From: Catellatospora bangladeshensis
Lineage (GTDB): Bacteria > Actinomycetota > Actinomycetes > Mycobacteriales > Micromonosporaceae
DNA length: 64,000 nucleotides
Assembly (NCBI RefSeq): GCF_016862575.1
Contig: NZ_BONF01000002.1
Location: forward strand, 62,001-126,000
Reading direction: 5' to 3'
Below the pieces are notes generated by a model. It made no database searches. It was not told where the DNA came from and saw only the letters and a list, made by a program, of their open reading frames with translations. A program made the position numbers and the translations under genes. This document shows, piece after piece, positions 1 to 64,000 of the stretch. Each line of letters starts with the position of its first letter. Positions within the stretch are counted from its first letter, which is position 1.

Positions 1-1
1 C

Positions 2-1186
2 TGGCAGGCGCCGCGCCAGGTGGGACCGCGCGCGCACAAGGTCGGCACCGTGCTCAGCGTGGACAATCCCGTGCAGTACGTGCCCGCCGAGCGGCTGTCG
101 GCGTTCATGCCGCGCGACGGCGAGCCGCGCTACCGCAGCCGCGCCGTGTACGCCGAGCCCGGCCCCACCGACGTGCGCTTCCCCATCGACGTCGTCTACA
201 CCTGGGTCGACGGCGACGACCCGGCCTGGCGCATCCGCAAGGCCCAGGCGCTCGGCGAGGACCCCGACGACTCGTTCGCCGGGCTGGCCACCAACGCGTC
301 CCGGTTCACCTCACGCGACGAGCTGCTCTACTCGATGCGCTCGCTGCACGCGTTCGCGCCCTGGGTCAACCACATCTACCTGGTGACCGACGACCAGACG
401 CCGTCCTGGCTGGACCTGGACTCGGCGTACGTCACGCTGGTCTCGCACAAGGAGATCTTCGGCGACGTGGGGCGGCTGCCCACGTTCAACTCGCACGCCA
501 TCGAGTCGCGGCTGCACCGGGTGCCCGGCCTGGCCGAGCACTTCCTGTACTTCAACGACGACATGATCCTGGGCCGCCCCGTGCTGCCCACCCAGTTCTT
601 CTTCGCCAACGGCGTGGCTAAGTTCTTCCCGTCCAGCTCGCTGGTGGACGTGAACCCGCCCGCGCCCGCCGACGCCCCGGTGGACGTCGCCGCCAAGAAC
701 AACCGGCGGCTGCTGCAGGAGCGCTTCGGCACGCAGCTCTACCAGAAGATGCGGCACGTGCCGTACCCGCTGCTGCGCAGCGTGCTGGAGGAGATCGAGA
801 CCGAGCTGCACGTGGAGTCGCACGCGACCGCGTCGCACCAGTTCCGCGACCGGGGCGACCTGTCCATCCCGTCGTCGCTGGCGCACTACTGGGCGCACAG
901 CACCGGACGCTCGGTGCCCGGCTCGATCAGCCACACCTACATCGACCTGGGCCGCCTTATCGCGCCGGTGATGCTGGCCCGGCTGGTCCGGCAGCGCAAC
1001 GTCGACGTGTTCTGCCTGAACGACACCGACTCCGCCGTCGCCGACCTCGCCGAGCAGGCCGGCATGGTGCGCGACTTCATGGAGTCGTACTTCCCGTTCC
1101 ACGCGCCGTGGGAGCTGTCCGGCCGCATGGACCTCACCCAGCGCACCCGCCAGCCCGAACCGGCCGGGGCCCCGGCCCGGGGCTGA
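2..1186 (+). CDS. Stealth family sugar-phosphate transferase, 5' truncated by window edge
   Basis: Stealth proteins transfer sugar-1-phosphates in the synthesis of phosphodiester-linked cell-surface polysaccharides. The conserved blocks are visible in order. Block 1 is IDVVYTWVDGDDPAW at about residues 56-70 counted from the GTG at 20. Block 2 is the SRDELLYSMRSL stretch followed by HIYLVTDDQTPSWL, at about 97-130. Block 3 includes SHAIESRLHRVPGLAEHF and LYFNDDMILG, at about 157-184. The reading frame is open to the left edge of the window and the visible upstream residues look coding, so the GTG at 20 is probably internal and the true start lies outside. The acceptor polymer cannot be inferred. 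Confidence 0.85.
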   Translation, partial: WQAPRQVGPRAHKVGTVLSVDNPVQYVPAERLSAFMPRDGEPRYRSRAVYAEPGPTDVRFPIDVVYTWVDGDDPAWRIRKAQALGEDPDDSFAGLATNASRFTSRDELLYSMRSLHAFAPWVNHIYLVTDDQTPSWLDLDSAYVTLVSHKEIFGDVGRLPTFNSHAIESRLHRVPGLAEHFLYFNDDMILGRPVLPTQFFFANGVAKFFPSSSLVDVNPPAPADAPVDVAAKNNRRLLQERFGTQLYQKMRHVPYPLLRSVLEEIETELHVESHATASHQFRDRGDLSIPSSLAHYWAHSTGRSVPGSISHTYIDLGRLIAPVMLARLVRQRNVDVFCLNDTDSAVADLAEQAGMVRDFMESYFPFHAPWELSGRMDLTQRTRQPEPAGAPARG

Positions 1187-1251
1187 GCGTCCCGGCGGTG
1201 GCACGGTCACGCGGCGGTGACTCGGTCACGCGCCGGTGGCGCGTCGGTCGA

Positions 1252-1314
1252 TGATCGGCGTTTCGTGTCAAGATCTGTGGCCAGACCGCAGATCTCGACA
1301 CGAAACGCCGATCA
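1252..1314. repeat. Long intergenic inverted repeat, family A copy 1
   Basis: The arms are 26 bases (1252-1277 and 1289-1314) with one mismatch around an 11-base loop containing GTGGCCAG. The element lies between two convergent genes, so it could act as a bidirectional terminator. Closely related copies lie at 3311-3373 and, more diverged, at 20534-20602. Confidence 0.85.
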
Positions 1315-1371
1315 AGCCTCCCGGACGCGGACCAAGCCACCCCGAGACGCGGACAAAGCCGGCCCGGCCGG

Positions 1372-3213
1372 TCAGGCCGCCGGTTCCACCAGGAACTGGT
1401 GCGCGGCCAGCTCGCGGTAGAGCGGACTGCTCTCCAGCAGCTCCTCGTGGCGGCCGGTGGCGGCCACGCGGCCGCCCTCCAGCACCACGATCTGATCCGC
1501 ATCGACCACCGTGGACAGCCGGTGCGCCACGATCAGCAGGGTGCGGCCGCGCGCCACGGTGTCGATCGCGTTGCGCAGCGCCGCCTCGTTGCGCGCGTCG
1601 AGGTTGCTGGTCGGCTCGTCCAGCAGCAGGATCGGCGGGGCGGCCAGCAGCGTACGGGCGATCGCCAGCCGCTGCCGCTCCCCGCCCGACAGCAGCACCC
1701 CGCCCTCACCGACCTGCGCGGAAAGGCCCAGCGGGGTGCGGTCGACCAGCTCCTCCAGGTTCACCGCGGCGAGCACCGCCCGCATCTGCTCGTCGGTCGC
1801 GTCCGGCGTGGCCAACCGCAGGTTGTCCCGCAGCGTGCCGGCCAGCACCGGCGACTCCTGCTCCACGTACCCCAGCCTGGCGCGCAGCGCGTCGTGGGTC
1901 AGCTCGCGCACGTCGACCCCGTCCACCCGCAGGCTGCCCGAGGTCACCTCGTAGAACCGCTCCACCAGCGCCAGCAGCGTCGACTTGCCCGCACCGGACG
2001 GCCCGACCAGCGCGGTCCGGGTGCCCACCGCGGCTCGGAAGCTCACCTCGTGCAGCACCGGCGTGCCGAGCCCACCCTCACCGGTGTAGGCGAAGCCGAC
2101 CCGGTCGAACTCGACGGCCGGCGCCGCGGCGGACTCCGCAGCCGGGCGCGGCGCGGGAAGCCCGGCGGGCCCCGCCGGCTCCGCCTCCGGCGCGACCGGC
2201 CCGCCTGTGCCCTCCGCCGGGACCGGCCCGCCCGCGCCTTCCAGCGGCAGGACCAGCACCTCCTCCATCCGCTGCAGCGCACCGAGCCCGGCCTGCAACT
2301 GGGTGTACGCGTTGAGCGCCTGCCCGAGCGGCATCACCAGGAAGAACACGAACAGCACGAACGCCACCAGGTCGCCGACGGTGATCTGGCCGGACGCGAC
2401 GCGTGCCCCGCCCACCCCCAGCACCAGCAGGAACGAGCCCTGGATGGTGGTCACCATGGCGGGCTGCACGATCGCCTGCAACCGGGCGATGCGCACCCCG
2501 GCCCGGTACGCCTGCTCGGCGCTGTCGGCCACCGCCGCCGTCTCGCGCGCCTCGGCCCGGCTGGCCCGGATGGTGCGCACAGCCGTGATCGACCGCTCGA
2601 CCGCCGCCGTCATCTCGCCGATCCGCGCCTGGGCCTCCCGCGACATGCCGCGCACCTTGCGCGCGAAGAAGATGCCGCCGGACAGGCCGATCACGAGCCC
2701 GACCAGCGTCACGCCGAACAGCACCGGGTCCAGCAGCACCATCGCCGTCGCCGCGCCGACCACCATGATCGCGCCGGACACGGTGTCGAACAGGCCGGAG
2801 GTGACCACGGCACGCAGCAGCGTGGTGTCCGCGCCGACCCGCGACAGCAGGTCACCGGTGCGGCGCAGGTCGTACTCGACGACCGGCAGGCGCAGCAGGT
2901 GCCCCGCCAGCCGCCGCCGCGCGGTGAGCACCAGGCCCTCGGCCGTACGCTGCAGCAGGAAGTGCCGGAACCCGTCCAGCGCGGCCACCCCGACCAGCGT
3001 CACCACCAGCAGCGCGACGCTGCCCGCGACCGGCGCCCGCGCGCCCAGCCCGTCGAGCACGTCCCGGGTCAGCACCGGCTGCAGGAGAGTGCCCGCCGTG
3101 GTCACCAGCGACAGCGCGGCGACGACGAGCAGCGAGCCACGATGGGCGCGCAGATACGGCCAGAGCGTGCGCAGCCCGACCTGGGGCAGCGCGGAGGGTT
3201 CTTCCGGGGGCAT
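1372..3213 (-). CDS. ABC exporter, fused permease and ATPase
   Basis: This is a 613-residue half-transporter with an N-terminal six-helix membrane domain (about residues 20-310) and a C-terminal nucleotide-binding domain (about 366-600). Walker A is GPSGAGKS at about 404-411, the signature is LLSGGERQRLAIAR at about 507-520, Walker B is ILLLDEP at about 528-534, and the H-loop reads VAHRLSTV. The domain order is that of the MsbA/LmrA type of lipid or drug exporters, which work as dimers in the cytoplasmic membrane. A 40-residue Pro/Ala/Gly-rich linker (about 325-365) joins the domains and is longer than usual. The substrate is unknown. No partner half-transporter is adjacent, so a homodimer is likely. 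Confidence 0.9.
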   Translation of the reverse strand: MPPEEPSALPQVGLRTLWPYLRAHRGSLLVVAALSLVTTAGTLLQPVLTRDVLDGLGARAPVAGSVALLVVTLVGVAALDGFRHFLLQRTAEGLVLTARRRLAGHLLRLPVVEYDLRRTGDLLSRVGADTTLLRAVVTSGLFDTVSGAIMVVGAATAMVLLDPVLFGVTLVGLVIGLSGGIFFARKVRGMSREAQARIGEMTAAVERSITAVRTIRASRAEARETAAVADSAEQAYRAGVRIARLQAIVQPAMVTTIQGSFLLVLGVGGARVASGQITVGDLVAFVLFVFFLVMPLGQALNAYTQLQAGLGALQRMEEVLVLPLEGAGGPVPAEGTGGPVAPEAEPAGPAGLPAPRPAAESAAAPAVEFDRVGFAYTGEGGLGTPVLHEVSFRAAVGTRTALVGPSGAGKSTLLALVERFYEVTSGSLRVDGVDVRELTHDALRARLGYVEQESPVLAGTLRDNLRLATPDATDEQMRAVLAAVNLEELVDRTPLGLSAQVGEGGVLLSGGERQRLAIARTLLAAPPILLLDEPTSNLDARNEAALRNAIDTVARGRTLLIVAHRLSTVVDADQIVVLEGGRVAATGRHEELLESSPLYRELAAHQFLVEPAA

Positions 3214-3235
3214 CCCCCGAATCTAGCCGGTGAAA

Positions 3236-3285
3236 GGAAGGGCACCTTCTTATCGTTTTCCGTAGTAGAAGGTGCCCTTCTTAAC
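3236..3285. repeat. GAAGGTGCCCTTC paired repeat, family B copy 1
   Basis: Two inverted copies of the 13-base core GAAGGGCACCTTC are separated by a short linker of the form CTACGGAAAACGATA (read on the minus strand). It lies in the divergent intergenic region between the ABC exporter and the ThuA-like gene, next to family A copy 2. Five more copies occur in the window. Confidence 0.85.
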
Positions 3286-3310
3286 GCTGGGGATGGCTGG
3301 GCGGGAAGGT

Positions 3311-3373
3311 TGATCGGCGTCTCGTGTCCAAACCTGTGGCCAGGCCTGAGGTTTGGACACGAGACGCCGATCA
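3311..3373. repeat. Long intergenic inverted repeat, family A copy 2
   Basis: The arms are perfect over 25 bases (3311-3335 and 3349-3373) with a 13-base loop beginning GTGGCCAG. The outer arm differs from copy 1 mainly at one base (TCTCGTGTC for TTTCGTGTC), while the inner arm sequence differs with compensating changes on the other arm. This points to selection on folding rather than on sequence. Confidence 0.85.
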
Positions 3374-3447
3374 TGAGCCGGGGAGGCCGGGCGCAGGAGT
3401 GGTGCGGGACTTCTGTGGGAGCGCGGAAACCGTTTACCCTGTGCGCC

Positions 3448-4104
3448 ATGCGTACCGCGTTGATCGTCCGGGGTGGGGCCGACTTCCACGACCCGGTCGG
3501 CACCACCGACAGCTTCCTGCCGTACCTCAAGGACCAGGGCTTCTCCGTCGAGATCGCCGACGACCTGGCCGTGTACGACGACGCGGCGCTGCTCGCCCGT
3601 ACCGACCTGGTGGTCAACTGCTGGACCGCGGGCAACGGCGAACTCACCCCGCGCCGGGCGGAGAACCTCGACGCGGCGGTGCGGGCCGGCACCGGCCTGG
3701 CCGGCTGGCACGGCGGCATCGTCGCCGCCTTCACCGATCGGCGCTACCAGTGGCTGACCGGCGGCTGGTTCGTCTGCCACCCGGGCGACTTCGTCCCGCA
3801 CACGCTGACCGTGCGCCCCGAACGCGCGGATCACCCGATCGTGGCCGGGATCAGCACCGTGGAGCTGGACACCGAGCGCTACTGGCTGCTCGCCGACCCG
3901 CTCAGCGACGTGCTCGCCACCATCACCTTCCCGGTCGAGGACGGCGAGCCGTGGCACGAGCCGGTCACCCACCCCGCCGTGTGGACCCGGCAGTGGGGCG
4001 CGGGCCGGATCTTCGTCTCCACCATCGGCCACCACCTGCCCGACCTCGACGTCCCCGAGATCCGGCAGCTCACCGAACGCGGCCTGACCTGGGCCGCCCG
4101 CTGA
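3448..4104 (+). CDS. ThuA-like domain protein
   Basis: This 218-residue cytosolic protein resembles the ThuA family, which has a glutamine-amidotransferase-like fold and is associated with sugar utilisation. It begins MRTALIVRGGADFHDP and contains the typical segments LVVNCWTAGNGELTP, GTGLAGWHGGIVAAF, and a late pair, VTHPAVWTRQWGAGRIF and STIGHHLPDL. The ATG at 3448 is chosen because homology begins there; the frame stays open far upstream only because of high GC. The gene stands alone, and its enzymatic activity and substrate are not established for the family. Confidence 0.8.
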   Translation: MRTALIVRGGADFHDPVGTTDSFLPYLKDQGFSVEIADDLAVYDDAALLARTDLVVNCWTAGNGELTPRRAENLDAAVRAGTGLAGWHGGIVAAFTDRRYQWLTGGWFVCHPGDFVPHTLTVRPERADHPIVAGISTVELDTERYWLLADPLSDVLATITFPVEDGEPWHEPVTHPAVWTRQWGAGRIFVSTIGHHLPDLDVPEIRQLTERGLTWAAR

Positions 4105-4126
4105 TCAGCCGGGGCCTGGCGGCCGC

Positions 4127-5416
4127 TCACCAGCTCGCGGCGATGACCCGGCGGTAGCGCTCCTCGAACCCGGCCAGTTCGGCGTCCAGCCGCTCGACCG
4201 CGGCCTCGGAGAGCCCGACCGCAGGCGTGCGGTACGGCTGCGCGCAGGCCATCCGGTGCCGCAGCCCCGCGGGCGGGTGCGAGCTGAACGGCGAGGCGTC
4301 GCGGCGGCGGGTGAGCTGGCGCAGCCGCCCCAGCCGCGGCTCCGTGGCCGCCCTGGCCTGCTCGACCGCCGCGCGCCACTCCGCCGCGAGGCCGCCCGAC
4401 CGGGCCCGGCTGCCCACGACCGTGCGGTGCAGGTGTACGCAGGCGGCCGTGTCCAGCAGCGAGACCGCCGCCGTGCTCCCGGCGGCCCGGGCGGCCAGGT
4501 CGTCAGCGTGGTACTCAGCGCGCTGCGCGTCGCGCGCCCCGAGGACGTGCAGGAACAGGTGCAGCAACCAGGCCGCCCTCGACAGCGGCCAGAGGAGCAT
4601 GACGAACAGCCCGCCCAGCCGGGCCACCGCGGCGATCTCGGATTCGTCCTCCTCGTCCGCCACCGCCATGGGGTCGAGCAGGTCCGCGACATTGCCGAAG
4701 AAGGTCAGCGCGAGCTGGGTGCGCAGCGAACGCCGGTTGTCGTTGTTGACGAAGTGCGCCAGCTCGTGGGCCAGCAGCGCGACCCGCTCCTGCGGGCGCA
4801 GCGAGGTCAACAGCGGCAGGCCCAGGATCAGGATCCGGCGGCGGCGCAGCCCGGCGACACAGGTGGACGCGTTCCACTCCGGGCCGAGCAGCACCAGGTG
4901 GGGTGTGGGCGCGCCGACGGCCGCCGCGACCCGGTCGATCAGCGCGAACAGCTCCGGGTGCGTGTCCCGGCCGACCTCGTCGTATCCGTCGCGCGCCTTC
5001 GCCAGCCGGCCCAGCCGCGGCCGGCACAGCACGGCACAGCCGATCATGACGGCGCCGACCACCTTGAGCAGGAACCAGCCCTCGACCAGCAGCCACACCC
5101 CGCCCGCCACCAGGCCGAGCAGCACGGCGACGATCAGCAGGGAGAGCACGGTCAGCGCCGCCGACACGACACCGGTGGCGGGCCGCGTCAGCGGACGGGC
5201 GGCCAGTTCGGCGTACAGGTCGGTGTCGAGTTCGTACCCGATGCGGTGCGACCATCGGCGCAGCAGGCCGGTCAGGCGCCCGTCGCCGAGTTGCGGGGCA
5301 TGGTGGCCGAGGTTCCACTCGCACCGCTCACACCAGGGGACCTCGTCGCCCTCGGTGCTCAGCCGGTGGTGGCAGGACGGGCACAGCGCGGCTCCGGGCG
5401 CCTGGATGATCGACAC
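4127..5416 (-). CDS. Membrane M48-family zinc metallopeptidase with N-terminal zinc ribbon
   Basis: The protein has 429 residues. An N-terminal four-cysteine zinc ribbon (CPSC and CERC, about residues 12-32) is followed by two hydrophobic segments at about 80-130. The M48 domain carries the catalytic HELAH motif at about 217-221, and the EYHADD segment further on supplies the third ligand region. M48 peptidases of this type cleave membrane or misfolded proteins; the substrate here is unknown. The frame extends upstream to a GTG at 5527, but that stretch contains a perfect hairpin (5504-5534) and no conserved residues, so I prefer the GTG at 5416. The GTG at 5437 is also possible. Confidence 0.8.
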   Translation of the reverse strand: MSIIQAPGAALCPSCHHRLSTEGDEVPWCERCEWNLGHHAPQLGDGRLTGLLRRWSHRIGYELDTDLYAELAARPLTRPATGVVSAALTVLSLLIVAVLLGLVAGGVWLLVEGWFLLKVVGAVMIGCAVLCRPRLGRLAKARDGYDEVGRDTHPELFALIDRVAAAVGAPTPHLVLLGPEWNASTCVAGLRRRRILILGLPLLTSLRPQERVALLAHELAHFVNNDNRRSLRTQLALTFFGNVADLLDPMAVADEEDESEIAAVARLGGLFVMLLWPLSRAAWLLHLFLHVLGARDAQRAEYHADDLAARAAGSTAAVSLLDTAACVHLHRTVVGSRARSGGLAAEWRAAVEQARAATEPRLGRLRQLTRRRDASPFSSHPPAGLRHRMACAQPYRTPAVGLSEAAVERLDAELAGFEERYRRVIAASW

Positions 5417-5503
5417 CGCGGCATCGTGCCAGTTCACCCCGCACTGGTCAACGGCCGGTCCGGCCCTCGGCCGTCGCACCAGGCCGCGGACGGCCCGACG
5501 CGA

Positions 5504-5534
5504 AGGCCCCGTGACCTGCTCGGTCACGGGGCCT
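5504..5534 (-). terminator. Perfect hairpin downstream of aceE
   Basis: A perfect 13-bp stem (5504-5516 with 5522-5534) encloses a five-base loop. There is no T-run. It follows repeat B copy 2 downstream of aceE and precedes the peptidase gene on the same strand, so it may terminate aceE transcription. Confidence 0.55.
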
Positions 5535-5536
5535 CA

Positions 5537-5591
5537 GCGTTAAGAAGGTGCCCTTCCTCTACGCATAGCGTTAAGAAGGTGCCCTTCCTTC

Positions 5592-5595
<4 letters not shown>
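5537..5595. repeat. GAAGGTGCCCTTC paired repeat, family B copy 2
   Basis: Two copies of GCGTTAAGAAGGTGCCCTTC in the same orientation are separated by TCTACGCATA. The aceE stop codon (TAA, 5592-5594 on the minus strand) lies inside the outer edge of the element. Linker and second half are almost identical to copy 6 at 62876, suggesting recent spread or conversion. Confidence 0.85.
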
Positions 5596-8327
<2,732 letters not shown>

Positions 8328-8365
8328 AGGCGTTCCCTCGTAGTTGTAGTGATGATCGGTCTAGA

Positions 8366-8386
8366 CGAACAGAGTTTGTCTGTTCG
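8366..8386. promoter_or_regulatory. Candidate operator upstream of aceE
   Basis: A perfect 8-bp inverted repeat, CGAACAGA and TCTGTTCG, is separated by five bases and lies about 40 bases upstream of the aceE start. It fits a dimeric repressor site. No regulator can be named from the sequence. Confidence 0.4.
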
Positions 8387-8531
8387 GCCCCATCCTGCCC
8401 CTCCGATGGGGCGTTCGTCACGCGTACCGCCATCCGATGCGACACGCGACACGCATACTGACCAGTAACTTTTGGGTCGGCTTGACGACCATGGCGAGTA
8501 CGCAGTGGCGGACGCCGATTAGGGTGCCGCC

Positions 8532-9074
8532 ATGCGACGCCTTCTCGGTCTCCTCTTCATCGCATACGGTTTCCTGCTCGCCGTCAACACGACGTTCCCT
8601 CTGGTCGCCGACCTGAGCGGGGAACGGGTGACCGCGGGGCCGTCCGGTGACAGCACCATCTGCAGCGCGCGGCTGCTCGCCCCGCCGCTCGCGGGCATCT
8701 ACAGCAACTGCGACGCCTCCTGGCTGGAGGGCGCGCAGCGCGTCAACGGCCGCCTCGTCGGCGCGGACGTGGCGGAGAAGACGCTGTCCGGCACGGAGGT
8801 CGAAGCCGCGATCATCGAGGGTATGGACGGCTACGCCTTCCTCCCGCCCACCGGCCTGGAGCGCGTCGCCGGCTTCGCCGCCCCGCTGGTCGTGATCTTC
8901 GGGCTGGTGCTCCTGTTCGCGCCGCGCAAGCGCCGCCGCCGGGGCCGTTCGCACGGCCACCACGGCGACCACGACCACGACGATGACGACTACGGCGACA
9001 GCGACGACGGCGGCGGCTGGGGCGACTCGGGCGGCGACAGCGGCGGTGGCGACGGAGGCGGCGGCGGCGACTGA
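8532..9074 (+). CDS. Two-helix membrane protein with His/Asp- and Gly-rich tail, unknown function
   Basis: I do not recognise a family. The 180-residue product has a hydrophobic N-terminal helix (about residues 4-25), an external domain of about 90 residues with two cysteines, and a second membrane helix at about 117-136. A basic stop-transfer stretch (RKRRRRGR) follows, then a cytoplasmic tail rich in His and Asp (HGHHGDHDHDDDD) that ends in a Gly/Asp/Ser run. The His/Asp cluster could bind divalent metal, but this is inference from composition. The gene starts 204 bases from aceE on the opposite strand, so both promoters lie in that gap. An ATG at 8532 begins the hydrophobic helix. Confidence 0.65.
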   Translation: MRRLLGLLFIAYGFLLAVNTTFPLVADLSGERVTAGPSGDSTICSARLLAPPLAGIYSNCDASWLEGAQRVNGRLVGADVAEKTLSGTEVEAAIIEGMDGYAFLPPTGLERVAGFAAPLVVIFGLVLLFAPRKRRRRGRSHGHHGDHDHDDDDYGDSDDGGGWGDSGGDSGGGDGGGGGD

Positions 9075-9115
9075 CCCGCACCCGCCACCCCGCGGTGCTG
9101 TCCTACGGTGTCCCC

Positions 9116-9520
9116 ATGGACAGCACCGTGCTCACCGTTCGCACCGGCTCCCGCGCCACCGTGGTCGACCTGACCGACGAGGCCGCCCAGTTCGTCGCGG
9201 ACAAGGGCGACGGCCTCCTCCACGTCTTCGTCCCCCACGCCACGGCGGGAATCGCCATTCTCGAGACCGGCGCCGGCAGCGACGAGGACCTGATCACCGC
9301 CCTGGAGCACGTCCTCCCCGCCGACAACCGCTGGCGCCACCGCCACGGCAGCCCCGGCCACGGCCGCGACCACGTCCTCCCCGCCTTCATCGCCCCCTAC
9401 GCGACACTCCCCGTCCTGGCCGGCCGCATAGCCCTGGGCACCTGGCAGTCCATCTGCCTCGTCGACACCAACGGCGACAACCCCACCCGCCAGGTCCGCC
9501 TCTCCTTCCTCCCCGGCTGA
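9116..9520 (+). CDS. YjbQ-family (UPF0047) protein
   Basis: This 134-residue single-domain protein belongs to the YjbQ family. Members are small trimeric proteins, some with weak thiamine-phosphate synthase activity. The family signature HVFVPHATAGIAILE, including the metal-region HAT, is at about residues 40-54. A second conserved region, the HRHGSPGHGRDHVLPAF stretch, follows, then the C-terminal LGTWQSICLVDTNG. Start at ATG 9116 follows the unknown membrane gene by 41 bases, and the two may be co-transcribed. The physiological role of the family is not settled. Confidence 0.85.
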   Translation: MDSTVLTVRTGSRATVVDLTDEAAQFVADKGDGLLHVFVPHATAGIAILETGAGSDEDLITALEHVLPADNRWRHRHGSPGHGRDHVLPAFIAPYATLPVLAGRIALGTWQSICLVDTNGDNPTRQVRLSFLPG

Positions 9521-9548
9521 CCCCGCCCCGCGCCCCTCTCTCCCGCGC

Positions 9549-9632
9549 CGATCTTGCGTGAACTGTGGGTGTGACACGGGCATATCGCCCATAAGGGCAA
9601 CACTTCGCGCAAGATCGACGCGATCTTGCGCG
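9549..9632 (+). repeat. CGATCTTGCG inverted repeat, family C copy 1
   Basis: Arms at 9549-9562 and 9604-9617 match over 13 of 14 bases, followed by a third partial arm (CGATCTTGCGC) to 9632. The second copy, in the opposite orientation at 41308-41391, shares the arms, the extra arm and much of the inner spacer, so this is an 84-base repeat family rather than a chance palindrome. Confidence 0.8.
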
Positions 9633-9660
9633 CCCCGCCCGGCACGGGCTGGGGGGTGGA

Positions 9661-9690
9661 TTGACACCTTGGAAATGTGGCGGCAATAAT
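9661..9690 (+). promoter_or_regulatory. Promoter of the GH9 cellulase gene
   Basis: A consensus TTGACA at 9661-9666 is followed after 18 bases by AATAAT at 9685-9690, a near-consensus vegetative promoter in an otherwise GC-rich region. Transcription would begin just before the CebR-type operator at 9704, about 100 bases ahead of the GTG start. Confidence 0.65.
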
Positions 9691-9703
9691 TCATGGGCGC
9701 AGA

Positions 9704-9717
9704 TGGGAGCGCTCCCA
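9704..9717 (+). promoter_or_regulatory. CebR-type operator (TGGGAGCGCTCCCA)
   Basis: The perfect 14-base palindrome TGGGAGCGCTCCCA is identical to the known binding site of CebR, the LacI-family cellulase repressor of Streptomyces and Thermobifida that is released by cellobiose or cello-oligosaccharides. It lies just downstream of the promoter of the GH9 gene, an expected position for repression. No cebR gene is in this window. Confidence 0.85.
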
Positions 9718-9792
9718 GACTTTTCCCAGCTTGCGGCTGTGCTTGCCGGTTTCTGATGCACCACCCGATCGCTTTCCTGGAAAGGATCCGCT

Positions 9793-12357
9793 GTGCGTAG
9801 ACCCGTTCTGATCGCGCTGGCCGCCGTGGCGGGGCTCGTGTCGACGAGCCTGACCGCGGCCGCCGCCTCGGCCGACCCGCCCGAGCAGATCGTCAACGGC
9901 ACCTTCACCTCCGGCCACGCCCCGTGGTGGGGCACCGGCAACATCACGCTCGACTCCAGCAGCGGCGAGCTGTGCGCGGACATCCCGGGCGGCACCACCA
10001 ACCCCTGGGACGTGATCATCGGCCAGGACAACATCCCGCTCGTCGCCGGTGAGACGTACGCCTACAGCTTCAAGGCCACCGCGGCGCCCGACCGCGTCGG
10101 CAAGGCGCTCATCCAGCTCCCGGTCGACCCGTGGACGCAGTACCTCGCCGCGAACCCGCTGATGACCGGCACTGCCACCGTCTTCTCGTACACCTTCACC
10201 GCGCCCGTCTCCCTACCGAACGCGCAGGTGGCGTTTCAGATCGGTGGCAGTGCCTCCCCCTGGCGGCTCTGCCTGGACGACATCTCGCTGAAGGGCGGTG
10301 CCGAGCCGGAGGTATACCAGCCGGACACCGGCCCGCGCGTCCGGGTCAACCAGGTCGGCTACCTGACCAAGGGCCCGAAGAACGCCACCGTGGTCACCGA
10401 GGCGACGGCTGCCCTGCCCTGGCAGCTGAAGAACGCCGGCGGCACGGTCGTGGCCAGCGGCGACACCACCCCGCGCGGCGTGGACGCCAGCTCCGGCCAG
10501 AACGTGCACTCGATCGACTTCAGCTCGTACGCGGTCGCGGGCACCGGCTTCACGCTGGTCGCCGACGGTGAGACCAGCCGCCCGTTCGACCTGGCCGGCA
10601 ACCTCTACGCGGGCCTGCGCGACGACGCGCTGAAGTTCTTCTACACCCAGCGCAGCGGCGTCGAGATCCTGGACGCGCTGCGGCCCGGCTACGGTCGCCC
10701 GGCGGGTCACGTCGGCGTGGCGCCGAACAAGGGCGACACCTCGGTGCCGTGCCAGCCCGGCGTCTGCGACTACTCGCTGGACGTGTCCGGCGGCTGGTAC
10801 GACGCGGGCGACCACGGCAAGTACGTGGTCAACGGCGGCATCTCGGTGTTCCAGCTCGTCAACGAGTTCGAGCGGGGCAAGTGGGCGGCCAGCGCCCAGC
10901 CGTTCCCGGACGGCCAGCTGAACCTGCCGGAGAGCGGCAACGGCGTGCCGGACATCCTGGACGAGGCGCGCTGGCAGCTGGAGTTCCTGCTGAAGATGCA
11001 GGTCCCGGCCGGTAAGCCGCTGGCCGGCATGGCCCACCACAAGATCCACGACAGCGAGTGGACCGGCCTGCCGCTGCTGCCGCACAGCGACGACAAGCTG
11101 CGCGAGCTGCACCCGCCGTCGACCGCGGCGACGCTGAACCTGGCCGCCGCGGCGGCGCAGGCGGCGCGGGTGTACGCGCCGTACGACGCCGCCTTCGCGG
11201 CCCGCAACCTGGCCGCGGCCAAGACCGCGTACGCGGCGGCCAAGGCGCACCCGGCGATCTACGCCAGCCCGTCCGACGGCACCGGCGGCGGCACGTACGA
11301 CGACGTCAACGTGACCGACGAGTTCTACTGGGCGGCGGCCGAGCTCTACCTGACCACGGGGGAGAGCGCCTACCTGACCGACGTCACCTCCTCGGCGCTG
11401 CACACCGCCGACGTGTGGAGCAGCAACGGCTTCGGCTGGCAGAGCCTGGCCGCGCTGGGCCGCCTCGACCTGGCCACCGTGCCCAGCGCCCTGCCGGGCC
11501 GGGCCGCCGTGCGCGCCTCGGTCGTGTCGGGCGCGGAGGAGTACCTGGCCGCGATCACGGCGCACCCGTACGGCGTGCCGTACCAGCCCGCGAACAACTC
11601 CTACGACTGGGGCTCCAGCAGCCAGGTGGCCAACAACCTGGTGGTGCTGGCCGCGGCGTACGACATCACCGGCGAGGACCGGTTCGCCGACGCGGCGGTG
11701 CAGGGCATGGACTACCTGCTGGGCCGCAACGCGCTGAACATGTCGTACGTGACCGGCTACGGCGAGGCCAACGCGCACAACCAGCACAGCCGGTGGTACT
11801 CGCACCAGCTCAACCCGGACCTGCCGAACCCGCCGAAGGGCACCCTGGCCGGCGGCCCGAACTCGTCCATCCAGGACCCGGTCGCGCAGCAGAAGCTGAC
11901 CGGCTGCGTGGGCCAGTTCTGCTACATCGACCACATCGAGTCGTGGTCCACCAACGAGCTGACCATCAACTGGAACGCGCCGCTGGCATGGGTCGCCGCC
12001 TTCCTGGCCGGCCAGGGTGACGGCACCGCCGCGCCCGCGCCGAACTGCAAGGTGACCTACACCAAGCACGCCCAGTGGCCGGACGGCTTCACCACGCAGG
12101 TCACCGTCAAGAACACCGGCTCCACCGCGATCAACGGGTGGACGCTGCGGTGGTCGTTCCTCGGCGCTCAGTCGGTCGAGAGCTCGTGGAGCGCCGCGTT
12201 CAGCCAGAGCGGGGCGACGGTGAGCGCCGCCAACCTGTCCTGGAACAAGGTGATCAAGCCCGGCCAGTCCGTGACCTTCGGGTTCAACGGCGACGTGGCG
12301 ACCGGCCCCAACCCCGACCCGGCCCTGTTCACCCTGAACGGGCGGGCCTGCTCCTGA
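9793..12357 (+). CDS. Secreted GH9 endoglucanase/cellulase with CBM4/9 and CBM2 domains
   Basis: This 854-residue secreted enzyme cleaves beta-1,4-glucan. Domains in order: signal peptide (about 1-27), CBM4/9-like domain (about 28-170), CelD-type Ig domain (starting [10 protein letters not shown], about 178-265), GH9 catalytic domain (about 270-740) and a C-terminal CBM2 (about 752-854, starting [15 protein letters not shown]). Catalytic features are visible: DAGDHGKYV with Asp337 and Asp340, the HNQHSRW motif, and the family signature [12 protein letters not shown] with the acid Glu at about 722. The Ig-GH9 arrangement is the one seen in theme B and D GH9 enzymes. The start is a GTG, and a promoter and CebR-type operator lie directly upstream, so induction by cello-oligosaccharides is expected. 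Confidence 0.95.
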
Positions 12358-12375
12358 CCTCACCTCCTCCCCGAT

Positions 12376-12424
12376 GAGCGGGGCGGTCCCGGTGCCCACA
12401 AGGCGTCCCGGGCCCGCCCCGCTC
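12376..12424 (+). terminator. Terminator of the GH9 gene
   Basis: GAGCGGGGCGG (12376-12386) pairs perfectly with 12414-12424, and an inner CCCGG/CCGGG pairing extends the structure. It is followed by CATTTG. It lies 19 bases after the GH9 stop codon. Confidence 0.6.
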
Positions 12425-12469
12425 CATTTGCCCCGGCCGGGGGAGCGGCCTTCGGCTAGCCTCGCTCTC

Positions 12470-14020
12470 ATGACCGATGACACCCTCGATGCCCCGATCG
12501 TCGCCGTCACCGTGTTCCCGGACCGGGCCCGGGTGACCCGGCGCGGCACCGTCACGCTGCCCGCGGGCGAGCACCGCGTCCCGGTGGGACCGCTGCCGCT
12601 GAACCTGCTGCGCGACTCGGTGCGGGTGTCCGGCCACGGCCAGGCCGCGGTGGCCGGGGTGAACGTGGTGACCCGCCGCGAGCCGGTGACCTCCGACGCG
12701 ACGGTCACCGCGCTGGAGGCGGAGCTGCGCGAGATCGAGGCCGCGATCGCGGCGCTGACCGACGCCGACGCCGTGGCCACGGCACGCGAGCGGTTCCTGG
12801 CGCGGCTGGCGATGCGCGGCGCGGGTGCGCTGGCCACGGGTGAGCCGACCGCGGCGGTGCGCTTCGCCGACGGGCTGGACGAGCAGCTGACCGCTCTGCA
12901 CGAGGGCCGCCGGCGGCGCGAGCGGGAGCGGCTGGACCTGCACCGCCGACGCGACGCGGCCGAGCGGCGCCTCATGGACCTGCGCGGCAAGACCGGGCCG
13001 GACCGGCTGTTCGCCGAGGTGCTGCTGGAGGTCGACGAGGACGGCGAGGTCGAGCTGGAGCTGTCCTACGTCACGCCCGGCGCGAGCTGGAGCAGCGGCT
13101 ACGACCTGCGGCTGGCGGGGGACACGCTCACCCTGACCTGGCACGGCATGATCAGCCAGCGCACCGGCGAGGACTGGCCCGAGTGCGCGCTGAAACTTTC
13201 CACCGCCCGCCCGGCGGGCGCGCTGGAGGTGCCCGAGCTGGACCCGTGGTACGTCGACGTCGAGCGGCCGATCGTGGCGTACGCCGCCGCGCCGATGATG
13301 GCCATGTCCGCGCCCCCGCCGCCCGCGCCGGGCGGGGCCCCGCAGGCCATGCCGCGGGCGCGCGCGGCGGTGCGGGAGACCACGGCGGCGGTGGAGGAGG
13401 GGCCGGTCGCGGCCACGTACACCCCGCTCAAGCCGGTGGCGGTGCCCGCCGACGGGACCGCGCACCGCACCCTGATCGCGCGCTTCGACCTGGCCGCCCG
13501 CCTGGACCACATCACCGCGCCGGTACGCGCCGAGGAGGCGGTGCTGCGCGCCACGGTGCTGAACACCTCCGCGCACGCCCTGCCCGCCGGGTCGGCGGCG
13601 CTGTTCCACGAGGGCGACTTCGTCGGCTCGACCAGGCTGGAGCCGTGGGCCCCGCAGGAGGAGCGGGAGCTGGCACTGGGCGTGGACGACCGGGTCCGGG
13701 TGGAGCGCGAGCTGGTGCGCCGCGCGGCGAGCAAGGCCACGCTGGGGTCGAGCCGCCGCACCGACGCCGAATACAAGATCACGGTCGCGAACCACACCCC
13801 GCGGCAGGTCAGCGTCACGGTGCTCGACCAGCTCCCGGTGTCGCGCGACCCGCAGATCACGGTGAAGGAGCTGGCCGTCAAGCCGGAGCCCGCCGAGCGG
13901 TCCGAGCTGGGCGTCTACACCTGGAAGCTGGTGCTCGCCCCGAACACCAGCCAGGAGATCCAGTTCGCGCTGCGGGTCGAGGCGGCCAAGGGCGTGGAGA
14001 TCTCCGGCTGGCGCGACTGA
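12470..14020 (+). CDS. DUF4139 (mucoidy inhibitor-like) protein
   Basis: The 516-residue protein begins with a DUF4140-like N-terminal segment (PIVAVTVFPDRARVTRRGTV, about residues 7-26). A charged Glu/Arg-rich, probably coiled-coil region (about 80-165) follows, then a DUF4139 beta-rich domain that begins near YVTPGASWSSGYDLRL and ends with LAPNTSQEIQFALRVEA. No signal peptide or membrane helix is evident, so it is probably cytosolic. The family includes the Acinetobacter mucoidy-inhibitor-like proteins, but no biochemical role is known. Ala/Pro-rich low complexity (about 275-310) interrupts the C-terminal domain. The ATG at 12470 is where the family similarity starts. Confidence 0.8.
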   Translation: MTDDTLDAPIVAVTVFPDRARVTRRGTVTLPAGEHRVPVGPLPLNLLRDSVRVSGHGQAAVAGVNVVTRREPVTSDATVTALEAELREIEAAIAALTDADAVATARERFLARLAMRGAGALATGEPTAAVRFADGLDEQLTALHEGRRRRERERLDLHRRRDAAERRLMDLRGKTGPDRLFAEVLLEVDEDGEVELELSYVTPGASWSSGYDLRLAGDTLTLTWHGMISQRTGEDWPECALKLSTARPAGALEVPELDPWYVDVERPIVAYAAAPMMAMSAPPPPAPGGAPQAMPRARAAVRETTAAVEEGPVAATYTPLKPVAVPADGTAHRTLIARFDLAARLDHITAPVRAEEAVLRATVLNTSAHALPAGSAALFHEGDFVGSTRLEPWAPQEERELALGVDDRVRVERELVRRAASKATLGSSRRTDAEYKITVANHTPRQVSVTVLDQLPVSRDPQITVKELAVKPEPAERSELGVYTWKLVLAPNTSQEIQFALRVEAAKGVEISGWRD

Positions 14021-14048
14021 GGTCGTGACCCGCGGGTGGACGGTGTCG

Positions 14049-14071
14049 CCCCGGCCGATCAGCGGCCGGGG
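14049..14071 (+). terminator. Hairpin after the DUF4139 gene
   Basis: A perfect 9-bp GC stem, CCCCGGCCG with CGGCCGGGG, has a five-base loop and lies 28 bases downstream of the stop. There is no T-run, which is common for actinobacterial terminators. Confidence 0.5.
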
Positions 14072-14134
14072 CCGATACCGAACCGTGGCCGTGGCGGGGC
14101 GATGGGTGACCGGACGCATCCGTAGCGTCGGTAC

Positions 14135-16030
14135 ATGGCCCTCCCCACCCGCCCCGACCGGGGCGCCCTGCTGCTCGCCGCCGGTGCGCCGCTCGCCCTG
14201 GCGTGGCTGATCGACCACGGTCTGGCCGTGACGCGGGCGGAGGTCGTCGCCGGCGGCGCGTTCACGCCCGGCACCGGCCTCGGCCCGCGACTGCTGATCT
14301 GGGTGCCGCTGTGGGCGTTCGCGATGGCGGCGGCCGAGCTGGTGGCCGCGGGGCGGGCACGCTCGATCCCGATCCGCGCCGGAGCGGCGCTGCGGGAGAC
14401 AGCACGCCGTGCCGAGGACGTGCTGCTCTGGGCACTGCCCTATCTGGTCACCGCAGCGGCGGGCTACGGCGTGTGGTGGCTGCTCGCCGGGAGCAACCTG
14501 ACCATCTTCGGCGTGGGGCCGCTGTTCATGATCGTGACGCCGCTGCTCGCCTGGCAGGCGTACCGGCTGGTGGTCCGGCTGCCCGCGCTGCCGCTGCGGC
14601 TGCTGGAGAACGCCGGGCGCAAGGCGTCGGCCCAGGCGGTCGCGCTGCGGGCCGGGCGCCTGGTGCCGAACGGGCCGCTGCCGCTGCTGCTGGTCCTGCC
14701 CCTGCCCGTCGCGCTGGTGGTCGATCTGGCCGGCCGTGCGGCGGCGGGCGCGCTGCCGGTGGCGTACGCGCCGGTCGCGGTGGGCCTCACCTCGGCCGTG
14801 CAGCTGCTGCTCGTCTCCCTGATCGTCGCGGGGCAGGCACGCGAGGTGGTGGGGCGTTACCTGGCGCCCCGCGAGGCCGACGATCCGGGCGCGGCCGCGA
14901 ACCTCGGCTGGGCGGACGAGAGCCTGACCCGGCTCGCGGGCCCGGGGCCGCGGCCGCTGCGGCGCGCCTGGCTGCTCGCGTACACCCTGCCGGTGCTCCT
15001 GCTGGCCGGGGCCGCGCTCGCCGACCCGCTGGCCCGCCCGGTGCTGTCCGCGGTGGACACCAAGCAGGACCAGATCTGGCCGTATGCGATGGGGCTCACC
15101 GGGGCGGGTCTGCCGGTGCTCGTCGACAACGAGGCGGTCACGCGCTGCCACGACAGGGCCTGCACGAGCCGGACCAGGACGAAGATCGTCCAGCGCCGGC
15201 TCGACGCGGCCACGGTCACCCCGGACGGCCGCGTCCTCATGCTGTACGTGCCGGAGCTGGGCTACCAGGAGACGGGCGAGCCGGTGCTCACCGCCTGCGA
15301 CGCCGCCGACCGGTGCACGGAGCGCACCCTCGGCCTCGAGACCTACGGCGGCAGCCTGCACGAGATCGCCGTGGCCGCCCTGCCGGAGGACGCCGTGCTC
15401 GTGGTCGGGGAGGTCTACTGGCGCTCGTCCTCCACCGACCGGGACAACGACCCGGTGGTCGCCTGGTGGTGCCGCACGACGTGCGCCGAGATCCCGGTCG
15501 AGCGCCCGGCGGGCGCGTCGTGGCCGGCCGCGCCGTCGGACTTCCAGGTCGGGTACGACGAGCAGGGTGGCCCGGTGCTCTTCTGGACCGACGATCGCGG
15601 CTGGGGCGGCGAGCCGGACGAGGTGTTCCGGGCGGCCTGCGTGACGCCGCTGTGCGACCGGCTCGCGGTCGAATCGCTGCCCCCGGTGTGGCGCGACCTG
15701 CCGGGTGTGCCGAACCTGCAGGCCATGGGCCTCGACACGCAGGGCCGCCTCGTCGTCGTGGTGTCCCGGCCCGGCCGGGAGAGCTGCATGGAGTGGTGCG
15801 TAGGGCTCCCGCCGAACCCGGACCCGTATGTCCTTTCAGTGCTGCGCTGCCTCGATGCCCACTGCCAGACCGGCACGGCCGCGTTCACCTGGGCGGAGGC
15901 CGGCCCGCTGGATCTTCCCCGGATGATGGTCGCCGCGGACGACGACGGCCCCGTCCTGGTGCTGGACGGGGCCGTGACGACCTGCGTGGCGCGCTGCGCG
16001 CGGTTCGAGACGGTCAGTGGCAGGCGGTGA
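14135..16030 (+). CDS. Polytopic membrane protein with cysteine-pair repeat domain, unknown function
   Basis: I do not recognise a family. The first half (about residues 1-300) has seven or so hydrophobic segments. The second half (about 305-631) is hydrophilic and contains seven closely spaced cysteine pairs (CHDRAC, CDAADRC, CRTTC, CVTPLC, CMEWC, CLDAHC, CVARC). They are spaced roughly 30-60 residues apart, each near a short hydrophobic beta-like strand. This periodicity suggests a disulfide-braced beta-propeller outside the membrane; that is inference from the pattern. The tail overlaps the convergent phosphoesterase gene by 17 bases. Confidence 0.65.
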   Translation: MALPTRPDRGALLLAAGAPLALAWLIDHGLAVTRAEVVAGGAFTPGTGLGPRLLIWVPLWAFAMAAAELVAAGRARSIPIRAGAALRETARRAEDVLLWALPYLVTAAAGYGVWWLLAGSNLTIFGVGPLFMIVTPLLAWQAYRLVVRLPALPLRLLENAGRKASAQAVALRAGRLVPNGPLPLLLVLPLPVALVVDLAGRAAAGALPVAYAPVAVGLTSAVQLLLVSLIVAGQAREVVGRYLAPREADDPGAAANLGWADESLTRLAGPGPRPLRRAWLLAYTLPVLLLAGAALADPLARPVLSAVDTKQDQIWPYAMGLTGAGLPVLVDNEAVTRCHDRACTSRTRTKIVQRRLDAATVTPDGRVLMLYVPELGYQETGEPVLTACDAADRCTERTLGLETYGGSLHEIAVAALPEDAVLVVGEVYWRSSSTDRDNDPVVAWWCRTTCAEIPVERPAGASWPAAPSDFQVGYDEQGGPVLFWTDDRGWGGEPDEVFRAACVTPLCDRLAVESLPPVWRDLPGVPNLQAMGLDTQGRLVVVVSRPGRESCMEWCVGLPPNPDPYVLSVLRCLDAHCQTGTAAFTWAEAGPLDLPRMMVAADDDGPVLVLDGAVTTCVARCARFETVSGRR

Positions 16031-16937
16031 GCCCGGTGTCGGTGAAGCTGCTGCCGGGCTGGCCGACGAACTTCCAGACGTAGAAGTCCGGGTACAGGGT
16101 CAGCTTGAGCACGCCGAAGGTGTCGGCGTTGCGGGCGCGTGAGTTCGGGTCGACGTCCTTGCCGAACCCGTTGAGCCCGCCGCCGCCGGTGCCCACGATG
16201 AACTGGCGTACGCCGCGCTCGCGGTCGAACTCGCCGTCGGGTGTCTGCGGGGCGAAGCGCTCGTAGTTGTGGTTGTGCCCGTTGAGCACGACCTCCACGC
16301 CGTGCTCGTAGAGGATCTCGAAGAACGGCTTCACGCGCGGGTCGGCGTCGTGCTTCCAGCCCGAGGAGAACAGCGGGTGGTGCCACATCGCGACGGTGCA
16401 CTTCGCGTCCGACGCGTCGAGCGTCTCGCGCAGCCACTCGGCCTGCTCGGAGTCCTGCTCGCAGTCGACCAGGTCGCAGGTGGAGTTGAGCACGACCACC
16501 TGCCAGCCGCCCAGCTCGTAGGAGTACCAGCCCTTGCCCTTCTTGCCGGCCGAGTCGCCGAAGTAGTCGTAGTAGGGGCCGCCCTCGTCGGTGCGCATGT
16601 CGTGGTTGCCGATGACCGGCCTGGTGCGGTCCTTGTGCCGCCCCCAGTAGGGCTCGTAGCAGCGCTGGAACTGGTCGGCGGTGCCCGCCACGTACGCGTT
16701 GTCGCCGAGCGTGAACACGGTGCCGGGGATCCGGTCGAGCAGCTTGGCGGTGGCCTCGTCGCCGTCGCTCTGGCAGCTGCCGATGTCGCCCGCGCCGACC
16801 AGCACGGCCGGTGCGGTGGCGGGTTCGTCGCGCGGGACGGGCGCGGCGGCGCCGGGCTGCGGTGCGAGTAGCGCGAGCACGCCGAGCGAGGCGGCGGTCA
16901 GCAGGACACGCCGCAGTCGGGGGGACCGGTTCAGCAT
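16014..16937 (-). CDS. Secreted calcineurin-like metallophosphoesterase (purple acid phosphatase-like)
   Basis: The 307-residue product has an N-terminal signal peptide (basic RSPRLRR, then a hydrophobic core ending near AAA at about 32). The metal-binding motifs of the family follow in order: GDIGSC, GDNAY, GNHD, WHHP and GHNHNYER. This set matches tartrate-resistant or purple acid phosphatase-like enzymes found outside the cell. Several cysteines in the mature part could form disulfides. The substrate is unknown; phosphate scavenging from organic phosphates is a reasonable guess. It overlaps the convergent neighbour by 17 bases. Confidence 0.88.
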   Translation of the reverse strand: MLNRSPRLRRVLLTAASLGVLALLAPQPGAAAPVPRDEPATAPAVLVGAGDIGSCQSDGDEATAKLLDRIPGTVFTLGDNAYVAGTADQFQRCYEPYWGRHKDRTRPVIGNHDMRTDEGGPYYDYFGDSAGKKGKGWYSYELGGWQVVVLNSTCDLVDCEQDSEQAEWLRETLDASDAKCTVAMWHHPLFSSGWKHDADPRVKPFFEILYEHGVEVVLNGHNHNYERFAPQTPDGEFDRERGVRQFIVGTGGGGLNGFGKDVDPNSRARNADTFGVLKLTLYPDFYVWKFVGQPGSSFTDTGLTACH

Positions 16938-16956
16938 GCCGCCGATTATTGAGAAA

Positions 16957-16974
16957 TTGGGACAAATGGTCCAA
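16957..16974. promoter_or_regulatory. AT-rich imperfect palindrome in divergent promoter region
   Basis: TTGGGACAAATGGTCCAA is an imperfect inverted repeat in a locally AT-rich stretch between the phosphoesterase and the 2-oxoacid dehydrogenase gene, which are divergent. It may be an operator or promoter element for either; the evidence is position and symmetry only. Confidence 0.25.
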
Positions 16975-17050
16975 CTTGTGGGGTCGCGTGGCGTGTCCGA
17001 TCACCGATCCGGGTGGTCGCCCCTTGCCGGTCCGGGGCATGCTGTGCAGC

Positions 17051-19351
17051 GTGAGCACCTCTCATGATCTCGACGAGCGGTTCCGGAACGCCCTCACGGC
17101 GTGGCCGGCGAATGCCCACCCGAACGCCGATCCACATGCGACGGTTCGCTCCGACAGCGGCCTCACCGGCGCCCTGGCCAGGGAGCTCTTCGACGCCCAG
17201 GTGACCAGCCGGCACCTCGACCTGGCCGCCCGGCGGCTGCGGGCCGAGGGCGCGGGCTTCTACACCATCGGCTCGGCCGGGCACGAGGGCAACGCGGGCG
17301 TCGCCGCGGCGCTGCGCCCCACCGACCCGGCGCTGCTGCACTACCGTTCCGGCGCGTTCTACGCCGCGCGCGCCCAGCAGCTCGCCGAGGGCAAGGTCGA
17401 CCCGATCCGCGACGTGCTGCGCGGCATCGTGGCCAGCGCCGCCGAGCCCATCGCGGGCGGCCGGCACAAGGTCTTCGGCAGCACCGACCTGAACGTCATC
17501 CCGACCACCTCCACCATCGCCTCGCACCTGCCGCGCGCCGTCGGCCTCGCCTTCGCCGTCGAGCGCTCCCGCCAGGGCATCTCCGCCGGGCGCCACGCCG
17601 CCGACACGGGCCAGCCCGCCGTCGTGCCGCCCACCTGGCCGCGCGACGCGGTCGTGGTCTGCTCGTTCGGCGACGCCTCGGTCAACCACGCCAGCGCGAC
17701 CGCCGCGTTCAACACCGCGGGCTGGGCCGACTTCACCGGCCTGCGGCTGCCGCTGCTGTTCGTCTGCGAGGACAACGGGCTGGGCATCAGCGTGCGCTCG
17801 CCCGCGGGCTGGGTGGGCACCACCCTCAAGGCCCGCCCCGGCCTGCGCTACTTCCACGCCGACGGCTGCGACCTGGCCGACACGTACGCCGTGGCCCGCT
17901 CCGCGGTGTCCTGGGTGCGCCGCCACCGCCGCCCGGCCGTGCTGCACCTGCGCACGGTCCGGCTCATGGGGCACGCGGGCGCCGACGCCGAGCTGGCCTA
18001 CCGCAGCAACGCCGAGATCGAGCACGACCTCGCGCTGGACCCGCTGCTGCGCACCGCGCACCTGCTCGTCGACTCCGGCCACGCCGCCCCGCTGGAGCTG
18101 CTCAGCCGCTACGACGAGATCGGCTGGCGGGTGCAGCAGACCGCCGCCGCCGTACGCGACGAGCCCAAGCTCGCCTCCGCGGCCGAGGTCGTCGCCCCGC
18201 TCGCCCCGCGCCGCCCGCTGCGGGTCGCTAAGCTGATCGCGCGGGCGGGGGAGCGCGCCGCCGGGGCCATGCTCGCCGAGCGCGACCGCGTCTTCGGCGG
18301 CAGGCTGCCCGAGCGCGCCGGCCCGCTCACCCTCGCGCAGTCGATCAACGCCGCGCTCACCGACCTGATGCTCGCCCACCCGCAGTCGCTGGTCTTCGGC
18401 GAGGACGTGGCCCGCAAGGGCGGCGTCTACGGGGTCACCAAGGGCCTGCGCGACCGCTTCGGCCCGGCCCGGGTCTTCGACACGCTGCTCGACGAGACGT
18501 CCATCCTCGGGCTCGGACTGGGCGCCGGGCTGGGCGGGCTGCTGCCCATCCCCGAGATCCAGTACCTGGCGTACCTGCACAACGCCGAGGACCAGCTGCG
18601 CGGCGAGGCCGCCAGCATGCGGTTCTTCTCCCAGGGCGCCTACCGCAACCCGATGGTGGTGCGCGTCGCCGGGCTGGCCTACCAGAAGGGCTTCGGCGGG
18701 CACTTCCACAACGACCACTCCGTCGCCGTGCTGCGCGACATCCCCGGCCTGGTGCTCGCCGTGCCGTCGCGCGCCGACGACGCGGCGGCCATGCTGCGCA
18801 GCTGCGTCGCCGCCGCCGAGGTGGACGGCACGGTGAGCGTGTTCCTGGAGCCCATCGCGCTCTACCACACCCGTGACCTGCATCAGGAGGGCGACGGGGG
18901 CTGGCTGAGCCCGTACGCCGCGCCCGACCGGTGGGGCGACACCCACGTGCCCGTCGGCCGGGCCCGCAGCCACAGCTTCGGCGCCGGGGACCGGCTCACC
19001 ATCCTCACCTTCGGCAACGGGGTGCGCATGTCGCTGCGCGTCGCGCACCGCCTGGCCGAGGCCGGGGACGGCGTCCGCGTGCTCGACCTGCGCTGGCTCG
19101 CCCCGCTGCCGCTGGCCGACATCGTGCGCGAGGCCGGGGCCACCGGCCGGGTGCTGGTCGTCGACGAGACCCGCCGCTCCGGCGGGGTCGGCGAGGGCGT
19201 GCTCGCCGCCCTGGTCGACGCCGGGTACGTCGGCCTGGCCAGGCGCGTCGCCGCCGTCGACACGTTCCTGCCGCTCGGCCCCGCCACCGACCACGTGCTC
19301 GTCGGCGAGGACGCCGTCGAGCGCGCCGCGCGGGCTCTGCTGGACGCCTGA
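17051..19351 (+). CDS. 2-oxoacid (branched-chain type) dehydrogenase E1, fused alpha and beta subunits
   Basis: This 766-residue chain joins the E1 alpha subunit (about residues 40-390) to the E1 beta subunit (about 425-766), which are normally two proteins. The alpha part has the thiamine diphosphate motif GDASVNHASATAAFN and a GSAGHEGNAGVAAALRPTD segment. The beta part has FGEDVARKGGVYGVTKGL, an LLDETSILGLGLGAGLGG segment and GNGVRMSLRVAHRL. Such enzymes decarboxylate branched-chain 2-oxoacids or pyruvate and need a lipoylated E2, which is not encoded nearby. Single-chain fusions of this type exist in actinobacteria and Bacteroidetes; substrate specificity cannot be read. The start is uncertain: GTG 17051, or ATG 17039 four codons earlier. 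Confidence 0.85.
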   Translation: MSTSHDLDERFRNALTAWPANAHPNADPHATVRSDSGLTGALARELFDAQVTSRHLDLAARRLRAEGAGFYTIGSAGHEGNAGVAAALRPTDPALLHYRSGAFYAARAQQLAEGKVDPIRDVLRGIVASAAEPIAGGRHKVFGSTDLNVIPTTSTIASHLPRAVGLAFAVERSRQGISAGRHAADTGQPAVVPPTWPRDAVVVCSFGDASVNHASATAAFNTAGWADFTGLRLPLLFVCEDNGLGISVRSPAGWVGTTLKARPGLRYFHADGCDLADTYAVARSAVSWVRRHRRPAVLHLRTVRLMGHAGADAELAYRSNAEIEHDLALDPLLRTAHLLVDSGHAAPLELLSRYDEIGWRVQQTAAAVRDEPKLASAAEVVAPLAPRRPLRVAKLIARAGERAAGAMLAERDRVFGGRLPERAGPLTLAQSINAALTDLMLAHPQSLVFGEDVARKGGVYGVTKGLRDRFGPARVFDTLLDETSILGLGLGAGLGGLLPIPEIQYLAYLHNAEDQLRGEAASMRFFSQGAYRNPMVVRVAGLAYQKGFGGHFHNDHSVAVLRDIPGLVLAVPSRADDAAAMLRSCVAAAEVDGTVSVFLEPIALYHTRDLHQEGDGGWLSPYAAPDRWGDTHVPVGRARSHSFGAGDRLTILTFGNGVRMSLRVAHRLAEAGDGVRVLDLRWLAPLPLADIVREAGATGRVLVVDETRRSGGVGEGVLAALVDAGYVGLARRVAAVDTFLPLGPATDHVLVGEDAVERAARALLDA

Positions 19352-19505
19352 GCCCGCGTTTTTGGCGACCCGCCGGTGCCGCCACTTGCGCTGGACGCTA
19401 GAACTGTGTGGACTACCCGCAGTCGGCTGTGACGCCGACGACAATGGGCGAGTGACCCCGCACCGAACGGCGGGTGTCCGGAAAACGAAGAGGAGGCACA
19501 AGACA

Positions 19506-19946
19506 GTGAGCGCGACCGCTGGTCAGGCCGCCGAGGGCGTACGCAGCCTGGCGGACCGGTTCGGCATCGAGCCGGACATGGTGGTCATGGAGATGGGGTA
19601 CGACGACGACGTCGACCACGAGCTTCGTGACGCCCTGGCCGACGCATGCGGATCTGACCTGGTGGACGAGGACACCGACGAGGTCGTCGACGCGGTGCTG
19701 GTGTGGTACCGCGAGGACGATGGTGACCTGTTCGAACTGCTTACCGACGCCATCGCCCCGCTCGCCGAGAGCGGCGTGGTGTGGCTGCTGACCCCGAAGT
19801 CGGGTCGGACCGGGCACGTCGAGCCCAGTGAGATCGCCGAGGTGGCACCCACCGCCGGCCTTTCCCAGACTTCCACCCTCAGCGCCGGCAAGGACTGGAG
19901 CGCGGCGCGGCTGGTGGCACCGAAGGCGGCCCGCGCGAAGCGCTGA
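19506..19946 (+). CDS. DUF3052 family protein
   Basis: This is a 146-residue acidic cytosolic protein of the actinobacterial DUF3052 family, with the typical start of GQAAEGVRSLADRFGIEPDM and the central acidic stretch VDEDTDEVVDAVLVWYREDD. It ends with KDWSAARLVAPKAARAKR. The start is GTG 19506, preceded by the good ribosome site GAGGAGG. Homologues in actinobacteria are usually found near aceE and an AhpE-type peroxiredoxin, and the second of these follows here by 104 bases. The function is unknown. Confidence 0.9.
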   Translation: MSATAGQAAEGVRSLADRFGIEPDMVVMEMGYDDDVDHELRDALADACGSDLVDEDTDEVVDAVLVWYREDDGDLFELLTDAIAPLAESGVVWLLTPKSGRTGHVEPSEIAEVAPTAGLSQTSTLSAGKDWSAARLVAPKAARAKR

Positions 19947-20050
19947 GCCCTGCCGCGGATCGAGCAGCGGCCTGCCCCAGACGGCAGGCCGCCAGGTAGT
20001 TCTGCGATCATGACAGGTGAACGTTCACCGACTCCGGAGGCAGAACCGCC

Positions 20051-20509
20051 ATGCCGATCGAGGTGGGCGCGCAGGCGCCCGACTTCCTCCTCAAGGACCA
20101 GAACAACCAGGAAGTGCGGCTGTCCGACTTCCGGGGCAGCAAGAACGTGCTGCTGGTCTTCTACCCGCTCGCGTTCACCGGCACCTGCCAGGGTGAGCTG
20201 TGCGCGATCCGGGACAACCTCAACGACTTCGCCAACGAGGGCACCCAGGTGCTGTCGATCAGCGTCGACTCGGTGTACGCGCACAAGGTGTGGGCCAACG
20301 AGCAGGGGTACGAGTTCCCGCTGCTCGCCGACTTCTGGCCGCACGGGGCGGTGGCGCAGGCGTACGGCGTCTTCAACGACGAGCGCGGCTTCGCCAACCG
20401 GGGCACCTTCGTCATCGACCGGGACGGCGTCGTCCGGTACGCCGAGATGAACCTGCCCGGCGAGGCCCGCGACCAGGACGCCTGGCGCAAGGCACTGTCC
20501 GCGCTCTGA
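20051..20509 (+). CDS. ahpE: AhpE-type one-Cys peroxiredoxin
   Basis: The 152-residue protein closely resembles mycobacterial AhpE, which reduces peroxides and peroxynitrite. The active-site segment reads FYPLAFTGTCQGELC, with the peroxidatic cysteine at about residue 46, and is followed by the diagnostic late segments FPLLADFWPHGAVAQAYGVF and ANRGTFVIDRDGVVRYAEM. A second cysteine at about 51 is five residues beyond the peroxidatic one, a position where the mycobacterial enzyme has no cysteine as I recall it; whether it resolves the sulfenic acid is unknown. The gene has an upstream CGGAGGC ribosome site and follows the DUF3052 gene. Confidence 0.92.
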   Translation: MPIEVGAQAPDFLLKDQNNQEVRLSDFRGSKNVLLVFYPLAFTGTCQGELCAIRDNLNDFANEGTQVLSISVDSVYAHKVWANEQGYEFPLLADFWPHGAVAQAYGVFNDERGFANRGTFVIDRDGVVRYAEMNLPGEARDQDAWRKALSAL

Positions 20510-20533
20510 GCGGGGTGGGGTTGGCGGCGCGTG

Positions 20534-20602
20534 GGAAGATCGCTATCTCGTGTCCGATTGTAAGGCTGGGCCGCACTTTTTGACACGAGACGGCGATCTT
20601 CC
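20534..20602. repeat. Intergenic inverted repeat, family A copy 3 (diverged)
   Basis: Outer arms GGAAGATCGC and GCGATCTTCC enclose a conserved TCTCGTGTC / GACACGAGA pair shared with copies 1 and 2; outer arms agree at 20 of 22 positions. It lies between ahpE and the tRNA gene and could terminate ahpE transcription. Confidence 0.7.
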
Positions 20603-20704
20603 TAGCGGGCCACGCGGCCGCGATCATGGCGGGTGTGTAAGTCCCGCGAAAGTGGGGTCGGCAGTCAGGTAGGATGTGCCGGTTCGTGTCGGCGTGAGCC
20701 GCGC

Positions 20705-20776
20705 GGGCGTGTAGCTCAGTGGGAGAGCATCCGCCTTACAAGCGGAGGGTCGGCAGTTCGAACCTGTCCACGCCCA
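20705..20776 (+). tRNA. tRNA-Val, anticodon TAC
   Basis: A full cloverleaf can be drawn: acceptor stem GGGCGTG with CACGCCC, D stem GCTC/GAGC, anticodon stem TCCGC/GCGGA around CTTACAA (anticodon TAC), T stem GGCAG/CTGTC around TTCGAAC, discriminator A. The CCA end is not encoded. It decodes GTA, a rare codon in this GC-rich genome. Confidence 0.95.
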
Positions 20777-20782
20777 CGGTCC

Positions 20783-20807
20783 GGGAGCAGGTGTCTCACC
20801 TGCTCCC
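20783..20807 (+). terminator. Terminator of the tRNA-Val gene
   Basis: A perfect 11-bp stem, GGGAGCAGGTG with CACCTGCTCCC, has a three-base loop. It begins six bases after the tRNA and is followed by GCTGTGTTT. Confidence 0.8.
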
Positions 20808-20882
20808 GCTGTGTTTCACGTGATCTTCGGGCTCGCCGCCGTTGACTGCACAGGCGGCAGTATCGGAGTTCGGTGCGTGAAC

Positions 20883-21287
20883 TCAGGACTGATCAATACG
20901 GATCATGGCGATGCCTGGCCGGACCTTGGCCACCGAGGCGAAGTCCTCGTCAGCGTGTAGCAAGGTCAGCCGCTGCTCGGCCGCCGTGAGCGCGATGACG
21001 ATGTCCATCGGAGACGGGCCGCGGTGGTGGCCGATCCGGATGAGGTCACGCTGCACGGCGAGCACCTGACGCCACGGATCGTCGATCGGCGGACACCGGC
21101 CGAACGTCTGCCGGAGCACCGCGAAGAACGGCTCGTAGTCGCGATCGGCGCGGACCGACACCATGAGCTCCGACTCGACCGGTGAAGTGATCGCGACCAG
21201 TCCCTGGGCCACGTATGTCGTCCACGGCTCTCCGACCTGCCCGCGCAGCAGCCGCCAGACTGCCGAGGTGTCAGCCAGGTAGGTCAC
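20883..21287 (-). CDS. vapC: VapC-like PIN-domain ribonuclease toxin
   Basis: The 134-residue PIN-domain protein is the toxin of a type II toxin-antitoxin pair; VapC toxins cut specific RNAs, often initiator tRNA or rRNA. Acidic active-site residues are visible at the expected places: Asp6 in YLADTSA, Glu40 in VESELMVS, Asp95 in PSPMDIVIA and the Asp113/Asp115 pair in HADEDFA. Its GTG start overlaps the antitoxin stop codon (GTGA), showing translational coupling to vapB upstream. Confidence 0.88.
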   Translation of the reverse strand: MTYLADTSAVWRLLRGQVGEPWTTYVAQGLVAITSPVESELMVSVRADRDYEPFFAVLRQTFGRCPPIDDPWRQVLAVQRDLIRIGHHRGPSPMDIVIALTAAEQRLTLLHADEDFASVAKVRPGIAMIRIDQS

Positions 21288-21502
21288 CGGCCGGAACGCT
21301 CCTCGTCCTCCAGGACTTCGAAGTCCAGGATCTCGCCGGCGTGTTCACGTAGCCAGGCGAGGCCGCGGGCGCGATCGTCCGCGCTGGTGCCGGCCGCGAT
21401 CGCCAGTGCGCGGTTGATCGTCTCCCGCTTGGTCTTCGTGCCGAGTTGCTGCTGCGCAAACGCCAACATCGAGTCGTCAAGATCGATAACCGTTCGGGCC
21501 AT
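21284..21502 (-). CDS. vapB: VapB-like antitoxin
   Basis: This 72-residue antitoxin carries an N-terminal ribbon-helix-helix type DNA-binding segment (ARTVIDLDDSMLAFAQQQLG, then TKRETINRAL). Its C-terminal tail (about residues 45-72, ending LEDEERSGR) would wrap and inhibit the PIN toxin. The ATG at 21502 follows a purine-rich ribosome site and the inverted repeat at 21518-21545. VapB-VapC complexes usually repress their own promoter. Confidence 0.85.
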   Translation of the reverse strand: MARTVIDLDDSMLAFAQQQLGTKTKRETINRALAIAAGTSADDRARGLAWLREHAGEILDFEVLEDEERSGR

Positions 21503-21517
21503 CGGGACTCCCACCGT

Positions 21518-21545
21518 TGATATACGCGACGATGTGAAGATATCA
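21518..21545 (-). promoter_or_regulatory. Candidate VapBC operator and promoter
   Basis: TGATAT and ATATCA half-sites 16 bases apart flank an AT-rich stretch that, on the minus strand, contains TATATC as a possible -10 box. It lies 16 bases upstream of vapB, the usual place for autoregulation by the VapBC complex. Confidence 0.45.
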
Positions 21546-21564
21546 CAGTCGGCATACTGACCGG

Positions 21565-22446
21565 CTATGCCGCTCCGCCGGTCAGGGCCCGTTCGAGGGC
21601 CGCCTCCAGCTCGGCCGGGCTCGCCCGCCGGTCCGGGGGCAGCGCGGCGAGGATGTCGGCGACCAGCCCCGCCCGCAGCTCGGCCGCCCGCTGGTCGATC
21701 CGGGCCAGGATCGCCGCCGTGTCGGCCTCGCCCTTGACCGCGGTCAGGATCGTCTCCAGCAGCTGCACCGTGTAGTCCGCCTTCGCGACCAGCGCGTTGC
21801 TGCTGGTCCCCTGGAACGGCACCTTGCGGCCGCACGAGTTGCCGCCGAAGTACGTCCCCTGCCACAGCGCGTGGACTTCGCTCTCGGCCTTCGCGGACAT
21901 GTCGTCTCCCATCACGATCGAGGCGAGCCGCTGCAGGAACGCGCGGTCGCGGAGCTTGCGGCGGTCGATGCCCAGGTGCACGTGGTCCAGGTGCGAGTCG
22001 TTCGCGCTCGCGGGCCGGTCCTCCCGGTTGTTCCAGCCGGTGACGGTCGCCAGATCGGCCGCGGCGCCGTACGCCTCGAGGACCTCGTTCAGCTCGCCGG
22101 CTTTCATGGCGGTGACGACGCGGGCGGTGATGACGGCGGTGCGGCGCCGGTTCTCGGTGGTGCCCCAGTCGCCGGGGACGATGTCGACGGCGGCGATGTG
22201 GCGGGCCTGCGCGGCGGTGAGCCCGGCCTGCACGGTGTACGTCCGGTTGGTGCAGAACCTGCTGTTGAGCAGCCACTCCTGGGAGCGGTGGTGGCCCTTG
22301 AGGTGGTTCTCGTCGCCCTTGTTGCCGACGTCGCCCCGGGGGATGCCGAGTCCGGCCGCGATCGTGTCGCAGCACTCGGCCAGCTCGGGGGTGACCTGTT
22401 CGCGCTGCCAGAAGGACTCGGCCTGCAGCTGTGCCGCGGTGGGCAT
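21565..22446 (-). CDS. Endolysin-like hydrolase with HxDHxH-type motif, unassigned
   Basis: The 293-residue protein resembles phage and actinobacterial cell-wall hydrolase-like proteins. Two typical segments are seen: GNKGDENHLKGHHRSQEWLL (about residues 41-60) and SHLDHVHLGIDRR (about 152-164), where clustered histidines and aspartates could bind zinc, as in M15-like peptidases. The C-terminal part (about 215-293) is helical and rich in Ala/Glu/Arg, as in phage tail or lysin accessory regions. No signal peptide is present, which fits a phage-type enzyme released by a holin, or an intracellular role. No other phage genes surround it. The catalytic activity is inferred from motif only. Confidence 0.55.
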   Translation of the reverse strand: MPTAAQLQAESFWQREQVTPELAECCDTIAAGLGIPRGDVGNKGDENHLKGHHRSQEWLLNSRFCTNRTYTVQAGLTAAQARHIAAVDIVPGDWGTTENRRRTAVITARVVTAMKAGELNEVLEAYGAAADLATVTGWNNREDRPASANDSHLDHVHLGIDRRKLRDRAFLQRLASIVMGDDMSAKAESEVHALWQGTYFGGNSCGRKVPFQGTSSNALVAKADYTVQLLETILTAVKGEADTAAILARIDQRAAELRAGLVADILAALPPDRRASPAELEAALERALTGGAA

Positions 22447-22557
22447 CGCGCCTCCTCACCTCGCCGGTATGACGATGAGAGTGAGGCCGCGCGGCGGTTC
22501 TGGATACCTCCGGCGCCGCCCCGGCACCCGTTCAGGTGACGGGGCGGCCGTGCCGGG

Positions 22558-23157
22558 TCAGCAGAAGTCGGTGCCGCCTTCGTAGCTGGACTTCAGGTAC
22601 GCGGCGTCGCCCGCGATCATCGCCATGACCTTCTTCTTGGCGTCGAGGTCGAACAGGATGCCCCGGCCGTTGCTGGTGGTGACCAGGTACGCGGCGCCGC
22701 CGTTCAGCTCCTGGCCGAGGTTGCCGTAGATCGAGCTGAGCGAGGCCAGGGACATGCCGATCCAGGCGCCGGACGGGGTCGGGATGGTCTTCGCGCGGTT
22801 GATCACGAGGTAGAGCTCGCCGTCGGGGCGGAACTGGAGCCGGACCTCCTGCCATACCCCCGTGCCGGTGGCGGTGCTGTTGACCGGGCAGGTCTCCCCG
22901 CCGGTCGCGACGTCGGCGAGCAGGCCGTCGGCCTGCAGGTCGGCGAGCTTGGCGCCGAGGGCGTACGGCCCGGCGCCGTCCACGGTGAGGTGGACCGCAG
23001 GGGATGGCGAGGCCGCCGGGCTCGCCTCGGTGCTCGGGGTGGCCTCGGCGGGGAGGCTGGTGACCGCGCTGGGCGCGGTGGACGGCGGTTTCGGGTCGTC
23101 ACCGCAGCCGGCGAGCATGGCCACGGCGAGGAGGGGGAGGAGTGCGCGACGAAGCAT
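22558..23157 (-). CDS. Secreted lipoprotein, unknown function
   Basis: The 199-residue product has a lipoprotein signal peptide with lipobox LAGC (Cys at about residue 18). A Pro/Ser/Thr/Ala-rich linker follows (about 20-53), then a globular domain (about 54-199) with two or more cysteines (TCPVNS and the C-terminal DFC). The domain has the segment GPYALGAKLADLQADGLLAD, reminiscent of small actinobacterial lipoproteins, but I cannot assign a family. It would be anchored on the outer face of the cytoplasmic membrane. Confidence 0.75.
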   Translation of the reverse strand: MLRRALLPLLAVAMLAGCGDDPKPPSTAPSAVTSLPAEATPSTEASPAASPSPAVHLTVDGAGPYALGAKLADLQADGLLADVATGGETCPVNSTATGTGVWQEVRLQFRPDGELYLVINRAKTIPTPSGAWIGMSLASLSSIYGNLGQELNGGAAYLVTTSNGRGILFDLDAKKKVMAMIAGDAAYLKSSYEGGTDFC

Positions 23158-23234
23158 GGTGAGTAGTGGAGCGGATCGGCCCGCGCCGCACTGTCACCGA
23201 GCCGACTCGCACGGTGAGTTCTCCGCAACAGCTC

Positions 23235-24836
23235 TCAGCCGAAGGCGGTGAGGAAGCGGTCGCGGAAGGCGTCCATGCGCCAGACGGGGGCGCCGGGGCC
23301 GGGCCGGAGGCCGTCCTGCCAGGACCACGCCGCGACGCGATCGAGCAGGGCGGGATCCCTGGCGACGATGGTGACGGGGGCGTCGCGGCTGGCCCGCTGG
23401 CCGGTCACCGACGGCGAGGGCTGGTGGTCGCCCAGGAAGACCAGCACCAGGTCGTCGCCGCCGTAGGTCTCGACATAGGAGATCAGGGCGTTCAGGGAGT
23501 ACGCGATCGCGTTGCGGTACGCGGACCGCACGCGCGTGCGGTCGCGCTGCTCGACGATCTCGGCGGGGTCGTCGGAGCCGGACGCCGCGGCGTAGACGGA
23601 GCCGTCGCCGACCGCGTCCCAGTCGAGCATGCGCGGCACCGGCTCCCAGGGCGAGTGGCTGGAGATCAGCGGGATCACGGCCATCACCGGCAGGTGTCCC
23701 GGCTGCCGTTCCCGCTGCTGGAAGGTGTGCAGCGTGTACTGGTCGGGCATGGTCGCGAAGCTGTAGCGCGGCCCGGCGTAGCCGAGGTCGGGGGCGGTGT
23801 AGACCTGGTCGTAGCCGTACACCGCGCCCTCGGGCCACGGGGTGGTGGTGGCCGGCATGACGGCGACGGTGCGCCAGCCGTCCTGCGCGAACAGCCTGGG
23901 CAGGGTGAGCCGGTCACTGGCCAGCAGGGTCTTGTAGCGCTGCTGGTTGGTCACCCACAGCCCGGACAGCAGCGTCGACTGCGCCAGCCAGCTCCCGCCG
24001 CCGGTCGTCGGCGAGGTGAGCCAGGCGCTGCGCGCGGCGTACCCGGCCGCCCGCAGCCGCGCGTACCCGTCGTCGAGCACCGCGCCGACCTGCGGGGACA
24101 GCTCGGGGTCGGCCAGCGCCACCTTGCCGTAGCTCTCGATGAACGCGACGACCACGTCCTTGCCGCGCAGCGCGGTGAGCGCCTCCCCGGCGGGGGTGCC
24201 GCGGTACGCGTCGGTGGACAGCTGCTCGGCGAACGTCTGCCGGTCGCCCGCGCCCCGTTGCAGCTGGTGCGCCTGGTCGTAGGCGTCGTGCGCGGCGACC
24301 GGCACGCCGGGCACGAGCTGCGCCCCGGCCAGGGCCAGCGCCAGCCACGCGGCGGCCAGCGCCGTGACGGCGCTCGCGGCGGGTCGCCGGTGCGCCACGG
24401 CGAGCCGGGCCACCCGCCCGAACGCGACGGTGACCAGGGCGAGCACGCCCACGGCGAGCAGGACCGCGGCGGCGACGGCGGCCCACATGAGGGCGCTGCC
24501 GTACGACTGCCCGACGTAGTCCGCGCCCGCGACCAGGAACGGCCAGTCCAGCACGGGTTCGAAGGGCCGGTCGAGCACGGCGGAGAAGCCGAGGCTGATC
24601 CCCTTGACGATGCTGAGCAGGCCCAGCACGACGCCCAGCGTTACCACCGCGATCCGCCTGCCCCGGGGCGGCAGCACCAGCACGACGGCCAGCGCGACCA
24701 GCCCGTCGAGCGGGATGCGCACGAACGCGGCCGGGCTCAGCCGCCCCAGCTCGCTCGGCGCCACCAGCAGCACGAACACGAACACGAAGGCCAGCACCAG
24801 CCCGGTCCGGGCCAGGATCTGCCGCAGCCGCCCCAT
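23235..24836 (-). CDS. Membrane-anchored sulfatase/phosphotransferase-fold protein
   Basis: The 533-residue protein has about five N-terminal membrane helices (to about residue 185) followed by an external domain of the sulfatase/alkaline-phosphatase fold, the architecture of LtaS-type glycerol-phosphate transferases. The metal-site start (VVVAFIESYGKVAL) is present, together with the nucleophile region SPTTGGGSWLAQSTLLSG, the SHSPWEP motif and the late metal ligands FLGDHQPSPS. Its ATG directly follows the stop of the GTP cyclohydrolase II gene, so it is the last gene of the operon starting at 29708. It could transfer or remove phosphate or sulfate groups on an exported envelope product; the substrate is unknown. 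Confidence 0.8.
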   Translation of the reverse strand: MGRLRQILARTGLVLAFVFVFVLLVAPSELGRLSPAAFVRIPLDGLVALAVVLVLPPRGRRIAVVTLGVVLGLLSIVKGISLGFSAVLDRPFEPVLDWPFLVAGADYVGQSYGSALMWAAVAAAVLLAVGVLALVTVAFGRVARLAVAHRRPAASAVTALAAAWLALALAGAQLVPGVPVAAHDAYDQAHQLQRGAGDRQTFAEQLSTDAYRGTPAGEALTALRGKDVVVAFIESYGKVALADPELSPQVGAVLDDGYARLRAAGYAARSAWLTSPTTGGGSWLAQSTLLSGLWVTNQQRYKTLLASDRLTLPRLFAQDGWRTVAVMPATTTPWPEGAVYGYDQVYTAPDLGYAGPRYSFATMPDQYTLHTFQQRERQPGHLPVMAVIPLISSHSPWEPVPRMLDWDAVGDGSVYAAASGSDDPAEIVEQRDRTRVRSAYRNAIAYSLNALISYVETYGGDDLVLVFLGDHQPSPSVTGQRASRDAPVTIVARDPALLDRVAAWSWQDGLRPGPGAPVWRMDAFRDRFLTAFG

Positions 24837-25457
24837 TCAGCGGGCCAGGTGCAGGGTGTGCGCGGCGCGGCGGGCCTTGGTGGCCAGGTAGCCGGCGTTC
24901 GCGGGGGACAGGTGCACGCCCGTGGGGATCCGCTCGGCCACCGTCACGCCGAGCCGGGTGAGCTGGTCGGCCTTGTCGGGGTTGTTGCTGAGCAGGGCGA
25001 CCCGGTCCACGCCGAGCGCGCCGAGCATCTGCGCGGCCACCGTGTAGTCGCGGGCGTCGGCGTCGTGCCCGAGCGCGAGGTTCGCCTCGTAGGTGTCCAG
25101 GCCGGTGTCCTGCAGCGCGTACGCGTCGAGCTTGGCGTACAGGCCGATGCCGCGGCCCTCCTGGCGCAGGTAGAGCAGGTAGCCCCCGGCGGTGGCGATG
25201 CGCTCGGCCGCCTCGCGCAGCTGCGGGCCGCAGTCGCAGCGCTCGCTGCCGAACACGTCCCCGGTCAGGCACTCGCTGTGCGGGCGCACCAGCGGGACCG
25301 GCCGGTCCGCCGCGCCGAGCGCCAGCGCCAGGTGTTCGCGGCCGTCGACCAGCCCGGCGAACGTGATCACGCGCGCGGTGACGGTGTAGCCGTCGTGGAA
25401 GCGCAGCGGCACCGGCACCTGCGTACGGACGGTCGCGGCGGGCGGCATCGTGGTCAT
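24837..25457 (-). CDS. GTP cyclohydrolase II paralogue
   Basis: GTP cyclohydrolase II opens GTP to 2,5-diamino-6-ribosylamino-4(3H)-pyrimidinone 5'-phosphate. The 206-residue length suits a stand-alone RibA domain. Zinc ligands Cys63, Cys74 and Cys76 are in HSECLTGDVFGSERCDCG, the catalytic arginine region is RQEGRGIGLY, and Tyr113 in DAYALQD corresponds to E. coli Tyr105. Tyr at this place predicts the ordinary product; in the S. coelicolor paralogue SCO6655, which I recall makes the formylated intermediate, it is Met. There is no ribB, ribH or ribE here, so this is probably not the riboflavin enzyme of the cell. It overlaps the reductase gene by four bases. Confidence 0.88.
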   Translation of the reverse strand: MTTMPPAATVRTQVPVPLRFHDGYTVTARVITFAGLVDGREHLALALGAADRPVPLVRPHSECLTGDVFGSERCDCGPQLREAAERIATAGGYLLYLRQEGRGIGLYAKLDAYALQDTGLDTYEANLALGHDADARDYTVAAQMLGALGVDRVALLSNNPDKADQLTRLGVTVAERIPTGVHLSPANAGYLATKARRAAHTLHLAR

Positions 25458-26161
25458 CGGTCTCCCTGGTCTGCGCTGCCGAAGCGCGGCGACAGCGCGT
25501 AGCGCAGCAGCACGACGTCGCCGATCTGCCGGACCTCGGCGAGTTCCGCCCGGCGGCCCGGCCGGAACGGGAAGTGGCCGTCGCCGACGAAGCGGCTGGC
25601 CCGCGAGTCGCCGACGAAGAACGGGGCCACCACCAGGTGCAGCTCGTCGGCGAGGTCGGCGGTGAGGAACTGGGTGTGGATGGTGCCGCCGCCCTCCACC
25701 ATCAGCCTGCTCACGCCGCGGGTGTGCAGGTCCTTGGTGACCCAGTTCAGGTCGACGGGCTCGCCGCCGTCCACCACGGTGGCGACCTCGCCGAGCCTGC
25801 GCCGGGCGTGCTCGACGCGGCGGCTGGCGCAGTACACCAGCTTCTCCACGTCGCCCGTGGCGAAGAACGCCGCGGCCGGGTCGAGCATGGCCTGGGCGGT
25901 GACGGTGATCTTCATGGGGGAGGGCGGCAGGCCGCGGGCCACCCGCGCGTCGCGGCGGGCCTGGTCGCGCACCATCAGGCGCGGGTTGTCCCGGCGCACC
26001 GTACGCGCGCCGACCAGGATCGCGTCGCAGCTCGCGCGCACCTCGTCGACCCGGTCGAAGTCGGCGTCGTTCGACAGCAGCAGCCGCTCGTCGCTCGCGG
26101 CGTCGAGATAACCGTCGATCGACATGCTGCAGCTGAGCAGGACGTACGGGCGGTCAGACAT
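25454..26161 (-). CDS. RibD C-terminal (DHFR-like) domain reductase
   Basis: The 235-residue protein has the RibD C-terminal/dihydrofolate-reductase fold without a deaminase domain. Key segments are VLLSCSMSIDGYLDAAS (substrate loop), DAILVGARTVRRDNPRL (the conserved Gly-Ala-x-Thr and Arg-x-Asn-Pro), and the NADPH-binding LMVEGGGTIHTQFL. Stand-alone members reduce the ribosyl side chain of the GTP cyclohydrolase II product to ribityl, using NADPH. The gene overlaps both its neighbours in the operon, and its pairing with the GTP cyclohydrolase II paralogue makes this the likely reaction. The ATG at 26161 is preferred over GTG 26170. Confidence 0.85.
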   Translation of the reverse strand: MSDRPYVLLSCSMSIDGYLDAASDERLLLSNDADFDRVDEVRASCDAILVGARTVRRDNPRLMVRDQARRDARVARGLPPSPMKITVTAQAMLDPAAAFFATGDVEKLVYCASRRVEHARRRLGEVATVVDGGEPVDLNWVTKDLHTRGVSRLMVEGGGTIHTQFLTADLADELHLVVAPFFVGDSRASRFVGDGHFPFRPGRRAELAEVRQIGDVVLLRYALSPRFGSADQGDR

Positions 26162-27170
26162 CGCTTCCACCTACCCGCGCGGTGCCCGGCGCAATCATGC
26201 GGGCCAGCAGCACGGCCGCCCCCGGCAGCGCGGCGACCAGGACCAGTACGCCGTACGTCACGGCGGTGGCGACGCCCTGCGTGGCGGTCATCCCGGCGGC
26301 GCCGAACGCCCACGCCGCGACGCCCTCGCGCGGGCCCCAGCCCGCGAAGCTGACCGGCAGCGCCATCGCCAGCAGGGCGAGCTGGGTCAGCGGCACCAGC
26401 AGCGGCAGCGGCGCGGTCGCCCCGGCGGTGCGCGCGGCGAGCAGGAACAGCACCAGGTGCCCGGCCACGCCGAGCGCCGACACGGCGACGACGCCCACCA
26501 GCACGCGGGGGGCGGACAGCGCGGTGCGCAGCTCGGCGATATTGCGGCGCAGCCCGTCCCGCCAGCGGGCGGGGGGCCGGGTGGACCCGGCACGGGTCAG
26601 CGCCTGCCCGGCCAGCCAGCCTGCCGCGCCGAGCAGCGCGGCCACCACCAGCACCAGCGGCATGTACGGCCGCACCGGCGAGGGCAGCACCAGCAGCAGC
26701 ACCGTCGTGGCGGCCAGCTGCACGGCCAGGCCGATCACGCGCTCGGCGACCACGGCGCGCACGGCCAGGCGCACGTCGCTGATGTCGAGCCCGTGCCGCA
26801 GCGCCCGGTGCACGTCGCCGGCCACCCCGCCGGGCAGCGTGGTGTTGAGGAAGATCGCGTGGTAGTACGCCGCGACGGCCCGGCCCAGCGGCAGCCGCAC
26901 GCCGAGCCCGCCCGCTACCAGGCGCCAGCGCCAGGCGCAGCAGACCGTGGTCAGCACGCTGACGGCGAACGCGGCGGTCAGCGCGGCCCGGTCGATCCGG
27001 CGTACCCCGTCGAGGAACGGGCCGGTGCCCACCTGCCACAGCAGCAGCGCCAGGATGGCCAGGCCGCCGAGCAGGCGGGCCCACCGCCAGACCTGTCGCG
27101 CCGCCGTACCCGGTGGCCGGGTGGGGTTCCCCGTCAAGGCGCCGCGCAACACGATCTCCCGTCCAAGCAC
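26154..27170 (-). CDS. Lysylphosphatidylglycerol synthase-type transmembrane protein (flippase-like)
   Basis: The 338-residue protein has about eight membrane helices of the UPF0104 / LPG-synthase TM family. The conserved signature YYHAIFLNTTLPGGVAGDVH is at about residues 100-120 and the late motif SFAGWGPREGVAAWAF at about 280-295. Members are linked to flipping of lipid-linked sugars or aminoacyl lipids, but many are uncharacterised. It overlaps the reductase gene by eight bases. The GTG start at 27170 has a GGAAG ribosome site. Its neighbours (glycosyltransferase and phosphotransferase) support a role in moving a lipid-linked intermediate across the membrane; this is inference. Confidence 0.82.
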   Translation of the reverse strand: MLGREIVLRGALTGNPTRPPGTAARQVWRWARLLGGLAILALLLWQVGTGPFLDGVRRIDRAALTAAFAVSVLTTVCCAWRWRLVAGGLGVRLPLGRAVAAYYHAIFLNTTLPGGVAGDVHRALRHGLDISDVRLAVRAVVAERVIGLAVQLAATTVLLLVLPSPVRPYMPLVLVVAALLGAAGWLAGQALTRAGSTRPPARWRDGLRRNIAELRTALSAPRVLVGVVAVSALGVAGHLVLFLLAARTAGATAPLPLLVPLTQLALLAMALPVSFAGWGPREGVAAWAFGAAGMTATQGVATAVTYGVLVLVAALPGAAVLLARMIAPGTARVGGSDV

Positions 27171-27231
27171 TTCATCTTCCTAGGGGTAACGGCCCCGGGT
27201 GTCTGTGGATTTATACACAGAGCGCCCATCA

Positions 27232-28329
27232 TCAGGTGGCCTCGCGCGTCACCGCCACCCCTGAGAGGACGGCAGCGGCCCGCCGGGCGGTGTCACCCCA
27301 TCCGATGAGCGTGTCACGGCGGCCGAGGGCCGCCCGGCGCAACCGGTGCCGCAGCGCCGCATCGGTCAGCCAGCTTCGCAGCGCGGCGGCCAGTGCGGCC
27401 GCATCGCCCGGTGGCACCAGCAGCGCGGGCGGGCTGCCGTCCGGGGCGCGGCCGACAGCCTCGGGCAGCCCGGCGACATCGCAGGCCAGCACCGGGATAC
27501 CCCGGGCCAGCGCCTCGGTGACGACCATGCCGTAGCTCTCCCCCCGCGAGGGCAGGACGAGCAGATCAGCGTTCGTGTACGCCGCGTCGAGCGTCGGACC
27601 CGTCAGCGGCCCCAGCAGGGCGATCCGGCGCGCGGCCGGGTGCGCGCGCAGCGCCGCCACGAAGGCCGGATCACGGTCGAGGGAACCGGCGAAGACGCAG
27701 GTCCAGGGCAGATCGTCCAGCCGGGACAGGGCGTCGGCCAGCACGTCCTGTCCTTTGTGCGGGGCGAGTGCGGCCACGCAGAGCAGCCGCGATCCGGCCA
27801 CCGACCCGGGCGCGGCGGGGGCGGCGTCGACGCCGGGGACGGCGACGTGGACCAGGGCGGGCGGCAGCGCGTACCGCTCGATCAGGCGGGTGCGGCACCA
27901 CCGGCTGACGGTGAGCACGGCGGCCGCCGCCCGCAGGGCGCGGCCCTCCTCGATGTCCAGGTCGGCGGCTTCGTCGCCGAACACCATGTGCGCGAGCACG
28001 ACCAGCCGCAGCCGGTCCGCGCGGGCCGCCAGCACGGCCCCGGCCCCGGCGGCGACGAGCCCGTCCACCAGCACGACCGCGTCCCCGGGCAGGGCGTCCA
28101 GCCGCTGCGCCAGCGCGGCGAGCACCGTTCCCGGCGGACGCGGCCACCCGCCCGGCAGGGCATGCTCGCGCACCGCCCACCCGAGGGCGGACAGGCCGTC
28201 GCACAGCCTGCGGTCGTAGTGGTTGCCGCCGCTCGGCGCGGCCGGATCGTCGATGTCGCCGGGGAGCACGACGTGCACCACCGGGTCGACGGTCGCGGAC
28301 GGCCCGCCGGCGTCCGGGCCCGAGGTCAC
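27232..28329 (-). CDS. GT4-family glycosyltransferase
   Basis: The 365-residue protein has the two-domain GT-B fold. The C-terminal half shows the GT4 hallmarks: [18 protein letters not shown] at the domain start, [20 protein letters not shown] with the Glu-x7-Glu pair, then [18 protein letters not shown]4 enzymes are retaining and use nucleotide sugars; donor and acceptor are unknown. The gene overlaps the end of the PTPS-like gene by four bases (translational coupling) and is followed after 61 bases by the flippase gene. It has no membrane segment, so it acts on the cytoplasmic side. Confidence 0.88.
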
Positions 28330-28724
28330 AGGGTGCGCTCGTAGCTCGCCCAGGCGATGTGGGACTCGTGCAGGGTGACCGTGATGCCGGCGAGCTCACG
28401 CGCGCCGTCGCCGAGCGCGCCCGCATGGGCCTGCTCGGCGAGCCGGTCCGCGATCACCTTCGCCAGCACCTCGGTGGTGGTGTTCAAGCCCCCGAGCGCG
28501 GGGACCTCGTCGAGGTTGCGCAGATTGAACTCGCCCACCACGGCGTTCAGCTCGCGGGCGGCGGCGGCGATGTCGACGACGATGCCGTCGGCGTCCACGT
28601 CCGCGCGGCGGAACGTCGCGTCCACCACGAACGTGGCGCCGTGCAGGCGCTGCGCGGGCCCGAAGACCTCACCGCGGAAACTGTGGGCGATCATCATGTG
28701 GTCGCGGACGGTCACGCTGAACAC
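28326..28724 (-). CDS. 6-pyruvoyltetrahydropterin synthase/QueD homologue with altered active site
   Basis: This 132-residue protein has the length and pattern of the PTPS/QueD fold. His14 (IAHSF) and His28 (RLHGA) match two zinc ligands, but the third ligand in the usual HGH motif is Ala30. The catalytic Cys four residues before His28 is Ala24, and the catalytic His of the LDH motif is Glu73. The late Glu120 (LHES) that anchors the pterin ring is kept. Normal zinc-dependent PTPS or QueD chemistry is therefore unlikely, while binding of a pterin- or pyrimidine-like ligand remains possible. The gene starts three bases after the dehydrogenase gene ends and overlaps the glycosyltransferase gene by four bases. 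Confidence 0.82.
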
Positions 28725-28727
28725 CGG

Positions 28728-29708
28728 TCACTCCTTGCCGTAGGTGATGACGTGGCACAGGGCCGCCAGGGTGCCGTCGGCCAGCCTGGCCAGCACCTCC
28801 GGCAGCTGCTCGAAGCCCGACTCGCCGGACAGCAGCGCGTCGAACACCGGGTCGCGCAGCAGGTCCAGGGCCAGCGCGAGCCGGTCGGCGTGCGAGCGGC
28901 GCGCCGCGCGGGCCGGGGACACCGTGCCCACCTGGCTGGCGCGGATGCTCAGCCGCCCGGAGTGGAACTCCCCGCCCAGCCGCAGGCCGACCTCGCGGTC
29001 GCCGTACCAGCTCAGCTCGATCACGGTGCTGTCGGGGGCGAGCAGCTCCAGGCCGCGCTGCAGGCCCGCGGCCGACGCGCTCGCGTGGAACACCAGGTCA
29101 CAGCCGCCGTCGGCGTCCTGCGGAAGGCGGAACGGGATGCCGAGGGCGCCGGCGAGCGCGGCCCGGCCCGGATCGGCGTCGACCAGCTGCAGCCGTACGC
29201 CGGGCAGGCGGGACAGCAGGATCGCGGCGCAGGCGCCGACCATGCCCGCGCCGACCACGGCGATCCGGTCGCCGACCAGCGGCCCGGCGTCCCAGAGCGC
29301 GTTGACCGCGGTCTCCACGGTGCCCGCGAGCACCGCCCGGCGGGCGGGCACCCCGTCGGGCACCGGCACCACCGCGCTCGCGGGCACGACGTAGCGGGTC
29401 TGGTGCGGGTAGAGGCAGAACACGGTGCGGCCGAGCAGGTCAGCCGGCCCCTGCTCGACGACGCCGACGTTGAGGTAGCCGTACTTCACCGGGCCGGGGA
29501 AGTCGCCCTCCTGGAACGGCGCGCGCATGACCGCGTACTGGCTCTCGGGCACCTCACCGCGGAACACCAGCGTCTCGGTGCCCCGGCTGATGCCGGTGTG
29601 GACGGTGCGCACCAGCACCTCGTCCGGGCCGGGCGTGGGCACCGGCACCGGCCGGATCTCGCCCGCGCGTGGCGAGGCGATCCAGAAGGCCCGCGCGTAG
29701 GATGCCAT
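28728..29708 (-). CDS. Medium-chain dehydrogenase/reductase
   Basis: The 326-residue protein is a medium-chain alcohol dehydrogenase-like enzyme. Its N-terminal catalytic domain includes VRTVHTGISRGTETLVFRG, a pattern shared with BchC-like members, in which the usual catalytic zinc Cys is absent (Ser in this position). A Rossmann domain has VVGAGMVGACAAILL at about residues 168-182, with Asp after the second strand (LVDADP), favouring NAD. The product is probably an alcohol-aldehyde or carbonyl oxidoreductase on a small cluster intermediate. It is the first gene of the operon; 44 bases separate it from the divergent CDP-alcohol phosphotransferase gene, so promoters overlap. Confidence 0.85.
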   Translation of the reverse strand: MASYARAFWIASPRAGEIRPVPVPTPGPDEVLVRTVHTGISRGTETLVFRGEVPESQYAVMRAPFQEGDFPGPVKYGYLNVGVVEQGPADLLGRTVFCLYPHQTRYVVPASAVVPVPDGVPARRAVLAGTVETAVNALWDAGPLVGDRIAVVGAGMVGACAAILLSRLPGVRLQLVDADPGRAALAGALGIPFRLPQDADGGCDLVFHASASAAGLQRGLELLAPDSTVIELSWYGDREVGLRLGGEFHSGRLSIRASQVGTVSPARAARRSHADRLALALDLLRDPVFDALLSGESGFEQLPEVLARLADGTLAALCHVITYGKE

Positions 29709-29752
29709 CGATATCTCCTCAGCCGATCTCCACCGAACCTAACGGAGGCGCC

Positions 29753-30523
29753 GTGCCGTCGCTGCGACCGGGCCCGGTGATCGGCCTGATCGTCCAGTTC
29801 GCCCTGCTGGTGGTGCTCGCCTCGACGACGGGGCTGGGCAGCGTGGGCTGGCTGGCCGGCATCGGGTACGGCATCGCACTGTGCCTGCTGGTCGACCGGG
29901 CGCTGCGGACCGCGCGCCGGAACGGGTTCGGCCCCGCCGACCGGGTCACGCTGAGCCGGGCGCTGCTCGTCGGCTGCGTCACCGCGCTGGTCGTCGACTC
30001 CTTCGCCCGCGAGATCGCAGTGCCGGTGCTGGTCGGGGTCACCGTGGTGGCGCTGGTGCTCGACGCGGTCGACGGCCGGGTGGCCCGGGGGACCGGCACC
30101 GACTCGGCGTTCGGCGCGCGCTTCGACATGGAGGTCGACGCGTTCCTGATCCTGGTGCTGAGCGTGTACGCCGCGCCCCGGTTCGGGCTCTGGGTGCTCG
30201 CCATCGGCGCGATGCGCTACGTGTACGTGGTGGCGACCTGGGTGCTGCCGTGGCTGAACGGGCGGCTGTTCCCGCGCTACTGGCGCAAGGTGGTGGCCGC
30301 CGTCCAGGGCATCGTGCTCTGCGCCGCCTCCGCTGACCTGCTGCCCCGCTCCCTGGTCGTGATCGCCCTCGGGGCCGCGCTCGCCCTGCTCACCGAGTCC
30401 TTCGGCCGCGACGTCGTCTACCTCTTCCGCCACCGCGCCACCACCCGGGCGCTCGCCCCCGTCGCCGCCGCGCCGGAGGCCGGCGGCAGAGTGGGGGATC
30501 AGAGCGAGCGGGTGCGGGCGTAG
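29753..30523 (+). CDS. CDP-alcohol phosphatidyltransferase family enzyme
   Basis: The 256-residue integral membrane enzyme carries the complete family motif, DG-x2-AR-x8-G-x3-D-x3-D, at about residues 107-129 (DGRVARG then GARFDMEVD). Members transfer a phospho-alcohol moiety from CDP-linked donors to an alcohol acceptor, making phospholipids or inositol-phosphate compounds. Around six membrane helices are apparent. The start GTG 29753 follows GGAGG by four bases. It is divergent from the pterin-like operon with only 44 bases between, so the two are probably regulated together. The 3' end overlaps the FkbM gene by 25 bases tail-to-tail. Confidence 0.9.
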   Translation: MPSLRPGPVIGLIVQFALLVVLASTTGLGSVGWLAGIGYGIALCLLVDRALRTARRNGFGPADRVTLSRALLVGCVTALVVDSFAREIAVPVLVGVTVVALVLDAVDGRVARGTGTDSAFGARFDMEVDAFLILVLSVYAAPRFGLWVLAIGAMRYVYVVATWVLPWLNGRLFPRYWRKVVAAVQGIVLCAASADLLPRSLVVIALGAALALLTESFGRDVVYLFRHRATTRALAPVAAAPEAGGRVGDQSERVRA

Positions 30524-31254
30524 ACGTCGCCGGAGCGGCCGAGCGGGCGGAAGCGCTGGTCGAGCAGGTGAGCCAGTTCGGCGGCGGTGAGCCAGTGGCC
30601 GCTCGCGAAGCGCATGGTCTCGACGGGGGCGTAGTTGTACTCGTAGCGGCCCGCGCCGAGCTGCTCGACCAGCTCCAGTGAGGTCAGGGCGGCGTCGTGG
30701 GCGGGCGGCAGGTACTCGAAGGACAGGGCGCGCAGCGGGCGGGACAGGCCGCGCAGCACGTCCGTCTCGAAACCCTCCACATCGATCTTGCAGAAGGCCG
30801 GTTCACCGTGCGCGGCGATCAGGTCGTCGAGCGTGACCACCTCGACCTCGACCGCGCGGTCCCAGCGTACGGCGGCGAAGCGGTCGTCGGTGCTGGTCAC
30901 CGTCTCGATCCACTCGTGCGACATACTGGACACGGTCGGGGTGGCCGAGGACAGGGCCAGGCTGGCCGTGCCCGGCCGCGCGCCCACCGCGATGGGCAGG
31001 ATCGCCACCTGCGGGTCGCGCCCGAAGAACAGCCGCAGCACGCGCAGGCAGTCCGGCTGCGGCTCGACCGCGACCACCCGGGCGCCCAGCCGCCGCCACG
31101 GCCGCACCCGGCTGCCCACGTGCGCGCCGATGTCGAAGGCGACGTCACCGGGGCCGAGGAACTGCCCGTAGAAGCGGCGCATCCGCCGGTGCCGGCCGGG
31201 GATGCCGTGATACATCGCGAGAGACCGGGTGATCCCCCAGGCGCGAGCGAGCAT
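30499..31254 (-). CDS. FkbM-family methyltransferase
   Basis: The 251-residue S-adenosylmethionine-dependent methyltransferase has motif I AFDIGAHVGSR at about residues 40-50. VVAVEPQPDC, the FkbM-specific pair VEVVTLDDLIAAHG and CKIDVEGFETDVLRGL, and a C-terminal LSFEYLPP follow. FkbM enzymes O-methylate sugars or polyketides. Upstream codons continue to GTG 31278, but the ATG at 31254 is the better start. It is convergent with the CDP-alcohol phosphotransferase gene and is possibly part of the same surface-product locus. Confidence 0.85.
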   Translation of the reverse strand: MLARAWGITRSLAMYHGIPGRHRRMRRFYGQFLGPGDVAFDIGAHVGSRVRPWRRLGARVVAVEPQPDCLRVLRLFFGRDPQVAILPIAVGARPGTASLALSSATPTVSSMSHEWIETVTSTDDRFAAVRWDRAVEVEVVTLDDLIAAHGEPAFCKIDVEGFETDVLRGLSRPLRALSFEYLPPAHDAALTSLELVEQLGAGRYEYNYAPVETMRFASGHWLTAAELAHLLDQRFRPLGRSGDVYARTRSL

Positions 31255-31326
31255 GGCCGAGCCTAACCCGCCCGGCACCCCACGACAGCGCCCTCGATCT
31301 CGTGGCGGCTCGCCGCGTGGGTCCTG

Positions 31327-31374
31327 GATCTAGATGAGCTGTTGTTGCCCGGGTGACCACAAAGCTTCTAGATC
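31327..31374. repeat. Imperfect intergenic palindrome with GATCTAGA ends
   Basis: GATCTAGA at 31327-31334 pairs with TCTAGATC at 31367-31374, and the inner bases pair partially around CCCGGG. It occupies the divergent gap before the kinase-like gene. No second copy was found in the window, so it is not assigned to a repeat family. Confidence 0.45.
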
Positions 31375-31445
31375 TGCTTCGCCGCGCATCGCGCGCCGGT
31401 GCAAACCGGTTGGGTACGCGGCGCGCGGGTGGCATCGTGAGCTGC

Positions 31446-32372
31446 GTGATCGAGCTGCCCGACCTGATGCGCCGCACCGCCGTGAGCCGGGGCGCCCACG
31501 ACTGGCTCGCGTCCCTGCCGGAGCGGGTCGCCGACGTGTGCGCCGACTGGGCGCTGACCCCCGGTGAGGCGCTGACCGGCGGGTCGGCCGCGCTGGTGCT
31601 GCGAGTCCAGGCAGCCGACGGCACCGACGCGGTGCTGCGCCTCGCCCCGCCCGGCGACGGCTTCGCGGGCCAGGTGCGCACGCTCGAAGCGGCGAACGGC
31701 CACGGTTACGTGCGGCTGTACGCGTACGACGAAGGCCGCGACGCGGCCCTGCTGGAACCGCTGGGCCCGGCCCTGCCCGCGGCCGGGCTGCCCCCGGAGG
31801 AGGTCCTCGACGTGCTGGCCGCGACGCTGCGCGAGGCGTGGCGGGTGCCGCACCCGCCCGGCGCGACCGTGCCGCCCGGCGAGGACAAGGCCGGCACCCT
31901 GCACGAGCTGATCGTGCAGCTGTATCCGGAGACCGGCGAGCCGTGCTCCCCGGCGGTGCTCGGCCGGGCGCTGGACTACGCCCGCCGCCGCGCCGACGCC
32001 TTCGACGTGACCGGCAGCGTGGTCTGCCACGGCGACGCGCACCCGGACAACGCCCTGGCGGTGCTCACCCCGCGAGCGGGCGCCGAGTCCGGGTACGTCT
32101 TCGTCGACCCGGACGGCTTCCTCTGCGACCCCGGCTACGACCTCGGGGTCGCGGTGCGGGGCTGGGAGTCCGAGCTGCTGGCGGCGGCCGATCCGGTGGC
32201 GCTGCTGCGCGGCTGGTGCGCCCGGCTGGCCACGGCGACCGGGGTGGACCCGCAGGTGATCTGGGAGTGGGGCTTCATCGAGCGGGTCTCGTCGGGGCTC
32301 TACATGATCCGCCACGGGCAGCCGGAGAGCGGCCGGGCTTACCTGGCCTCGGCGGAGCGCCTGCTGGGCTGA
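31446..32372 (+). CDS. APH-like small-molecule phosphotransferase
   Basis: The 308-residue protein has the aminoglycoside/choline kinase fold. The catalytic loop VVCHGDAHPDNAL (about residue 195 onward) and the metal-binding segment FVDPDGFLCDPGYDLG are intact. The nucleotide-binding N-lobe has LTGGSAALVLRVQAADG. The layout resembles streptomycin 6-phosphotransferase-like proteins, but family members act on many hydroxylated substrates and no antibiotic cluster surrounds it. A resistance role is possible but not supported by context. The start is GTG 31446, or GTG 31437 three codons earlier. Confidence 0.8.
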   Translation: MIELPDLMRRTAVSRGAHDWLASLPERVADVCADWALTPGEALTGGSAALVLRVQAADGTDAVLRLAPPGDGFAGQVRTLEAANGHGYVRLYAYDEGRDAALLEPLGPALPAAGLPPEEVLDVLAATLREAWRVPHPPGATVPPGEDKAGTLHELIVQLYPETGEPCSPAVLGRALDYARRRADAFDVTGSVVCHGDAHPDNALAVLTPRAGAESGYVFVDPDGFLCDPGYDLGVAVRGWESELLAAADPVALLRGWCARLATATGVDPQVIWEWGFIERVSSGLYMIRHGQPESGRAYLASAERLLG

Positions 32373-32419
32373 GTCGCAGCAAGATCTTGCGGGGCGTCGG
32401 CGTGCCGATCTGCTTCGGA

Positions 32420-32480
32420 CTCGTTGACTTCGTTGAAAGTTCTTGTGAACATTGCCGCAAGGTTTCAGCGCGGTTTCAAT
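32420..32480 (+). promoter_or_regulatory. Likely promoter and control region of the alpha-amylase gene
   Basis: TTGACT at 32424-32429 is a possible -35 box. Downstream, GAAA...CTTG and CAAGGTTTC half-sites around 32434-32466 form a loose inverted repeat, followed by another GGTTTCAA. LacI-family regulators such as MalR control amylase genes in streptomycetes through CTTG-containing operators, but the match here is not clear enough to name one. Confidence 0.3.
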
Positions 32481-32538
32481 CCCGTGCGAGCCGGTGCACC
32501 GCGACGACTCGTCCCCTCGTACCGTCCGGAGTGTTCCC

Positions 32539-33981
32539 ATGCTGCGACGACGCAGACTGCTTCCCCTGGCGCTGACCGCGGTGCTCGCCGCGATGCTGCC
32601 CCTACCCCTGTCCGCCCCGGCGGCAGCCGCCCCCTCGGGCACCAAGGACGTCATCGTCCAGCTCTTCGAGTGGAACTGGCCCTCGGTCGCCACCGAGTGC
32701 ACCAACTACCTCGGCCCGCGCGGCTACGGCTACGTGCAGGTCTCCCCGCCCCAGGAGCACGTGCGCGGGCAGCAGTGGTGGGTCGCGTACCAGCCGGTCA
32801 GCTACCGGGTCGAGTCCCGCAAGGGCACCCGGGCGCAGTTCCAGTCGATGGTCACCACCTGCCACAACGCGGGCGTGAAGGTCATCGTCGACGCGGTGGT
32901 CAATCACACCACCGGCGTCGGCTCGGGCACCGGCTGGGCCGGGTCCACCTACACGTCGTACAACTACCCGGGCATCTACCAGACGCAGGACTTCCACCAC
33001 TGCGGCCGCAACGGCAACGACGACATCGTGAACTACGGCGACCGGTACGAGGTGCAGAACTGCGAGCTGGTCAACCTCGCCGACCTCAAGACCGAGAGCG
33101 ACTACGTCCGCACCAAGCTGGCGAACTACCTCAACGACCTGCTCAGCCTCGGCGTGGACGGGTTCCGCTGGGACGCCAGCAAGCACATGCCGGCGGCCGA
33201 CATCGCCGCGATCAAGGGCAAGCTGTCGCGCTCGGTGTACCACGTGCAGGAGGTCATCTACGGCGCGGGCGAGCCGGTGCAGCCGACCGAGTACACCGGC
33301 AACGGCGACGTGCACGAGTTCCGCTACGGCAAGGACCTGGGCCGGGTGTTCCGCCACGAGCGGCTGGCGTACCTGAAGAACTTCGGCGAGCCGTGGGGAC
33401 ACATCGCCACGGGCAAGGCGGCCGTGTTCGTCGACAACCACGACACCCAGCGTGAGGGCGGCGACATCCTGACGTACAAGGACAACGGCATCTATGCCCT
33501 GGCCAACGCGTTCATGCTGGCCTGGCCGTACGGCTCGCCGACCGTGATGAGCAGCTACGAGTTCACCAACAAGGACCAGGGGCCGCCGTCGGACGCCAAC
33601 GGCAAGACCAACAACGCGACCTGCTTCAGCGGCGGCTGGCGCTGCGAGCACCGCTGGCAGGTCATCGCGAACATGGTCGGCTTCCACAACGCGGTCAAGG
33701 GCACCACGATGGTGAACTGGTACGACAACGGCAACAACCACATCGCGTTCGGCCGCAACGGCAAGGGCTACCTCACGATCAACGACGAGGACGGCGCGGT
33801 CAACGGGCGCTCGTACCAGACGAACCTGCCCGCGGGCCGCTACTGCGACGTCATCCACGGCGAGAAGAGCGGCACCACCTGCACCGGCCCGGTGATCACG
33901 GTCGACGCGAGCGGCTGGTTCGCGGCGAACGTGGCCGCGCACGACGCGATCGCCATCCACGTCAACGCGAAGATCAGTTAG
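32539..33981 (+). CDS. Secreted GH13 alpha-amylase
   Basis: The 480-residue protein has a signal peptide (about 1-32, ending PAAAA) followed by the GH13 barrel and a C-terminal beta domain. Conserved regions include the DAVVNH motif at region I and GFRWDASKHM with the nucleophile Asp at about 212. EVIYG follows with the acid Glu at about 238, then VDNHDTQ with the transition-state Asp at about 305. It hydrolyses internal alpha-1,4 bonds of starch. No starch-binding CBM20 follows, so it is shorter than many actinobacterial amylases. The ATG at 32539 starts a typical secretion signal. Confidence 0.93.
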   Translation: MLRRRRLLPLALTAVLAAMLPLPLSAPAAAAPSGTKDVIVQLFEWNWPSVATECTNYLGPRGYGYVQVSPPQEHVRGQQWWVAYQPVSYRVESRKGTRAQFQSMVTTCHNAGVKVIVDAVVNHTTGVGSGTGWAGSTYTSYNYPGIYQTQDFHHCGRNGNDDIVNYGDRYEVQNCELVNLADLKTESDYVRTKLANYLNDLLSLGVDGFRWDASKHMPAADIAAIKGKLSRSVYHVQEVIYGAGEPVQPTEYTGNGDVHEFRYGKDLGRVFRHERLAYLKNFGEPWGHIATGKAAVFVDNHDTQREGGDILTYKDNGIYALANAFMLAWPYGSPTVMSSYEFTNKDQGPPSDANGKTNNATCFSGGWRCEHRWQVIANMVGFHNAVKGTTMVNWYDNGNNHIAFGRNGKGYLTINDEDGAVNGRSYQTNLPAGRYCDVIHGEKSGTTCTGPVITVDASGWFAANVAAHDAIAIHVNAKIS

Positions 33982-33995
33982 CCCGGTTTCGGAGA

Positions 33996-34038
33996 CGAAG
34001 CTCCCTTCGTGCTGTTCGGCGGCACGGAGGGAGCTTCG
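33996..34038 (+). terminator. Terminator of the alpha-amylase gene
   Basis: A 17-bp stem (33996-34012 with 34022-34038) has one mismatch and a nine-base loop, beginning 15 bases after the amylase stop. It lacks a T-run. Confidence 0.65.
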
Positions 34039-34133
34039 GCCACGGCCGGGGCCGCCGCCCGGAGCGGCAGCCGAGGCCGCCCCGACCCGCGAGAAGGGTC
34101 CGATGGGCGCGTCCGCGTGGCACCCTGGAACCC

Positions 34134-35012
34134 ATGAGCGAGCGGACCACGGCCGCCGTCCCGCCAGCGGCGCCTGAACTGACCGGGACCGGGGATCTCG
34201 GGCTGTTCGGGCCCGGCTCGGTCACCTGGCGCGTGCACTCCGAGCCGGTGCTGTGGGTGGCGGGCGTCCGGTCGCTGTTCCTGCAGGCGCTGCACCCGAG
34301 GGCGATCGCGGGCGTGGTGCAGAACTCCAGCTACAAGGTCGAGCCGTGGTCGCGGCTGCTGCGCACCGCGGACTACGTCGGGACCGTCATCTTCGGCACC
34401 ACCCAGCAGGCCGCCGCGGCGGGCCGCCGGATCCGCGGCATCCACGCCCGGATGCGCGGGGTGGACCCGCGCAGCGGGGAGACGTTCCGCATCGACGAGC
34501 CGGAGCTGCTGCGCTGGGTGCACGTCACCGAGGTCGAGTCGTTCGTGAGCACCGCCCGGCGGGCCGGGCTGGAGCTGACCGACGCGGACGTGGACGGCTA
34601 CTACACCGAGCAGCGGCGCGCGGCCGAGCTGGTCGGGCTGGACCCGTCGACGGTGCCCGGGACCCGCGCGGAGGTCGCCGCGTACTACCGGCGGCTACGG
34701 CCGCAGCTCGCGCTCACCCGGGAGGCGCTGGACACGCTGTTCTTCCTGATGGCGCCGCCGCTGCCGTGGCACCTGGGGCTGACCCCGGCCCGGCTGGTGT
34801 ACACCGGGCTGGCCGCGACCGCGTTCGCGCTGCAACCGGGCTGGGCGCGGCGGGTGTACGGCACGCTCGGCCTGCCCACCACGGACCTGTCCGCCTCGGT
34901 GTCGGTGCGCGGCCTGCGCCTGGCCACGCGGCTGCTGCCGGAGCGCTTCCAGCACGGCCCCATCTACCGCGACGCGATGGCCCGGGTGGCCGCCCGTTCC
35001 GCTGAGAGTTAA
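34134..35012 (+). CDS. MpaB/DUF2236-family oxygenase-like protein
   Basis: This 292-residue helical protein belongs to the DUF2236 group, which includes fungal MpaB and is related to the rubber-cleaving latex clearing protein (a heme b oxygenase). Typical segments are WRVHSEPVLWVAGVRSLFLQ, ALHPRAIAGVVQNSSY, DYVGTVIFGTTQQA and LLRWVHVTEVESFV, where conserved His residues in ALHPRA and WVHV are candidate heme ligands. The substrate is unknown. The TAA stop codon lies inside repeat B copy 3. Confidence 0.85.
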   Translation: MSERTTAAVPPAAPELTGTGDLGLFGPGSVTWRVHSEPVLWVAGVRSLFLQALHPRAIAGVVQNSSYKVEPWSRLLRTADYVGTVIFGTTQQAAAAGRRIRGIHARMRGVDPRSGETFRIDEPELLRWVHVTEVESFVSTARRAGLELTDADVDGYYTEQRRAAELVGLDPSTVPGTRAEVAAYYRRLRPQLALTREALDTLFFLMAPPLPWHLGLTPARLVYTGLAATAFALQPGWARRVYGTLGLPTTDLSASVSVRGLRLATRLLPERFQHGPIYRDAMARVAARSAES

Positions 35013-35060
35013 GAAGGTGCCCTTCCTCTACGTAAAACGATAAGAAGGTGCCCTTCCTTC
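35008..35060. repeat. GAAGGTGCCCTTC paired repeat, family B copy 3
   Basis: Two AAGAAGGTGCCCTTCC units in the same orientation are joined by TCTACGTAAAACGA. The element exactly fills the gap between two convergent genes. Its left edge contains the stop codon of the oxygenase gene (TAA at 35010), and its right edge touches the stop of the next gene (35059-35061). Confidence 0.85.
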
Positions 35061-35697
35061 AGGTCCAGGCGGGGGAGGGGGGCTGGGACTGCTGGGCCTC
35101 GCCGGAGACGCGGGGGTCGCCGGTGCGGAAGGCCTCCCACCAGCGCTCGCCGTCGGCGGCGAAGGAGGTCAGCGGGATGACGGTGCCGTCGGCGCGTTCG
35201 ACTTCGAGGCGGTCGAAGCGGATGTCGCCCTCGATGCAGTACGCGCCGTCGCCGCCGGGCTCCTCACGGCCGCACTCGCAGAACCAGTAGAGGGTGTGCG
35301 CGGCGGGCGGGCCGCCGGAGTCCAGGACCAGGCTCAGCCGCTCCGGCCAGTCCTCGGTGAGCTGGGGGTCGTTCAGGAAGCTCCAGCCGTACATCGGGTT
35401 CGACCAGCCCACCGAGGCCAGGAACACGTCGGCGGCGTCGGCGTCGGCCAGGTCGATGGCGTTGCCGTAGTCCCGGCTGAACGTCCGGTCCGCGCGCAGC
35501 AGCACCCGCACCAGGGACACCCCGGTGAACACGAGGGCGCGGCGGGTGTCCGGGTCCACCGGCCCGTACGCGGGCAGCGCCAGCACGTGCAGCAGCAGCC
35601 GCACGGTGCGGCCCGGCCAGTTGACGCGCAGGCCGACCACATCGGACTCGTTGAGCGCCGTGTTGCACCGATCGAGCGGGGATCGATCCTGGGCCAT
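35059..35697 (-). CDS. Conserved-looking protein of unknown function
   Basis: I do not recognise a family. The 212-residue product has no signal peptide or membrane helix. The N-terminal part (residues 20-100) has a hydrophobic helix-like stretch (RTVRLLLHVLALPAYGPVDP) and the C-terminal part contains a CEC pair (YWFCECGREEPGGDGAYC) that could bind metal together with the later Cys. Thr/Trp-rich text near FAADGERWWEAFRTGDPRV is reminiscent of small actinobacterial proteins of single-domain type. The ATG at 35697 is the first methionine with coding-like sequence after it. Confidence 0.6.
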   Translation of the reverse strand: MAQDRSPLDRCNTALNESDVVGLRVNWPGRTVRLLLHVLALPAYGPVDPDTRRALVFTGVSLVRVLLRADRTFSRDYGNAIDLADADAADVFLASVGWSNPMYGWSFLNDPQLTEDWPERLSLVLDSGGPPAAHTLYWFCECGREEPGGDGAYCIEGDIRFDRLEVERADGTVIPLTSFAADGERWWEAFRTGDPRVSGEAQQSQPPSPAWT

Positions 35698-35836
35698 GGC
35701 GCCATCATCGCGCGTGAGGCGGTCCGCGCGCATGACCCGTACGCCACGGATCGGCCGACCGGTCAGCCGAACGGAGCGAATCGGACGGCACGTGCGGATC
35801 TTCACGTAAACATGGGATGCCTCTAAGGTGTCGGGC

Positions 35837-36595
35837 ATGCGAGTGAGGGGATACGCGCCCGCCACGCCGTGCTGGGCCGAGTACGCCGCCGCCGACACCG
35901 GCGTCGCGGCGGCGTTCTACAGCGGGTTGTTCGGATGGGCGCCGGGCGAGGTGTTCACGCTCGACGGCCGTGCCGTCGCGGGCATGGTGCCGGGCCAGCC
36001 CGGCCGTCCCGGGGCCTGGCTCGGGTACGTCTCGGCGCCGAGCGCCGACGACATGGTGGCCACGGTCGTGGAGGCGGGCGGCTCGGTGCTGGCGCCGCCG
36101 CACGACCGGGGCGGCATGGGCCGGGCCGCGCTGGTGACCGACGCCGAGGGCGCCGTGTTCGGGTTGTGGCAGCGGGGCAGCCTGGGCGGCGCCGAGGCGG
36201 CCAACGAGCCCGCGACCATGTGCTGGACCGAGGTGGTGACCTGGCGCGAGGACACGGCCGTGGACTTCTACGGCAAGGCGTTCCGCTGGTCGGAGCGCAA
36301 GAGCGAGATCGCCGAGGGCGTGGACCACATCGAGTGGTTCATCGACAGCCGCGTGGTCGGCGGGATGTCCGTGATGGACGAACGCTACCCGGCCGGCACG
36401 CCCGCGCACTGGCGCATCACGTTCGAGGTGGCGGACTGCGCGGCGACCGTGGCCCGCTGCACGGAGCTGGGCGGCATGGTGCAGATCGGCCCGCTGGAGC
36501 TGCCGGTGGGCGACTACGCGCTGCTGACCGATCCGCAGGGCGGCAGCTTCGGGGTGATCGCGCTGTCCGACGCGATCCTGGCGACGCGGCTGTAG
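35837..36595 (+). CDS. VOC-family protein with two glyoxalase-like domains
   Basis: The 252-residue protein has two tandem vicinal-oxygen-chelate modules. The first begins TPCWAEYAAADTGVAAAFYS, and the second begins MCWTEVVTWREDTAVDFYGK. Each is followed by the usual beta strands ending in GG(A/S)VFG-like patterns. This double layout matches the actinobacterial Cfp30B-type proteins. Substrate and metal are unknown. Start at ATG 35837 is favoured; a GTG lies three codons upstream at 35828. It is convergent with the C39-like peptidase gene, with a terminator between. Confidence 0.85.
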   Translation: MRVRGYAPATPCWAEYAAADTGVAAAFYSGLFGWAPGEVFTLDGRAVAGMVPGQPGRPGAWLGYVSAPSADDMVATVVEAGGSVLAPPHDRGGMGRAALVTDAEGAVFGLWQRGSLGGAEAANEPATMCWTEVVTWREDTAVDFYGKAFRWSERKSEIAEGVDHIEWFIDSRVVGGMSVMDERYPAGTPAHWRITFEVADCAATVARCTELGGMVQIGPLELPVGDYALLTDPQGGSFGVIALSDAILATRL

Positions 36596-36602
36596 AGACG
36601 GC

Positions 36603-36636
36603 GGAGGGTGCGCCCCACGGCGGGGGCACACCCTCC
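36603..36636. terminator. Bidirectional terminator hairpin
   Basis: A stem of 14 positions (36603-36616 with 36623-36636), with a single mismatch and a six-base loop, sits between the convergent VOC and peptidase genes and ends nine bases before the peptidase stop. Confidence 0.7.
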
Positions 36637-36644
36637 CGAGCGGC

Positions 36645-37985
36645 TCACCAGTTGGTCGAGCCCGGGACGACCGGCCACGGCTTCCACCACGGCTTGATCA
36701 GGTACACGATGCCGCCGGGACCCGAGGCCACGGTGCCGTTCGCCCGGTAGCGCTTGGTGCGCTGCCAGATCTTCTCGAACTGCGCGCGCTTGTACACGTT
36801 GCGCACCGCGTCGTTGCTCGACGACGCCGGGTCGTTGACGATCACGTCGCCCTCGGCGGTGAAGCCGACGATGACGAAGATGTGCCCCGACGTGCCGTAG
36901 TTGGCCCCGTCCAGCTCCTCGGACAGGAACGACTGGCTGGTGATCACCGGCATGCCGGCCTTGATGAACCGCTCGATCTCGTCCAGCGAGTGCAGGCGGG
37001 TCACCTTGGCGTCGATGCCGGGGTAGGACGCGGCGTACGCGGTGTTGAAGGGCCAGTTGCCCGCGCCCTCGTACGCGTAGTCGTAGACCATCCGGGCCGC
37101 GTGGTCGACCTGCGGGTCCTCGAAGGCCGGGTCCACCCAGGCCAGGTCCTGCGCGGACGGCCCGCGGTGGTAGTACTCCAGCACCATCGTGGTGGACGTC
37201 GGCGAGCACCAGGCCTGGCCGCCGCCGTCGTACTCCGGGTACTCCCCGATGTGGATGTTCTGGGAGCGGCGGGGCACGTTCAGCTCGGTGCCCCAGGCGA
37301 TGCCGCCCGCGCTCGGCGCGACCTCGAACCGGTCCGGCACGAACGAGCTCATCGCGCCCAGCATCCAGACCCGCGGCGCCTGCCACTGGTCCGGCGCCCG
37401 GTAGAGGGTCAGCCGCAGCTGGTACGCGTGCAGCAGCACCCCGTTGTCGGCGTCGTCGATGGAGAACGTGTCGGTCCAGATCGTCGACCACGGGTCGCCC
37501 TGGCGGTTGACCGTGGTGCGCTTGATGTCGCCGTCACCGGAGGCCCAGCGGCCCATGACGTACCACGGCGTCTGGCCGCCGATGTTGTAGGTGCCCTGCA
37601 GCTCGACCTGGATCCAGGTGCCCGCGGGCGTCTCGGCGTTCCACGAGGCGACCAGCTCCGTGGCGTCGAACCCGACCTCGGTCACCGGCGAGGTCCAGGT
37701 CGAGTACGCCCAGGTCTTCGTGGTGCCGGTGTAGGGGTCGGTGTAGTCGGTGGTGCCCGCCGGGCGGAGCATCGTGATCCCGGTGCGCACCCCGGGGATG
37801 GCGAAGGTGCCCTGGTGGGTGCCCTGGCGCCAGGCAGGGTAGCTGGACCACTCCTGGAAGGTGATCTGCTCGTCGTGCGTGACCGGCGCGGCCGCGGCGG
37901 GCGCCCCGGTGGCGGCGGTCAGTGCGGCGAGGCTGAGCGCGGTGAGGCCGGCGACGGCGGCCGCCCGCAAACGTGATCTGGCCAT
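36645..37985 (-). CDS. Secreted C39-like cysteine peptidase
   Basis: The 446-residue protein has a signal peptide (about 1-33, basic MARSRLR, cleavage after AAAA). A beta-rich N-terminal region of about 170 residues follows, then a papain-like C39_2 domain at about 210-440. Catalytic residues are visible: Cys in GGQAWCSPTSTTMVLEYY, His in YGTSGHIFVIVGF and Asn/Asp in VNDPASSSND. Unlike bacteriocin-processing C39 domains it is not fused to an ABC transporter. The substrate is unknown. An ATG at 37985 with the ribosome site GGAGA is preferred to the GTG at 38018. Confidence 0.85.
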   Translation of the reverse strand: MARSRLRAAAVAGLTALSLAALTAATGAPAAAAPVTHDEQITFQEWSSYPAWRQGTHQGTFAIPGVRTGITMLRPAGTTDYTDPYTGTTKTWAYSTWTSPVTEVGFDATELVASWNAETPAGTWIQVELQGTYNIGGQTPWYVMGRWASGDGDIKRTTVNRQGDPWSTIWTDTFSIDDADNGVLLHAYQLRLTLYRAPDQWQAPRVWMLGAMSSFVPDRFEVAPSAGGIAWGTELNVPRRSQNIHIGEYPEYDGGGQAWCSPTSTTMVLEYYHRGPSAQDLAWVDPAFEDPQVDHAARMVYDYAYEGAGNWPFNTAYAASYPGIDAKVTRLHSLDEIERFIKAGMPVITSQSFLSEELDGANYGTSGHIFVIVGFTAEGDVIVNDPASSSNDAVRNVYKRAQFEKIWQRTKRYRANGTVASGPGGIVYLIKPWWKPWPVVPGSTNW

Positions 37986-38084
37986 GGAGTCTCCGCGGGG
38001 ATGGGATGGGACATTCACCCGCCACTATCGCGGTTGAAGCTTAGTTTCGCCATACCCACTCGGGTGGAAGATTTCTTCAGTGCC

Positions 38085-38807
38085 TCAGGCGGTCGCCTCC
38101 GCGGGCGCGGCCACCGACGACTCGGGCTTCTCCTCGCCCGCGGCACCCTGCTTACGACGGCGGCGGATCAGCCAGCCCACCACGCCGATGAGGCTGGTGA
38201 CCACCGCGGACCAGGTGCCCCAGTTGGTCAGCACCTGCCACACCGTGTACGGCATGGTGCGGTGCACCTCGATGCGCAGCGGCACCTCGTGCGTGATGAC
38301 GTGCCCGTTGCTCAGCGGCACCTCCAGGTGCGCGGTCAGGTCCAGGGCGTCGGTCGGATGCTTCGGCTTGATCAGCCAGGTCCACAGCATCTGCACGTCG
38401 CTGCCGGTCGAGGCGTTCACCGCCTCGGCCGGGGTGATCTCGACGTCCTCGGGGTTGCCACGCAGGCTGGCCCGCACCGTCGGGCCGACCTTCATCTCAC
38501 CGGCGGGGGTGGTCACCGCGTTCGGCACCAGCGCCTCGACCTTGCTCTTCAGCTCCGCGCCGGAGCCGACGGACAGGCCGATGCGCGCGGTCTGCTCGAC
38601 GTCCAGCGACGCGGGCGCCTGCCAGTCGACGCGCTGCTTCACCAGCTCGCGGGTGGCCGCGTCGATCTGCGCGAACTGCCCGGTGCTGCTGCCCGGGACG
38701 GTCCCCGGGACGGCCGCGCTGTCGGGCTGCTGCCCGCAGCCCGCGAGCACGGCCACGGCGGCGGCCGCGGTGACCACGCCCAGCAGCACGCGTGTTCCGA
38801 TGTGCAT
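38085..38807 (-). CDS. Lipoprotein with C-terminal membrane anchor, unknown function
   Basis: The 240-residue product has a lipobox LAGC (Cys at about residue 23), an external domain of about 160 residues, and a C-terminal membrane helix (about 195-215) followed by an RRRRKQ stretch and an acidic/Ala tail. Being both lipidated and membrane-spanning is unusual and implies a bitopic lipoprotein whose tail is cytoplasmic. The domain has even-spaced segments such as VQMLWTWLIKPKHPTDALDL and HEVPLRIEVHRTMPYTVWQV. No family is recognised. ATG 38807 follows AGGAGC. Confidence 0.7.
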   Translation of the reverse strand: MHIGTRVLLGVVTAAAAVAVLAGCGQQPDSAAVPGTVPGSSTGQFAQIDAATRELVKQRVDWQAPASLDVEQTARIGLSVGSGAELKSKVEALVPNAVTTPAGEMKVGPTVRASLRGNPEDVEITPAEAVNASTGSDVQMLWTWLIKPKHPTDALDLTAHLEVPLSNGHVITHEVPLRIEVHRTMPYTVWQVLTNWGTWSAVVTSLIGVVGWLIRRRRKQGAAGEEKPESSVAAPAEATA

Positions 38808-38868
38808 GGTGACGGCTCCTCCCCGCTGAAATCCCGTCACATCATGCCACCCGGACATCACGCCGGGG

Positions 38869-39624
38869 TCACCTCAACGGACGCTCCTCACGCAGCCGAA
38901 CACGCAGCGCGGCGACGCTTTCCGCGGCCATTCCGGCGCCGGTCAGATAGCCCTCGACCGAGCCGTGCCGCTCCCGCAGCGCGTCCAGGAACGCCCGCAT
39001 CGCCTCGGCCGGAGTGCTCGCCAGGTACGGCTCCAGCGGGGGGCGTTCCGGGCGGTTGACCCGCTGCCAGGCCAGGTATCGGGCGGTGCCGTGCTCGGTC
39101 AGCGCGTAGTCGGCGGCGATGTCCTCATCGGACACCCCGGCAAGCTCCAGGGTCAGCGCGACCACTATCCCGGTACGGTCGCGCCCGCCGAGGCAGTGCA
39201 CCACCGTCGGGCCGGAGCCGGTGGCGATCAGCTCCAGCGCGCGCACGATGTCGGCGGCGGCCAGCTCGGCGGTCTCCAGGTAACGCGCGGTCAGGAAGGC
39301 GGCCACGCCCGCCTCCGGCGAGTAGTCCTCGCCCCGCCAGGCGGGGTTCGTCAGCGGCACGCTGTGCCAGGCCGTGCAGCACCACTCCGGGGCGCGGCCG
39401 AAGCTCGCCAGCTCCCGCGCGTGCCGCAGGTCGATGACGGTGTGCACGCCGAGCGCGGCGAAGCGCTCCCGGTCGTCCTCGCGCAGCGCGGTCAGCGTGT
39501 CCGAGCGGAACAGCACGCCGTGGCGCACCGTAGCCCCGTCCGCGGCGGCCAGCCCGCCGACGTCGCGGAAGTTGAACAGCGGGCTGGTGAAGTCCACCAG
39601 CCGCGTCGCGTCCCCTGGCGTCAC
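38869..39624 (-). CDS. Tyrosine-protein phosphatase (DSP-like family 3)
   Basis: The 251-residue protein has the low-similarity Tyr phosphatase fold with the P-loop HCLGGRDRTG, matching HC-x5-R, in which Cys forms the phospho-enzyme and Arg binds phosphate. The N-terminal LFNFRDVGGLAAADGATVRHGVLFRSDTL and the VIDLRH motif are typical of the family, which also includes phosphoinositide phosphatases. It lies 17 bases downstream of a paralogue in the same orientation and is probably co-transcribed with it. The start is GTG 39624. Confidence 0.88.
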   Translation of the reverse strand: MTPGDATRLVDFTSPLFNFRDVGGLAAADGATVRHGVLFRSDTLTALREDDRERFAALGVHTVIDLRHARELASFGRAPEWCCTAWHSVPLTNPAWRGEDYSPEAGVAAFLTARYLETAELAAADIVRALELIATGSGPTVVHCLGGRDRTGIVVALTLELAGVSDEDIAADYALTEHGTARYLAWQRVNRPERPPLEPYLASTPAEAMRAFLDALRERHGSVEGYLTGAGMAAESVAALRVRLREERPLR

Positions 39625-39641
39625 GTGTCCTTCTCTCCGGC

Positions 39642-40394
39642 TCACGCGTCGAGCAGCCGCGTCCGCAGCCGGTCCAGCCGCTCGCGGTGCAGGCCCGCCG
39701 CCACCAGGTACTCCGCGACGGAGCCGTGCCGCGCGCGCAGGCCGTGCAGCGTGATCATCATGGCCTCGGCGGGGGTGTGCGTGTAGAACGGCGGCGGGTT
39801 GGTGTGGTCCTCGTTCGGGAACGCCGTGCGCACCCAGTTGCTGAACGCCGGGGCGCTGCGCTCGGTCAGCGCGTAGTCCGCGGCGATCTGGTCCTCCGGC
39901 ACGCCGAGCAGGTCCAGGGCCAGCGCGGCGATCAGGCCGGTGCGGTCCTTGCCCGCCACGCAGTGCACCACCGTGGGGCCGTTGCGGTCGTCGGCCAGCA
40001 TGCCGATCACCCGGGCGATGTCGGTCCGGCCGTGGTGGGCCAGCTCCAGGTAGCGCTCGGACAGCCAGCGCGCCACCCCGATCTCGGCGGTGTACGTCGA
40101 GTGGTCCCACAGCGGGTGGTCCAGGTGGTTGTGCCGCCACACCACCTGGGTCCACTCCGGCACGCGGCCCATCGACGCGACCTCGGCGGGCCGGCGCAGG
40201 TCGATCACGGTGCGGATGCCGAGCGCGGTGAACGCGACGCGGTCCTCGGCGCCCAGCCGGCTGAGCGTGTCGGACCGGAACACCGTGCGCCGGCGCACCG
40301 GGCGGCCGTCCTTGGTGGTGAGTCCACCCAGGTCGCGGAAGTTGAACAGCGCGGCGAAGGCGATGCTGCGCTCGGCGGCGGGCGTGATGGTCAC
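39642..40394 (-). CDS. Tyrosine-protein phosphatase (DSP-like family 3), paralogue
   Basis: The 250-residue paralogue of the next gene has the P-loop HCVAGKDRTG and the same N-terminal pattern, LFNFRDLGGLTTKDGRPVRR. The frame extends upstream to GTG 40445, but the GTG at 40394 gives the same N-terminal length before the FNFRD motif as in its paralogue and is preferred. The pair looks like an old tandem duplication: motifs are shared, but many positions differ. The regions between the P-loop and the C-terminal helix differ most, which may mean different substrates. Confidence 0.86.
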   Translation of the reverse strand: MTITPAAERSIAFAALFNFRDLGGLTTKDGRPVRRRTVFRSDTLSRLGAEDRVAFTALGIRTVIDLRRPAEVASMGRVPEWTQVVWRHNHLDHPLWDHSTYTAEIGVARWLSERYLELAHHGRTDIARVIGMLADDRNGPTVVHCVAGKDRTGLIAALALDLLGVPEDQIAADYALTERSAPAFSNWVRTAFPNEDHTNPPPFYTHTPAEAMMITLHGLRARHGSVAEYLVAAGLHRERLDRLRTRLLDA

Positions 40395-40458
40395 CCCGTT
40401 ACCGTAATCAGCGTCACCGCCCGGCAGTAGCCGGGACCGCGTCACATCGGCTACCAGG

Positions 40459-41244
40459 TCACCCCAGCTGAACCGAACGTTTGGCCAGGCCCAGCCAGAA
40501 GCCGTCGATCACCGTACGCTGTTCGGCCAGGTCGGACTCGCCCGCGCCCAGGGTCACGAACAGCGGGGCGAAGTGCTCGGTGCGCGGGTGCGCCATCCGC
40601 CCGGACGGCGCCTTGGCCAGGAAGTCCAGCAGGCTGTCCACGTCGCCGGAGTCCAGCGCGGCCCGGCCCCAGTCGTCGAACTCCGCCGACCAGCCCTGCA
40701 CCGGAGCGTCCGCGCCGAGCTGCATGTACGGCATAGCGGCGCGCAGGTTGTGGGTGAAGAACCCGGAGCCGATGATCAGCACTCCCTCGTCACGCAGCGG
40801 CGCGAGCCGGCGGCCGATCGCCATCAGCTCCCGCGGGTCCAGCGTGGGCATGGAGATCTGCAGCACCGGGATGTCCGCCTCGGGGTACATCTCCACCAGC
40901 GGCACGTACGCCCCGTGGTCCAGTCCCCGGTCGGGCACGTCGGCCAGCGGCCGCCCCGGGCCGCGCAGCAGATCGCGCACCTTGGCGGCCAGCTCCGGCG
41001 CGCCCGGAGCCGGGTACTGCACCTCGTAGTAGCGCTGCGCGAACCCGCCGAAGTCGTAGTAGAGCGGGACCGTGCTGGTCGCGCCGATCGCCAGCGGCGC
41101 GTTCTCCCAGTGCGCGGAGACCACCAGGATCGCGGTCGGCCGGGGCAGCTCACGCGACCAGTCCGCGAGCTGCCGCGTCCACAGCGCGTCGTCGGCCAGC
41201 GGCGGCGCCCCATGGCTGAGGTAGATAGTCGGCATCCTGCTCAT
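40459..41244 (-). CDS. LigB/DODA-type extradiol dioxygenase
   Basis: The 261-residue protein belongs to the class III extradiol dioxygenase (LigB) family in its small DODA-like form. Conserved histidines are in YLSHGAPP (about residue 10), SAHWEN, LDHGAYVPLVEMYP and MAHPRTEHFAPL; in the family these bind iron or zinc. The members include plant 4,5-DOPA dioxygenase and bacterial enzymes of uncertain substrate. ATG 41244 is preceded by an inverted repeat (41259-41270) that may be an operator. Confidence 0.9.
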   Translation of the reverse strand: MSRMPTIYLSHGAPPLADDALWTRQLADWSRELPRPTAILVVSAHWENAPLAIGATSTVPLYYDFGGFAQRYYEVQYPAPGAPELAAKVRDLLRGPGRPLADVPDRGLDHGAYVPLVEMYPEADIPVLQISMPTLDPRELMAIGRRLAPLRDEGVLIIGSGFFTHNLRAAMPYMQLGADAPVQGWSAEFDDWGRAALDSGDVDSLLDFLAKAPSGRMAHPRTEHFAPLFVTLGAGESDLAEQRTVIDGFWLGLAKRSVQLG

Positions 41245-41258
41245 GCCCACCAGATTAC

Positions 41259-41270
41259 TTGACTGTTCAA
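41259..41270 (-). promoter_or_regulatory. Candidate operator upstream of the dioxygenase
   Basis: Read on the minus strand, TTGAACAGTCAA is an inverted repeat (TTGA/TCAA) followed by GTAA, 15 bases before the start. A related TTGAAC...CAAGTAA pattern occurs before ahpC at 42609-42623. Confidence 0.35.
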
Positions 41271-41307
41271 CTACCCGTCGAGTGTCCCCGCTCACCCACC
41301 CCGGGCC

Positions 41308-41391
41308 CCGTCAAGATCACGTCGATCTTGCGCGAAGTGTTAGGGATTTGCCCGATGAGTGCGTGTCGTACCCGCAGTTCACGCAAGATCG
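41308..41391 (-). repeat. CGATCTTGCG inverted repeat, family C copy 2
   Basis: Arms at 41323-41336 and 41378-41391 match over 13 of 14 bases, with a third partial arm at 41308-41322. It is oriented opposite to copy 1 and aligns with it along its whole length, with clear spacer similarity. Confidence 0.8.
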
Positions 41392-41425
41392 GCGCGGTGG
41401 GAGGGCGGTGGGGGTGGGGTGGGGA

Positions 41426-41455
41426 AAGCCCGGCGGGACGTCTCCCGCCGGGCTT
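41426..41455 (-). terminator. Terminator of the ahpCD operon
   Basis: A perfect 13-bp stem (41426-41438 with 41443-41455) has a four-base loop, 38 bases downstream of the ahpD stop; on the minus strand it is followed by TTTCCCC. Confidence 0.7.
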
Positions 41456-41493
41456 CGGTCCGCCGCCTGGCACGGCGGCGGGCCGGTGCGCCG

Positions 41494-42027
41494 TCAGGCG
41501 GCCAGGGCCGCCTCGGCGTCGAGGGTGACGGCCGCGGCGTGCACGACGGCTGCGATGCGCAGTGCCTCGTGTACGGCCTCGCGGCCGACGCCGGTGCCGA
41601 TCAGGGTCTTCTCGTGCGACTCCAGGCAGACGCCGCAGCCGGTGATCGCCGACACGGCGAGGCTCCACAGCTCGAAGTCGGCCTTGTCGACGCCGGGGTT
41701 GCCGATGATCTGCATCCGCAGCCGGGCCGGGAGCGTCTGGTAGGCGTCGTCGCCGATCAGGTGCTTGGACCGGTAGTAGACGTTGTTCATCGCCATGATC
41801 GAGGCGGCGCCCTTGGCCGCCTCGATCGCCTCCGGCTTGAGGTGGTCGGCCGCCTCGGCCGCGATCTCGCGCAGCACGAACGCGTTGCGCGCGGCGAAGG
41901 CGCAGGCCAGGGCGGTGCCCCAGAGCTGCTGCCCGGTCAGCGGGGAGGTGCCCAGCACCGCGCCGAGGTTGAGCTTGGTGTCGCGGGCGTACGCCGGCAG
42001 CGCCGCCTTGATCGCGTCGAGGCCCAT
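41494..42027 (-). CDS. ahpD: Alkyl hydroperoxide reductase AhpD
   Basis: The 177-residue protein is the thiol reductant of AhpC in actinobacteria. The catalytic Cys131-x-x-Cys134 and His138 are in ITGCGVCLESHEK, matching mycobacterial AhpD (Cys130, Cys133, His137). Together with lipoylated dihydrolipoamide acyltransferase and lipoamide dehydrogenase it reduces oxidised AhpC. Its start codon overlaps the ahpC stop (TGATG), so the two are translationally coupled. A terminator hairpin lies downstream. Confidence 0.94.
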   Translation of the reverse strand: MGLDAIKAALPAYARDTKLNLGAVLGTSPLTGQQLWGTALACAFAARNAFVLREIAAEAADHLKPEAIEAAKGAASIMAMNNVYYRSKHLIGDDAYQTLPARLRMQIIGNPGVDKADFELWSLAVSAITGCGVCLESHEKTLIGTGVGREAVHEALRIAAVVHAAAVTLDAEAALAA

Positions 42028-42581
42028 CAGACGGCGGCCAGCAGCTTGCCGGCGTCGAGGGTCTCGCCGCCCTTGTTCCAGTTGCACGGGCACAGCTCGT
42101 CGGTCTGCAGTGCGTCCAGCACCCGCAGCACCTCGGCGACGTTGCGGCCCACCGAGCCGGCGGTGACCATCACGAACTGGATGACGTTGTTCGGGTCCAC
42201 GATGAAGGTCGCGCGCTGCGGCACGCCGTCCTCGCCCAGCACGCCGGCCGCCTCGGTCAGCTCGCGCTTGACGTCGGCCAGCATCGGGAACGGCAGCTCC
42301 CGCAGGTCGGGGTGGTTCTTGCGCCACGCGTGGTGCACGAACTCGTTGTCGACCGACCAGCCCAGCACCTGCGCGTCCCGGTCCGCGAAGTCACCGTTGA
42401 GCCGTCCGAACTCCGCGATCTCGGTAGGACAGACGAAGGTGAAGTCCTTGGGCCAGGAGAACAGGACACGCCACTTGCCCTCGTGGGACTTGTGGTCGAC
42501 CGTCTCGAAGGCCTTGTCGGCGTCGAGCGAAACGCAGGCGGTCAGTTCGTAGGCGGGGAAGTGGTCGCCGACGGTGAGCAC
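42027..42581 (-). CDS. ahpC: Alkyl hydroperoxide reductase AhpC (2-Cys peroxiredoxin)
   Basis: The 184-residue peroxiredoxin reduces organic peroxides and peroxynitrite. The peroxidatic Cys51 is in DFTFVCPTE, and two C-terminal cysteines at about 164 and 166 (ELCPCNW) act in resolution, as in the mycobacterial enzyme, which also has the CPC pair. The flavoprotein AhpF is absent here, and AhpD takes its place. No oxyR is adjacent, so control may come from elsewhere; a palindrome at 42609-42623 sits upstream. Confidence 0.95.
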   Translation of the reverse strand: MLTVGDHFPAYELTACVSLDADKAFETVDHKSHEGKWRVLFSWPKDFTFVCPTEIAEFGRLNGDFADRDAQVLGWSVDNEFVHHAWRKNHPDLRELPFPMLADVKRELTEAAGVLGEDGVPQRATFIVDPNNVIQFVMVTAGSVGRNVAEVLRVLDALQTDELCPCNWNKGGETLDAGKLLAAV

Positions 42582-42608
42582 GCTGGTACCTCCATGTGCG
42601 GGGCTTTA

Positions 42609-42623
42609 CTTGAGCGGTTCAAG
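42609..42623 (-). promoter_or_regulatory. Candidate operator upstream of ahpC
   Basis: CTTGAGCGGTTCAAG is a 5-bp inverted repeat with a five-base spacer, 28 bases upstream of ahpC. Read on the minus strand it contains CTTGAACCGCTCAAGTAA, similar to the element before the dioxygenase gene. The rest of the gap up to the cimA leader (about 42624-42797) shows nothing I can name. Confidence 0.35.
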
Positions 42624-42805
42624 ATTAGGCACCTGGCTGGGGCACACGGGTTACCAGATCATGACATTGTGGCGGCGGGCACAGGGCGGCTGCCCGCGCT
42701 CGCGACGCAGGTCAGCCTGTGCGCGTGTCCACGGCATGCGACACGGTGTCCCGAATTCCGGGAGGTTGCTGGCCCACGGCCCGCAAAAATGGGACGCTAC
42801 CCAAC

Positions 42806-42838
42806 GTGATCCACCTCGCTCTGATTATTCGCACCTAG
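42806..42838 (+). CDS. Leader peptide of the cimA attenuator
   Basis: A short open frame starting with GTG encodes the ten-residue peptide MIHLALIIRT, ending in TAG. It holds two consecutive isoleucine codons (ATT ATT, rare in this genome) and two leucine codons, and stands 44 bases before a terminator hairpin and 110 bases before cimA, which makes the isoleucine precursor. This is the layout of a ribosome-mediated attenuator: when charged tRNA-Ile is short, the ribosome stalls at ATT ATT and the terminator should not form. No clear ribosome site is present; a TACCCA just upstream may be the -10 box of a leaderless transcript. Confidence 0.7.
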   Translation: MIHLALIIRT

Positions 42839-42881
42839 CGCGCCGGCCGCCCCTGGGAAACCAGGCCCCTTGCCGACGCGC

Positions 42882-42915
42882 AGACCTCCCGCGACCGCGG
42901 GGGGTCTTTTGTTTT
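42882..42915 (+). terminator. Attenuator terminator upstream of cimA
   Basis: An 11-bp stem (42882-42892 with 42897-42907, one G-T pair) with a GACC loop is followed by TTTTGTTTT, one of the few T-rich tails in the window. A competing hairpin, CCTGG-GAAA-CCAGG (42852-42865), precedes it. Confidence 0.75.
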
Positions 42916-42947
42916 GCAGCAAGCTTCATCACTGGAGGTCAGACGAC

Positions 42948-44543
42948 ATGCAGATCTTCGACACCACGCTGCGCGACGGCGCCCAGCGCGAGGGCATCAC
43001 CTACTCCGTGGCCGACAAACTCGCGGTGGCGCGGCTGCTCGATCAGTTCGGCGTCGGTTTCATCGAGGGCGGCTGGCCCGGGGCGGTGCCCAAGGACACC
43101 GAGTTCTTCGAACGGGCCAGAACCGAACTCGACCTGAAGAACGCGGTGCTGGTGGCCTTCGGCTCCACCCGCAAGGCGGGCACGCCCGTCGCGGACGACG
43201 CGCAGATCGCGGGCCTGCTCGCTGCGCAGACGCCGGTGGTCTGCCTCGTCGCCAAGTCCGACCTGCGCCACGTCGAGCGCGCGCTGCGCACCACGCCCGA
43301 GGAGAACCTCGCGATGGTCGCCGACAGTGTGACCCACCTGCGCGCGCACGGCCGCCGCGTCTTCGTCGACTGCGAGCACTTCTTCGACGGCTTCCGTTTC
43401 GACCCCGAGTACACCGCGTCCGTGGTGCGCGTCGCGCTGGACGCCGGCGCCGAGCGGGTGGTCCTCTGCGACACCAACGGCGGCATGCTGCCGTCGCAGG
43501 TCAGCGCGGCGATCGGGGAGCTGGCCGAGCGGCTGGGCGTCGACCCGGCCGTGCTCGGCATGCACGCGCAGAACGACACCGCGTGCGCCGTCGCCAACAC
43601 CATCGCCGCGGTGGAGGCGGGCGTACGCCACGTGCAGGGCACCGCGAACGGCTACGGGGAGCGCCCCGGCAACGCCGACATCTTCGCGGTGGTGGCGAAC
43701 CTGCAACTCAAGCTGGGCATGACCGTCCTACCGGAGGGCTGCCTGGAACAGATGGCGCACGTCTCGCACGCCATCGCCGAGATCGCGAACATCGCACCCG
43801 ACACCCACCAGGCCTACGTCGGGTCGGCCGCCTTCGCTCACAAGGCGGGGCTGCACGCGAGCGCGATCAAAGTCGACCCGGCCCTCTACAACCATGTGGA
43901 CCCGGCCGTCGTCGGCAACGACATGACGATCCTCGTCACCGAGATGGCCGGCCGGGCCAGTATCGAGCTCAAGAGCCGCGAGCTCGGCCTGGACCTGGCC
44001 GGTCATCCCGACACGCTGTCCAAGGTGACGCACCGGGTGAAGGAGCTGGAGGCGGCCGGCTGGTCCTTCGAGGCCGCCGACGCGTCCTTCGAGCTGCTGG
44101 TGCGCCAGTCCCTGGGCGAGCAGACGACCCCGTTCTCACTGGAGTCGTACCGGGTGATCGTCGAGCACCGCGAGGACGGCGCGGTGGTCAGCGAGGCGAC
44201 CGTCAAGCTGCGGGTACGTGGTGAGCGGGTGATCGCCACCGCGGAGGGCAACGGCCCGGTGAACGCCCTGGACCAGGCCCTGCGCCAGGCACTGGAGCGG
44301 CACTTCCCGCAGCTTGCCGGTCTGGAGCTGGCCGACTACAAGGTCCGCATCCTGGCCGGCTCGCACGGCACCGACGCGGTGACGCGGGTGCTCGTCGAGA
44401 CGGTGGACACCGACGGCCGGGACTGGACCACGGTCGGCGTGCACGAGAACGTGGTCGAGGCCAGCTGGCGGGCGCTGGTCGACGCGCTCGCCTACGGCGT
44501 GACGGCGGCGGGCGGCGACCGGCGGGTGCGCTCACGCGGCTGA
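42948..44543 (+). CDS. cimA: Citramalate synthase
   Basis: CimA condenses pyruvate and acetyl-CoA to (R)-citramalate, a threonine-independent route to 2-oxobutyrate and isoleucine. The 531-residue protein shows the DRE-TIM metallolyase start FDTTLRDGAQREGIT, the family FIEGGWPGAVPKD, the metal-ligand segment CDTNGGMLPSQV and GMHAQNDTACAVANTI. A HKAGLHASAI stretch follows, and a C-terminal LeuA-like regulatory domain (about 400-531) is probably the site of isoleucine feedback. The GlyTrpPro segment separates it from 2-isopropylmalate synthase. The ATG at 42948 follows GGAGG and is behind the leader-peptide attenuator. Confidence 0.93.
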   Translation: MQIFDTTLRDGAQREGITYSVADKLAVARLLDQFGVGFIEGGWPGAVPKDTEFFERARTELDLKNAVLVAFGSTRKAGTPVADDAQIAGLLAAQTPVVCLVAKSDLRHVERALRTTPEENLAMVADSVTHLRAHGRRVFVDCEHFFDGFRFDPEYTASVVRVALDAGAERVVLCDTNGGMLPSQVSAAIGELAERLGVDPAVLGMHAQNDTACAVANTIAAVEAGVRHVQGTANGYGERPGNADIFAVVANLQLKLGMTVLPEGCLEQMAHVSHAIAEIANIAPDTHQAYVGSAAFAHKAGLHASAIKVDPALYNHVDPAVVGNDMTILVTEMAGRASIELKSRELGLDLAGHPDTLSKVTHRVKELEAAGWSFEAADASFELLVRQSLGEQTTPFSLESYRVIVEHREDGAVVSEATVKLRVRGERVIATAEGNGPVNALDQALRQALERHFPQLAGLELADYKVRILAGSHGTDAVTRVLVETVDTDGRDWTTVGVHENVVEASWRALVDALAYGVTAAGGDRRVRSRG

Positions 44544-44661
44544 CGGGCGCTTGCATCGGGCGGCATGGCCCTGTTTTAGCTGGTCCCGAACCCCTGAACA
44601 GGTGCCATGACCGCCCGCTTGCGAAAGGATACTACGCAGTAATCGCAAGAAATGTAAACTC

Positions 44662-44690
44662 TTGACATCGATGTGCGTGGTTGGCATGGT
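44662..44690 (+). promoter_or_regulatory. Candidate promoter of the M15 carboxypeptidase gene
   Basis: TTGACA at 44662-44667 and CATGGT 17 bases on (44685-44690) place the transcription start at or next to the ATG at 44698, so the message may be leaderless. The -10 match is weak. Confidence 0.4.
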
Positions 44691-44697
44691 GCCATCC

Positions 44698-45450
44698 ATG
44701 TCGCTTCGCACCCCCCGCAAGAACGCCCTCATCCGGGCGTTCACCGCCCTGGTGATGGCGGCCATCGGATCGGTGGTCGCCATCCTCGTCGGCGCGTCCC
44801 CCGCGCACGCCGACGGGTGCTACACCTGGGGCCGCAACCTGTCCTCCGGCACGTCCGGCGAGGACGTCCGCCAGCTGCAGATCCGCGTCGCCGGCTGGCC
44901 GGGCTACAACAACACCATCGTCATCGACGGCGTCTTCGGCGCGGAGACCCGCGACGCGGTCATCCGGTTCCAGCAGGCGTACGGCCTGGGCGCCGACGGC
45001 ATCGCCGGCCCGCAGACGTACAACAAGATCTACGCCCTGCAGGACGACGACTGCACCCCCATCCACTTCAGCTACGCCGAGCTGAACACCTGCAACAGCA
45101 CCTGGTCCGGCGGCGCCGTCTCGGCGGCCACGGCCAAGGCCAACGCGCTGCGGGCGATGTGGCGCCTGGAGGCGCTGCGGCATGCCCTCGGTGACCAGGC
45201 CATCCGGGTCACCTCCGGCTTCCGCAGTGTGGCCTGCAACAACGCTGTCGGCGGCGCCTCCGACAGCAGGCACCTCTACGGGGACGCGGCCGATCTCGGC
45301 TCGGGCCCGCACTCGCTGTGCACGCTGGCCAAGCAGGCCCGCTACCACGGCTTCAACGGGATCCTCGGCCCCGGCTACCCCGGGCACAGCGACCACACGC
45401 ACACCGACTTCCGCCCGAGCAAGTTCTGGTCGGCGTCGTCCTGCTTCTGA
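44698..45450 (+). CDS. Secreted zinc D-Ala-D-Ala carboxypeptidase (M15, Streptomyces type)
   Basis: The 250-residue precursor has a signal peptide to about residue 39 (ending SPAHA). The mature protein begins DGCYTW, as does the Streptomyces albus G enzyme. A peptidoglycan-binding domain (about 45-110) precedes the M15 catalytic domain, whose zinc-binding SRHLYGDAAD and HSDHTHTDFR motifs are intact. Even cysteine spacing suggests disulfides. It removes the terminal D-alanine from peptidoglycan peptides and acts outside the cell. A leaderless promoter is possible. Confidence 0.93.
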   Translation: MSLRTPRKNALIRAFTALVMAAIGSVVAILVGASPAHADGCYTWGRNLSSGTSGEDVRQLQIRVAGWPGYNNTIVIDGVFGAETRDAVIRFQQAYGLGADGIAGPQTYNKIYALQDDDCTPIHFSYAELNTCNSTWSGGAVSAATAKANALRAMWRLEALRHALGDQAIRVTSGFRSVACNNAVGGASDSRHLYGDAADLGSGPHSLCTLAKQARYHGFNGILGPGYPGHSDHTHTDFRPSKFWSASSCF

Positions 45451-45605
45451 TCGGCCGCCCGGCCCGGTGACGGCGTCCTCCCCCCGGCGCCCCCGCCGGT
45501 GCCGATACCGGATCGGACGAGCGGAACGCGTGCCGCGCAGCGATAGGCTGCGCGGCACGCACCTCGTTGCGGCCGTTCGTGCCGCGCCCGACCTGGAGGC
45601 ATCCC

Positions 45606-46166
45606 GTGACCCGCAACCCCTACGCGGCGCCCACCCCGCCCCCGCGCGACACCCCGGCCGCCGTCACCACGGCCCCGGCCGAGCCCGCCGCGACCGGCGT
45701 GGTCGGGCACGGCTCCGGTGCGGCCGCACCGCTCACGGGTGAGCCCAGCGCCACGGTGGGGACCGAGCCCACCGCCACAGCCACGGCCGGTGCCGCCGGG
45801 GTGGCGGCGCCGTCGCCGGGGCGCATCGTGGCCGCCCGGCTGGTCTGGCGCGGGGTCGGCATCGCGCTGGCCGGGCACGCGCTGACGATGCTGCTGCCGC
45901 TGCTCGCGACGCTGGCCTTCGGCATGCGCTCCGGCAGCGGGCCGTCGGTGAACAGCGACTCGATCTCGTTCTTCGTGCTGGGCGGGGTCGCCGCACAGTT
46001 CGTGCTCTTGGTGGCCGTCCTGGTCACCGGCATCCGGCGCATCGTCCGCCGGGACGGCGGCGTCGGCGCGGGCATCATGATCGGCTGGGCCCTGGGCGTG
46101 CCCGCCAGCCTGGTCGCCGGCATCGTCATCTGCGTCATGCTGGCCGAGGCGGGCAACTCGTACTGA
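45606..46166 (+). CDS. Membrane protein with Ala/Pro/Thr-rich N-terminus, unknown function
   Basis: The 186-residue product has a disordered N-terminal half (about 1-75, Pro/Ala/Thr/Gly) followed by three hydrophobic segments at about 86-107, 121-142 and 155-178. No family is recognised. The GTG at 45606 follows the ribosome site CTGGAGG. The layout (Pro-rich tail, DUF4190-like helices) resembles small actinobacterial membrane proteins of unknown role. Confidence 0.65.
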   Translation: MTRNPYAAPTPPPRDTPAAVTTAPAEPAATGVVGHGSGAAAPLTGEPSATVGTEPTATATAGAAGVAAPSPGRIVAARLVWRGVGIALAGHALTMLLPLLATLAFGMRSGSGPSVNSDSISFFVLGGVAAQFVLLVAVLVTGIRRIVRRDGGVGAGIMIGWALGVPASLVAGIVICVMLAEAGNSY

Positions 46167-46196
46167 CCGCCGGGCGATCCCGGTGGTGTCGTCTCG

Positions 46197-46245
46197 CCGG
46201 ATGGCGACCCAGGTGATGCGAGGGCACCCTGAAGTCGCCATCCGG
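46197..46245. repeat. Inverted repeat CCGGATGGCGAC, single copy here
   Basis: Perfect 12-base arms (46197-46208 and 46234-46245) are separated by 25 bases, with partial pairing in between. It lies between convergent genes. No second copy is seen in the window, but its size and location are like those of families A and C. Confidence 0.6.
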
Positions 46246-46264
46246 TGGAAGGTACGGCCCGGCG

Positions 46265-47191
46265 TCAGCGATCGGTGGCGGGCGCGATGGTGAGGGTGCC
46301 CGCGTCGGCGTCGAGCACGGCGTGCGTGCCCAGCGGGACGGCGGTGTGCTGGGTGCCGTGGCCGACGGGCAGTCCGCCGAGCACCGGCAGGCCCAGGTCG
46401 AGCAGGCGGTCGGCGAGCACGTCGGCGATGCTCACCGGCCAGGCGTCGGCGCAGTCGGTGAACTGGCCCACGGCGATCCCGGCGACTCCGTCGAGCGCGC
46501 CGCTGCGGCGCAGGTGGGTGAGCATCCGGTCGACGCGGTACGGCTGCTCGCCGACGTCCTCGACGAGCAGGATCACGCCGGTCAGGTCGGGCTGGTGCGG
46601 GGTGCCCAGGGTGCTCGCGAGCAGGGACAGGTTGCCGCCGAGCAGCACGCCCTCGGCGCGGCCGGTGGTGCGTACCCCATGGGTCTCCTCGGCCGGGTCG
46701 GCGGAGACCGTCACCGGCTCGCCGCTCATCAGGGCGTGCCGCGCGCCCAGCGCGGTGGGGGAGTCGGCGCCCTTGTCGAACTGCGCCGCGACCGGGCCGT
46801 GCACGGTGGCCAGCCGGGCGCCCTGCCACAGCGCCAGGTGCAGCGCGGTGATGTCGGAGAAGCCCATGACCAGCTTCGGATCGCGGCGCACCGCGTCGAG
46901 GTCGATCCGGTCGGTGATGCGCTGCGCGCCGTAGCCGCCGCGGGTGCACAGCACGGCCCGCACCCCGGGGTCGCCGAGCGCTCCGTTGAGGTCGTCGAGG
47001 CGCTGCTCGTCGGTGCCGCCGAAGTAGCCGTGCCGGGCCAGCACGTGCGGGTAGACGCGCGGGGCGAGGCCCCAGCCGGTGAGCACGGCGACCGCCGCCT
47101 CGACCCGTTCCGGGGGCACCGGGCCGGAGGGGGACACGAGGGCCACGGTGTCGCCGGGCCGGAGTCGCGCGGGGTGCAGGGTCGCGGTCAT
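46265..47191 (-). CDS. L,D-carboxypeptidase (S66 family)
   Basis: The 308-residue protein is an S66-family enzyme that trims the tetrapeptide of recycled peptidoglycan or, in some members, degrades microcin C-type peptides. Conserved features include [10 protein letters not shown], the nucleophile serine in [13 protein letters not shown], the glutamate in [16 protein letters not shown] and the histidine region [12 protein letters not shown]. No signal peptide is present, so it is cytosolic. ATG 47191 is preferred to an in-frame upstream start at 47221. Confidence 0.9.
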
Positions 47192-47277
47192 GGGCGCAGA
47201 GCCTAGCCCAGGGCCCGGCACAGAACCTTCACAGGAACCGCACCCCCGCCGGTCGCGCGATGTATAGCATCCGGCGC

Positions 47278-48234
47278 ATGAGACGGTTTCTCGGTCGCAC
47301 GCTGCCGTGGGTGCTGGCGCTGCCCGCGGCGGTGTGGGCGGTCTTCCGGCTGGCGGGCTGGGACTCCTGGTATCCGGCGGCGCAGCTGATGGCGTTCACG
47401 CCGTACGTCGCCGCGGGTTCGCTGCTCCCGCTGGCGATCCTGCTGCTGTGGCGGCGCTGGGCGGCCGCCGCGCTGGCCGGGGTGACCGCGCTGGCGCTGG
47501 TCGCGGTGGTGCTGCCGCGCTACTTCGCCGACGGTGACGCCCTGGCCGGGGCGCGTGGGCAGGCGCTGCGGGTGATGAGCGCGAACGTGCTGGTCGGCTC
47601 GGCGGGCCCGGCCGACCTGGTGACGCTCGTGCGCACGCACCGGGTCGACGTGCTCGCCCTGCAGGAGGTGTCGCCGGAGTATCTGGCCGCCGCCGACGCC
47701 GCGGGCATGCGCGACGAGCTGCCGTACCGGGTGGACTACTCGGTCCCGGGGGTGGAGGGGTCGGCGCTGCTGTCGCGGCTGCCGCTGCGCGAGGGCGGGG
47801 TGCGGGTGAACCCGGGCGGGTTCCGCCAGGCGCATGCCGAGGTCGCGGTGCCGGGCGGCGGCACGGTGCTGGTCGAGTCGGCGCACCCGCTGGCCCCGTG
47901 GGCGGACTTCGCGACGCCGCTGTGGGCGCGGGGGTACGACGACCAGCCGCGGGCCACCCCGCACGGGCCGGTGCGGGTGCTGCTCGGGGACTTCAACGCC
48001 ACCCTCGACCACCACCTGCTGCGCGAGCTGATCAGCTCCGGTTACCGGGACGCGGCGGAGGTGCTGGGCCGGGGGCTGCACGGGACGTGGGGGCCGTACG
48101 ACGGGGACATGATCCCGCCGGTGACGCTGGACCGGGTGCTGGCCGACCGGCGCGTCGGCGTACGCGACTTCCAGGTGCTGGTGCTGCCGGGCAGCGACCA
48201 CCGGCCGGTGTACGCGGAACTCGTCCTGCCCTGA
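47278..48234 (+). CDS. Membrane-anchored endonuclease/exonuclease/phosphatase-family protein
   Basis: The 318-residue product has three hydrophobic N-terminal segments (about 5-85) and an extracellular EEP domain. Motifs are RVMSANVLVG and LALQEVSPE near the start (metal Glu), GDFNATLDHHLL in the middle, and GSDHRPVYAELVLP at the end (catalytic Asp-His pair). Members hydrolyse phosphodiester bonds in DNA, phosphoinositides or sphingolipids. The substrate here is unknown. ATG 47278 is chosen; another ATG at 47260 is in frame. Confidence 0.82.
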   Translation: MRRFLGRTLPWVLALPAAVWAVFRLAGWDSWYPAAQLMAFTPYVAAGSLLPLAILLLWRRWAAAALAGVTALALVAVVLPRYFADGDALAGARGQALRVMSANVLVGSAGPADLVTLVRTHRVDVLALQEVSPEYLAAADAAGMRDELPYRVDYSVPGVEGSALLSRLPLREGGVRVNPGGFRQAHAEVAVPGGGTVLVESAHPLAPWADFATPLWARGYDDQPRATPHGPVRVLLGDFNATLDHHLLRELISSGYRDAAEVLGRGLHGTWGPYDGDMIPPVTLDRVLADRRVGVRDFQVLVLPGSDHRPVYAELVLP

Positions 48235-48251
48235 GCGGTGGAGCGCGCTGT

Positions 48252-48301
48252 TTGAGCGGACGCTCAATACTTGCTAGGCTCAGTCTTGATCGACCGCTCA
48301 A
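48252..48301 (+). promoter_or_regulatory. Paired TetR-type operators and promoter of the TetR gene
   Basis: The perfect 16-base palindrome TTGAGCGGACGCTCAA (48252-48267) and an imperfect copy TTGATCGACCGCTCAA (48286-48301) are centred 34 bases apart. TTGAGC-17-TAGGCT forms a promoter between and within them. The same arrangement recurs at 50044-50092, so the TetR protein probably controls its own gene. Confidence 0.75.
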
Positions 48302-48520
48302 ATGTGTGGCGCGGGACGTGTTTCCTGGTGGGACCGTCCTGACCCGACACCGCCGCCGCCTCGGCCTGTTTTGTCAGACCGGTGCGAGACAGTCTGCGCG
48401 TCCCGCAGTCGGGGACGCGACAGACATCGGGCGGTGCCGGTCACAAGTAACGGGGGGTGACCGGCACCGCCCGCTTCGCGCGCCATGCCGCGCGCCGGGC
48501 CGCGTCTTCGAGGGAGTGCC

Positions 48521-49156
48521 ATGTCCGACACCAAGCAGCGCCTGCTCGACGGTGCCATGGACACCCTGCGCAGGCAGGGCATCGCCGGGGTGTCCGCGCG
48601 CAACATCGCGGCCGCCGCCGGGGTCAACCAGGCGCTGATCTTCTATCACTACGGCAGCGTCGACGACCTGCTGGTGAGGGCGTGCATGGCGGCCACCGCG
48701 GACCGCGTGGACGCGTACCGGCAGCGCTTCGCCGCGGTGGGTTCGCTGCGCGAGCTGCTCGACGTGGGCCGGGCCCTGCACGAGGAGGAGCGCGAGCTGG
48801 GCAACGTCGCGGTGCTCGCGCAGATGCTGGCCGGTGCGCAGCACGACGAGAAGCTGGCCCGGGTCACCGCGGACGCGCTCGCCCAGTGGACCGGCGAGAT
48901 CGAGACGGTGCTGCGCCGGGTGCTGGCCGGCTCCCCGTTCGCCGAGATGGCCGACGTGCCGGGGCTGGCCCGTGCGGTCTCCGTCTCGTTCGTCGGGCTG
49001 GAGCTGTACGAGGGGGTCGACCGCGACGGCGCCCGGCGGGCCATGGACGCGCTGGAGCAGCTCGGCCTGCTGCTGGAGATCGTGGAGGAGCTGGGCCCGG
49101 TGGCCCGCCGCGCGCTGCGGAGCAAGATCAACAAGGCGGCCGCGCGCCGCCCCTGA
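48521..49156 (+). CDS. TetR-family transcriptional regulator
   Basis: The 211-residue protein has an N-terminal helix-turn-helix (KQRLLDGAMDTLRRQGIAGVSARN, then IAAAAGVNQALIFYHYGSVD; residues about 3-50). The C-terminal all-helical ligand and dimer domain looks typical for the family. Its promoter carries two TTGAGCGNNCGCTCAA-type sites, and the same pair precedes the SRPBCC-DUF4166 operon at 50111, so those are its likely targets. The ligand is unknown. ATG 48521 follows GAGGGAG. Confidence 0.9.
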   Translation: MSDTKQRLLDGAMDTLRRQGIAGVSARNIAAAAGVNQALIFYHYGSVDDLLVRACMAATADRVDAYRQRFAAVGSLRELLDVGRALHEEERELGNVAVLAQMLAGAQHDEKLARVTADALAQWTGEIETVLRRVLAGSPFAEMADVPGLARAVSVSFVGLELYEGVDRDGARRAMDALEQLGLLLEIVEELGPVARRALRSKINKAAARRP

Positions 49157-49204
49157 GCCGGGCCGCCTGTGGGACCTGAGCAGGCCCCGGGCTAGTCTCG
49201 CAGC

Positions 49205-49966
49205 GTGGCGACCGCACTGGTGATCGAGAACGACCCGACCGACGACCTGCGCCGGCTCGGCGGCTGGCTGACCGGGGCCGGGCTGGAGCTGGCCGTGCTC
49301 CGCCCGCACGCGGGCGACCCGCTGCCCGACGACCTGACCGGGTACGCGGCGTTCGTGGTGCTCGGCGGCGAGCAGGACGCGTTCCCCACCGGTGGCGCGC
49401 CCGGCGCGCCCTGGTTCCCGAAGCTGGAGTCGCTGCTGCGCAAGGCGGTGAAGCACCGGGTGCCGACGCTGGGCGTCTGCCTGGGCGGCCAGCTGCTCGC
49501 GCAGGCCCACGGCGGCACGGTCGAGCGCTCCACCAGCGGCCCGGAGATCGGCGCCCGCCTGGTCGCCCGGCGGGACGTCGCCGAGTCCGACCCGCTGTGG
49601 TGGGCGGTGCCGTTCGCGCCGGACGTGGTGCAGTACCACTTCGACGAGATCACCGAGCTGCCGCTCGGGGCGACCCTGCTGGCCGCCTCGCCGCGCTACC
49701 CGCACCAGGCGTTCCGGGTCGGCGACCGGGCCTGGGGCACCCAGTTCCACATCGAGTGCGATCTCGACATGTTCGCGGACTGGGTGGAGGGGAACCGGTC
49801 CTGGATGGAGGAGCAGGGCTGGGACGCGGACGGGCTGATCGCCGGGGTCGAGGCCACCCTGGACGACGTCGCCGAGGTCTGGGAGCCGTTCGCCCGCCGC
49901 TTCGCCGAGCTGGCCCTGGGCACCCTGCCCGAGGCCGGCCGCCGCGAGCTGCCGCTGCTGAGCTGA
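49205..49966 (+). CDS. Class I glutamine amidotransferase-like protein
   Basis: The 253-residue protein has the class I amidotransferase fold: nucleophile Cys in GVCLGGQLLAQAHGG at about residue 97, His and Glu in WGTQFHIECDLDMF. Such stand-alone domains often act on gamma-glutamyl compounds or work as GMP-synthase-like amidotransferases with a partner. No synthetase partner lies nearby. It is between the TetR gene and the next TetR-controlled operon, but has its own GTG start 49 bases after tetR. Confidence 0.85.
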   Translation: MATALVIENDPTDDLRRLGGWLTGAGLELAVLRPHAGDPLPDDLTGYAAFVVLGGEQDAFPTGGAPGAPWFPKLESLLRKAVKHRVPTLGVCLGGQLLAQAHGGTVERSTSGPEIGARLVARRDVAESDPLWWAVPFAPDVVQYHFDEITELPLGATLLAASPRYPHQAFRVGDRAWGTQFHIECDLDMFADWVEGNRSWMEEQGWDADGLIAGVEATLDDVAEVWEPFARRFAELALGTLPEAGRRELPLLS

Positions 49967-50043
49967 CCCGGTAACGCGGGCGCAGGCCCCGTCCAGACCG
50001 GTTTGCCGGGTGGGGGGGCTTCTTGCTGCCCGGACACAAGCAC

Positions 50044-50092
50044 TTGAGCAATCGCTCAAATCTGCTAGCCTCTGTCTTGAGCGAACGCTCAA
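50044..50092 (+). promoter_or_regulatory. Paired TetR-type operators and promoter of the SRPBCC operon
   Basis: TTGAGCAATCGCTCAA (50044-50059) and TTGAGCGAACGCTCAA (50077-50092) are centred 33 bases apart, with TTGAGC-16-TAGCCT as the promoter. They match the sites before the TetR gene, giving the shared half-site TTGAGC and similar -10 sequences. Confidence 0.75.
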
Positions 50093-50110
50093 AAGGTGGA
50101 GGAGGCCGTG

Positions 50111-50839
50111 GTGGGCCGCTTGCTGTACATCGAGACGACGATCCGCGCCGACCTCGACACGGTGTGGACGGCGTCGCAGGACCCGGCGCGGCACGAGCGC
50201 TGGGACGCCCGCTTCAGCGAGATCCGCTACCTGCCGGAGATCCCGGGCACGCCCCGGCGCTTCCGGTACGCCACCCGGGTGCTGCCCGGTCTGGTGATCA
50301 GCGGGACCGGCGTGTTCGCGGGGGAGCGCCGCCGCCCCGACGGCACCCGCACCAGCGCGCTGCGCTTCGCCTCCGGCCACCCGCTGACCCTGATCCGAGA
50401 CGGCGCGGGCTGGTGGCGTTACGTGCCCTCCCCGTCCGGCGTGCGCTTCCTGACCGGATACGACTACACCCCGGGCTGGGGACGGCTCGGCCCGCTCGCC
50501 GACCTGGCCTTCCGCCCGCTCTTCGGCTGGCTCACCGCCTGGTCCTTCGACCGGCTGCGGCTCTGGCTGGAGCGCGGCATCACGCCCCGCCGGGCACTGT
50601 GGCACGCGCTCGGCGAGACCGCCGCACGAGTGGCCGGGAGCCTGACCGCGGCAGCCGTCGCCGCTGCGATCGGCGCGCCCGCGGGAACCGCGGCGTTCGC
50701 GGCGGTGCTCACCGCGTGCCTGCTCGCGCTCGTCCCGCCGCTTCCCGGCACCCCCGCCGCGCGCCGCTGCCTGCGCCGGCCCCCTGACCGTGTGGCCGCC
50801 ACCGCGCCCGCCACCCTCACCCTCCTGGAGACGCCATGA
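50111..50839 (+). CDS. SRPBCC (START-like) family protein with C-terminal membrane segments
   Basis: The 242-residue product begins with an SRPBCC lipid- or polyketide-binding fold: VWTASQDPARHERWDARFSE, then strands ending near FLTGYDYTPGWG at about residue 120. A C-terminal part (about 170-215) is hydrophobic and Ala-rich, probably two membrane helices. GGAGGAGG five bases before GTG 50111 marks the start. It overlaps the following DUF4166 gene by four bases (ATGA), and both follow TetR operators. Function unknown. Confidence 0.75.
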   Translation: MGRLLYIETTIRADLDTVWTASQDPARHERWDARFSEIRYLPEIPGTPRRFRYATRVLPGLVISGTGVFAGERRRPDGTRTSALRFASGHPLTLIRDGAGWWRYVPSPSGVRFLTGYDYTPGWGRLGPLADLAFRPLFGWLTAWSFDRLRLWLERGITPRRALWHALGETAARVAGSLTAAAVAAAIGAPAGTAAFAAVLTACLLALVPPLPGTPAARRCLRRPPDRVAATAPATLTLLETP

Positions 50840-51516
50840 CCTCGATCTTCCAGCAAGCGCTCGGTGCCGAGTTCGACCGGCTGCACCCCGAGCTGCGGCG
50901 CCGCTTCGGCTTCGCCAGCGCCGACCGGACCGCCTGCATCGGCACCGGGGTGATGGACGAGATCTGGCGCGGGCGCGCGTTCACGGTGCCGTTCCTGCAC
51001 CTGGGCGCGACCCGGAACATCCTGTTCCCGGAGCGCGGGCGGGACGTGCCGTTCACCATCGAGAACTACGCCTACCAGGACGGGTACGGCCGGGAGACGG
51101 TCACCTTCGTGCGTACGTTCGAGCTGCCCGGGGTGCGCCGCCGCTTCGACGCGACGATGATCTACAGCCCGCTGCGCGGCCGGGTCATCGACTACCTCGG
51201 CACCCACCAGCACGTCGCCGTCGACCTGGACCTGAGCGTGGACGGCTCCGGCGGCCTGCACATCCGCACCGGCAGCCAGCGCTTCTACGAGGGGCTGATC
51301 GGCGCCCGGCTGCCGCTGGCGCTGTCCGGCACCGCGGACGTGCACGAGTGGTACGACGATCAGGCGCAGTGCTTCCGGATCCAGGTGACCGTGGCCAACG
51401 GCCGCTTCGGCCCGCTCTTCGGCTACCGGGGCAGCTTCACGGCCGCGTACCTGACCGCCGAGGAGGCCCAGGCCCCGGCCTCCGTCCGCCCGGTCCGCGA
51501 GACGAGCCGCGATTGA
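50836..51516 (+). CDS. DUF4166 family protein
   Basis: The 226-residue protein begins with the family pattern FQQALGAEFDRLHPELRRRF and includes GTGVMDEIWRG, then FTIENYAYQDGYGRETVTF. It has no signal or membrane segment. DUF4166 domains are found alone or fused to saccharopine dehydrogenase-like enzymes, but their role is unknown. Its overlap with the SRPBCC gene implies a two-gene unit controlled by the TetR regulator. Confidence 0.82.
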   Translation: MTSIFQQALGAEFDRLHPELRRRFGFASADRTACIGTGVMDEIWRGRAFTVPFLHLGATRNILFPERGRDVPFTIENYAYQDGYGRETVTFVRTFELPGVRRRFDATMIYSPLRGRVIDYLGTHQHVAVDLDLSVDGSGGLHIRTGSQRFYEGLIGARLPLALSGTADVHEWYDDQAQCFRIQVTVANGRFGPLFGYRGSFTAAYLTAEEAQAPASVRPVRETSRD

Positions 51517-51535
51517 CCTGCGTGGCGGCCCAGAC

Positions 51536-51589
51536 GTTAAGAAGGGCACCTTCATCTACGGAAAGCGATTAGAAGGTGCCCTTCCTTTC
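51536..51589. repeat. GAAGGTGCCCTTC paired repeat, family B copy 4
   Basis: The cores here are inverted (GAAGGGCACCTTC then GAAGGTGCCCTTC) and joined by the linker ATCTACGGAAAGCGATTA. It lies between the DUF4166 gene and glnE, both on the plus strand. Confidence 0.85.
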
Positions 51590-51639
51590 GTCGGGTGGTG
51601 CGTGGTGTCTTGGGGGTGGCGCGCCGATAACCTGAGCGG

Positions 51640-54615
51640 GTGGCGGGAATCGGGCGGCTGGCACGGTACGGCTTCACGTTGTCGTCGACGGGCCCCGACC
51701 CGGCGGTGCTGCTGGGCGCGAGCGGGCTGCACCTGTGGGACGCGGTCGCGCAGCGGCCGGTCGACGAGGAGAGCGCGCTCATCCTGGAGCAGCTCGGCCG
51801 GGCCGCCGACCCCGACCTCGCGCTGCGCCAGCTGCACCGCATCGCCGAGCGGGAGGCGGGCGGCGGCAAGGGGGTCGTCGAGCGGCTGGGCGCCGACGAG
51901 GACCTGCGGATCCGGCTGCTCACGGTGCTCGGCGCCTCGTCGGCGCTGGGCGACCAGCTCGCCGCGCAGGCGGGGCAGTGGCAGGTGCTGACCCGGACCG
52001 TGCCGCCGCGCTACGAGGTGCACAGCGGGCTGGCCGACGTGCCGTCGCTGCGGGCCGGCTACCAGCGCGGGCTGCTGCGGATCGCGGCGGCGGACCTGGC
52101 CGACGGGGCCGACGTCGAGGCGACGATGGCCGAGGTCACCGCACTCGCCGACGCGACGCTGCGGGCGGCGTACCGGATCGCGCTGGGCCGGGTCGGGCCG
52201 GAGCGGCCGAAGCTGGCCGTGATCGCGATGGGCAAGTGCGGCGGGGACGAGCTGAACTACGTGTCCGACGTGGACGTCATCTTCGTCGCTGCCGAGGACG
52301 AGGACCTGGCCGCGGGCACCACCGTCGCCGCCGCGCTGATGGAGATCTGCGGGCAGGTGGCCTGGCCGGTGGACGCCGCGCTGCGGCCCGAGGGCGGGCG
52401 CGGCCCCCTGGTGCGTACGCTGGCCAGCCACCTCGTCTACTACAAGCGCTGGGCCCGGACCTGGGAGTTCCAGGCGCTGCTCAAGGCGCGGCCGGTGGCC
52501 GGGGACGCGAGCCTGGGCAAGGCCTGGCTGGCCGCGTTGCAGCCGCTGATCTGGCACGCCGCCGAGCGGCCGGAGGCGGTCGAGGACGTGCGGGCCATGC
52601 GCCGCCGCATCATCGAGCAGGTGCCGCGCGCCGAGCTGGACCGGGAGATCAAGCGCGGTCCGGGCGGCCTGCGCGACATCGAGTTCGCGGTGCAGCTGCT
52701 GCAGCTCGTGCACGGCCGCGGCGACGAGACGCTGCGCTCGGGCAACTCGCTCAAGGCGCTGCGCGCGCTGGTCGAGGGCGGCTACGTGGGGCGCGGCGAC
52801 GGCGAGGCGCTCAGCGCCGCGTACCGCTTCCTGCGCAACGTCGAGCACCGGCTGCAGCTGCAGCGGCTGCGGCGTACCCACACCGTGCCCGCCGACGACG
52901 GCGGCGCGGGCACCGCGGCGCTGCGCTGGCTGGCCCGCGCCATGAACTACAAGCGGGAGGAGCCCGCGCTGGGGACGGGCCGCGGCCGGGAGGGCGCGGG
53001 GCTGGACCCCATCGCCGCGTTCCGCGCCGACTGGGTCACCCACGCCGCCGAGGTACGCCGCCTGCACGCGAAACTGCTCTACCGCCCCCTGCTGGCGGCC
53101 GTGGCGCGGGTGCCGGCCGACGGCCTGTCGCTGCGCCCCGACGCCGCCCGCAAACGCCTGGAGCTGCTCGGTTACGCCGATCCGGCCGGTGCGCTGCGGC
53201 ACCTGGAGGCGCTCACCACGGGCGTGTCCCGCACCGCGGCGATCCAGCGCACGCTGCTGCCGGTGCTGCTGGCCGAGTTCGCCGACGCGCCCGCCCCGGA
53301 CGCCGGGCTGCTGGCGTACCGGCAGGTCTCCGACACCCTCGGCAGCACCCCGTGGTACCTGCGGCTGCTGCGCGACGAGGGGCCGGTGGCGCTGCGGCTG
53401 GCCCGGGTGCTGGACAGCTCGCGCTACCTCACCGAGCTGCTGACCCGCGACCCGGAGGCGCTGCGGCTGCTGGCCGACGAGGGCGAGCTGAGCCTGCGCA
53501 CCCGGCAGTCGCTGCTGGACGGCACGGCCGCGGCCGCGGCCCGGCACCCCGACCCGCGGGCCGCCGTGGCGGCGGTGCGCGCGATGCGGCGGCGCGAGCT
53601 GTTCCGTATCGGCAGCGCCGACCTGCTCAGCGGCGCGGGCGAGCTGGCCCCGGGCAAGACCGTCGACATCACCGGGGTGGGGCAGGGGCTGGCCGATCTC
53701 ACCGACGCCACCATCGCGGCCGCGCTGGCGGTGGCCCGGCAGGCCGCGGGCGTGCCGGACGAGCTGCGCTTCGCGGTGATCGGCATGGGCCGCCTCGGCG
53801 GGGCGGAGCTGAGCTACCCCAGCGACGCCGACGTGCTGTTCGTCTACCAGCCCGCGCCCGGCATGAAGGACGACGAGGCCAACGGCGCGGCTTTGGCGGT
53901 CGCCGAGCAGCTGCGCACCCTGCTGTCCGCTCCGGCGCCCGACCCGCCGCTGGGCATCGACGCCGACCTGCGCCCGGAGGGGCGGCAGGGTCCGCTGGTC
54001 CGCAGCCTCGCCGCCTACCAGCGCTACTACGCGAACTGGTCGCAGGTGTGGGAGGCGCAGGCGCTGCTGCGCGCCCGGCCGGTGGCAGGCGACCCGGAGC
54101 TGGCCGCCGAGTTCACCGCGCTGATCGACCCGGTGCGCTACCCGCTCGACGGGCTGCGCCGGGAGCAGATCACCGAGATCCGGCGGATCAAGGCACGGGT
54201 GGAGAACGAGCGGCTGCCCCGCGGCGCCGACCCGCTCACCCACACCAAGCTCGGCCGGGGCGGCATCGCCGACGTCGAGTGGACGGTCCAGCTGTGGCAG
54301 CTGCGGCACGGTCACGAGGTGGCCGGCCTGCGCACGCCGCGTACGCTCGACGCGCTGGCCGCCGCCCACGCGGCGGAACTGGTGTCCGTCGAGGACGCCG
54401 AGGTGCTGGCCGCGGCGTGGACGCTGTGCTCGCGGGTGCGCAACGCGCTGACCCTGATCCGCGGCCGGGCCGCCGACCAGCTGCCCCGGCACGGCGTGGA
54501 CCTGGCCGGGGTGGCCCGCATGCTGACCGGCGGCGACCCGGGGGAGTTCCTGGACGAGTACCTCAAGACCACCCGCCGCGCCCGCGCCGCCGTGGAACGG
54601 CTGTTCCTCGCCTAG
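51640..54615 (+). CDS. glnE: Bifunctional glutamine synthetase adenylyltransferase/adenylyl-removing enzyme
   Basis: GlnE adds and removes AMP at a tyrosine of glutamine synthetase in response to nitrogen status. The 991-residue protein has two nucleotidyltransferase domains, each with the G-G-x12-D-x-D pattern: KCGGDELNYVSDVDVIF (about residues 203-219) and RLGGAELSYPSDADVLF (about 717-733), plus helical GlnE domains between and after. The likely substrate, glnA with its target tyrosine, is 4 kb downstream at 58866. The start is GTG 51640, a few bases after repeat B copy 4. Confidence 0.95.
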   Translation: MAGIGRLARYGFTLSSTGPDPAVLLGASGLHLWDAVAQRPVDEESALILEQLGRAADPDLALRQLHRIAEREAGGGKGVVERLGADEDLRIRLLTVLGASSALGDQLAAQAGQWQVLTRTVPPRYEVHSGLADVPSLRAGYQRGLLRIAAADLADGADVEATMAEVTALADATLRAAYRIALGRVGPERPKLAVIAMGKCGGDELNYVSDVDVIFVAAEDEDLAAGTTVAAALMEICGQVAWPVDAALRPEGGRGPLVRTLASHLVYYKRWARTWEFQALLKARPVAGDASLGKAWLAALQPLIWHAAERPEAVEDVRAMRRRIIEQVPRAELDREIKRGPGGLRDIEFAVQLLQLVHGRGDETLRSGNSLKALRALVEGGYVGRGDGEALSAAYRFLRNVEHRLQLQRLRRTHTVPADDGGAGTAALRWLARAMNYKREEPALGTGRGREGAGLDPIAAFRADWVTHAAEVRRLHAKLLYRPLLAAVARVPADGLSLRPDAARKRLELLGYADPAGALRHLEALTTGVSRTAAIQRTLLPVLLAEFADAPAPDAGLLAYRQVSDTLGSTPWYLRLLRDEGPVALRLARVLDSSRYLTELLTRDPEALRLLADEGELSLRTRQSLLDGTAAAAARHPDPRAAVAAVRAMRRRELFRIGSADLLSGAGELAPGKTVDITGVGQGLADLTDATIAAALAVARQAAGVPDELRFAVIGMGRLGGAELSYPSDADVLFVYQPAPGMKDDEANGAALAVAEQLRTLLSAPAPDPPLGIDADLRPEGRQGPLVRSLAAYQRYYANWSQVWEAQALLRARPVAGDPELAAEFTALIDPVRYPLDGLRREQITEIRRIKARVENERLPRGADPLTHTKLGRGGIADVEWTVQLWQLRHGHEVAGLRTPRTLDALAAAHAAELVSVEDAEVLAAAWTLCSRVRNALTLIRGRAADQLPRHGVDLAGVARMLTGGDPGEFLDEYLKTTRRARAAVERLFLA

Positions 54616-54703
54616 GGCTCGCGCGCCCGCCGCGCCTGAACGCTCGTTGAACCGGTACGCGGCCTGCGAGCGACTTCCGGCAAACGTGCTCTAGGGTGAT
54701 CGC

Positions 54704-55492
54704 GTGACGCTGTACGTGGTCGGTGACGTGCACGGGCACCTCGCGCCGCTGACCGGAGCGCTGCGTGAGGCGGGCCTGCTCGACGAGGCAGGCGCCTGGT
54801 GCGGCGGTGCCGCGCGCCTGTGGTTCCTGGGTGACCTGACCGATCGCGGTCCGGACGGGATCGGCGTGATCGATCTGATCCGGCGCCTGCAGGCCGAGGC
54901 GGCCGCGGCGGGCGGCGAGGTCGGCTGCGTGATCGGCAACCACGACATGCTGCTGTACGGCAGCCGCTTCATCCCGGAGTCGCCGGTCACCGAGGTGCGC
55001 ACGATCATCCAGGTGTGGGCGCTGAACGGCGGCCAGGAGCACGACCTGGACCGGCTCGACGAGGAGCGGGCCGGCTGGCTGGCCGGGCTGCCCGCGATCG
55101 CGCTGGTCGACGAGCACCTGCTGCTGCACGCCGACACCATGGCCTATCTGGAGTTCGGCGGCGACCTCACCGAGATCAACTTGACGCTGCGCCGGATCAT
55201 GCGGGAGCGCGACGCGGCCACGTTCGGCCGCAACACCCGGCTGCTGTTCCGCCGCTTCGAGTTCCTGGAGCACAACGACGGCGTGGCGAATGCCCGTACG
55301 CTGCTGGAACGGCTCGGTGGGCGGCGGATCGTGCACGGCCACTCCACCATCCCGGAGACCTTCGGCGTGCCCCCGGCAGCGGTCCAGGGCCCCATCACCT
55401 ACGCCGACGGCCTGGTCATGGCCGTGGACACCGGGATCTCGCTGGGCGCGCCGTGCCTCGTCATCCCGCTCGCCGCGCCGCAACCCGCCTAA
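54704..55492 (+). CDS. Metallophosphoesterase (calcineurin-like)
   Basis: The 262-residue protein starts VTLYVVGDVHGHLAPL, the first metal motif (D-x-H). GDLTDRGPDGIGVI, GNHDMLLYG and a late GRRIVHGHSTIPE follow, the set expected for PP1-like or PrpE/ApaH-like phosphoesterases. No signal peptide. Substrates could be phosphoproteins or dinucleoside polyphosphates. The start is GTG 54704. It is convergent with the acylase gene, with repeat B copy 5 between. Confidence 0.86.
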   Translation: MTLYVVGDVHGHLAPLTGALREAGLLDEAGAWCGGAARLWFLGDLTDRGPDGIGVIDLIRRLQAEAAAAGGEVGCVIGNHDMLLYGSRFIPESPVTEVRTIIQVWALNGGQEHDLDRLDEERAGWLAGLPAIALVDEHLLLHADTMAYLEFGGDLTEINLTLRRIMRERDAATFGRNTRLLFRRFEFLEHNDGVANARTLLERLGGRRIVHGHSTIPETFGVPPAAVQGPITYADGLVMAVDTGISLGAPCLVIPLAAPQPA

Positions 55493-55496
55493 GACA

Positions 55497-55548
55497 GAAG
55501 GAAGGGCACCTTCTTATCGCTTTGCGATGTAGAAGGTGCCCTTCCTAA
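55497..55548. repeat. GAAGGTGCCCTTC paired repeat, family B copy 5
   Basis: Inverted cores are joined by TTATCGCTTTGCGATGTA, which is itself palindromic (ATCGCTTTGCGAT). It sits between the stops of two convergent genes, starting four bases after the phosphoesterase stop. Confidence 0.85.
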
Positions 55549-55559
55549 CCAGGCCCTGG

Positions 55560-58124
55560 TCAGGGCTTGAGGGTCAGCGTCGCCTTCGCCTCGGCCTCGA
55601 TGGCGGCCTTGTCGAAGCGGAACGGCAGCGTACGGCCCGTCCGCCACAGCTCGAACTGGTCGGCGTAGTTCTCGTGGAACGCGTGGCCGGAGTTGCCGGT
55701 CAGCTGTACCCAGCGGGACTCGTTCAGGTCCGCCAGGTTCACGATCATGCGCATGGACGGCACCGCGTCGACCTCGTAGCCCTCGCCCGCGCTCCAGCCG
55801 GTGGCGTTGACGATCGCATCGCCGCCCGAGACGCCGACGGTGTCCCGGTTGAACAGCCACTCGATCGGGCCGATGCCGGACTCGCCGAACGTGGCGTGGG
55901 TCGGGGTCAGCGTGTGCATCGCGCCCCAGCGCCACTGCTTCGGGTCCTCGCCCTGCGCCTCGGCCAGCTCCTTCACCGCCGCCGACATGGCCTGCGCGAG
56001 CATGTCGTCGCGCTGCTCCACGGCGGGCGTGCCCTTGGCGTCCCACCACTTGTCGTCCGGCTTGTTCAGCAGGCCGCGCACCACCTCGAACCAGCGGTCC
56101 CCGCCGTCGGCGGCGTAGTCCGCGCCCAGCTCGTCGAAGGTCAGGCCGAGCAGGTTCTTCCAGATCGCGTTGTAGTACGCGGCCGCGGCCGAGTCCTCAC
56201 CCTGCTGGTAGTCCCAGTCGACCAGCAGCGCGTCCGCGTTCTTCTCGACCTGCGACAGGGCCGGGCGCGGCGCCTTCTGCAGGGCCGGGATCAGCGTCGG
56301 GGCGAACCCGTTGCGGTTGTCGAACTGCTGCTTCTGCACGTCCTCGACGGTGATCTTCCCGCCCGCGGTGCCGATCATGTCGTAGATGCGCTGGCTGCGG
56401 TACCCGTAGCTCCAGTCGTCGGTCAGGTGCCGCTGGTACTGGTCGCCGATCACGGCCTGGTTGGCGGTCACCACGTAGCCGCGGTCCGGGTTCAAAACGC
56501 TGGGCAGCTCGTCGAACGGGATGAAGCCCGTCCAGTCGTACGCCTTGTCCCAGCCCGGCGCGAACCGCTTGCCGTCACCCGCGCCGCGGACCGGGATGCG
56601 GCCCGGCGACTGGTAACCGATGTTGCCCTCGACGTCGGCGTAGACGATGTTCTGCGCGGGCACCTCGAACTGCGCCGCGGCGGCCCGGAACTCGGTCCAG
56701 TTGCCCGCCTTGTTCAGCGCGAACAGCGCGTCGGCGGTGCGGCCGGGGTCGAGCGCGGTCCAGCGCATCGCGATGGCGTACCTGCCGCCGAGCTTGGCCA
56801 GGCTCTCGCTGGCGTCCGACAGCAGCGGGCCGTGGCGGCCGGTGCGCACCGTGATGGTGACGTCGGAGCCGCCGGCGACCTTGATGACCTCCTGGCGGCT
56901 GGTCAGCTGCTCCCAGCCGTCGCCCGCCTTGACCTTGTCGCCGTCGACCTCCTCCAGGTACATGTCGATGACGTCGGGGTCCAGATTGGTGAAGCCCCAG
57001 GCGATCTTCGCGTTGTGGCCGATGACGACGCCGGGAACGCCGGAGAAGCTGAAGCCCGCGACCTCGACGCCGCACTCGCAGTGCAGGCCGATCTGGTACC
57101 AGATGCCCGGCTGGCTGGGGCTCAGGTGCGGGTCGTTGGCCAGGATCGGCTTGCCGGTGGCGGTCAGCTTGCCGCTGATCACCCACGAGTTCGAGCCGAT
57201 GCCGTCGCCGTCGGCGTTGCCCATCAGGCCGGGCAGCTCGGCCAGGCCGTCGGCCAGGTCGCGCAGGCCGGTCGCGGACAGCGGCGCGGGGGCGGGCGGG
57301 GTCACGGCCGGGGCGGGCGCGGGAGCGGTCGCCTTCGCGTCGAAGGCGCCGTTCACGATCACGCCGCCGTTCACGATGGGCAGGTTGCGGTCCAGCGGGT
57401 ACGCCGGGTAGAGCTGGTCCACCTGCTCCTTGCTCAGGCCCTCGGCCTGCAGCGCGGCGCGGCGGATCTCCGCCTCCATGTTGCCGCGCAGGTCCCAGGC
57501 CATCGCCTTGAGCCAGGCCAGGCTGTCCACGGGCGTCCAGCGCTCGATCACGTAGCCCGAGTTCTGCAGGCCGAGCAGGGAGTACTCCAGGCTCAGCGCG
57601 CCGGAGGAGGCGAAGCCGTCCCCCTGACCCGATGGGAGGGACGCCGTGTCAGTGTTGGCGGCCAGCCAGGCGTTCACGCCGTCGGCGTACGCGCGCAGCG
57701 CCTGCTGCGACTCCGGCTTCAGCAGCGCCAGCTCCTGCTCGGCGACCCGGCGCCAGCCCATGGTGCGCAGGTACTTGTCCGTCTCGACCTGGGACTGCCC
57801 GAACAGCTCGGACACCCGGCCGGCGGTCACGTGGCGGCGGAAGTCCATCTCCCAGAACCGGTCCTGGGCGTGCACGTAACCCTGGGCGCGGTACAGGTCG
57901 TCGCTGGTCCTGGCGTAGAGCTGGGGGATGCCGTACACGTCGCGGCGGACCGTGACCGGGGCGGACAGCCCGGCGAGGGTCAGCTCACCGTCGACGGTCG
58001 CGAACGCGCGGCGCACCGACCAGACACCCAGGCCGGCGACGACGACGGCGAGCACCGTCACGACGCCGAGCAGCCAGAGCGCGGTGGTACGCAGGCGGCG
58101 GAGCAGAAGGCGTGGGGGTTTCAC
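55560..58124 (-). CDS. Penicillin acylase-family N-terminal nucleophile hydrolase
   Basis: The 854-residue protein has a short N-terminal membrane helix (about 13-35) followed by the alpha chain, a spacer, and the beta chain. The latter begins with the nucleophile serine in GSNSWVISGKLTATGK, at about residue 280. Other family features are GHNAKIAWGFTNLDPDV and LNPDRGYVVTANQAV. The enzymes hydrolyse amide bonds in beta-lactams, acyl-homoserine lactones or lipopeptides; specificity is unknown. An Ala/Pro-rich stretch (about 250-275) probably forms the removed spacer. The GTG at 58124 gives the usual membrane-anchored start. Confidence 0.9.
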   Translation of the reverse strand: MKPPRLLLRRLRTTALWLLGVVTVLAVVVAGLGVWSVRRAFATVDGELTLAGLSAPVTVRRDVYGIPQLYARTSDDLYRAQGYVHAQDRFWEMDFRRHVTAGRVSELFGQSQVETDKYLRTMGWRRVAEQELALLKPESQQALRAYADGVNAWLAANTDTASLPSGQGDGFASSGALSLEYSLLGLQNSGYVIERWTPVDSLAWLKAMAWDLRGNMEAEIRRAALQAEGLSKEQVDQLYPAYPLDRNLPIVNGGVIVNGAFDAKATAPAPAPAVTPPAPAPLSATGLRDLADGLAELPGLMGNADGDGIGSNSWVISGKLTATGKPILANDPHLSPSQPGIWYQIGLHCECGVEVAGFSFSGVPGVVIGHNAKIAWGFTNLDPDVIDMYLEEVDGDKVKAGDGWEQLTSRQEVIKVAGGSDVTITVRTGRHGPLLSDASESLAKLGGRYAIAMRWTALDPGRTADALFALNKAGNWTEFRAAAAQFEVPAQNIVYADVEGNIGYQSPGRIPVRGAGDGKRFAPGWDKAYDWTGFIPFDELPSVLNPDRGYVVTANQAVIGDQYQRHLTDDWSYGYRSQRIYDMIGTAGGKITVEDVQKQQFDNRNGFAPTLIPALQKAPRPALSQVEKNADALLVDWDYQQGEDSAAAAYYNAIWKNLLGLTFDELGADYAADGGDRWFEVVRGLLNKPDDKWWDAKGTPAVEQRDDMLAQAMSAAVKELAEAQGEDPKQWRWGAMHTLTPTHATFGESGIGPIEWLFNRDTVGVSGGDAIVNATGWSAGEGYEVDAVPSMRMIVNLADLNESRWVQLTGNSGHAFHENYADQFELWRTGRTLPFRFDKAAIEAEAKATLTLKP

Positions 58125-58288
58125 ATTCGCGGAGTCTACGCATGCTCTGTGATTCGCGTTACCACCAGGTAACACAGATTTTGGCTGGTCGTTCGGTCGG
58201 TCGGCATGCGGACAGGCCGGGAGAGCGACGGGCATCTAAGCTCAAGGCTCGCTTCCCGGGTGTCCCCCTCATCTCCAGGAGAGCTCCG

Positions 58289-58762
58289 ATGTACCTGCTG
58301 AACAAGCAGTTCTGGATCGCCACCGCCGAGCGTGCCATCAAGACCTTCGTCCAGGCGCTGATCGCCGCGTTCGGCGTGGGCCAGGTCAGCGGTGCCGTCG
58401 GCGTCGACGTCGCCGCGATCGACTGGCGCGGCGCGCTGTCGCTGGCGTTCAGCGCTGCCCTGCTGTCCGTGCTGATGTCGGTCGGGTCCGGCCCGATCGG
58501 CGCGTCCAACAGCCCGAGCCTGGTCAGCGTCGCCGCTGCCGGGCCGGTCACGGCCGCCAACGCGGTGGTCGCCGCCGCGGCCGCGAGCCCCGCGCTCGCC
58601 CCGGCGGTCGCGGCCGCCGTCGCGGTCGACCCGACCGGCGCCCCGGCCGCGCCCGCTCCGGCTGCTGCCGCCCCCGCCGCGGCTGCTCCGGTTGCTGCCG
58701 CTGCTCCGGCCGCGGCCGCTCCGGCTGCCGAGGCGGCGCCCGCTGCGGCTCCGGCTGCCTGA
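58289..58762 (+). CDS. Holin-like small membrane protein with Ala/Pro tail
   Basis: The 157-residue product starts with a helix (FWIATAERAIKTFVQALIAA) and a second hydrophobic segment (WRGALSLAFSAALLSVLMSV). The sequence GSGPIGASNSPSLV follows, a pattern shared with r1t-type phage holins found in actinobacteria and their phages. The C-terminal half (about 88-157) is a low-complexity Ala/Pro repeat. No endolysin is adjacent, so either it is a domesticated holin or a cell-wall secretion helper; this is inference. Confidence 0.6.
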   Translation: MYLLNKQFWIATAERAIKTFVQALIAAFGVGQVSGAVGVDVAAIDWRGALSLAFSAALLSVLMSVGSGPIGASNSPSLVSVAAAGPVTAANAVVAAAAASPALAPAVAAAVAVDPTGAPAAPAPAAAAPAAAAPVAAAAPAAAAPAAEAAPAAAPAA

Positions 58763-58816
58763 CCTGCGCCGACGCCACTGGGCTGCCGCTCCGGTGGCTG
58801 GTGGCGAGCGCAGACA

Positions 58817-58850
58817 GAAGAAGGCCCCGCCGGTTGGCGGGGCCTTCTTC
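58817..58850. terminator. Bidirectional terminator before glnA
   Basis: A perfect 15-bp stem (58817-58831 with 58836-58850) with a GGTT loop is flanked by A-rich and T-rich ends. It separates the convergent holin-like and glnA genes and should work in both directions. Confidence 0.85.
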
Positions 58851-58865
58851 ACTGCCGGGCGATGC

Positions 58866-60299
58866 TCAGCAGTCGAAGTACATCTGGAACTCGTGCGGGG
58901 TCGGGCGCAGGCGGACCGGGTCGATCTCGTTGGACCGCTTGTAGTCGATCCAGGTCTCGATCAGGTCGCTGGTGAACACGCCACCGGCCTGCAGGTACTC
59001 GTTGTCCTTCTCGAGCGACGTGAGCACGTCGGACAGCGAGCCCGGCACCTGGGTCACGTTCGCGACCTCCTCCGGCGGCAGGTCGTAGAGGTCCTTGTCG
59101 ATCGGGGCCGGCGGCTCGATCTTGTTGCGGATACCGTCCAGGCCGGCCATCAGCATCGCCGAGAACGCCAGGTACGGGTTCGACGACGGGTCGGGGCAGC
59201 GGAACTCGATGCGCTTGGCCTTCGCGTTCGTGCCGGTGACCGGGATACGGGTGCAGGCGGAGCGGTTGCGCTGCGAGTACACCAGGTTGACCGGCGCCTC
59301 GAAGCCCGGCACCAGGCGGCGGTACGAGTTGACCGACGGGTTGGTGAAGGCCAGCAGCGACGGCGCGTGGTGCAGCAGACCGCCGATGTACCAGCGGGCC
59401 GTGTCGGACAGGCCGGCGTAGCCGGTCTCGTCGTAGAACAGCGGCTCGCCGCCCAGCCAGAGGCTCTGGTGGGTGTGCATGCCCGAGCCGTTGTCACCGA
59501 ACAGCGGCTTCGGCATGAAGGTCGCGGTCTTGCCGGCCTGCCACGCGGTGTTCTTGATGACGTACTTGAACAGCTGCATCTGGTCGCCCGCGGCCAGCAG
59601 GGTCGAGAACTTGTAGTTGATCTCGGCCTGGCCGGCGGTGCCGACCTCGTGGTGACCGCGCTCGACGGTGTAGCCGAGGTCCACCAGGTTCGTCACCATG
59701 GTGTCGCGCAGGTCGGCGTAGTGGTCGGTCGGCGCCACCGGGAAGTAGCCGCCCTTGTAGCCCGGCTTGTAACCGCGGTTGGCGCTGCCGTCGGCGTTGA
59801 ACTCCGAGCCGGTGTTCCACGCGCCCTCGACCGAGTCGATGTGGTAGAACGCCTGGTTGGCCTGGGTCGAGTAGCGGATCGAGTCGAAGATGTAGAACTC
59901 CGCCTCGGCGCCGAAGTACGCGGTGTCGGCGATCCCGCTGGCGGCCAGGTACGCCTCGGCCTTCTTCGCCACGTTCCGCGGGTCACGCGAGTAGGCCTCG
60001 CGGGTGAACGGGTCGTGGATGAAGAAGTTCAGCGCCAGGGTCTTCTGCACGCGGAACGGGTCGATGAACGCCGTGGTGACGTCCGGCAGCAGCAGCATGT
60101 CCGACTCGTGGATCTGCTGGAAACCGCGGATGGACGAGCCGTCGAACGCGAGGCCGTCACGGAAGACGCTCGCGTCGAACGACTGCACCGGCACGGTGAA
60201 GAACTGCATCACGCCGGGCAGGTCACAGAAGCGGACGTCGACGAACTTGACGTCTTCGTCCTTGAGGTACCGAAGCAGTTCCTCGGAATTGGCGAACAA
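58866..60299 (-). CDS. glnA: Glutamine synthetase type I
   Basis: GlnA makes glutamine from glutamate, ammonia and ATP. The 477-residue protein shows the family start [12 protein letters not shown], the FDGSSIRGF segment, the ATP-binding [10 protein letters not shown], and the adenylylation site Tyr at about 405 in DLYDLPPEE, the target of GlnE. It assembles as a dodecamer. The start is taken as TTG 60299, giving [12 protein letters not shown] as in streptomycete GlnA, with AGGAGG five bases before it; GTG 60302 or ATG 60317 are alternatives. A GlnR-type motif lies upstream at 60462-60489. Confidence 0.95.
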
Positions 60300-60461
60300 C
60301 ACGTCCTCCTGGCACATGGTCTGCGGGAGCTCCCGGCCCCCACTTCAGCACATCTCCGGGGCTGACCTCGGGAGACGCGGCCGACGGCGCTGCACTGCGT
60401 CGGGTGGCCATTGGCTGGTCGCGACGCTAGAACCGTGGCATTGCCCGGCCATGTCGGTTTT

Positions 60462-60489
60462 GTTTCGGCCGTGTTACGTCACCCGTAAC
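60462..60489 (-). promoter_or_regulatory. Candidate GlnR binding site upstream of glnA
   Basis: On the minus strand, GTAAC-6-GAAAC (60477 to 60462) matches the GTNAC-6-GAAAC half of the GlnR consensus, and GTTAC lies seven bases upstream. The second full half with strict 11-base spacing is not met, so the match is partial. GlnR activates glnA during nitrogen limitation in actinobacteria. The roughly 160-base leader between here and the glnA start shows no other feature I can name. Confidence 0.5.
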
Positions 60490-60556
60490 CTGGCGCTTGG
60501 GGCTGGGTGGCCAGCTCAGCGGGCCGGTCCGGCGGCGCGGACGGTACGCTCGGCGG

Positions 60557-60922
60557 GTGACTGACGCCTCCCTGCCTGCCGTACCCTCCCTGGCCCGCCG
60601 GTTCGGGGCGCTGCTGCTCGACTGGATGCTCTGCGTCCTGGCGGCCGGCCTGTTCGCGGACCCGATGCGGGACGGCTGGGCCGCGCCGGTGGTGCTGGTC
60701 GCCGTCTACACGTTCTTCGTCGGGCTGTTCGGGCAGACGCCGGGCATGCGCCTGGCGAAGATTACCTGCCTCGGGGTCGATACGGGTCAGCCGGTCGGCC
60801 TGTTCCGGGGCGCCCTGCGCGGGGTGCTGCTCGCCCTGGTCGTGCCCGCTCTGATCATGGACGGCGAGCGCCGCGGCCTGCACGACCGCGCCGCCGGCAC
60901 CCTGATCCGCCCGGCCTCCTGA
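60557..60922 (+). CDS. RDD-family membrane protein
   Basis: This 121-residue protein is a compact RDD-domain protein with about three membrane helices. It has the N-terminal ArgArg-PheGly start of the family (ARRFGALLLDWMLC) and the usual Gly-Thr-Pro-Gly motif in GQTPGMRLAKI. RDD proteins are thought to act as small transporters or ion exchangers, mostly unproven. The gene between lipA/DUF4191 and glnA is a common actinobacterial neighbour. The start is GTG 60557. Confidence 0.85.
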   Translation: MTDASLPAVPSLARRFGALLLDWMLCVLAAGLFADPMRDGWAAPVVLVAVYTFFVGLFGQTPGMRLAKITCLGVDTGQPVGLFRGALRGVLLALVVPALIMDGERRGLHDRAAGTLIRPAS

Positions 60923-60933
60923 CCTCGCGCCGC

Positions 60934-62232
60934 TCAGGAGGGTGTGAGCGTGGCGTGGCGCAGGGCGGGGACGGTGACGCAGGCGGCTGCCGCGAGCACG
61001 TCCAGCGCCGTGCAGGCCGCGAACGACGGCACGGTGCCCACCTGGGCCGCCGCGAACCCCATCACCGCGATGGCCATCGGCGTGATGCCGAGGCTGACCA
61101 GGGTGTTGATGGACGTGACCCGGCCCCGGTGGGTGTCGGCGGTGTGCGTGTGCGTGAGCCCGTTCAGCGTCACCGCGAGCGGCCCGCTGGCCAGCCCGCC
61201 GAGCGCGGTCGCGGCAGCGGCCCAGCCGAGCGCGGGGGCCGCCGCGATGGCGTAGATCGCGCCGCCCTGGAGCACGATGCAGGCGGCGGCGAGCACCCCG
61301 ACCCGGCCCGCCGGGCGCCGGCGCACCATCAGCAGGCTGCCGGCGGCTGCCCCGGCGCCGAACCCGGCCAGCAGGTACCCGATGCCGGCCGCGCCCCAGC
61401 CGCGCTGGTCGGCGACGAGCGCCAGGCCCACGTTCAGCGGTCCGGCGGCGGCGATGTTCACCAGCAGCGACACCAGCGTGGTGGCGCGCAGCACGGGGTG
61501 GCGGAGTAGGTAGCGCAGCCCTTCGCGTACCGCGGCCAGGACGGGCGCCCGCGGGTCCGCTGCCGCCGGCGTGACCTGCCCGGACGGCGCGCCCGCGCCG
61601 GGGTCCGCGGCGGGCCTGGGGTGCACGGACCACAGGGCGAGCACCGACATCCCGAAGGTGATCGCGTTGACGAGGCAGGCCAGCGGCAGCCCGCCCAGGG
61701 GCAGCAGCAGGCCGCCCAGCGGCGCGCCCAGCATCAGGGCGAGCCGCTGGGTGAGGCCGGACAGCGCCAGGCCGCCGGTGAGCTGCGCGGGGGTGAGCAG
61801 GCGCGGCAGCGTCGCGCCGGCCGCGGGCAGGAACAGCGCGTCGGCGAGCCCGAACGTGAGCGCCACCGCGACGAGCAGCGCCACGCTGGGTTGCGCCAGC
61901 GCCACCGCGGCGGTGATCAGGCAGACCACACCCCGGGCCAGATCGCTGCCGATCATGAGGCGGCGCGGGCCGTACCGGTCGACGAACGCGCCGCCGAACA
62001 GCAGCAGCGCGAGCCGGGGCAGCGCGGAGACGGCCAGGATCGCGCCCGCCGCGCCGGGCGAGGCCAGCTGCACCGCGCTGAACGACAGCGCTACGTACCA
62101 GACCTGGTCGCCGAGGATGGAGACCGCCTGCCCGCCCAGGTAGCGCAGGTAGACGGGTTCGCGGTGGGCGGGCCTGCCGGGGGCGGCGGGGACCGCGGCG
62201 GCGGTGGGGGTACGCAGAACAGTGGTGCTCAT
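60934..62232 (-). CDS. MFS transporter
   Basis: The 432-residue protein has about 12 membrane helices. The loop between helices 2 and 3 has GGAFVDRYGPRRLMIGSDLA, the MFS motif. It resembles drug or macrolide efflux-type permeases of the DHA3 group. The start overlaps the stop of the upstream HTH gene (TGATG), so expression is coupled to the regulator. The substrate is unknown; a toxic small molecule sensed by the regulator is likely. Confidence 0.88.
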   Translation of the reverse strand: MSTTVLRTPTAAAVPAAPGRPAHREPVYLRYLGGQAVSILGDQVWYVALSFSAVQLASPGAAGAILAVSALPRLALLLFGGAFVDRYGPRRLMIGSDLARGVVCLITAAVALAQPSVALLVAVALTFGLADALFLPAAGATLPRLLTPAQLTGGLALSGLTQRLALMLGAPLGGLLLPLGGLPLACLVNAITFGMSVLALWSVHPRPAADPGAGAPSGQVTPAAADPRAPVLAAVREGLRYLLRHPVLRATTLVSLLVNIAAAGPLNVGLALVADQRGWGAAGIGYLLAGFGAGAAAGSLLMVRRRPAGRVGVLAAACIVLQGGAIYAIAAAPALGWAAAATALGGLASGPLAVTLNGLTHTHTADTHRGRVTSINTLVSLGITPMAIAVMGFAAAQVGTVPSFAACTALDVLAAAACVTVPALRHATLTPS

Positions 62233-62801
62233 CAGGGGCGCTCCGGGAAGGCGTGGAAGAACAGGAACACGTGTTCGCGGTCGGTGTCGTCGGCGGCGGC
62301 GCGGCCGCGGTCCTTCCAGCGCACGACCAGCTCGTGCAGCTCGGCGGTCAGCTCGCTCAGCTCGGCCGGGGTGAGCCGGAGGAACGAGTCGCTGCTCATC
62401 GCGGCGGCCTGCCACGGCTCGCTCCAGGTGTCGCGGGACTGCTCGTAGCGGCGTACCCGCTCGAACTCGTCGATGACGAGCTGCGCCTTGGCCGCGGCGG
62501 AGATCGCCTGGCCCTCGGGGGTGGTGAAGTCGGCCGAGGACCAGCCGGTGGGGCCGGGCACGGCGCGCCACCAGCGCTCGCGGCGGTCGCGGGCCAGCTC
62601 GGGCACGTCCTCGACGAAGCCGGCCTTGGCCAGCTCGCGCAGGTGGTAGCTGGTCTGGCCGGGGTCGGTGCCGAGGCTGCGGGAGAGGGTGGCGCCGGTG
62701 GCCGGGCCGATCTGCGCCAGCAGCCGGTAAAGCTTCTGCCGGATCGGCTGGGCGAGTCCCTTGAGCACCTCAGGATCGGTGATGCGCCGCATGTCGCTCA
62801 T
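62232..62801 (-). CDS. ArsR-like helix-turn-helix regulator
   Basis: The 189-residue protein has an N-terminal winged HTH of the ArsR type (PEVLKGLAQPIRQKLYRLLA, recognition helix PGQTSYHLRELAKAGFV, about residues 10-65). A C-terminal ligand-binding region of about 110 residues follows, without arsenical Cys ligands. It is translationally coupled to the MFS transporter downstream. A near-perfect 38-base palindrome (62814-62851) lies 12 bases upstream and is a strong operator candidate for autorepression. Confidence 0.85.
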   Translation of the reverse strand: MSDMRRITDPEVLKGLAQPIRQKLYRLLAQIGPATGATLSRSLGTDPGQTSYHLRELAKAGFVEDVPELARDRRERWWRAVPGPTGWSSADFTTPEGQAISAAAKAQLVIDEFERVRRYEQSRDTWSEPWQAAAMSSDSFLRLTPAELSELTAELHELVVRWKDRGRAAADDTDREHVFLFFHAFPERP

Positions 62802-62813
62802 GCAGTCAACCTA

Positions 62814-62851
62814 GATCCAGTAGAAATATTCAGCAATACTTCTACTGGATC
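62814..62851 (-). promoter_or_regulatory. Long palindrome upstream of the HTH-MFS operon
   Basis: Two 17-base arms (62814-62830 and 62835-62851) match at 16 positions with a CAGC spacer. The sequence GATCCAGTAGAA is repeated inverted. It is very AT-rich for this genome and stands directly before the regulator's start, the usual place of an ArsR-type operator. It could also be a small mobile-type repeat, but no other copy is seen. Confidence 0.7.
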
Positions 62852-62875
62852 TTATAAGCTTCGATAATTGTGGCC

Positions 62876-62928
62876 GTTAAAAAGGGCACCTTCCTCTACG
62901 CATAGCGTTAAGAAGGTGCCCTTCCTTG
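62876..62928. repeat. GAAGGTGCCCTTC paired repeat, family B copy 6
   Basis: A left half (AAAAAGGGCACCTTCC, with one G changed) and a right half are joined by TCTACGCATAGCGTTA, identical to the linker of copy 2 at 5537. It lies between the HTH gene and the DUF4191 gene, both on the minus strand, close to the DUF4191 stop. Confidence 0.85.
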
Positions 62929-62932
62929 CTGG

Positions 62933-63625
62933 TCAGCGCATGCGGCCGCCGCCGCGGGGCATCCGCGGCGGGCGGAACTCCTTCGGGAGCTGGCCCTTGG
63001 GCATCTGCGGGCGGGCGGTGAGGGCGGTCAGCGCCCGGTCGAGGTTGTTGACCTCCTTGCCCGACAGGTTGCGGGGCAGGCGCATCAGGGTCATCCGCAG
63101 CTTGCGGATGGGGACCTGGTTCTCCTCGTTGCCGATGATGTAGTCGTACAGCGGGGCGTCGCCGATAACCTTCGACAGGCGGCGCTTCTGCTCGCCGAGC
63201 AGCGGCTTCACCCGCGCCGGGCTGCCCTCGGCGATCAGGATGACGCCCGGCCGGCCGATGACCATGTGCACCACGTCGAACTGGGTGGTCGCCGAGACGG
63301 CCTGCTTGACCCGCCAGTCGCCGCGCATCTGCTCGACGAGCTGCCCGGCCGCGCCGGGCTGGCCCTCCATCATGTTCATCATCGCGGCGTTGGACCGCAG
63401 GTTGAGCACGATGAGCACGGCCAGCAGCGCGGTGAGGATGCCCAGCGGGATCCAGATCCAGCCCCAGCCCAGCAGCACCGCGACCACGGTGAACGCGAGC
63501 GGCAGCAGGATCGCGGCCGCCACCAGGGGCGTGAACCACTTGTCCTGCTTGGCGGTGAACTTGAACACCATGCCGATCTGCTTCAACCGCTGGGTGAAGG
63601 AGACCTTCTCTTCGGCCTTTGCCAT
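62933..63625 (-). CDS. DUF4191 membrane protein
   Basis: The 230-residue product has two membrane helices at about 32-52 and 55-75, followed by a cytoplasmic domain starting MMEGQPGAAGQLVEQMRGDW and ending in a basic Arg/Pro/Gly tail (KEFRPPRMPRGGGRMR). The DUF4191 family is found beside lipA and lipB in actinobacteria; function is unknown, but the neighbourhood suggests a link with lipoylation or glutamine synthesis. It lies 37 bases downstream of lipA on the same strand. Confidence 0.88.
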   Translation of the reverse strand: MAKAEEKVSFTQRLKQIGMVFKFTAKQDKWFTPLVAAAILLPLAFTVVAVLLGWGWIWIPLGILTALLAVLIVLNLRSNAAMMNMMEGQPGAAGQLVEQMRGDWRVKQAVSATTQFDVVHMVIGRPGVILIAEGSPARVKPLLGEQKRRLSKVIGDAPLYDYIIGNEENQVPIRKLRMTLMRLPRNLSGKEVNNLDRALTALTARPQMPKGQLPKEFRPPRMPRGGGRMR

Positions 63626-63662
63626 AGACGGATCCTAGGGTGGGTCGGTGGTGAGGTGACGA

Positions 63663-64000
63663 TCAGGCGGTGGTACGCGCGTCGAGTGCCTGACGATACA
63701 AGCGTCCCGCCCGGTACGACGAACGCACCAGCGGACCGCTCATCACGCCCGCGAAGCCGATCTCCTCGGCCTCCTCGCGCAGCTCGACGAACTCCTCCGG
63801 CTTCACCCAGCGCTCCACGGGGTGGTGGCGCGGGGTCGGGCGCAGGTACTGCGTGATGGTGATCAGCTCGCAGCCGGCCGCGTGCAGGTCGCGCAGCGCC
63901 TGCGAGATCTCCGCGCGCTCCTCGCCCATGCCCAGGATGAGGTTCGACTTGGTGACCAGCCCGGCCTTGCGGGCCTGGGTGATCACATCGAGGGAGCGCT
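63663..64000 (-). CDS. lipA: Lipoyl synthase LipA, C-terminal part, truncated by window edge
   Basis: Only the last 112 or so residues are seen. They include [48 protein letters not shown] and the C-terminal signature [12 protein letters not shown], which in lipoyl synthase contains the conserved serine that ligates the auxiliary iron-sulfur cluster. The enzyme inserts sulfur into octanoylated E2 and H proteins, which supplies cofactor for the pyruvate and 2-oxoacid dehydrogenases encoded in this window. The N-terminal radical SAM motif lies outside. Confidence 0.93.

Follow-up and report, generated by a model that had tools for sequence, protein, structure and literature searches.

Which compound is made where genes for GTP-derived pyrimidine chemistry lie among genes for sugar and lipid transfer is the question raised by a group of nine genes in a 64,000-nucleotide stretch of the Catellatospora bangladeshensis genome (the window). 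A literature search found no description of the locus and no product. The reading preferred here, which is held tentatively and falls somewhat short of an even chance, is that of a conserved locus with two modules: a soluble core that would turn GTP into a glycosylated heterocycle, with a membrane module that would link it to a lipid and export it.

The nine open reading frames described in the initial annotation were all found at their positions, with a codon-position GC bias like that of real genes (Table 1). The seven minus-strand genes from 29708 to 23235 are tightly packed, as had been reported, with a gap of 3 bases at DH/PTPS, overlaps of 4 bases at PTPS/GT4, 17 at FLIP/RED and 4 at RED/GCH2, a gap of 61 bases at GT4/FLIP and none at GCH2/SULF. 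The CDPAP gene is divergent from them, and the 44-base gap given between it and DH holds provided that the GTG at 29753, preceded closely by ACGGAGG, is the start codon; the mechanical ORF start is 29669. The FkbM gene and the 3' end of CDPAP have 25 bases in common. Pfam agrees with the family names first assigned, except that the match of the dehydrogenase is sub-threshold only. A scan of the locus found two terminator-like sites and no promoter.

Table 1. Features of the locus, in coordinates of the window
Feature	Position	Strand	Basis
SULF, LtaS-like sulfatase-fold membrane protein	23235..24836	-	PF00884, model, Foldseek, profile
GCH2, GTP cyclohydrolase II paralogue, Tyr113 form	24837..25457	-	PF00925, alignment to 2bz0
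RED, RibD C-terminal-type pyrimidine nucleotide reductase	25454..26170	-	PF01872, TIGR01508 below cut-off
FLIP, LPG_synthase_TM / flippase-like membrane protein	26154..27170	-	PF03706, 98.8 bits
61-base gap, site of the MT gene in most relatives	27171..27231	-	locus comparison
GT4, family 4 glycosyltransferase	27232..28329	-	PF00534, PF13692
PTPS, T-fold PTPS homologue, SCO6650 relative	28326..28724	-	PF01242, residues
DH, medium-chain dehydrogenase/reductase	28728..29708	-	fold of model
CDPAP, CDP-alcohol phosphotransferase	29753..30523	+	PF01066, complete motif, start codon
FkbM-family methyltransferase, rare accessory	30499..31278	-	PF05050

A relative of PTPS is encoded in at least 525 stretches of one genome collection, 80 of which were examined. 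Of 394 genomes sampled from the class, 57 carry it, in a survey that gave 58 PTPS places (G587 and G357 were left out of the locus set). The set comprises 107 flanked loci, chosen by PTPS and many of them close relatives, after 41 of 148 PTPS loci were omitted for short flanks or a PTPS identity below 44%; L104 and L145 are both counted despite identical core and GCH2 rows. Gene presence was scored by tblastn (E 1e-5) within the fetched stretch, and a neighbour is the next among the mapped genes, a definition under which DH and PTPS are neighbours even across 1.4 kb (L159) or 6.7 kb (L172). By these measures the order DH-PTPS-GT4 is found in all 107 loci, GT4 being next 3' of PTPS within 600 bases in every one and DH next 5' in every one, within 600 bases in 105. 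Of the other genes, FLIP occurs in 102 loci, CDPAP in 100, a SAM methyltransferase gene (MT) in 99, GCH2 in 96, RED in 58 and SULF in 40; GCH2, RED and a creatininase-family gene (CREA) are all absent from six. The FkbM gene, which the initial annotation had included in the gene set, is ruled out as a core member and is a rare accessory, occurring in 5 of the 107 loci and 3 of the 394 genomes. The conserved MT, for which no solved structure was matched, is missing from the locus described here and from both Catellatospora loci, a point new to the description of this DNA.

The proposed search for co-occurrence thus found the gene families together in many actinobacterial genomes. Among the 394 genomes, PTPS is carried by 57, CDPAP by 56 and both by 53 (Fisher 4.8e-57), with CDPAP without PTPS in three; at the genus level the counts are 26, 25 and 23 (8e-21). 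SULF is found in 40 genomes, always with CDPAP and in 38 with PTPS, including unlinked cases such as G466, in which CDPAP-SULF-FkbM lies on contig C4 and PTPS on C3; at E 1e-20, SULF is missing from 19 of the 57 PTPS genomes. Given an order conserved over many genera and the support of the phylogenetic profile, the locus is not a chance assembly.

Whether both modules serve one product is a separate matter. The soluble core could yield a free small molecule of the pterin or pyrimidine type, secreted or intracellular, such as a pigment, a cofactor or an antibiotic, while FLIP, CDPAP and SULF make a separate envelope lipid and have only neighbourhood and ancestry in common with it. This is the most serious alternative, though an unlikely one. 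It is favoured by three genomes (G355, G543 and G622) that keep the soluble core with no CDPAP at the threshold, a fourth (G491) having only a weak match, and by a remote family, f18, whose nine loci hold RED-DH-PTPS-GT4, followed by MT in at least three, and in which CDPAP is absent from all four genomes tested. An MFS transporter gene, found within locus L050 and adjoining L116 of f18, would also suit a free product. Against it, CDPAP and SULF follow PTPS over the 394 genomes even where they are unlinked, and in 93 of the 107 loci the first mapped gene past DH is CDPAP (79 divergent, 14 on the same strand), always within 600 bases. The joining of GTP-derived chemistry with lipid-type enzymes, as first suggested, is still the best reading of the gene set.

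The membrane module has recognizable enzymes. CDPAP has the complete motif DxxDGxxAR(x8)GxxxDxxxD, which we take to be that of CDP-alcohol phosphotransferases, and its key residues (D132, D135, G136, A139, R140, G149, D153 and D157 in the numbering of the long ORF) are invariant in all 14 aligned sequences. SULF combines several N-terminal membrane-type helices with an alkaline-phosphatase/sulfatase-fold domain (model pLDDT 82.1), and Foldseek ranks 1 to 14 are all taken by LtaS, LtaP, GacH and the teichoic-acid entry 2w8d from B. subtilis. The best match, LtaP, has an E of 3.8e-10 and a probability of 1.00, but a TMq of 0.38 and a TMt of 0.48; the membrane anchor and sulfatase-fold domain are shared with these phosphoglycerol transferases, whereas identity is about 13%, TM-scores stay below 0.5 and SULF is tied to this locus. 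In 20 aligned rows, S282 and D470 are invariant and E234 and H471 nearly so; the metal and nucleophile residues of LtaS-type enzymes are presumably Glu, Thr/Ser and Asp-His. The fold first given to this membrane enzyme stands, and by Foldseek the enzyme looks like an LtaS-type phospho-alcohol transferase.

Such a pair could also point to a teichoic-acid-like envelope polymer, in which SULF and CDPAP would act on a polyol phosphate, with the GTP-derived part as no more than a minor decoration or the source of a ribityl group. The two resemble an LtaS/PgsA pair, with CDPAP as the presumed counterpart of PgsA, SULF adjoins CDPAP among the mapped genes in 34 of the 107 loci, within 600 bases in 27, and GT4 and FLIP are compatible with such a role. 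Nevertheless, ribitol obtained via GTP would be costly, RED is missing from 49 of the 107 loci, and the T-fold protein keeps Glu85, presumably the ring anchor, in 133 of 133 core loci. These points make a polymer of this kind improbable, and a lipid-linked heterocycle is preferred.

In the soluble core, GCH2 is a clear family member (PF00925, 189.6 bits against a cut-off of 23.3; NF001591, 259.1 against 148; TIGR00505, 190.2, below its cut-off of 205.85) and retains the metal and catalytic residues: Cys63, Cys74, Cys76 and Tyr113 align to 2bz0, Tyr113 with Tyr105 of the E. coli enzyme, where we take the three cysteines to be zinc ligands and the tyrosine to be catalytic. Among the relatives, none of 52 rows of the Tyr form has CREA in the locus, while 62 of 63 rows of the non-Tyr form do, one of them 13 kb away (L163). 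In the single exception, L044, the GCH2 is a divergent one, with His in place of Arg136 and altered motif neighbours. It appears as if two routes lead to one diaminopyrimidine nucleotide; the association reflects only three to four changes on the core tree, a number that does not allow a test. The window's own Tyr-type genome carries an unlinked creatininase homologue on contig C58, with 58% identity to CREA, so homologues are not limited to non-Tyr genomes and the rule holds for linkage only. The CREA of L051 scores 39.8 of 180 bits with the ArfB model and 137.7 of 172 with the MftE model, both below cut-off. AFRPP deformylase activity has been published for a creatininase-family enzyme (PMC9478397).

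The PTPS homologue matches PF01242, with a best NCBIfam score of 36 bits where 89.25 are needed. The zinc site of PTPS/QueD (6-carboxytetrahydropterin synthase) is taken here to consist of three His, with Cys as the catalytic residue. The locus protein shares His14, His28 and Glu85 with these enzymes, but has Ala30 at the third zinc position (Ala or Val throughout the 133 core loci, whereas all nine f18 loci have His) and Ala24 at the Cys position (in all of both groups). With the zinc His and the Cys lost, a working PTPS/QueD activity is rejected. The only solved relative found, SCO6650 (PDB 3d7j), aligns end to end and is reportedly without zinc. The DH model has the fold of a medium-chain dehydrogenase, and no substrate emerged for it from NCBIfam, the PDB or fold comparison. 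For an intracellular redox cofactor akin to the 8-ribityl pterins or deazaflavins, 2,5-diamino-6-ribitylaminopyrimidinone phosphate would be a natural precursor, on which a PTPS-like protein and DH could close a second ring and modify it. GT4, FLIP and CDPAP point outward, however, and RED is not universal, which leaves such a cofactor very doubtful.

RED matches PF01872 (136.6 bits) over residues 8-221 of its 238 amino acids; among NCBIfam models it comes closest to the archaeal-type reductase TIGR01508, with 138.1 bits where the cut-off is 186.45. The ribitylamino-pyrimidine expected in the initial annotation cannot be regarded as a general product, given the share of loci with RED. A backup or specialised supply of riboflavin or flavin, with the second GCH2 and the reductase feeding the normal pathway, is highly improbable although both are riboflavin-family enzymes, since RED is without a deaminase domain, lumazine synthase is indeed missing at the locus (the genome's sole PF00885 match is on contig C67), GCH2 and lumazine synthase genes on C67 belong to a separate operon of the riboflavin type, so that the locus is probably not needed for riboflavin, and PTPS, GT4, FLIP and CDPAP would be left unexplained.

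In the preferred two-module scheme, GCH2 would convert GTP into 2,5-diamino-6-ribosylamino-4(3H)-pyrimidinone 5'-phosphate (DARoPP), a step that we infer from biochemical precedent; non-Tyr relatives would instead form the formyl intermediate AFRPP, from which the creatininase-family enzyme would take off the formyl group. From DARoPP onward, lipid linkage included, the steps are inferred indirectly, while gene families, conservation and co-occurrence are established at the sequence level. RED, if present, would turn the ribosyl into a ribityl chain, the zinc-site-deficient T-fold protein and DH would reshape the 2-amino-4-oxo ring compound, GT4 would add a sugar and MT, absent here, a methyl group. 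CDPAP may then join the product, or its phospho-alcohol part, to a CDP-activated lipid, FLIP may move the lipid-linked product across the membrane, and the LtaS-like SULF may pass the phospho-head-group to an outer acceptor. Taken furthest, this reading would give an envelope molecule of a new class, a speculative and rather unlikely proposal. In it, a diaminopyrimidine or pterin-like ring derived from GTP, glycosylated and in most cases methylated, would serve as the head of a phospholipid, or of a phospho-head-group transferred by the LtaS-like enzyme, that many actinobacteria display outside the membrane.

Biosynthesis of toxoflavin and deazapurines also branches from GTP cyclohydrolase products, and deazapurines use PTPS-type enzymes; neither pathway is known to have a set of flippase, CDP-alcohol phosphotransferase and LtaS-like enzyme. 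The first steps of riboflavin synthesis from GTP to DARoPP (RibA and the RibD reductase domain; archaeal ArfA/ArfB/ArfC; BrbF) are mirrored by GCH2, the reductase and, in relatives, the creatininase-family enzyme (PMC9478397). Unlike in that pathway, linkage here extends to GT4, a flippase and genes of lipid type. By the profile, an entry reaction of the riboflavin type goes together with lipid and LtaS-like enzymes, and GTP-derived heterocycles would thereby be put to a new use; the product question becomes one of labelling and deletion, for which the gene pattern suggests a target.

The S. coelicolor pair named in the initial annotation belongs here as well: SCO6650 aligns with PTPS, GTP cyclohydrolase II is the listed function of SCO6655, and their region is probably of the same locus type as the one described here. 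Many Streptomyces loci have the order CDPAP, DH, PTPS, GT4, MT, FLIP, CREA, GCH2, which would fit the SCO6650/SCO6655 numbering. Pathway context is thereby gained for SCO6650, a T-fold protein whose structure is solved and whose zinc site is deficient, and for a group of creatininase-family genes. Streptomyces GCH2 sequences with a readable residue have Met where the GCH2 of this locus has Tyr, with CREA adjacent and often without RED, and SCO6655 is said to stop at the formyl product. A Streptomyces RED used as query in 16 genomes gave mostly RibD-type matches, 30-40% identical.

All nine open reading frames that the initial annotation had described were found where it had placed them in the 8.83 Mb host genome (window, G000:C2:62001-126000), and the codon-position GC bias is carried by them. 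The family names proposed for their products were borne out by profile matches, apart from that of the dehydrogenase (DH), which is placed only by sub-threshold matches and by fold. Neighbouring genes overlap by up to 17 bases or are separated by up to 61, the operon ends with the LtaS-like sulfatase-fold gene (SULF), and the FkbM methyltransferase gene adjoins the CDP-alcohol phosphotransferase gene (CDPAP). The reported divergent gap of 44 bases stands, since it results from a CDPAP start at GTG 29753, behind ACGGAGG, which is the most likely start.

Co-occurrence of these families in other actinobacterial genomes, proposed as a check, was examined by scanning genome contigs with a nine-row alignment of the PTPS T-fold homologue; at least 525 stretches encode a relative, and the best 80 of these were retained. 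Together with 53 of the 58 places from a class-wide search and 17 regions from earlier matches, this gave 150 loci (L034-L183), 148 of them with a PTPS match. In the 107 loci that reach 44% PTPS identity and have a minimum of 8 kb of left and 7 kb of right flank (L104 and L145 being a single locus entered twice in the counts), DH and the GT4 glycosyltransferase gene are present in 107 each, the flippase-like gene (FLIP) in 102, CDPAP in 100, the methyltransferase gene usual in relatives (MT) in 99 and the GTP cyclohydrolase II paralogue (GCH2) in 96; less constant are the RibD-type reductase (RED, 58), a creatininase-family gene (CREA, 58), SULF (40) and FkbM (5). Among mapped genes, PTPS has DH on its 5' side and GT4 on its 3' side in 107/107, within 600 bases in 105 and 107 loci, respectively. 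CDPAP comes next beyond DH in 93 loci (79 divergent, 14 on the same strand), always within 600 bases, and neighbours SULF in 34, within 600 bases in 27. The locus is almost certainly real, functional and conserved. MT is missing from the Catellatospora locus L040 and seven others among the 107, and a search of the host genome at E 1e-3 returned no homologue, an empty answer that alone shows little.

The locus GCH2 takes two forms, distinguished by the residue at Tyr113 of the window protein, which corresponds in alignment to E. coli GCH II Tyr105. The 148 loci and the window yielded 115 rows, leaving out 32 loci without GCH2, L082 (whose match misses the residue) and L127 (with its GCH2 in a rib-type operon). 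CREA occurs in the locus in 0/52 Tyr rows and accompanies 62 of the 63 rows with Met, His, Leu, Gln or Ser, 61 within the locus and one (L163) through a copy 13 kb off. L044 is the only non-Tyr row without CREA, and its GCH2 is divergent. In that copy (14193-14759, Pseudonocardia bannensis) Arg136 is replaced and the surroundings of the metal motif are changed; it looks decayed. The non-Tyr/CREA rows make up a single group in the GCH2 tree (support 88). The tree of DH, PTPS and GT4 shows four changes of the residue and three of CREA, leaving between two and four pairs that are independent (sign test p 1), and with so few changes the association is too thin for a test.

SCO6655, the S. coelicolor GTP cyclohydrolase II, reportedly has Met at this place and makes the formyl product. 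In Sinorhizobium, the creatininase-family enzyme BrbF deformylates the formyl intermediate AFRPP to the diaminopyrimidine nucleotide DARoPP, and its authors had not found a source enzyme of AFRPP in that organism (PMC9478397). Of 112 loci examined, at least 110 retain the three cysteines, Asp134 and Arg136 in GCH2. By analogy with BrbF and the SCO6655 product, both locus types would reach DARoPP, and GCH2, by itself or with CREA, probably supplies it. CREA matched neither the ArfB nor the MftE model above cut-off. An unlinked creatininase homologue is present in the window's own Tyr-type genome (G000:C58, L184 2122-2889), 58% identical to the locus CREA; it adjoins an NsdA-type regulator gene, with an FxLD-system methyltransferase gene a few kb away.

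RED is without a deaminase domain. In 133/133 core loci the PTPS homologue is missing the Cys and a zinc-site His and retains Glu85; its HGA motif is the same in SCO6650, the S. coelicolor homologue. The chances are even that a ring compound derived from DARoPP is decorated by GT4 and MT.

For the membrane genes, a sample of 394 genomes of the class was profiled at E 1e-20. PTPS is found in 57, CDPAP in 56 and SULF in 40, with PTPS and CDPAP together in 53 (Fisher 4.8e-57, relatedness ignored); the safer genus-level count, still not fully independent, gives 26, 25 and 23 in common among 138 genera (8e-21). All 40 SULF genomes have CDPAP and 38 have PTPS. FkbM, at E 1e-50, occurs in three genomes of the 394, every one PTPS-bearing. 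The profile links CDPAP and SULF to PTPS, with exceptions on both sides: CDPAP without PTPS in G337, G481 and G509, and PTPS without CDPAP in G355 (whose locus is without FLIP as well), G491 (a weak CDPAP homologue, 37%), G543 and G622. In genome G466, CDPAP, SULF and FkbM lie on contig C4 and PTPS on C3, so that SULF and CDPAP stay joined though unlinked from PTPS; the three form a single same-strand block (L187, about 8690-12070). In G509, without PTPS at threshold, a CDPAP homologue (39%) adjoins a FLIP homologue (38%; L189, 9694-14719).

The catalytic motif of CDPAP is complete. For the predicted SULF model (mean pLDDT 82), the top 14 hits in the PDB are lipoteichoic-acid synthases, GacH (a phosphoglycerol transferase) or 2w8d, a B. 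subtilis teichoic-acid entry; identities are near 13% and TM-scores stay under 0.5. The DH model has the medium-chain dehydrogenase fold, and its closest match is not telling. That CDPAP, FLIP and SULF work on the same product as the soluble core is a tentative proposal, somewhat short of an even chance.

A remote family (f18), from a different class of the same phylum, contributes nine loci that keep the order RED-DH-PTPS-GT4 at 31-43% identity, with a methyltransferase gene 3' of GT4 in at least three (Pfam-tested in L116). Their PTPS homologues retain the zinc His and lack the Cys in 9/9. A single full-length GCH2 is found per genome in all nine; it lies outside the PTPS locus, in a frame of 416-443 aa, as expected of RibBA; G041 has two additional weak matches. 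CDPAP was not found in the four f18 genomes tested (E 1e-10), which argues that the soluble core is the older part or is able to stand by itself. In L116, FolB, acyltransferase and MFS genes are divergent from the core operon (FolB and acyltransferase at 5965-7530), hinting at a possible connection between pterins and lipids in this family.

Neither the locus nor its product was described in the open-access literature searched, from which subscription journals are largely missing; the single proteins SCO6650 and SCO6655 are already known. The locus combines riboflavin-type entry chemistry with glycosyl and phospho-lipid enzymes. SCO6655 stands in a table of genes with expression anticorrelated to predicted flux (-0.61), most of which, by the legend, rise in stationary phase (PMC2853524), and SCO6652, which by its numbering should be MT, has values of 0.8, 4.3 and 4.1 (columns not identified) in a mycelial-stage table (PMC3610822). 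These entries fit a late or developmental role and do not show one.

Elsewhere in the host genome, a riboflavin-type operon lies on C67, and a second GCH2 paralogue, 66% identical and of the Tyr form, lies close to the start of C43 (G000:C43:988-1596; L002/L114), with none of the remaining genes of the locus in the surrounding 16 kb. The genes flanking the window locus match two Catellatospora loci, L040 and L054, and the kinase-like gene listed below is found at both.

Further features around the locus in the window
Feature	Position	Strand	Remarks
APH_6_hur aminoglycoside/hydroxyurea kinase-like gene	31353-32372	+	PF04655, 51.7 bits; beside FkbM
MPAB/Lcp-type oxygenase domain gene	34134-35012	+	PF09995
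tRNA-Val	20705-20777	+	downstream of operon, next to PIN-domain gene
PIN-domain gene	20883-21287	-	downstream of operon, next to tRNA-Val
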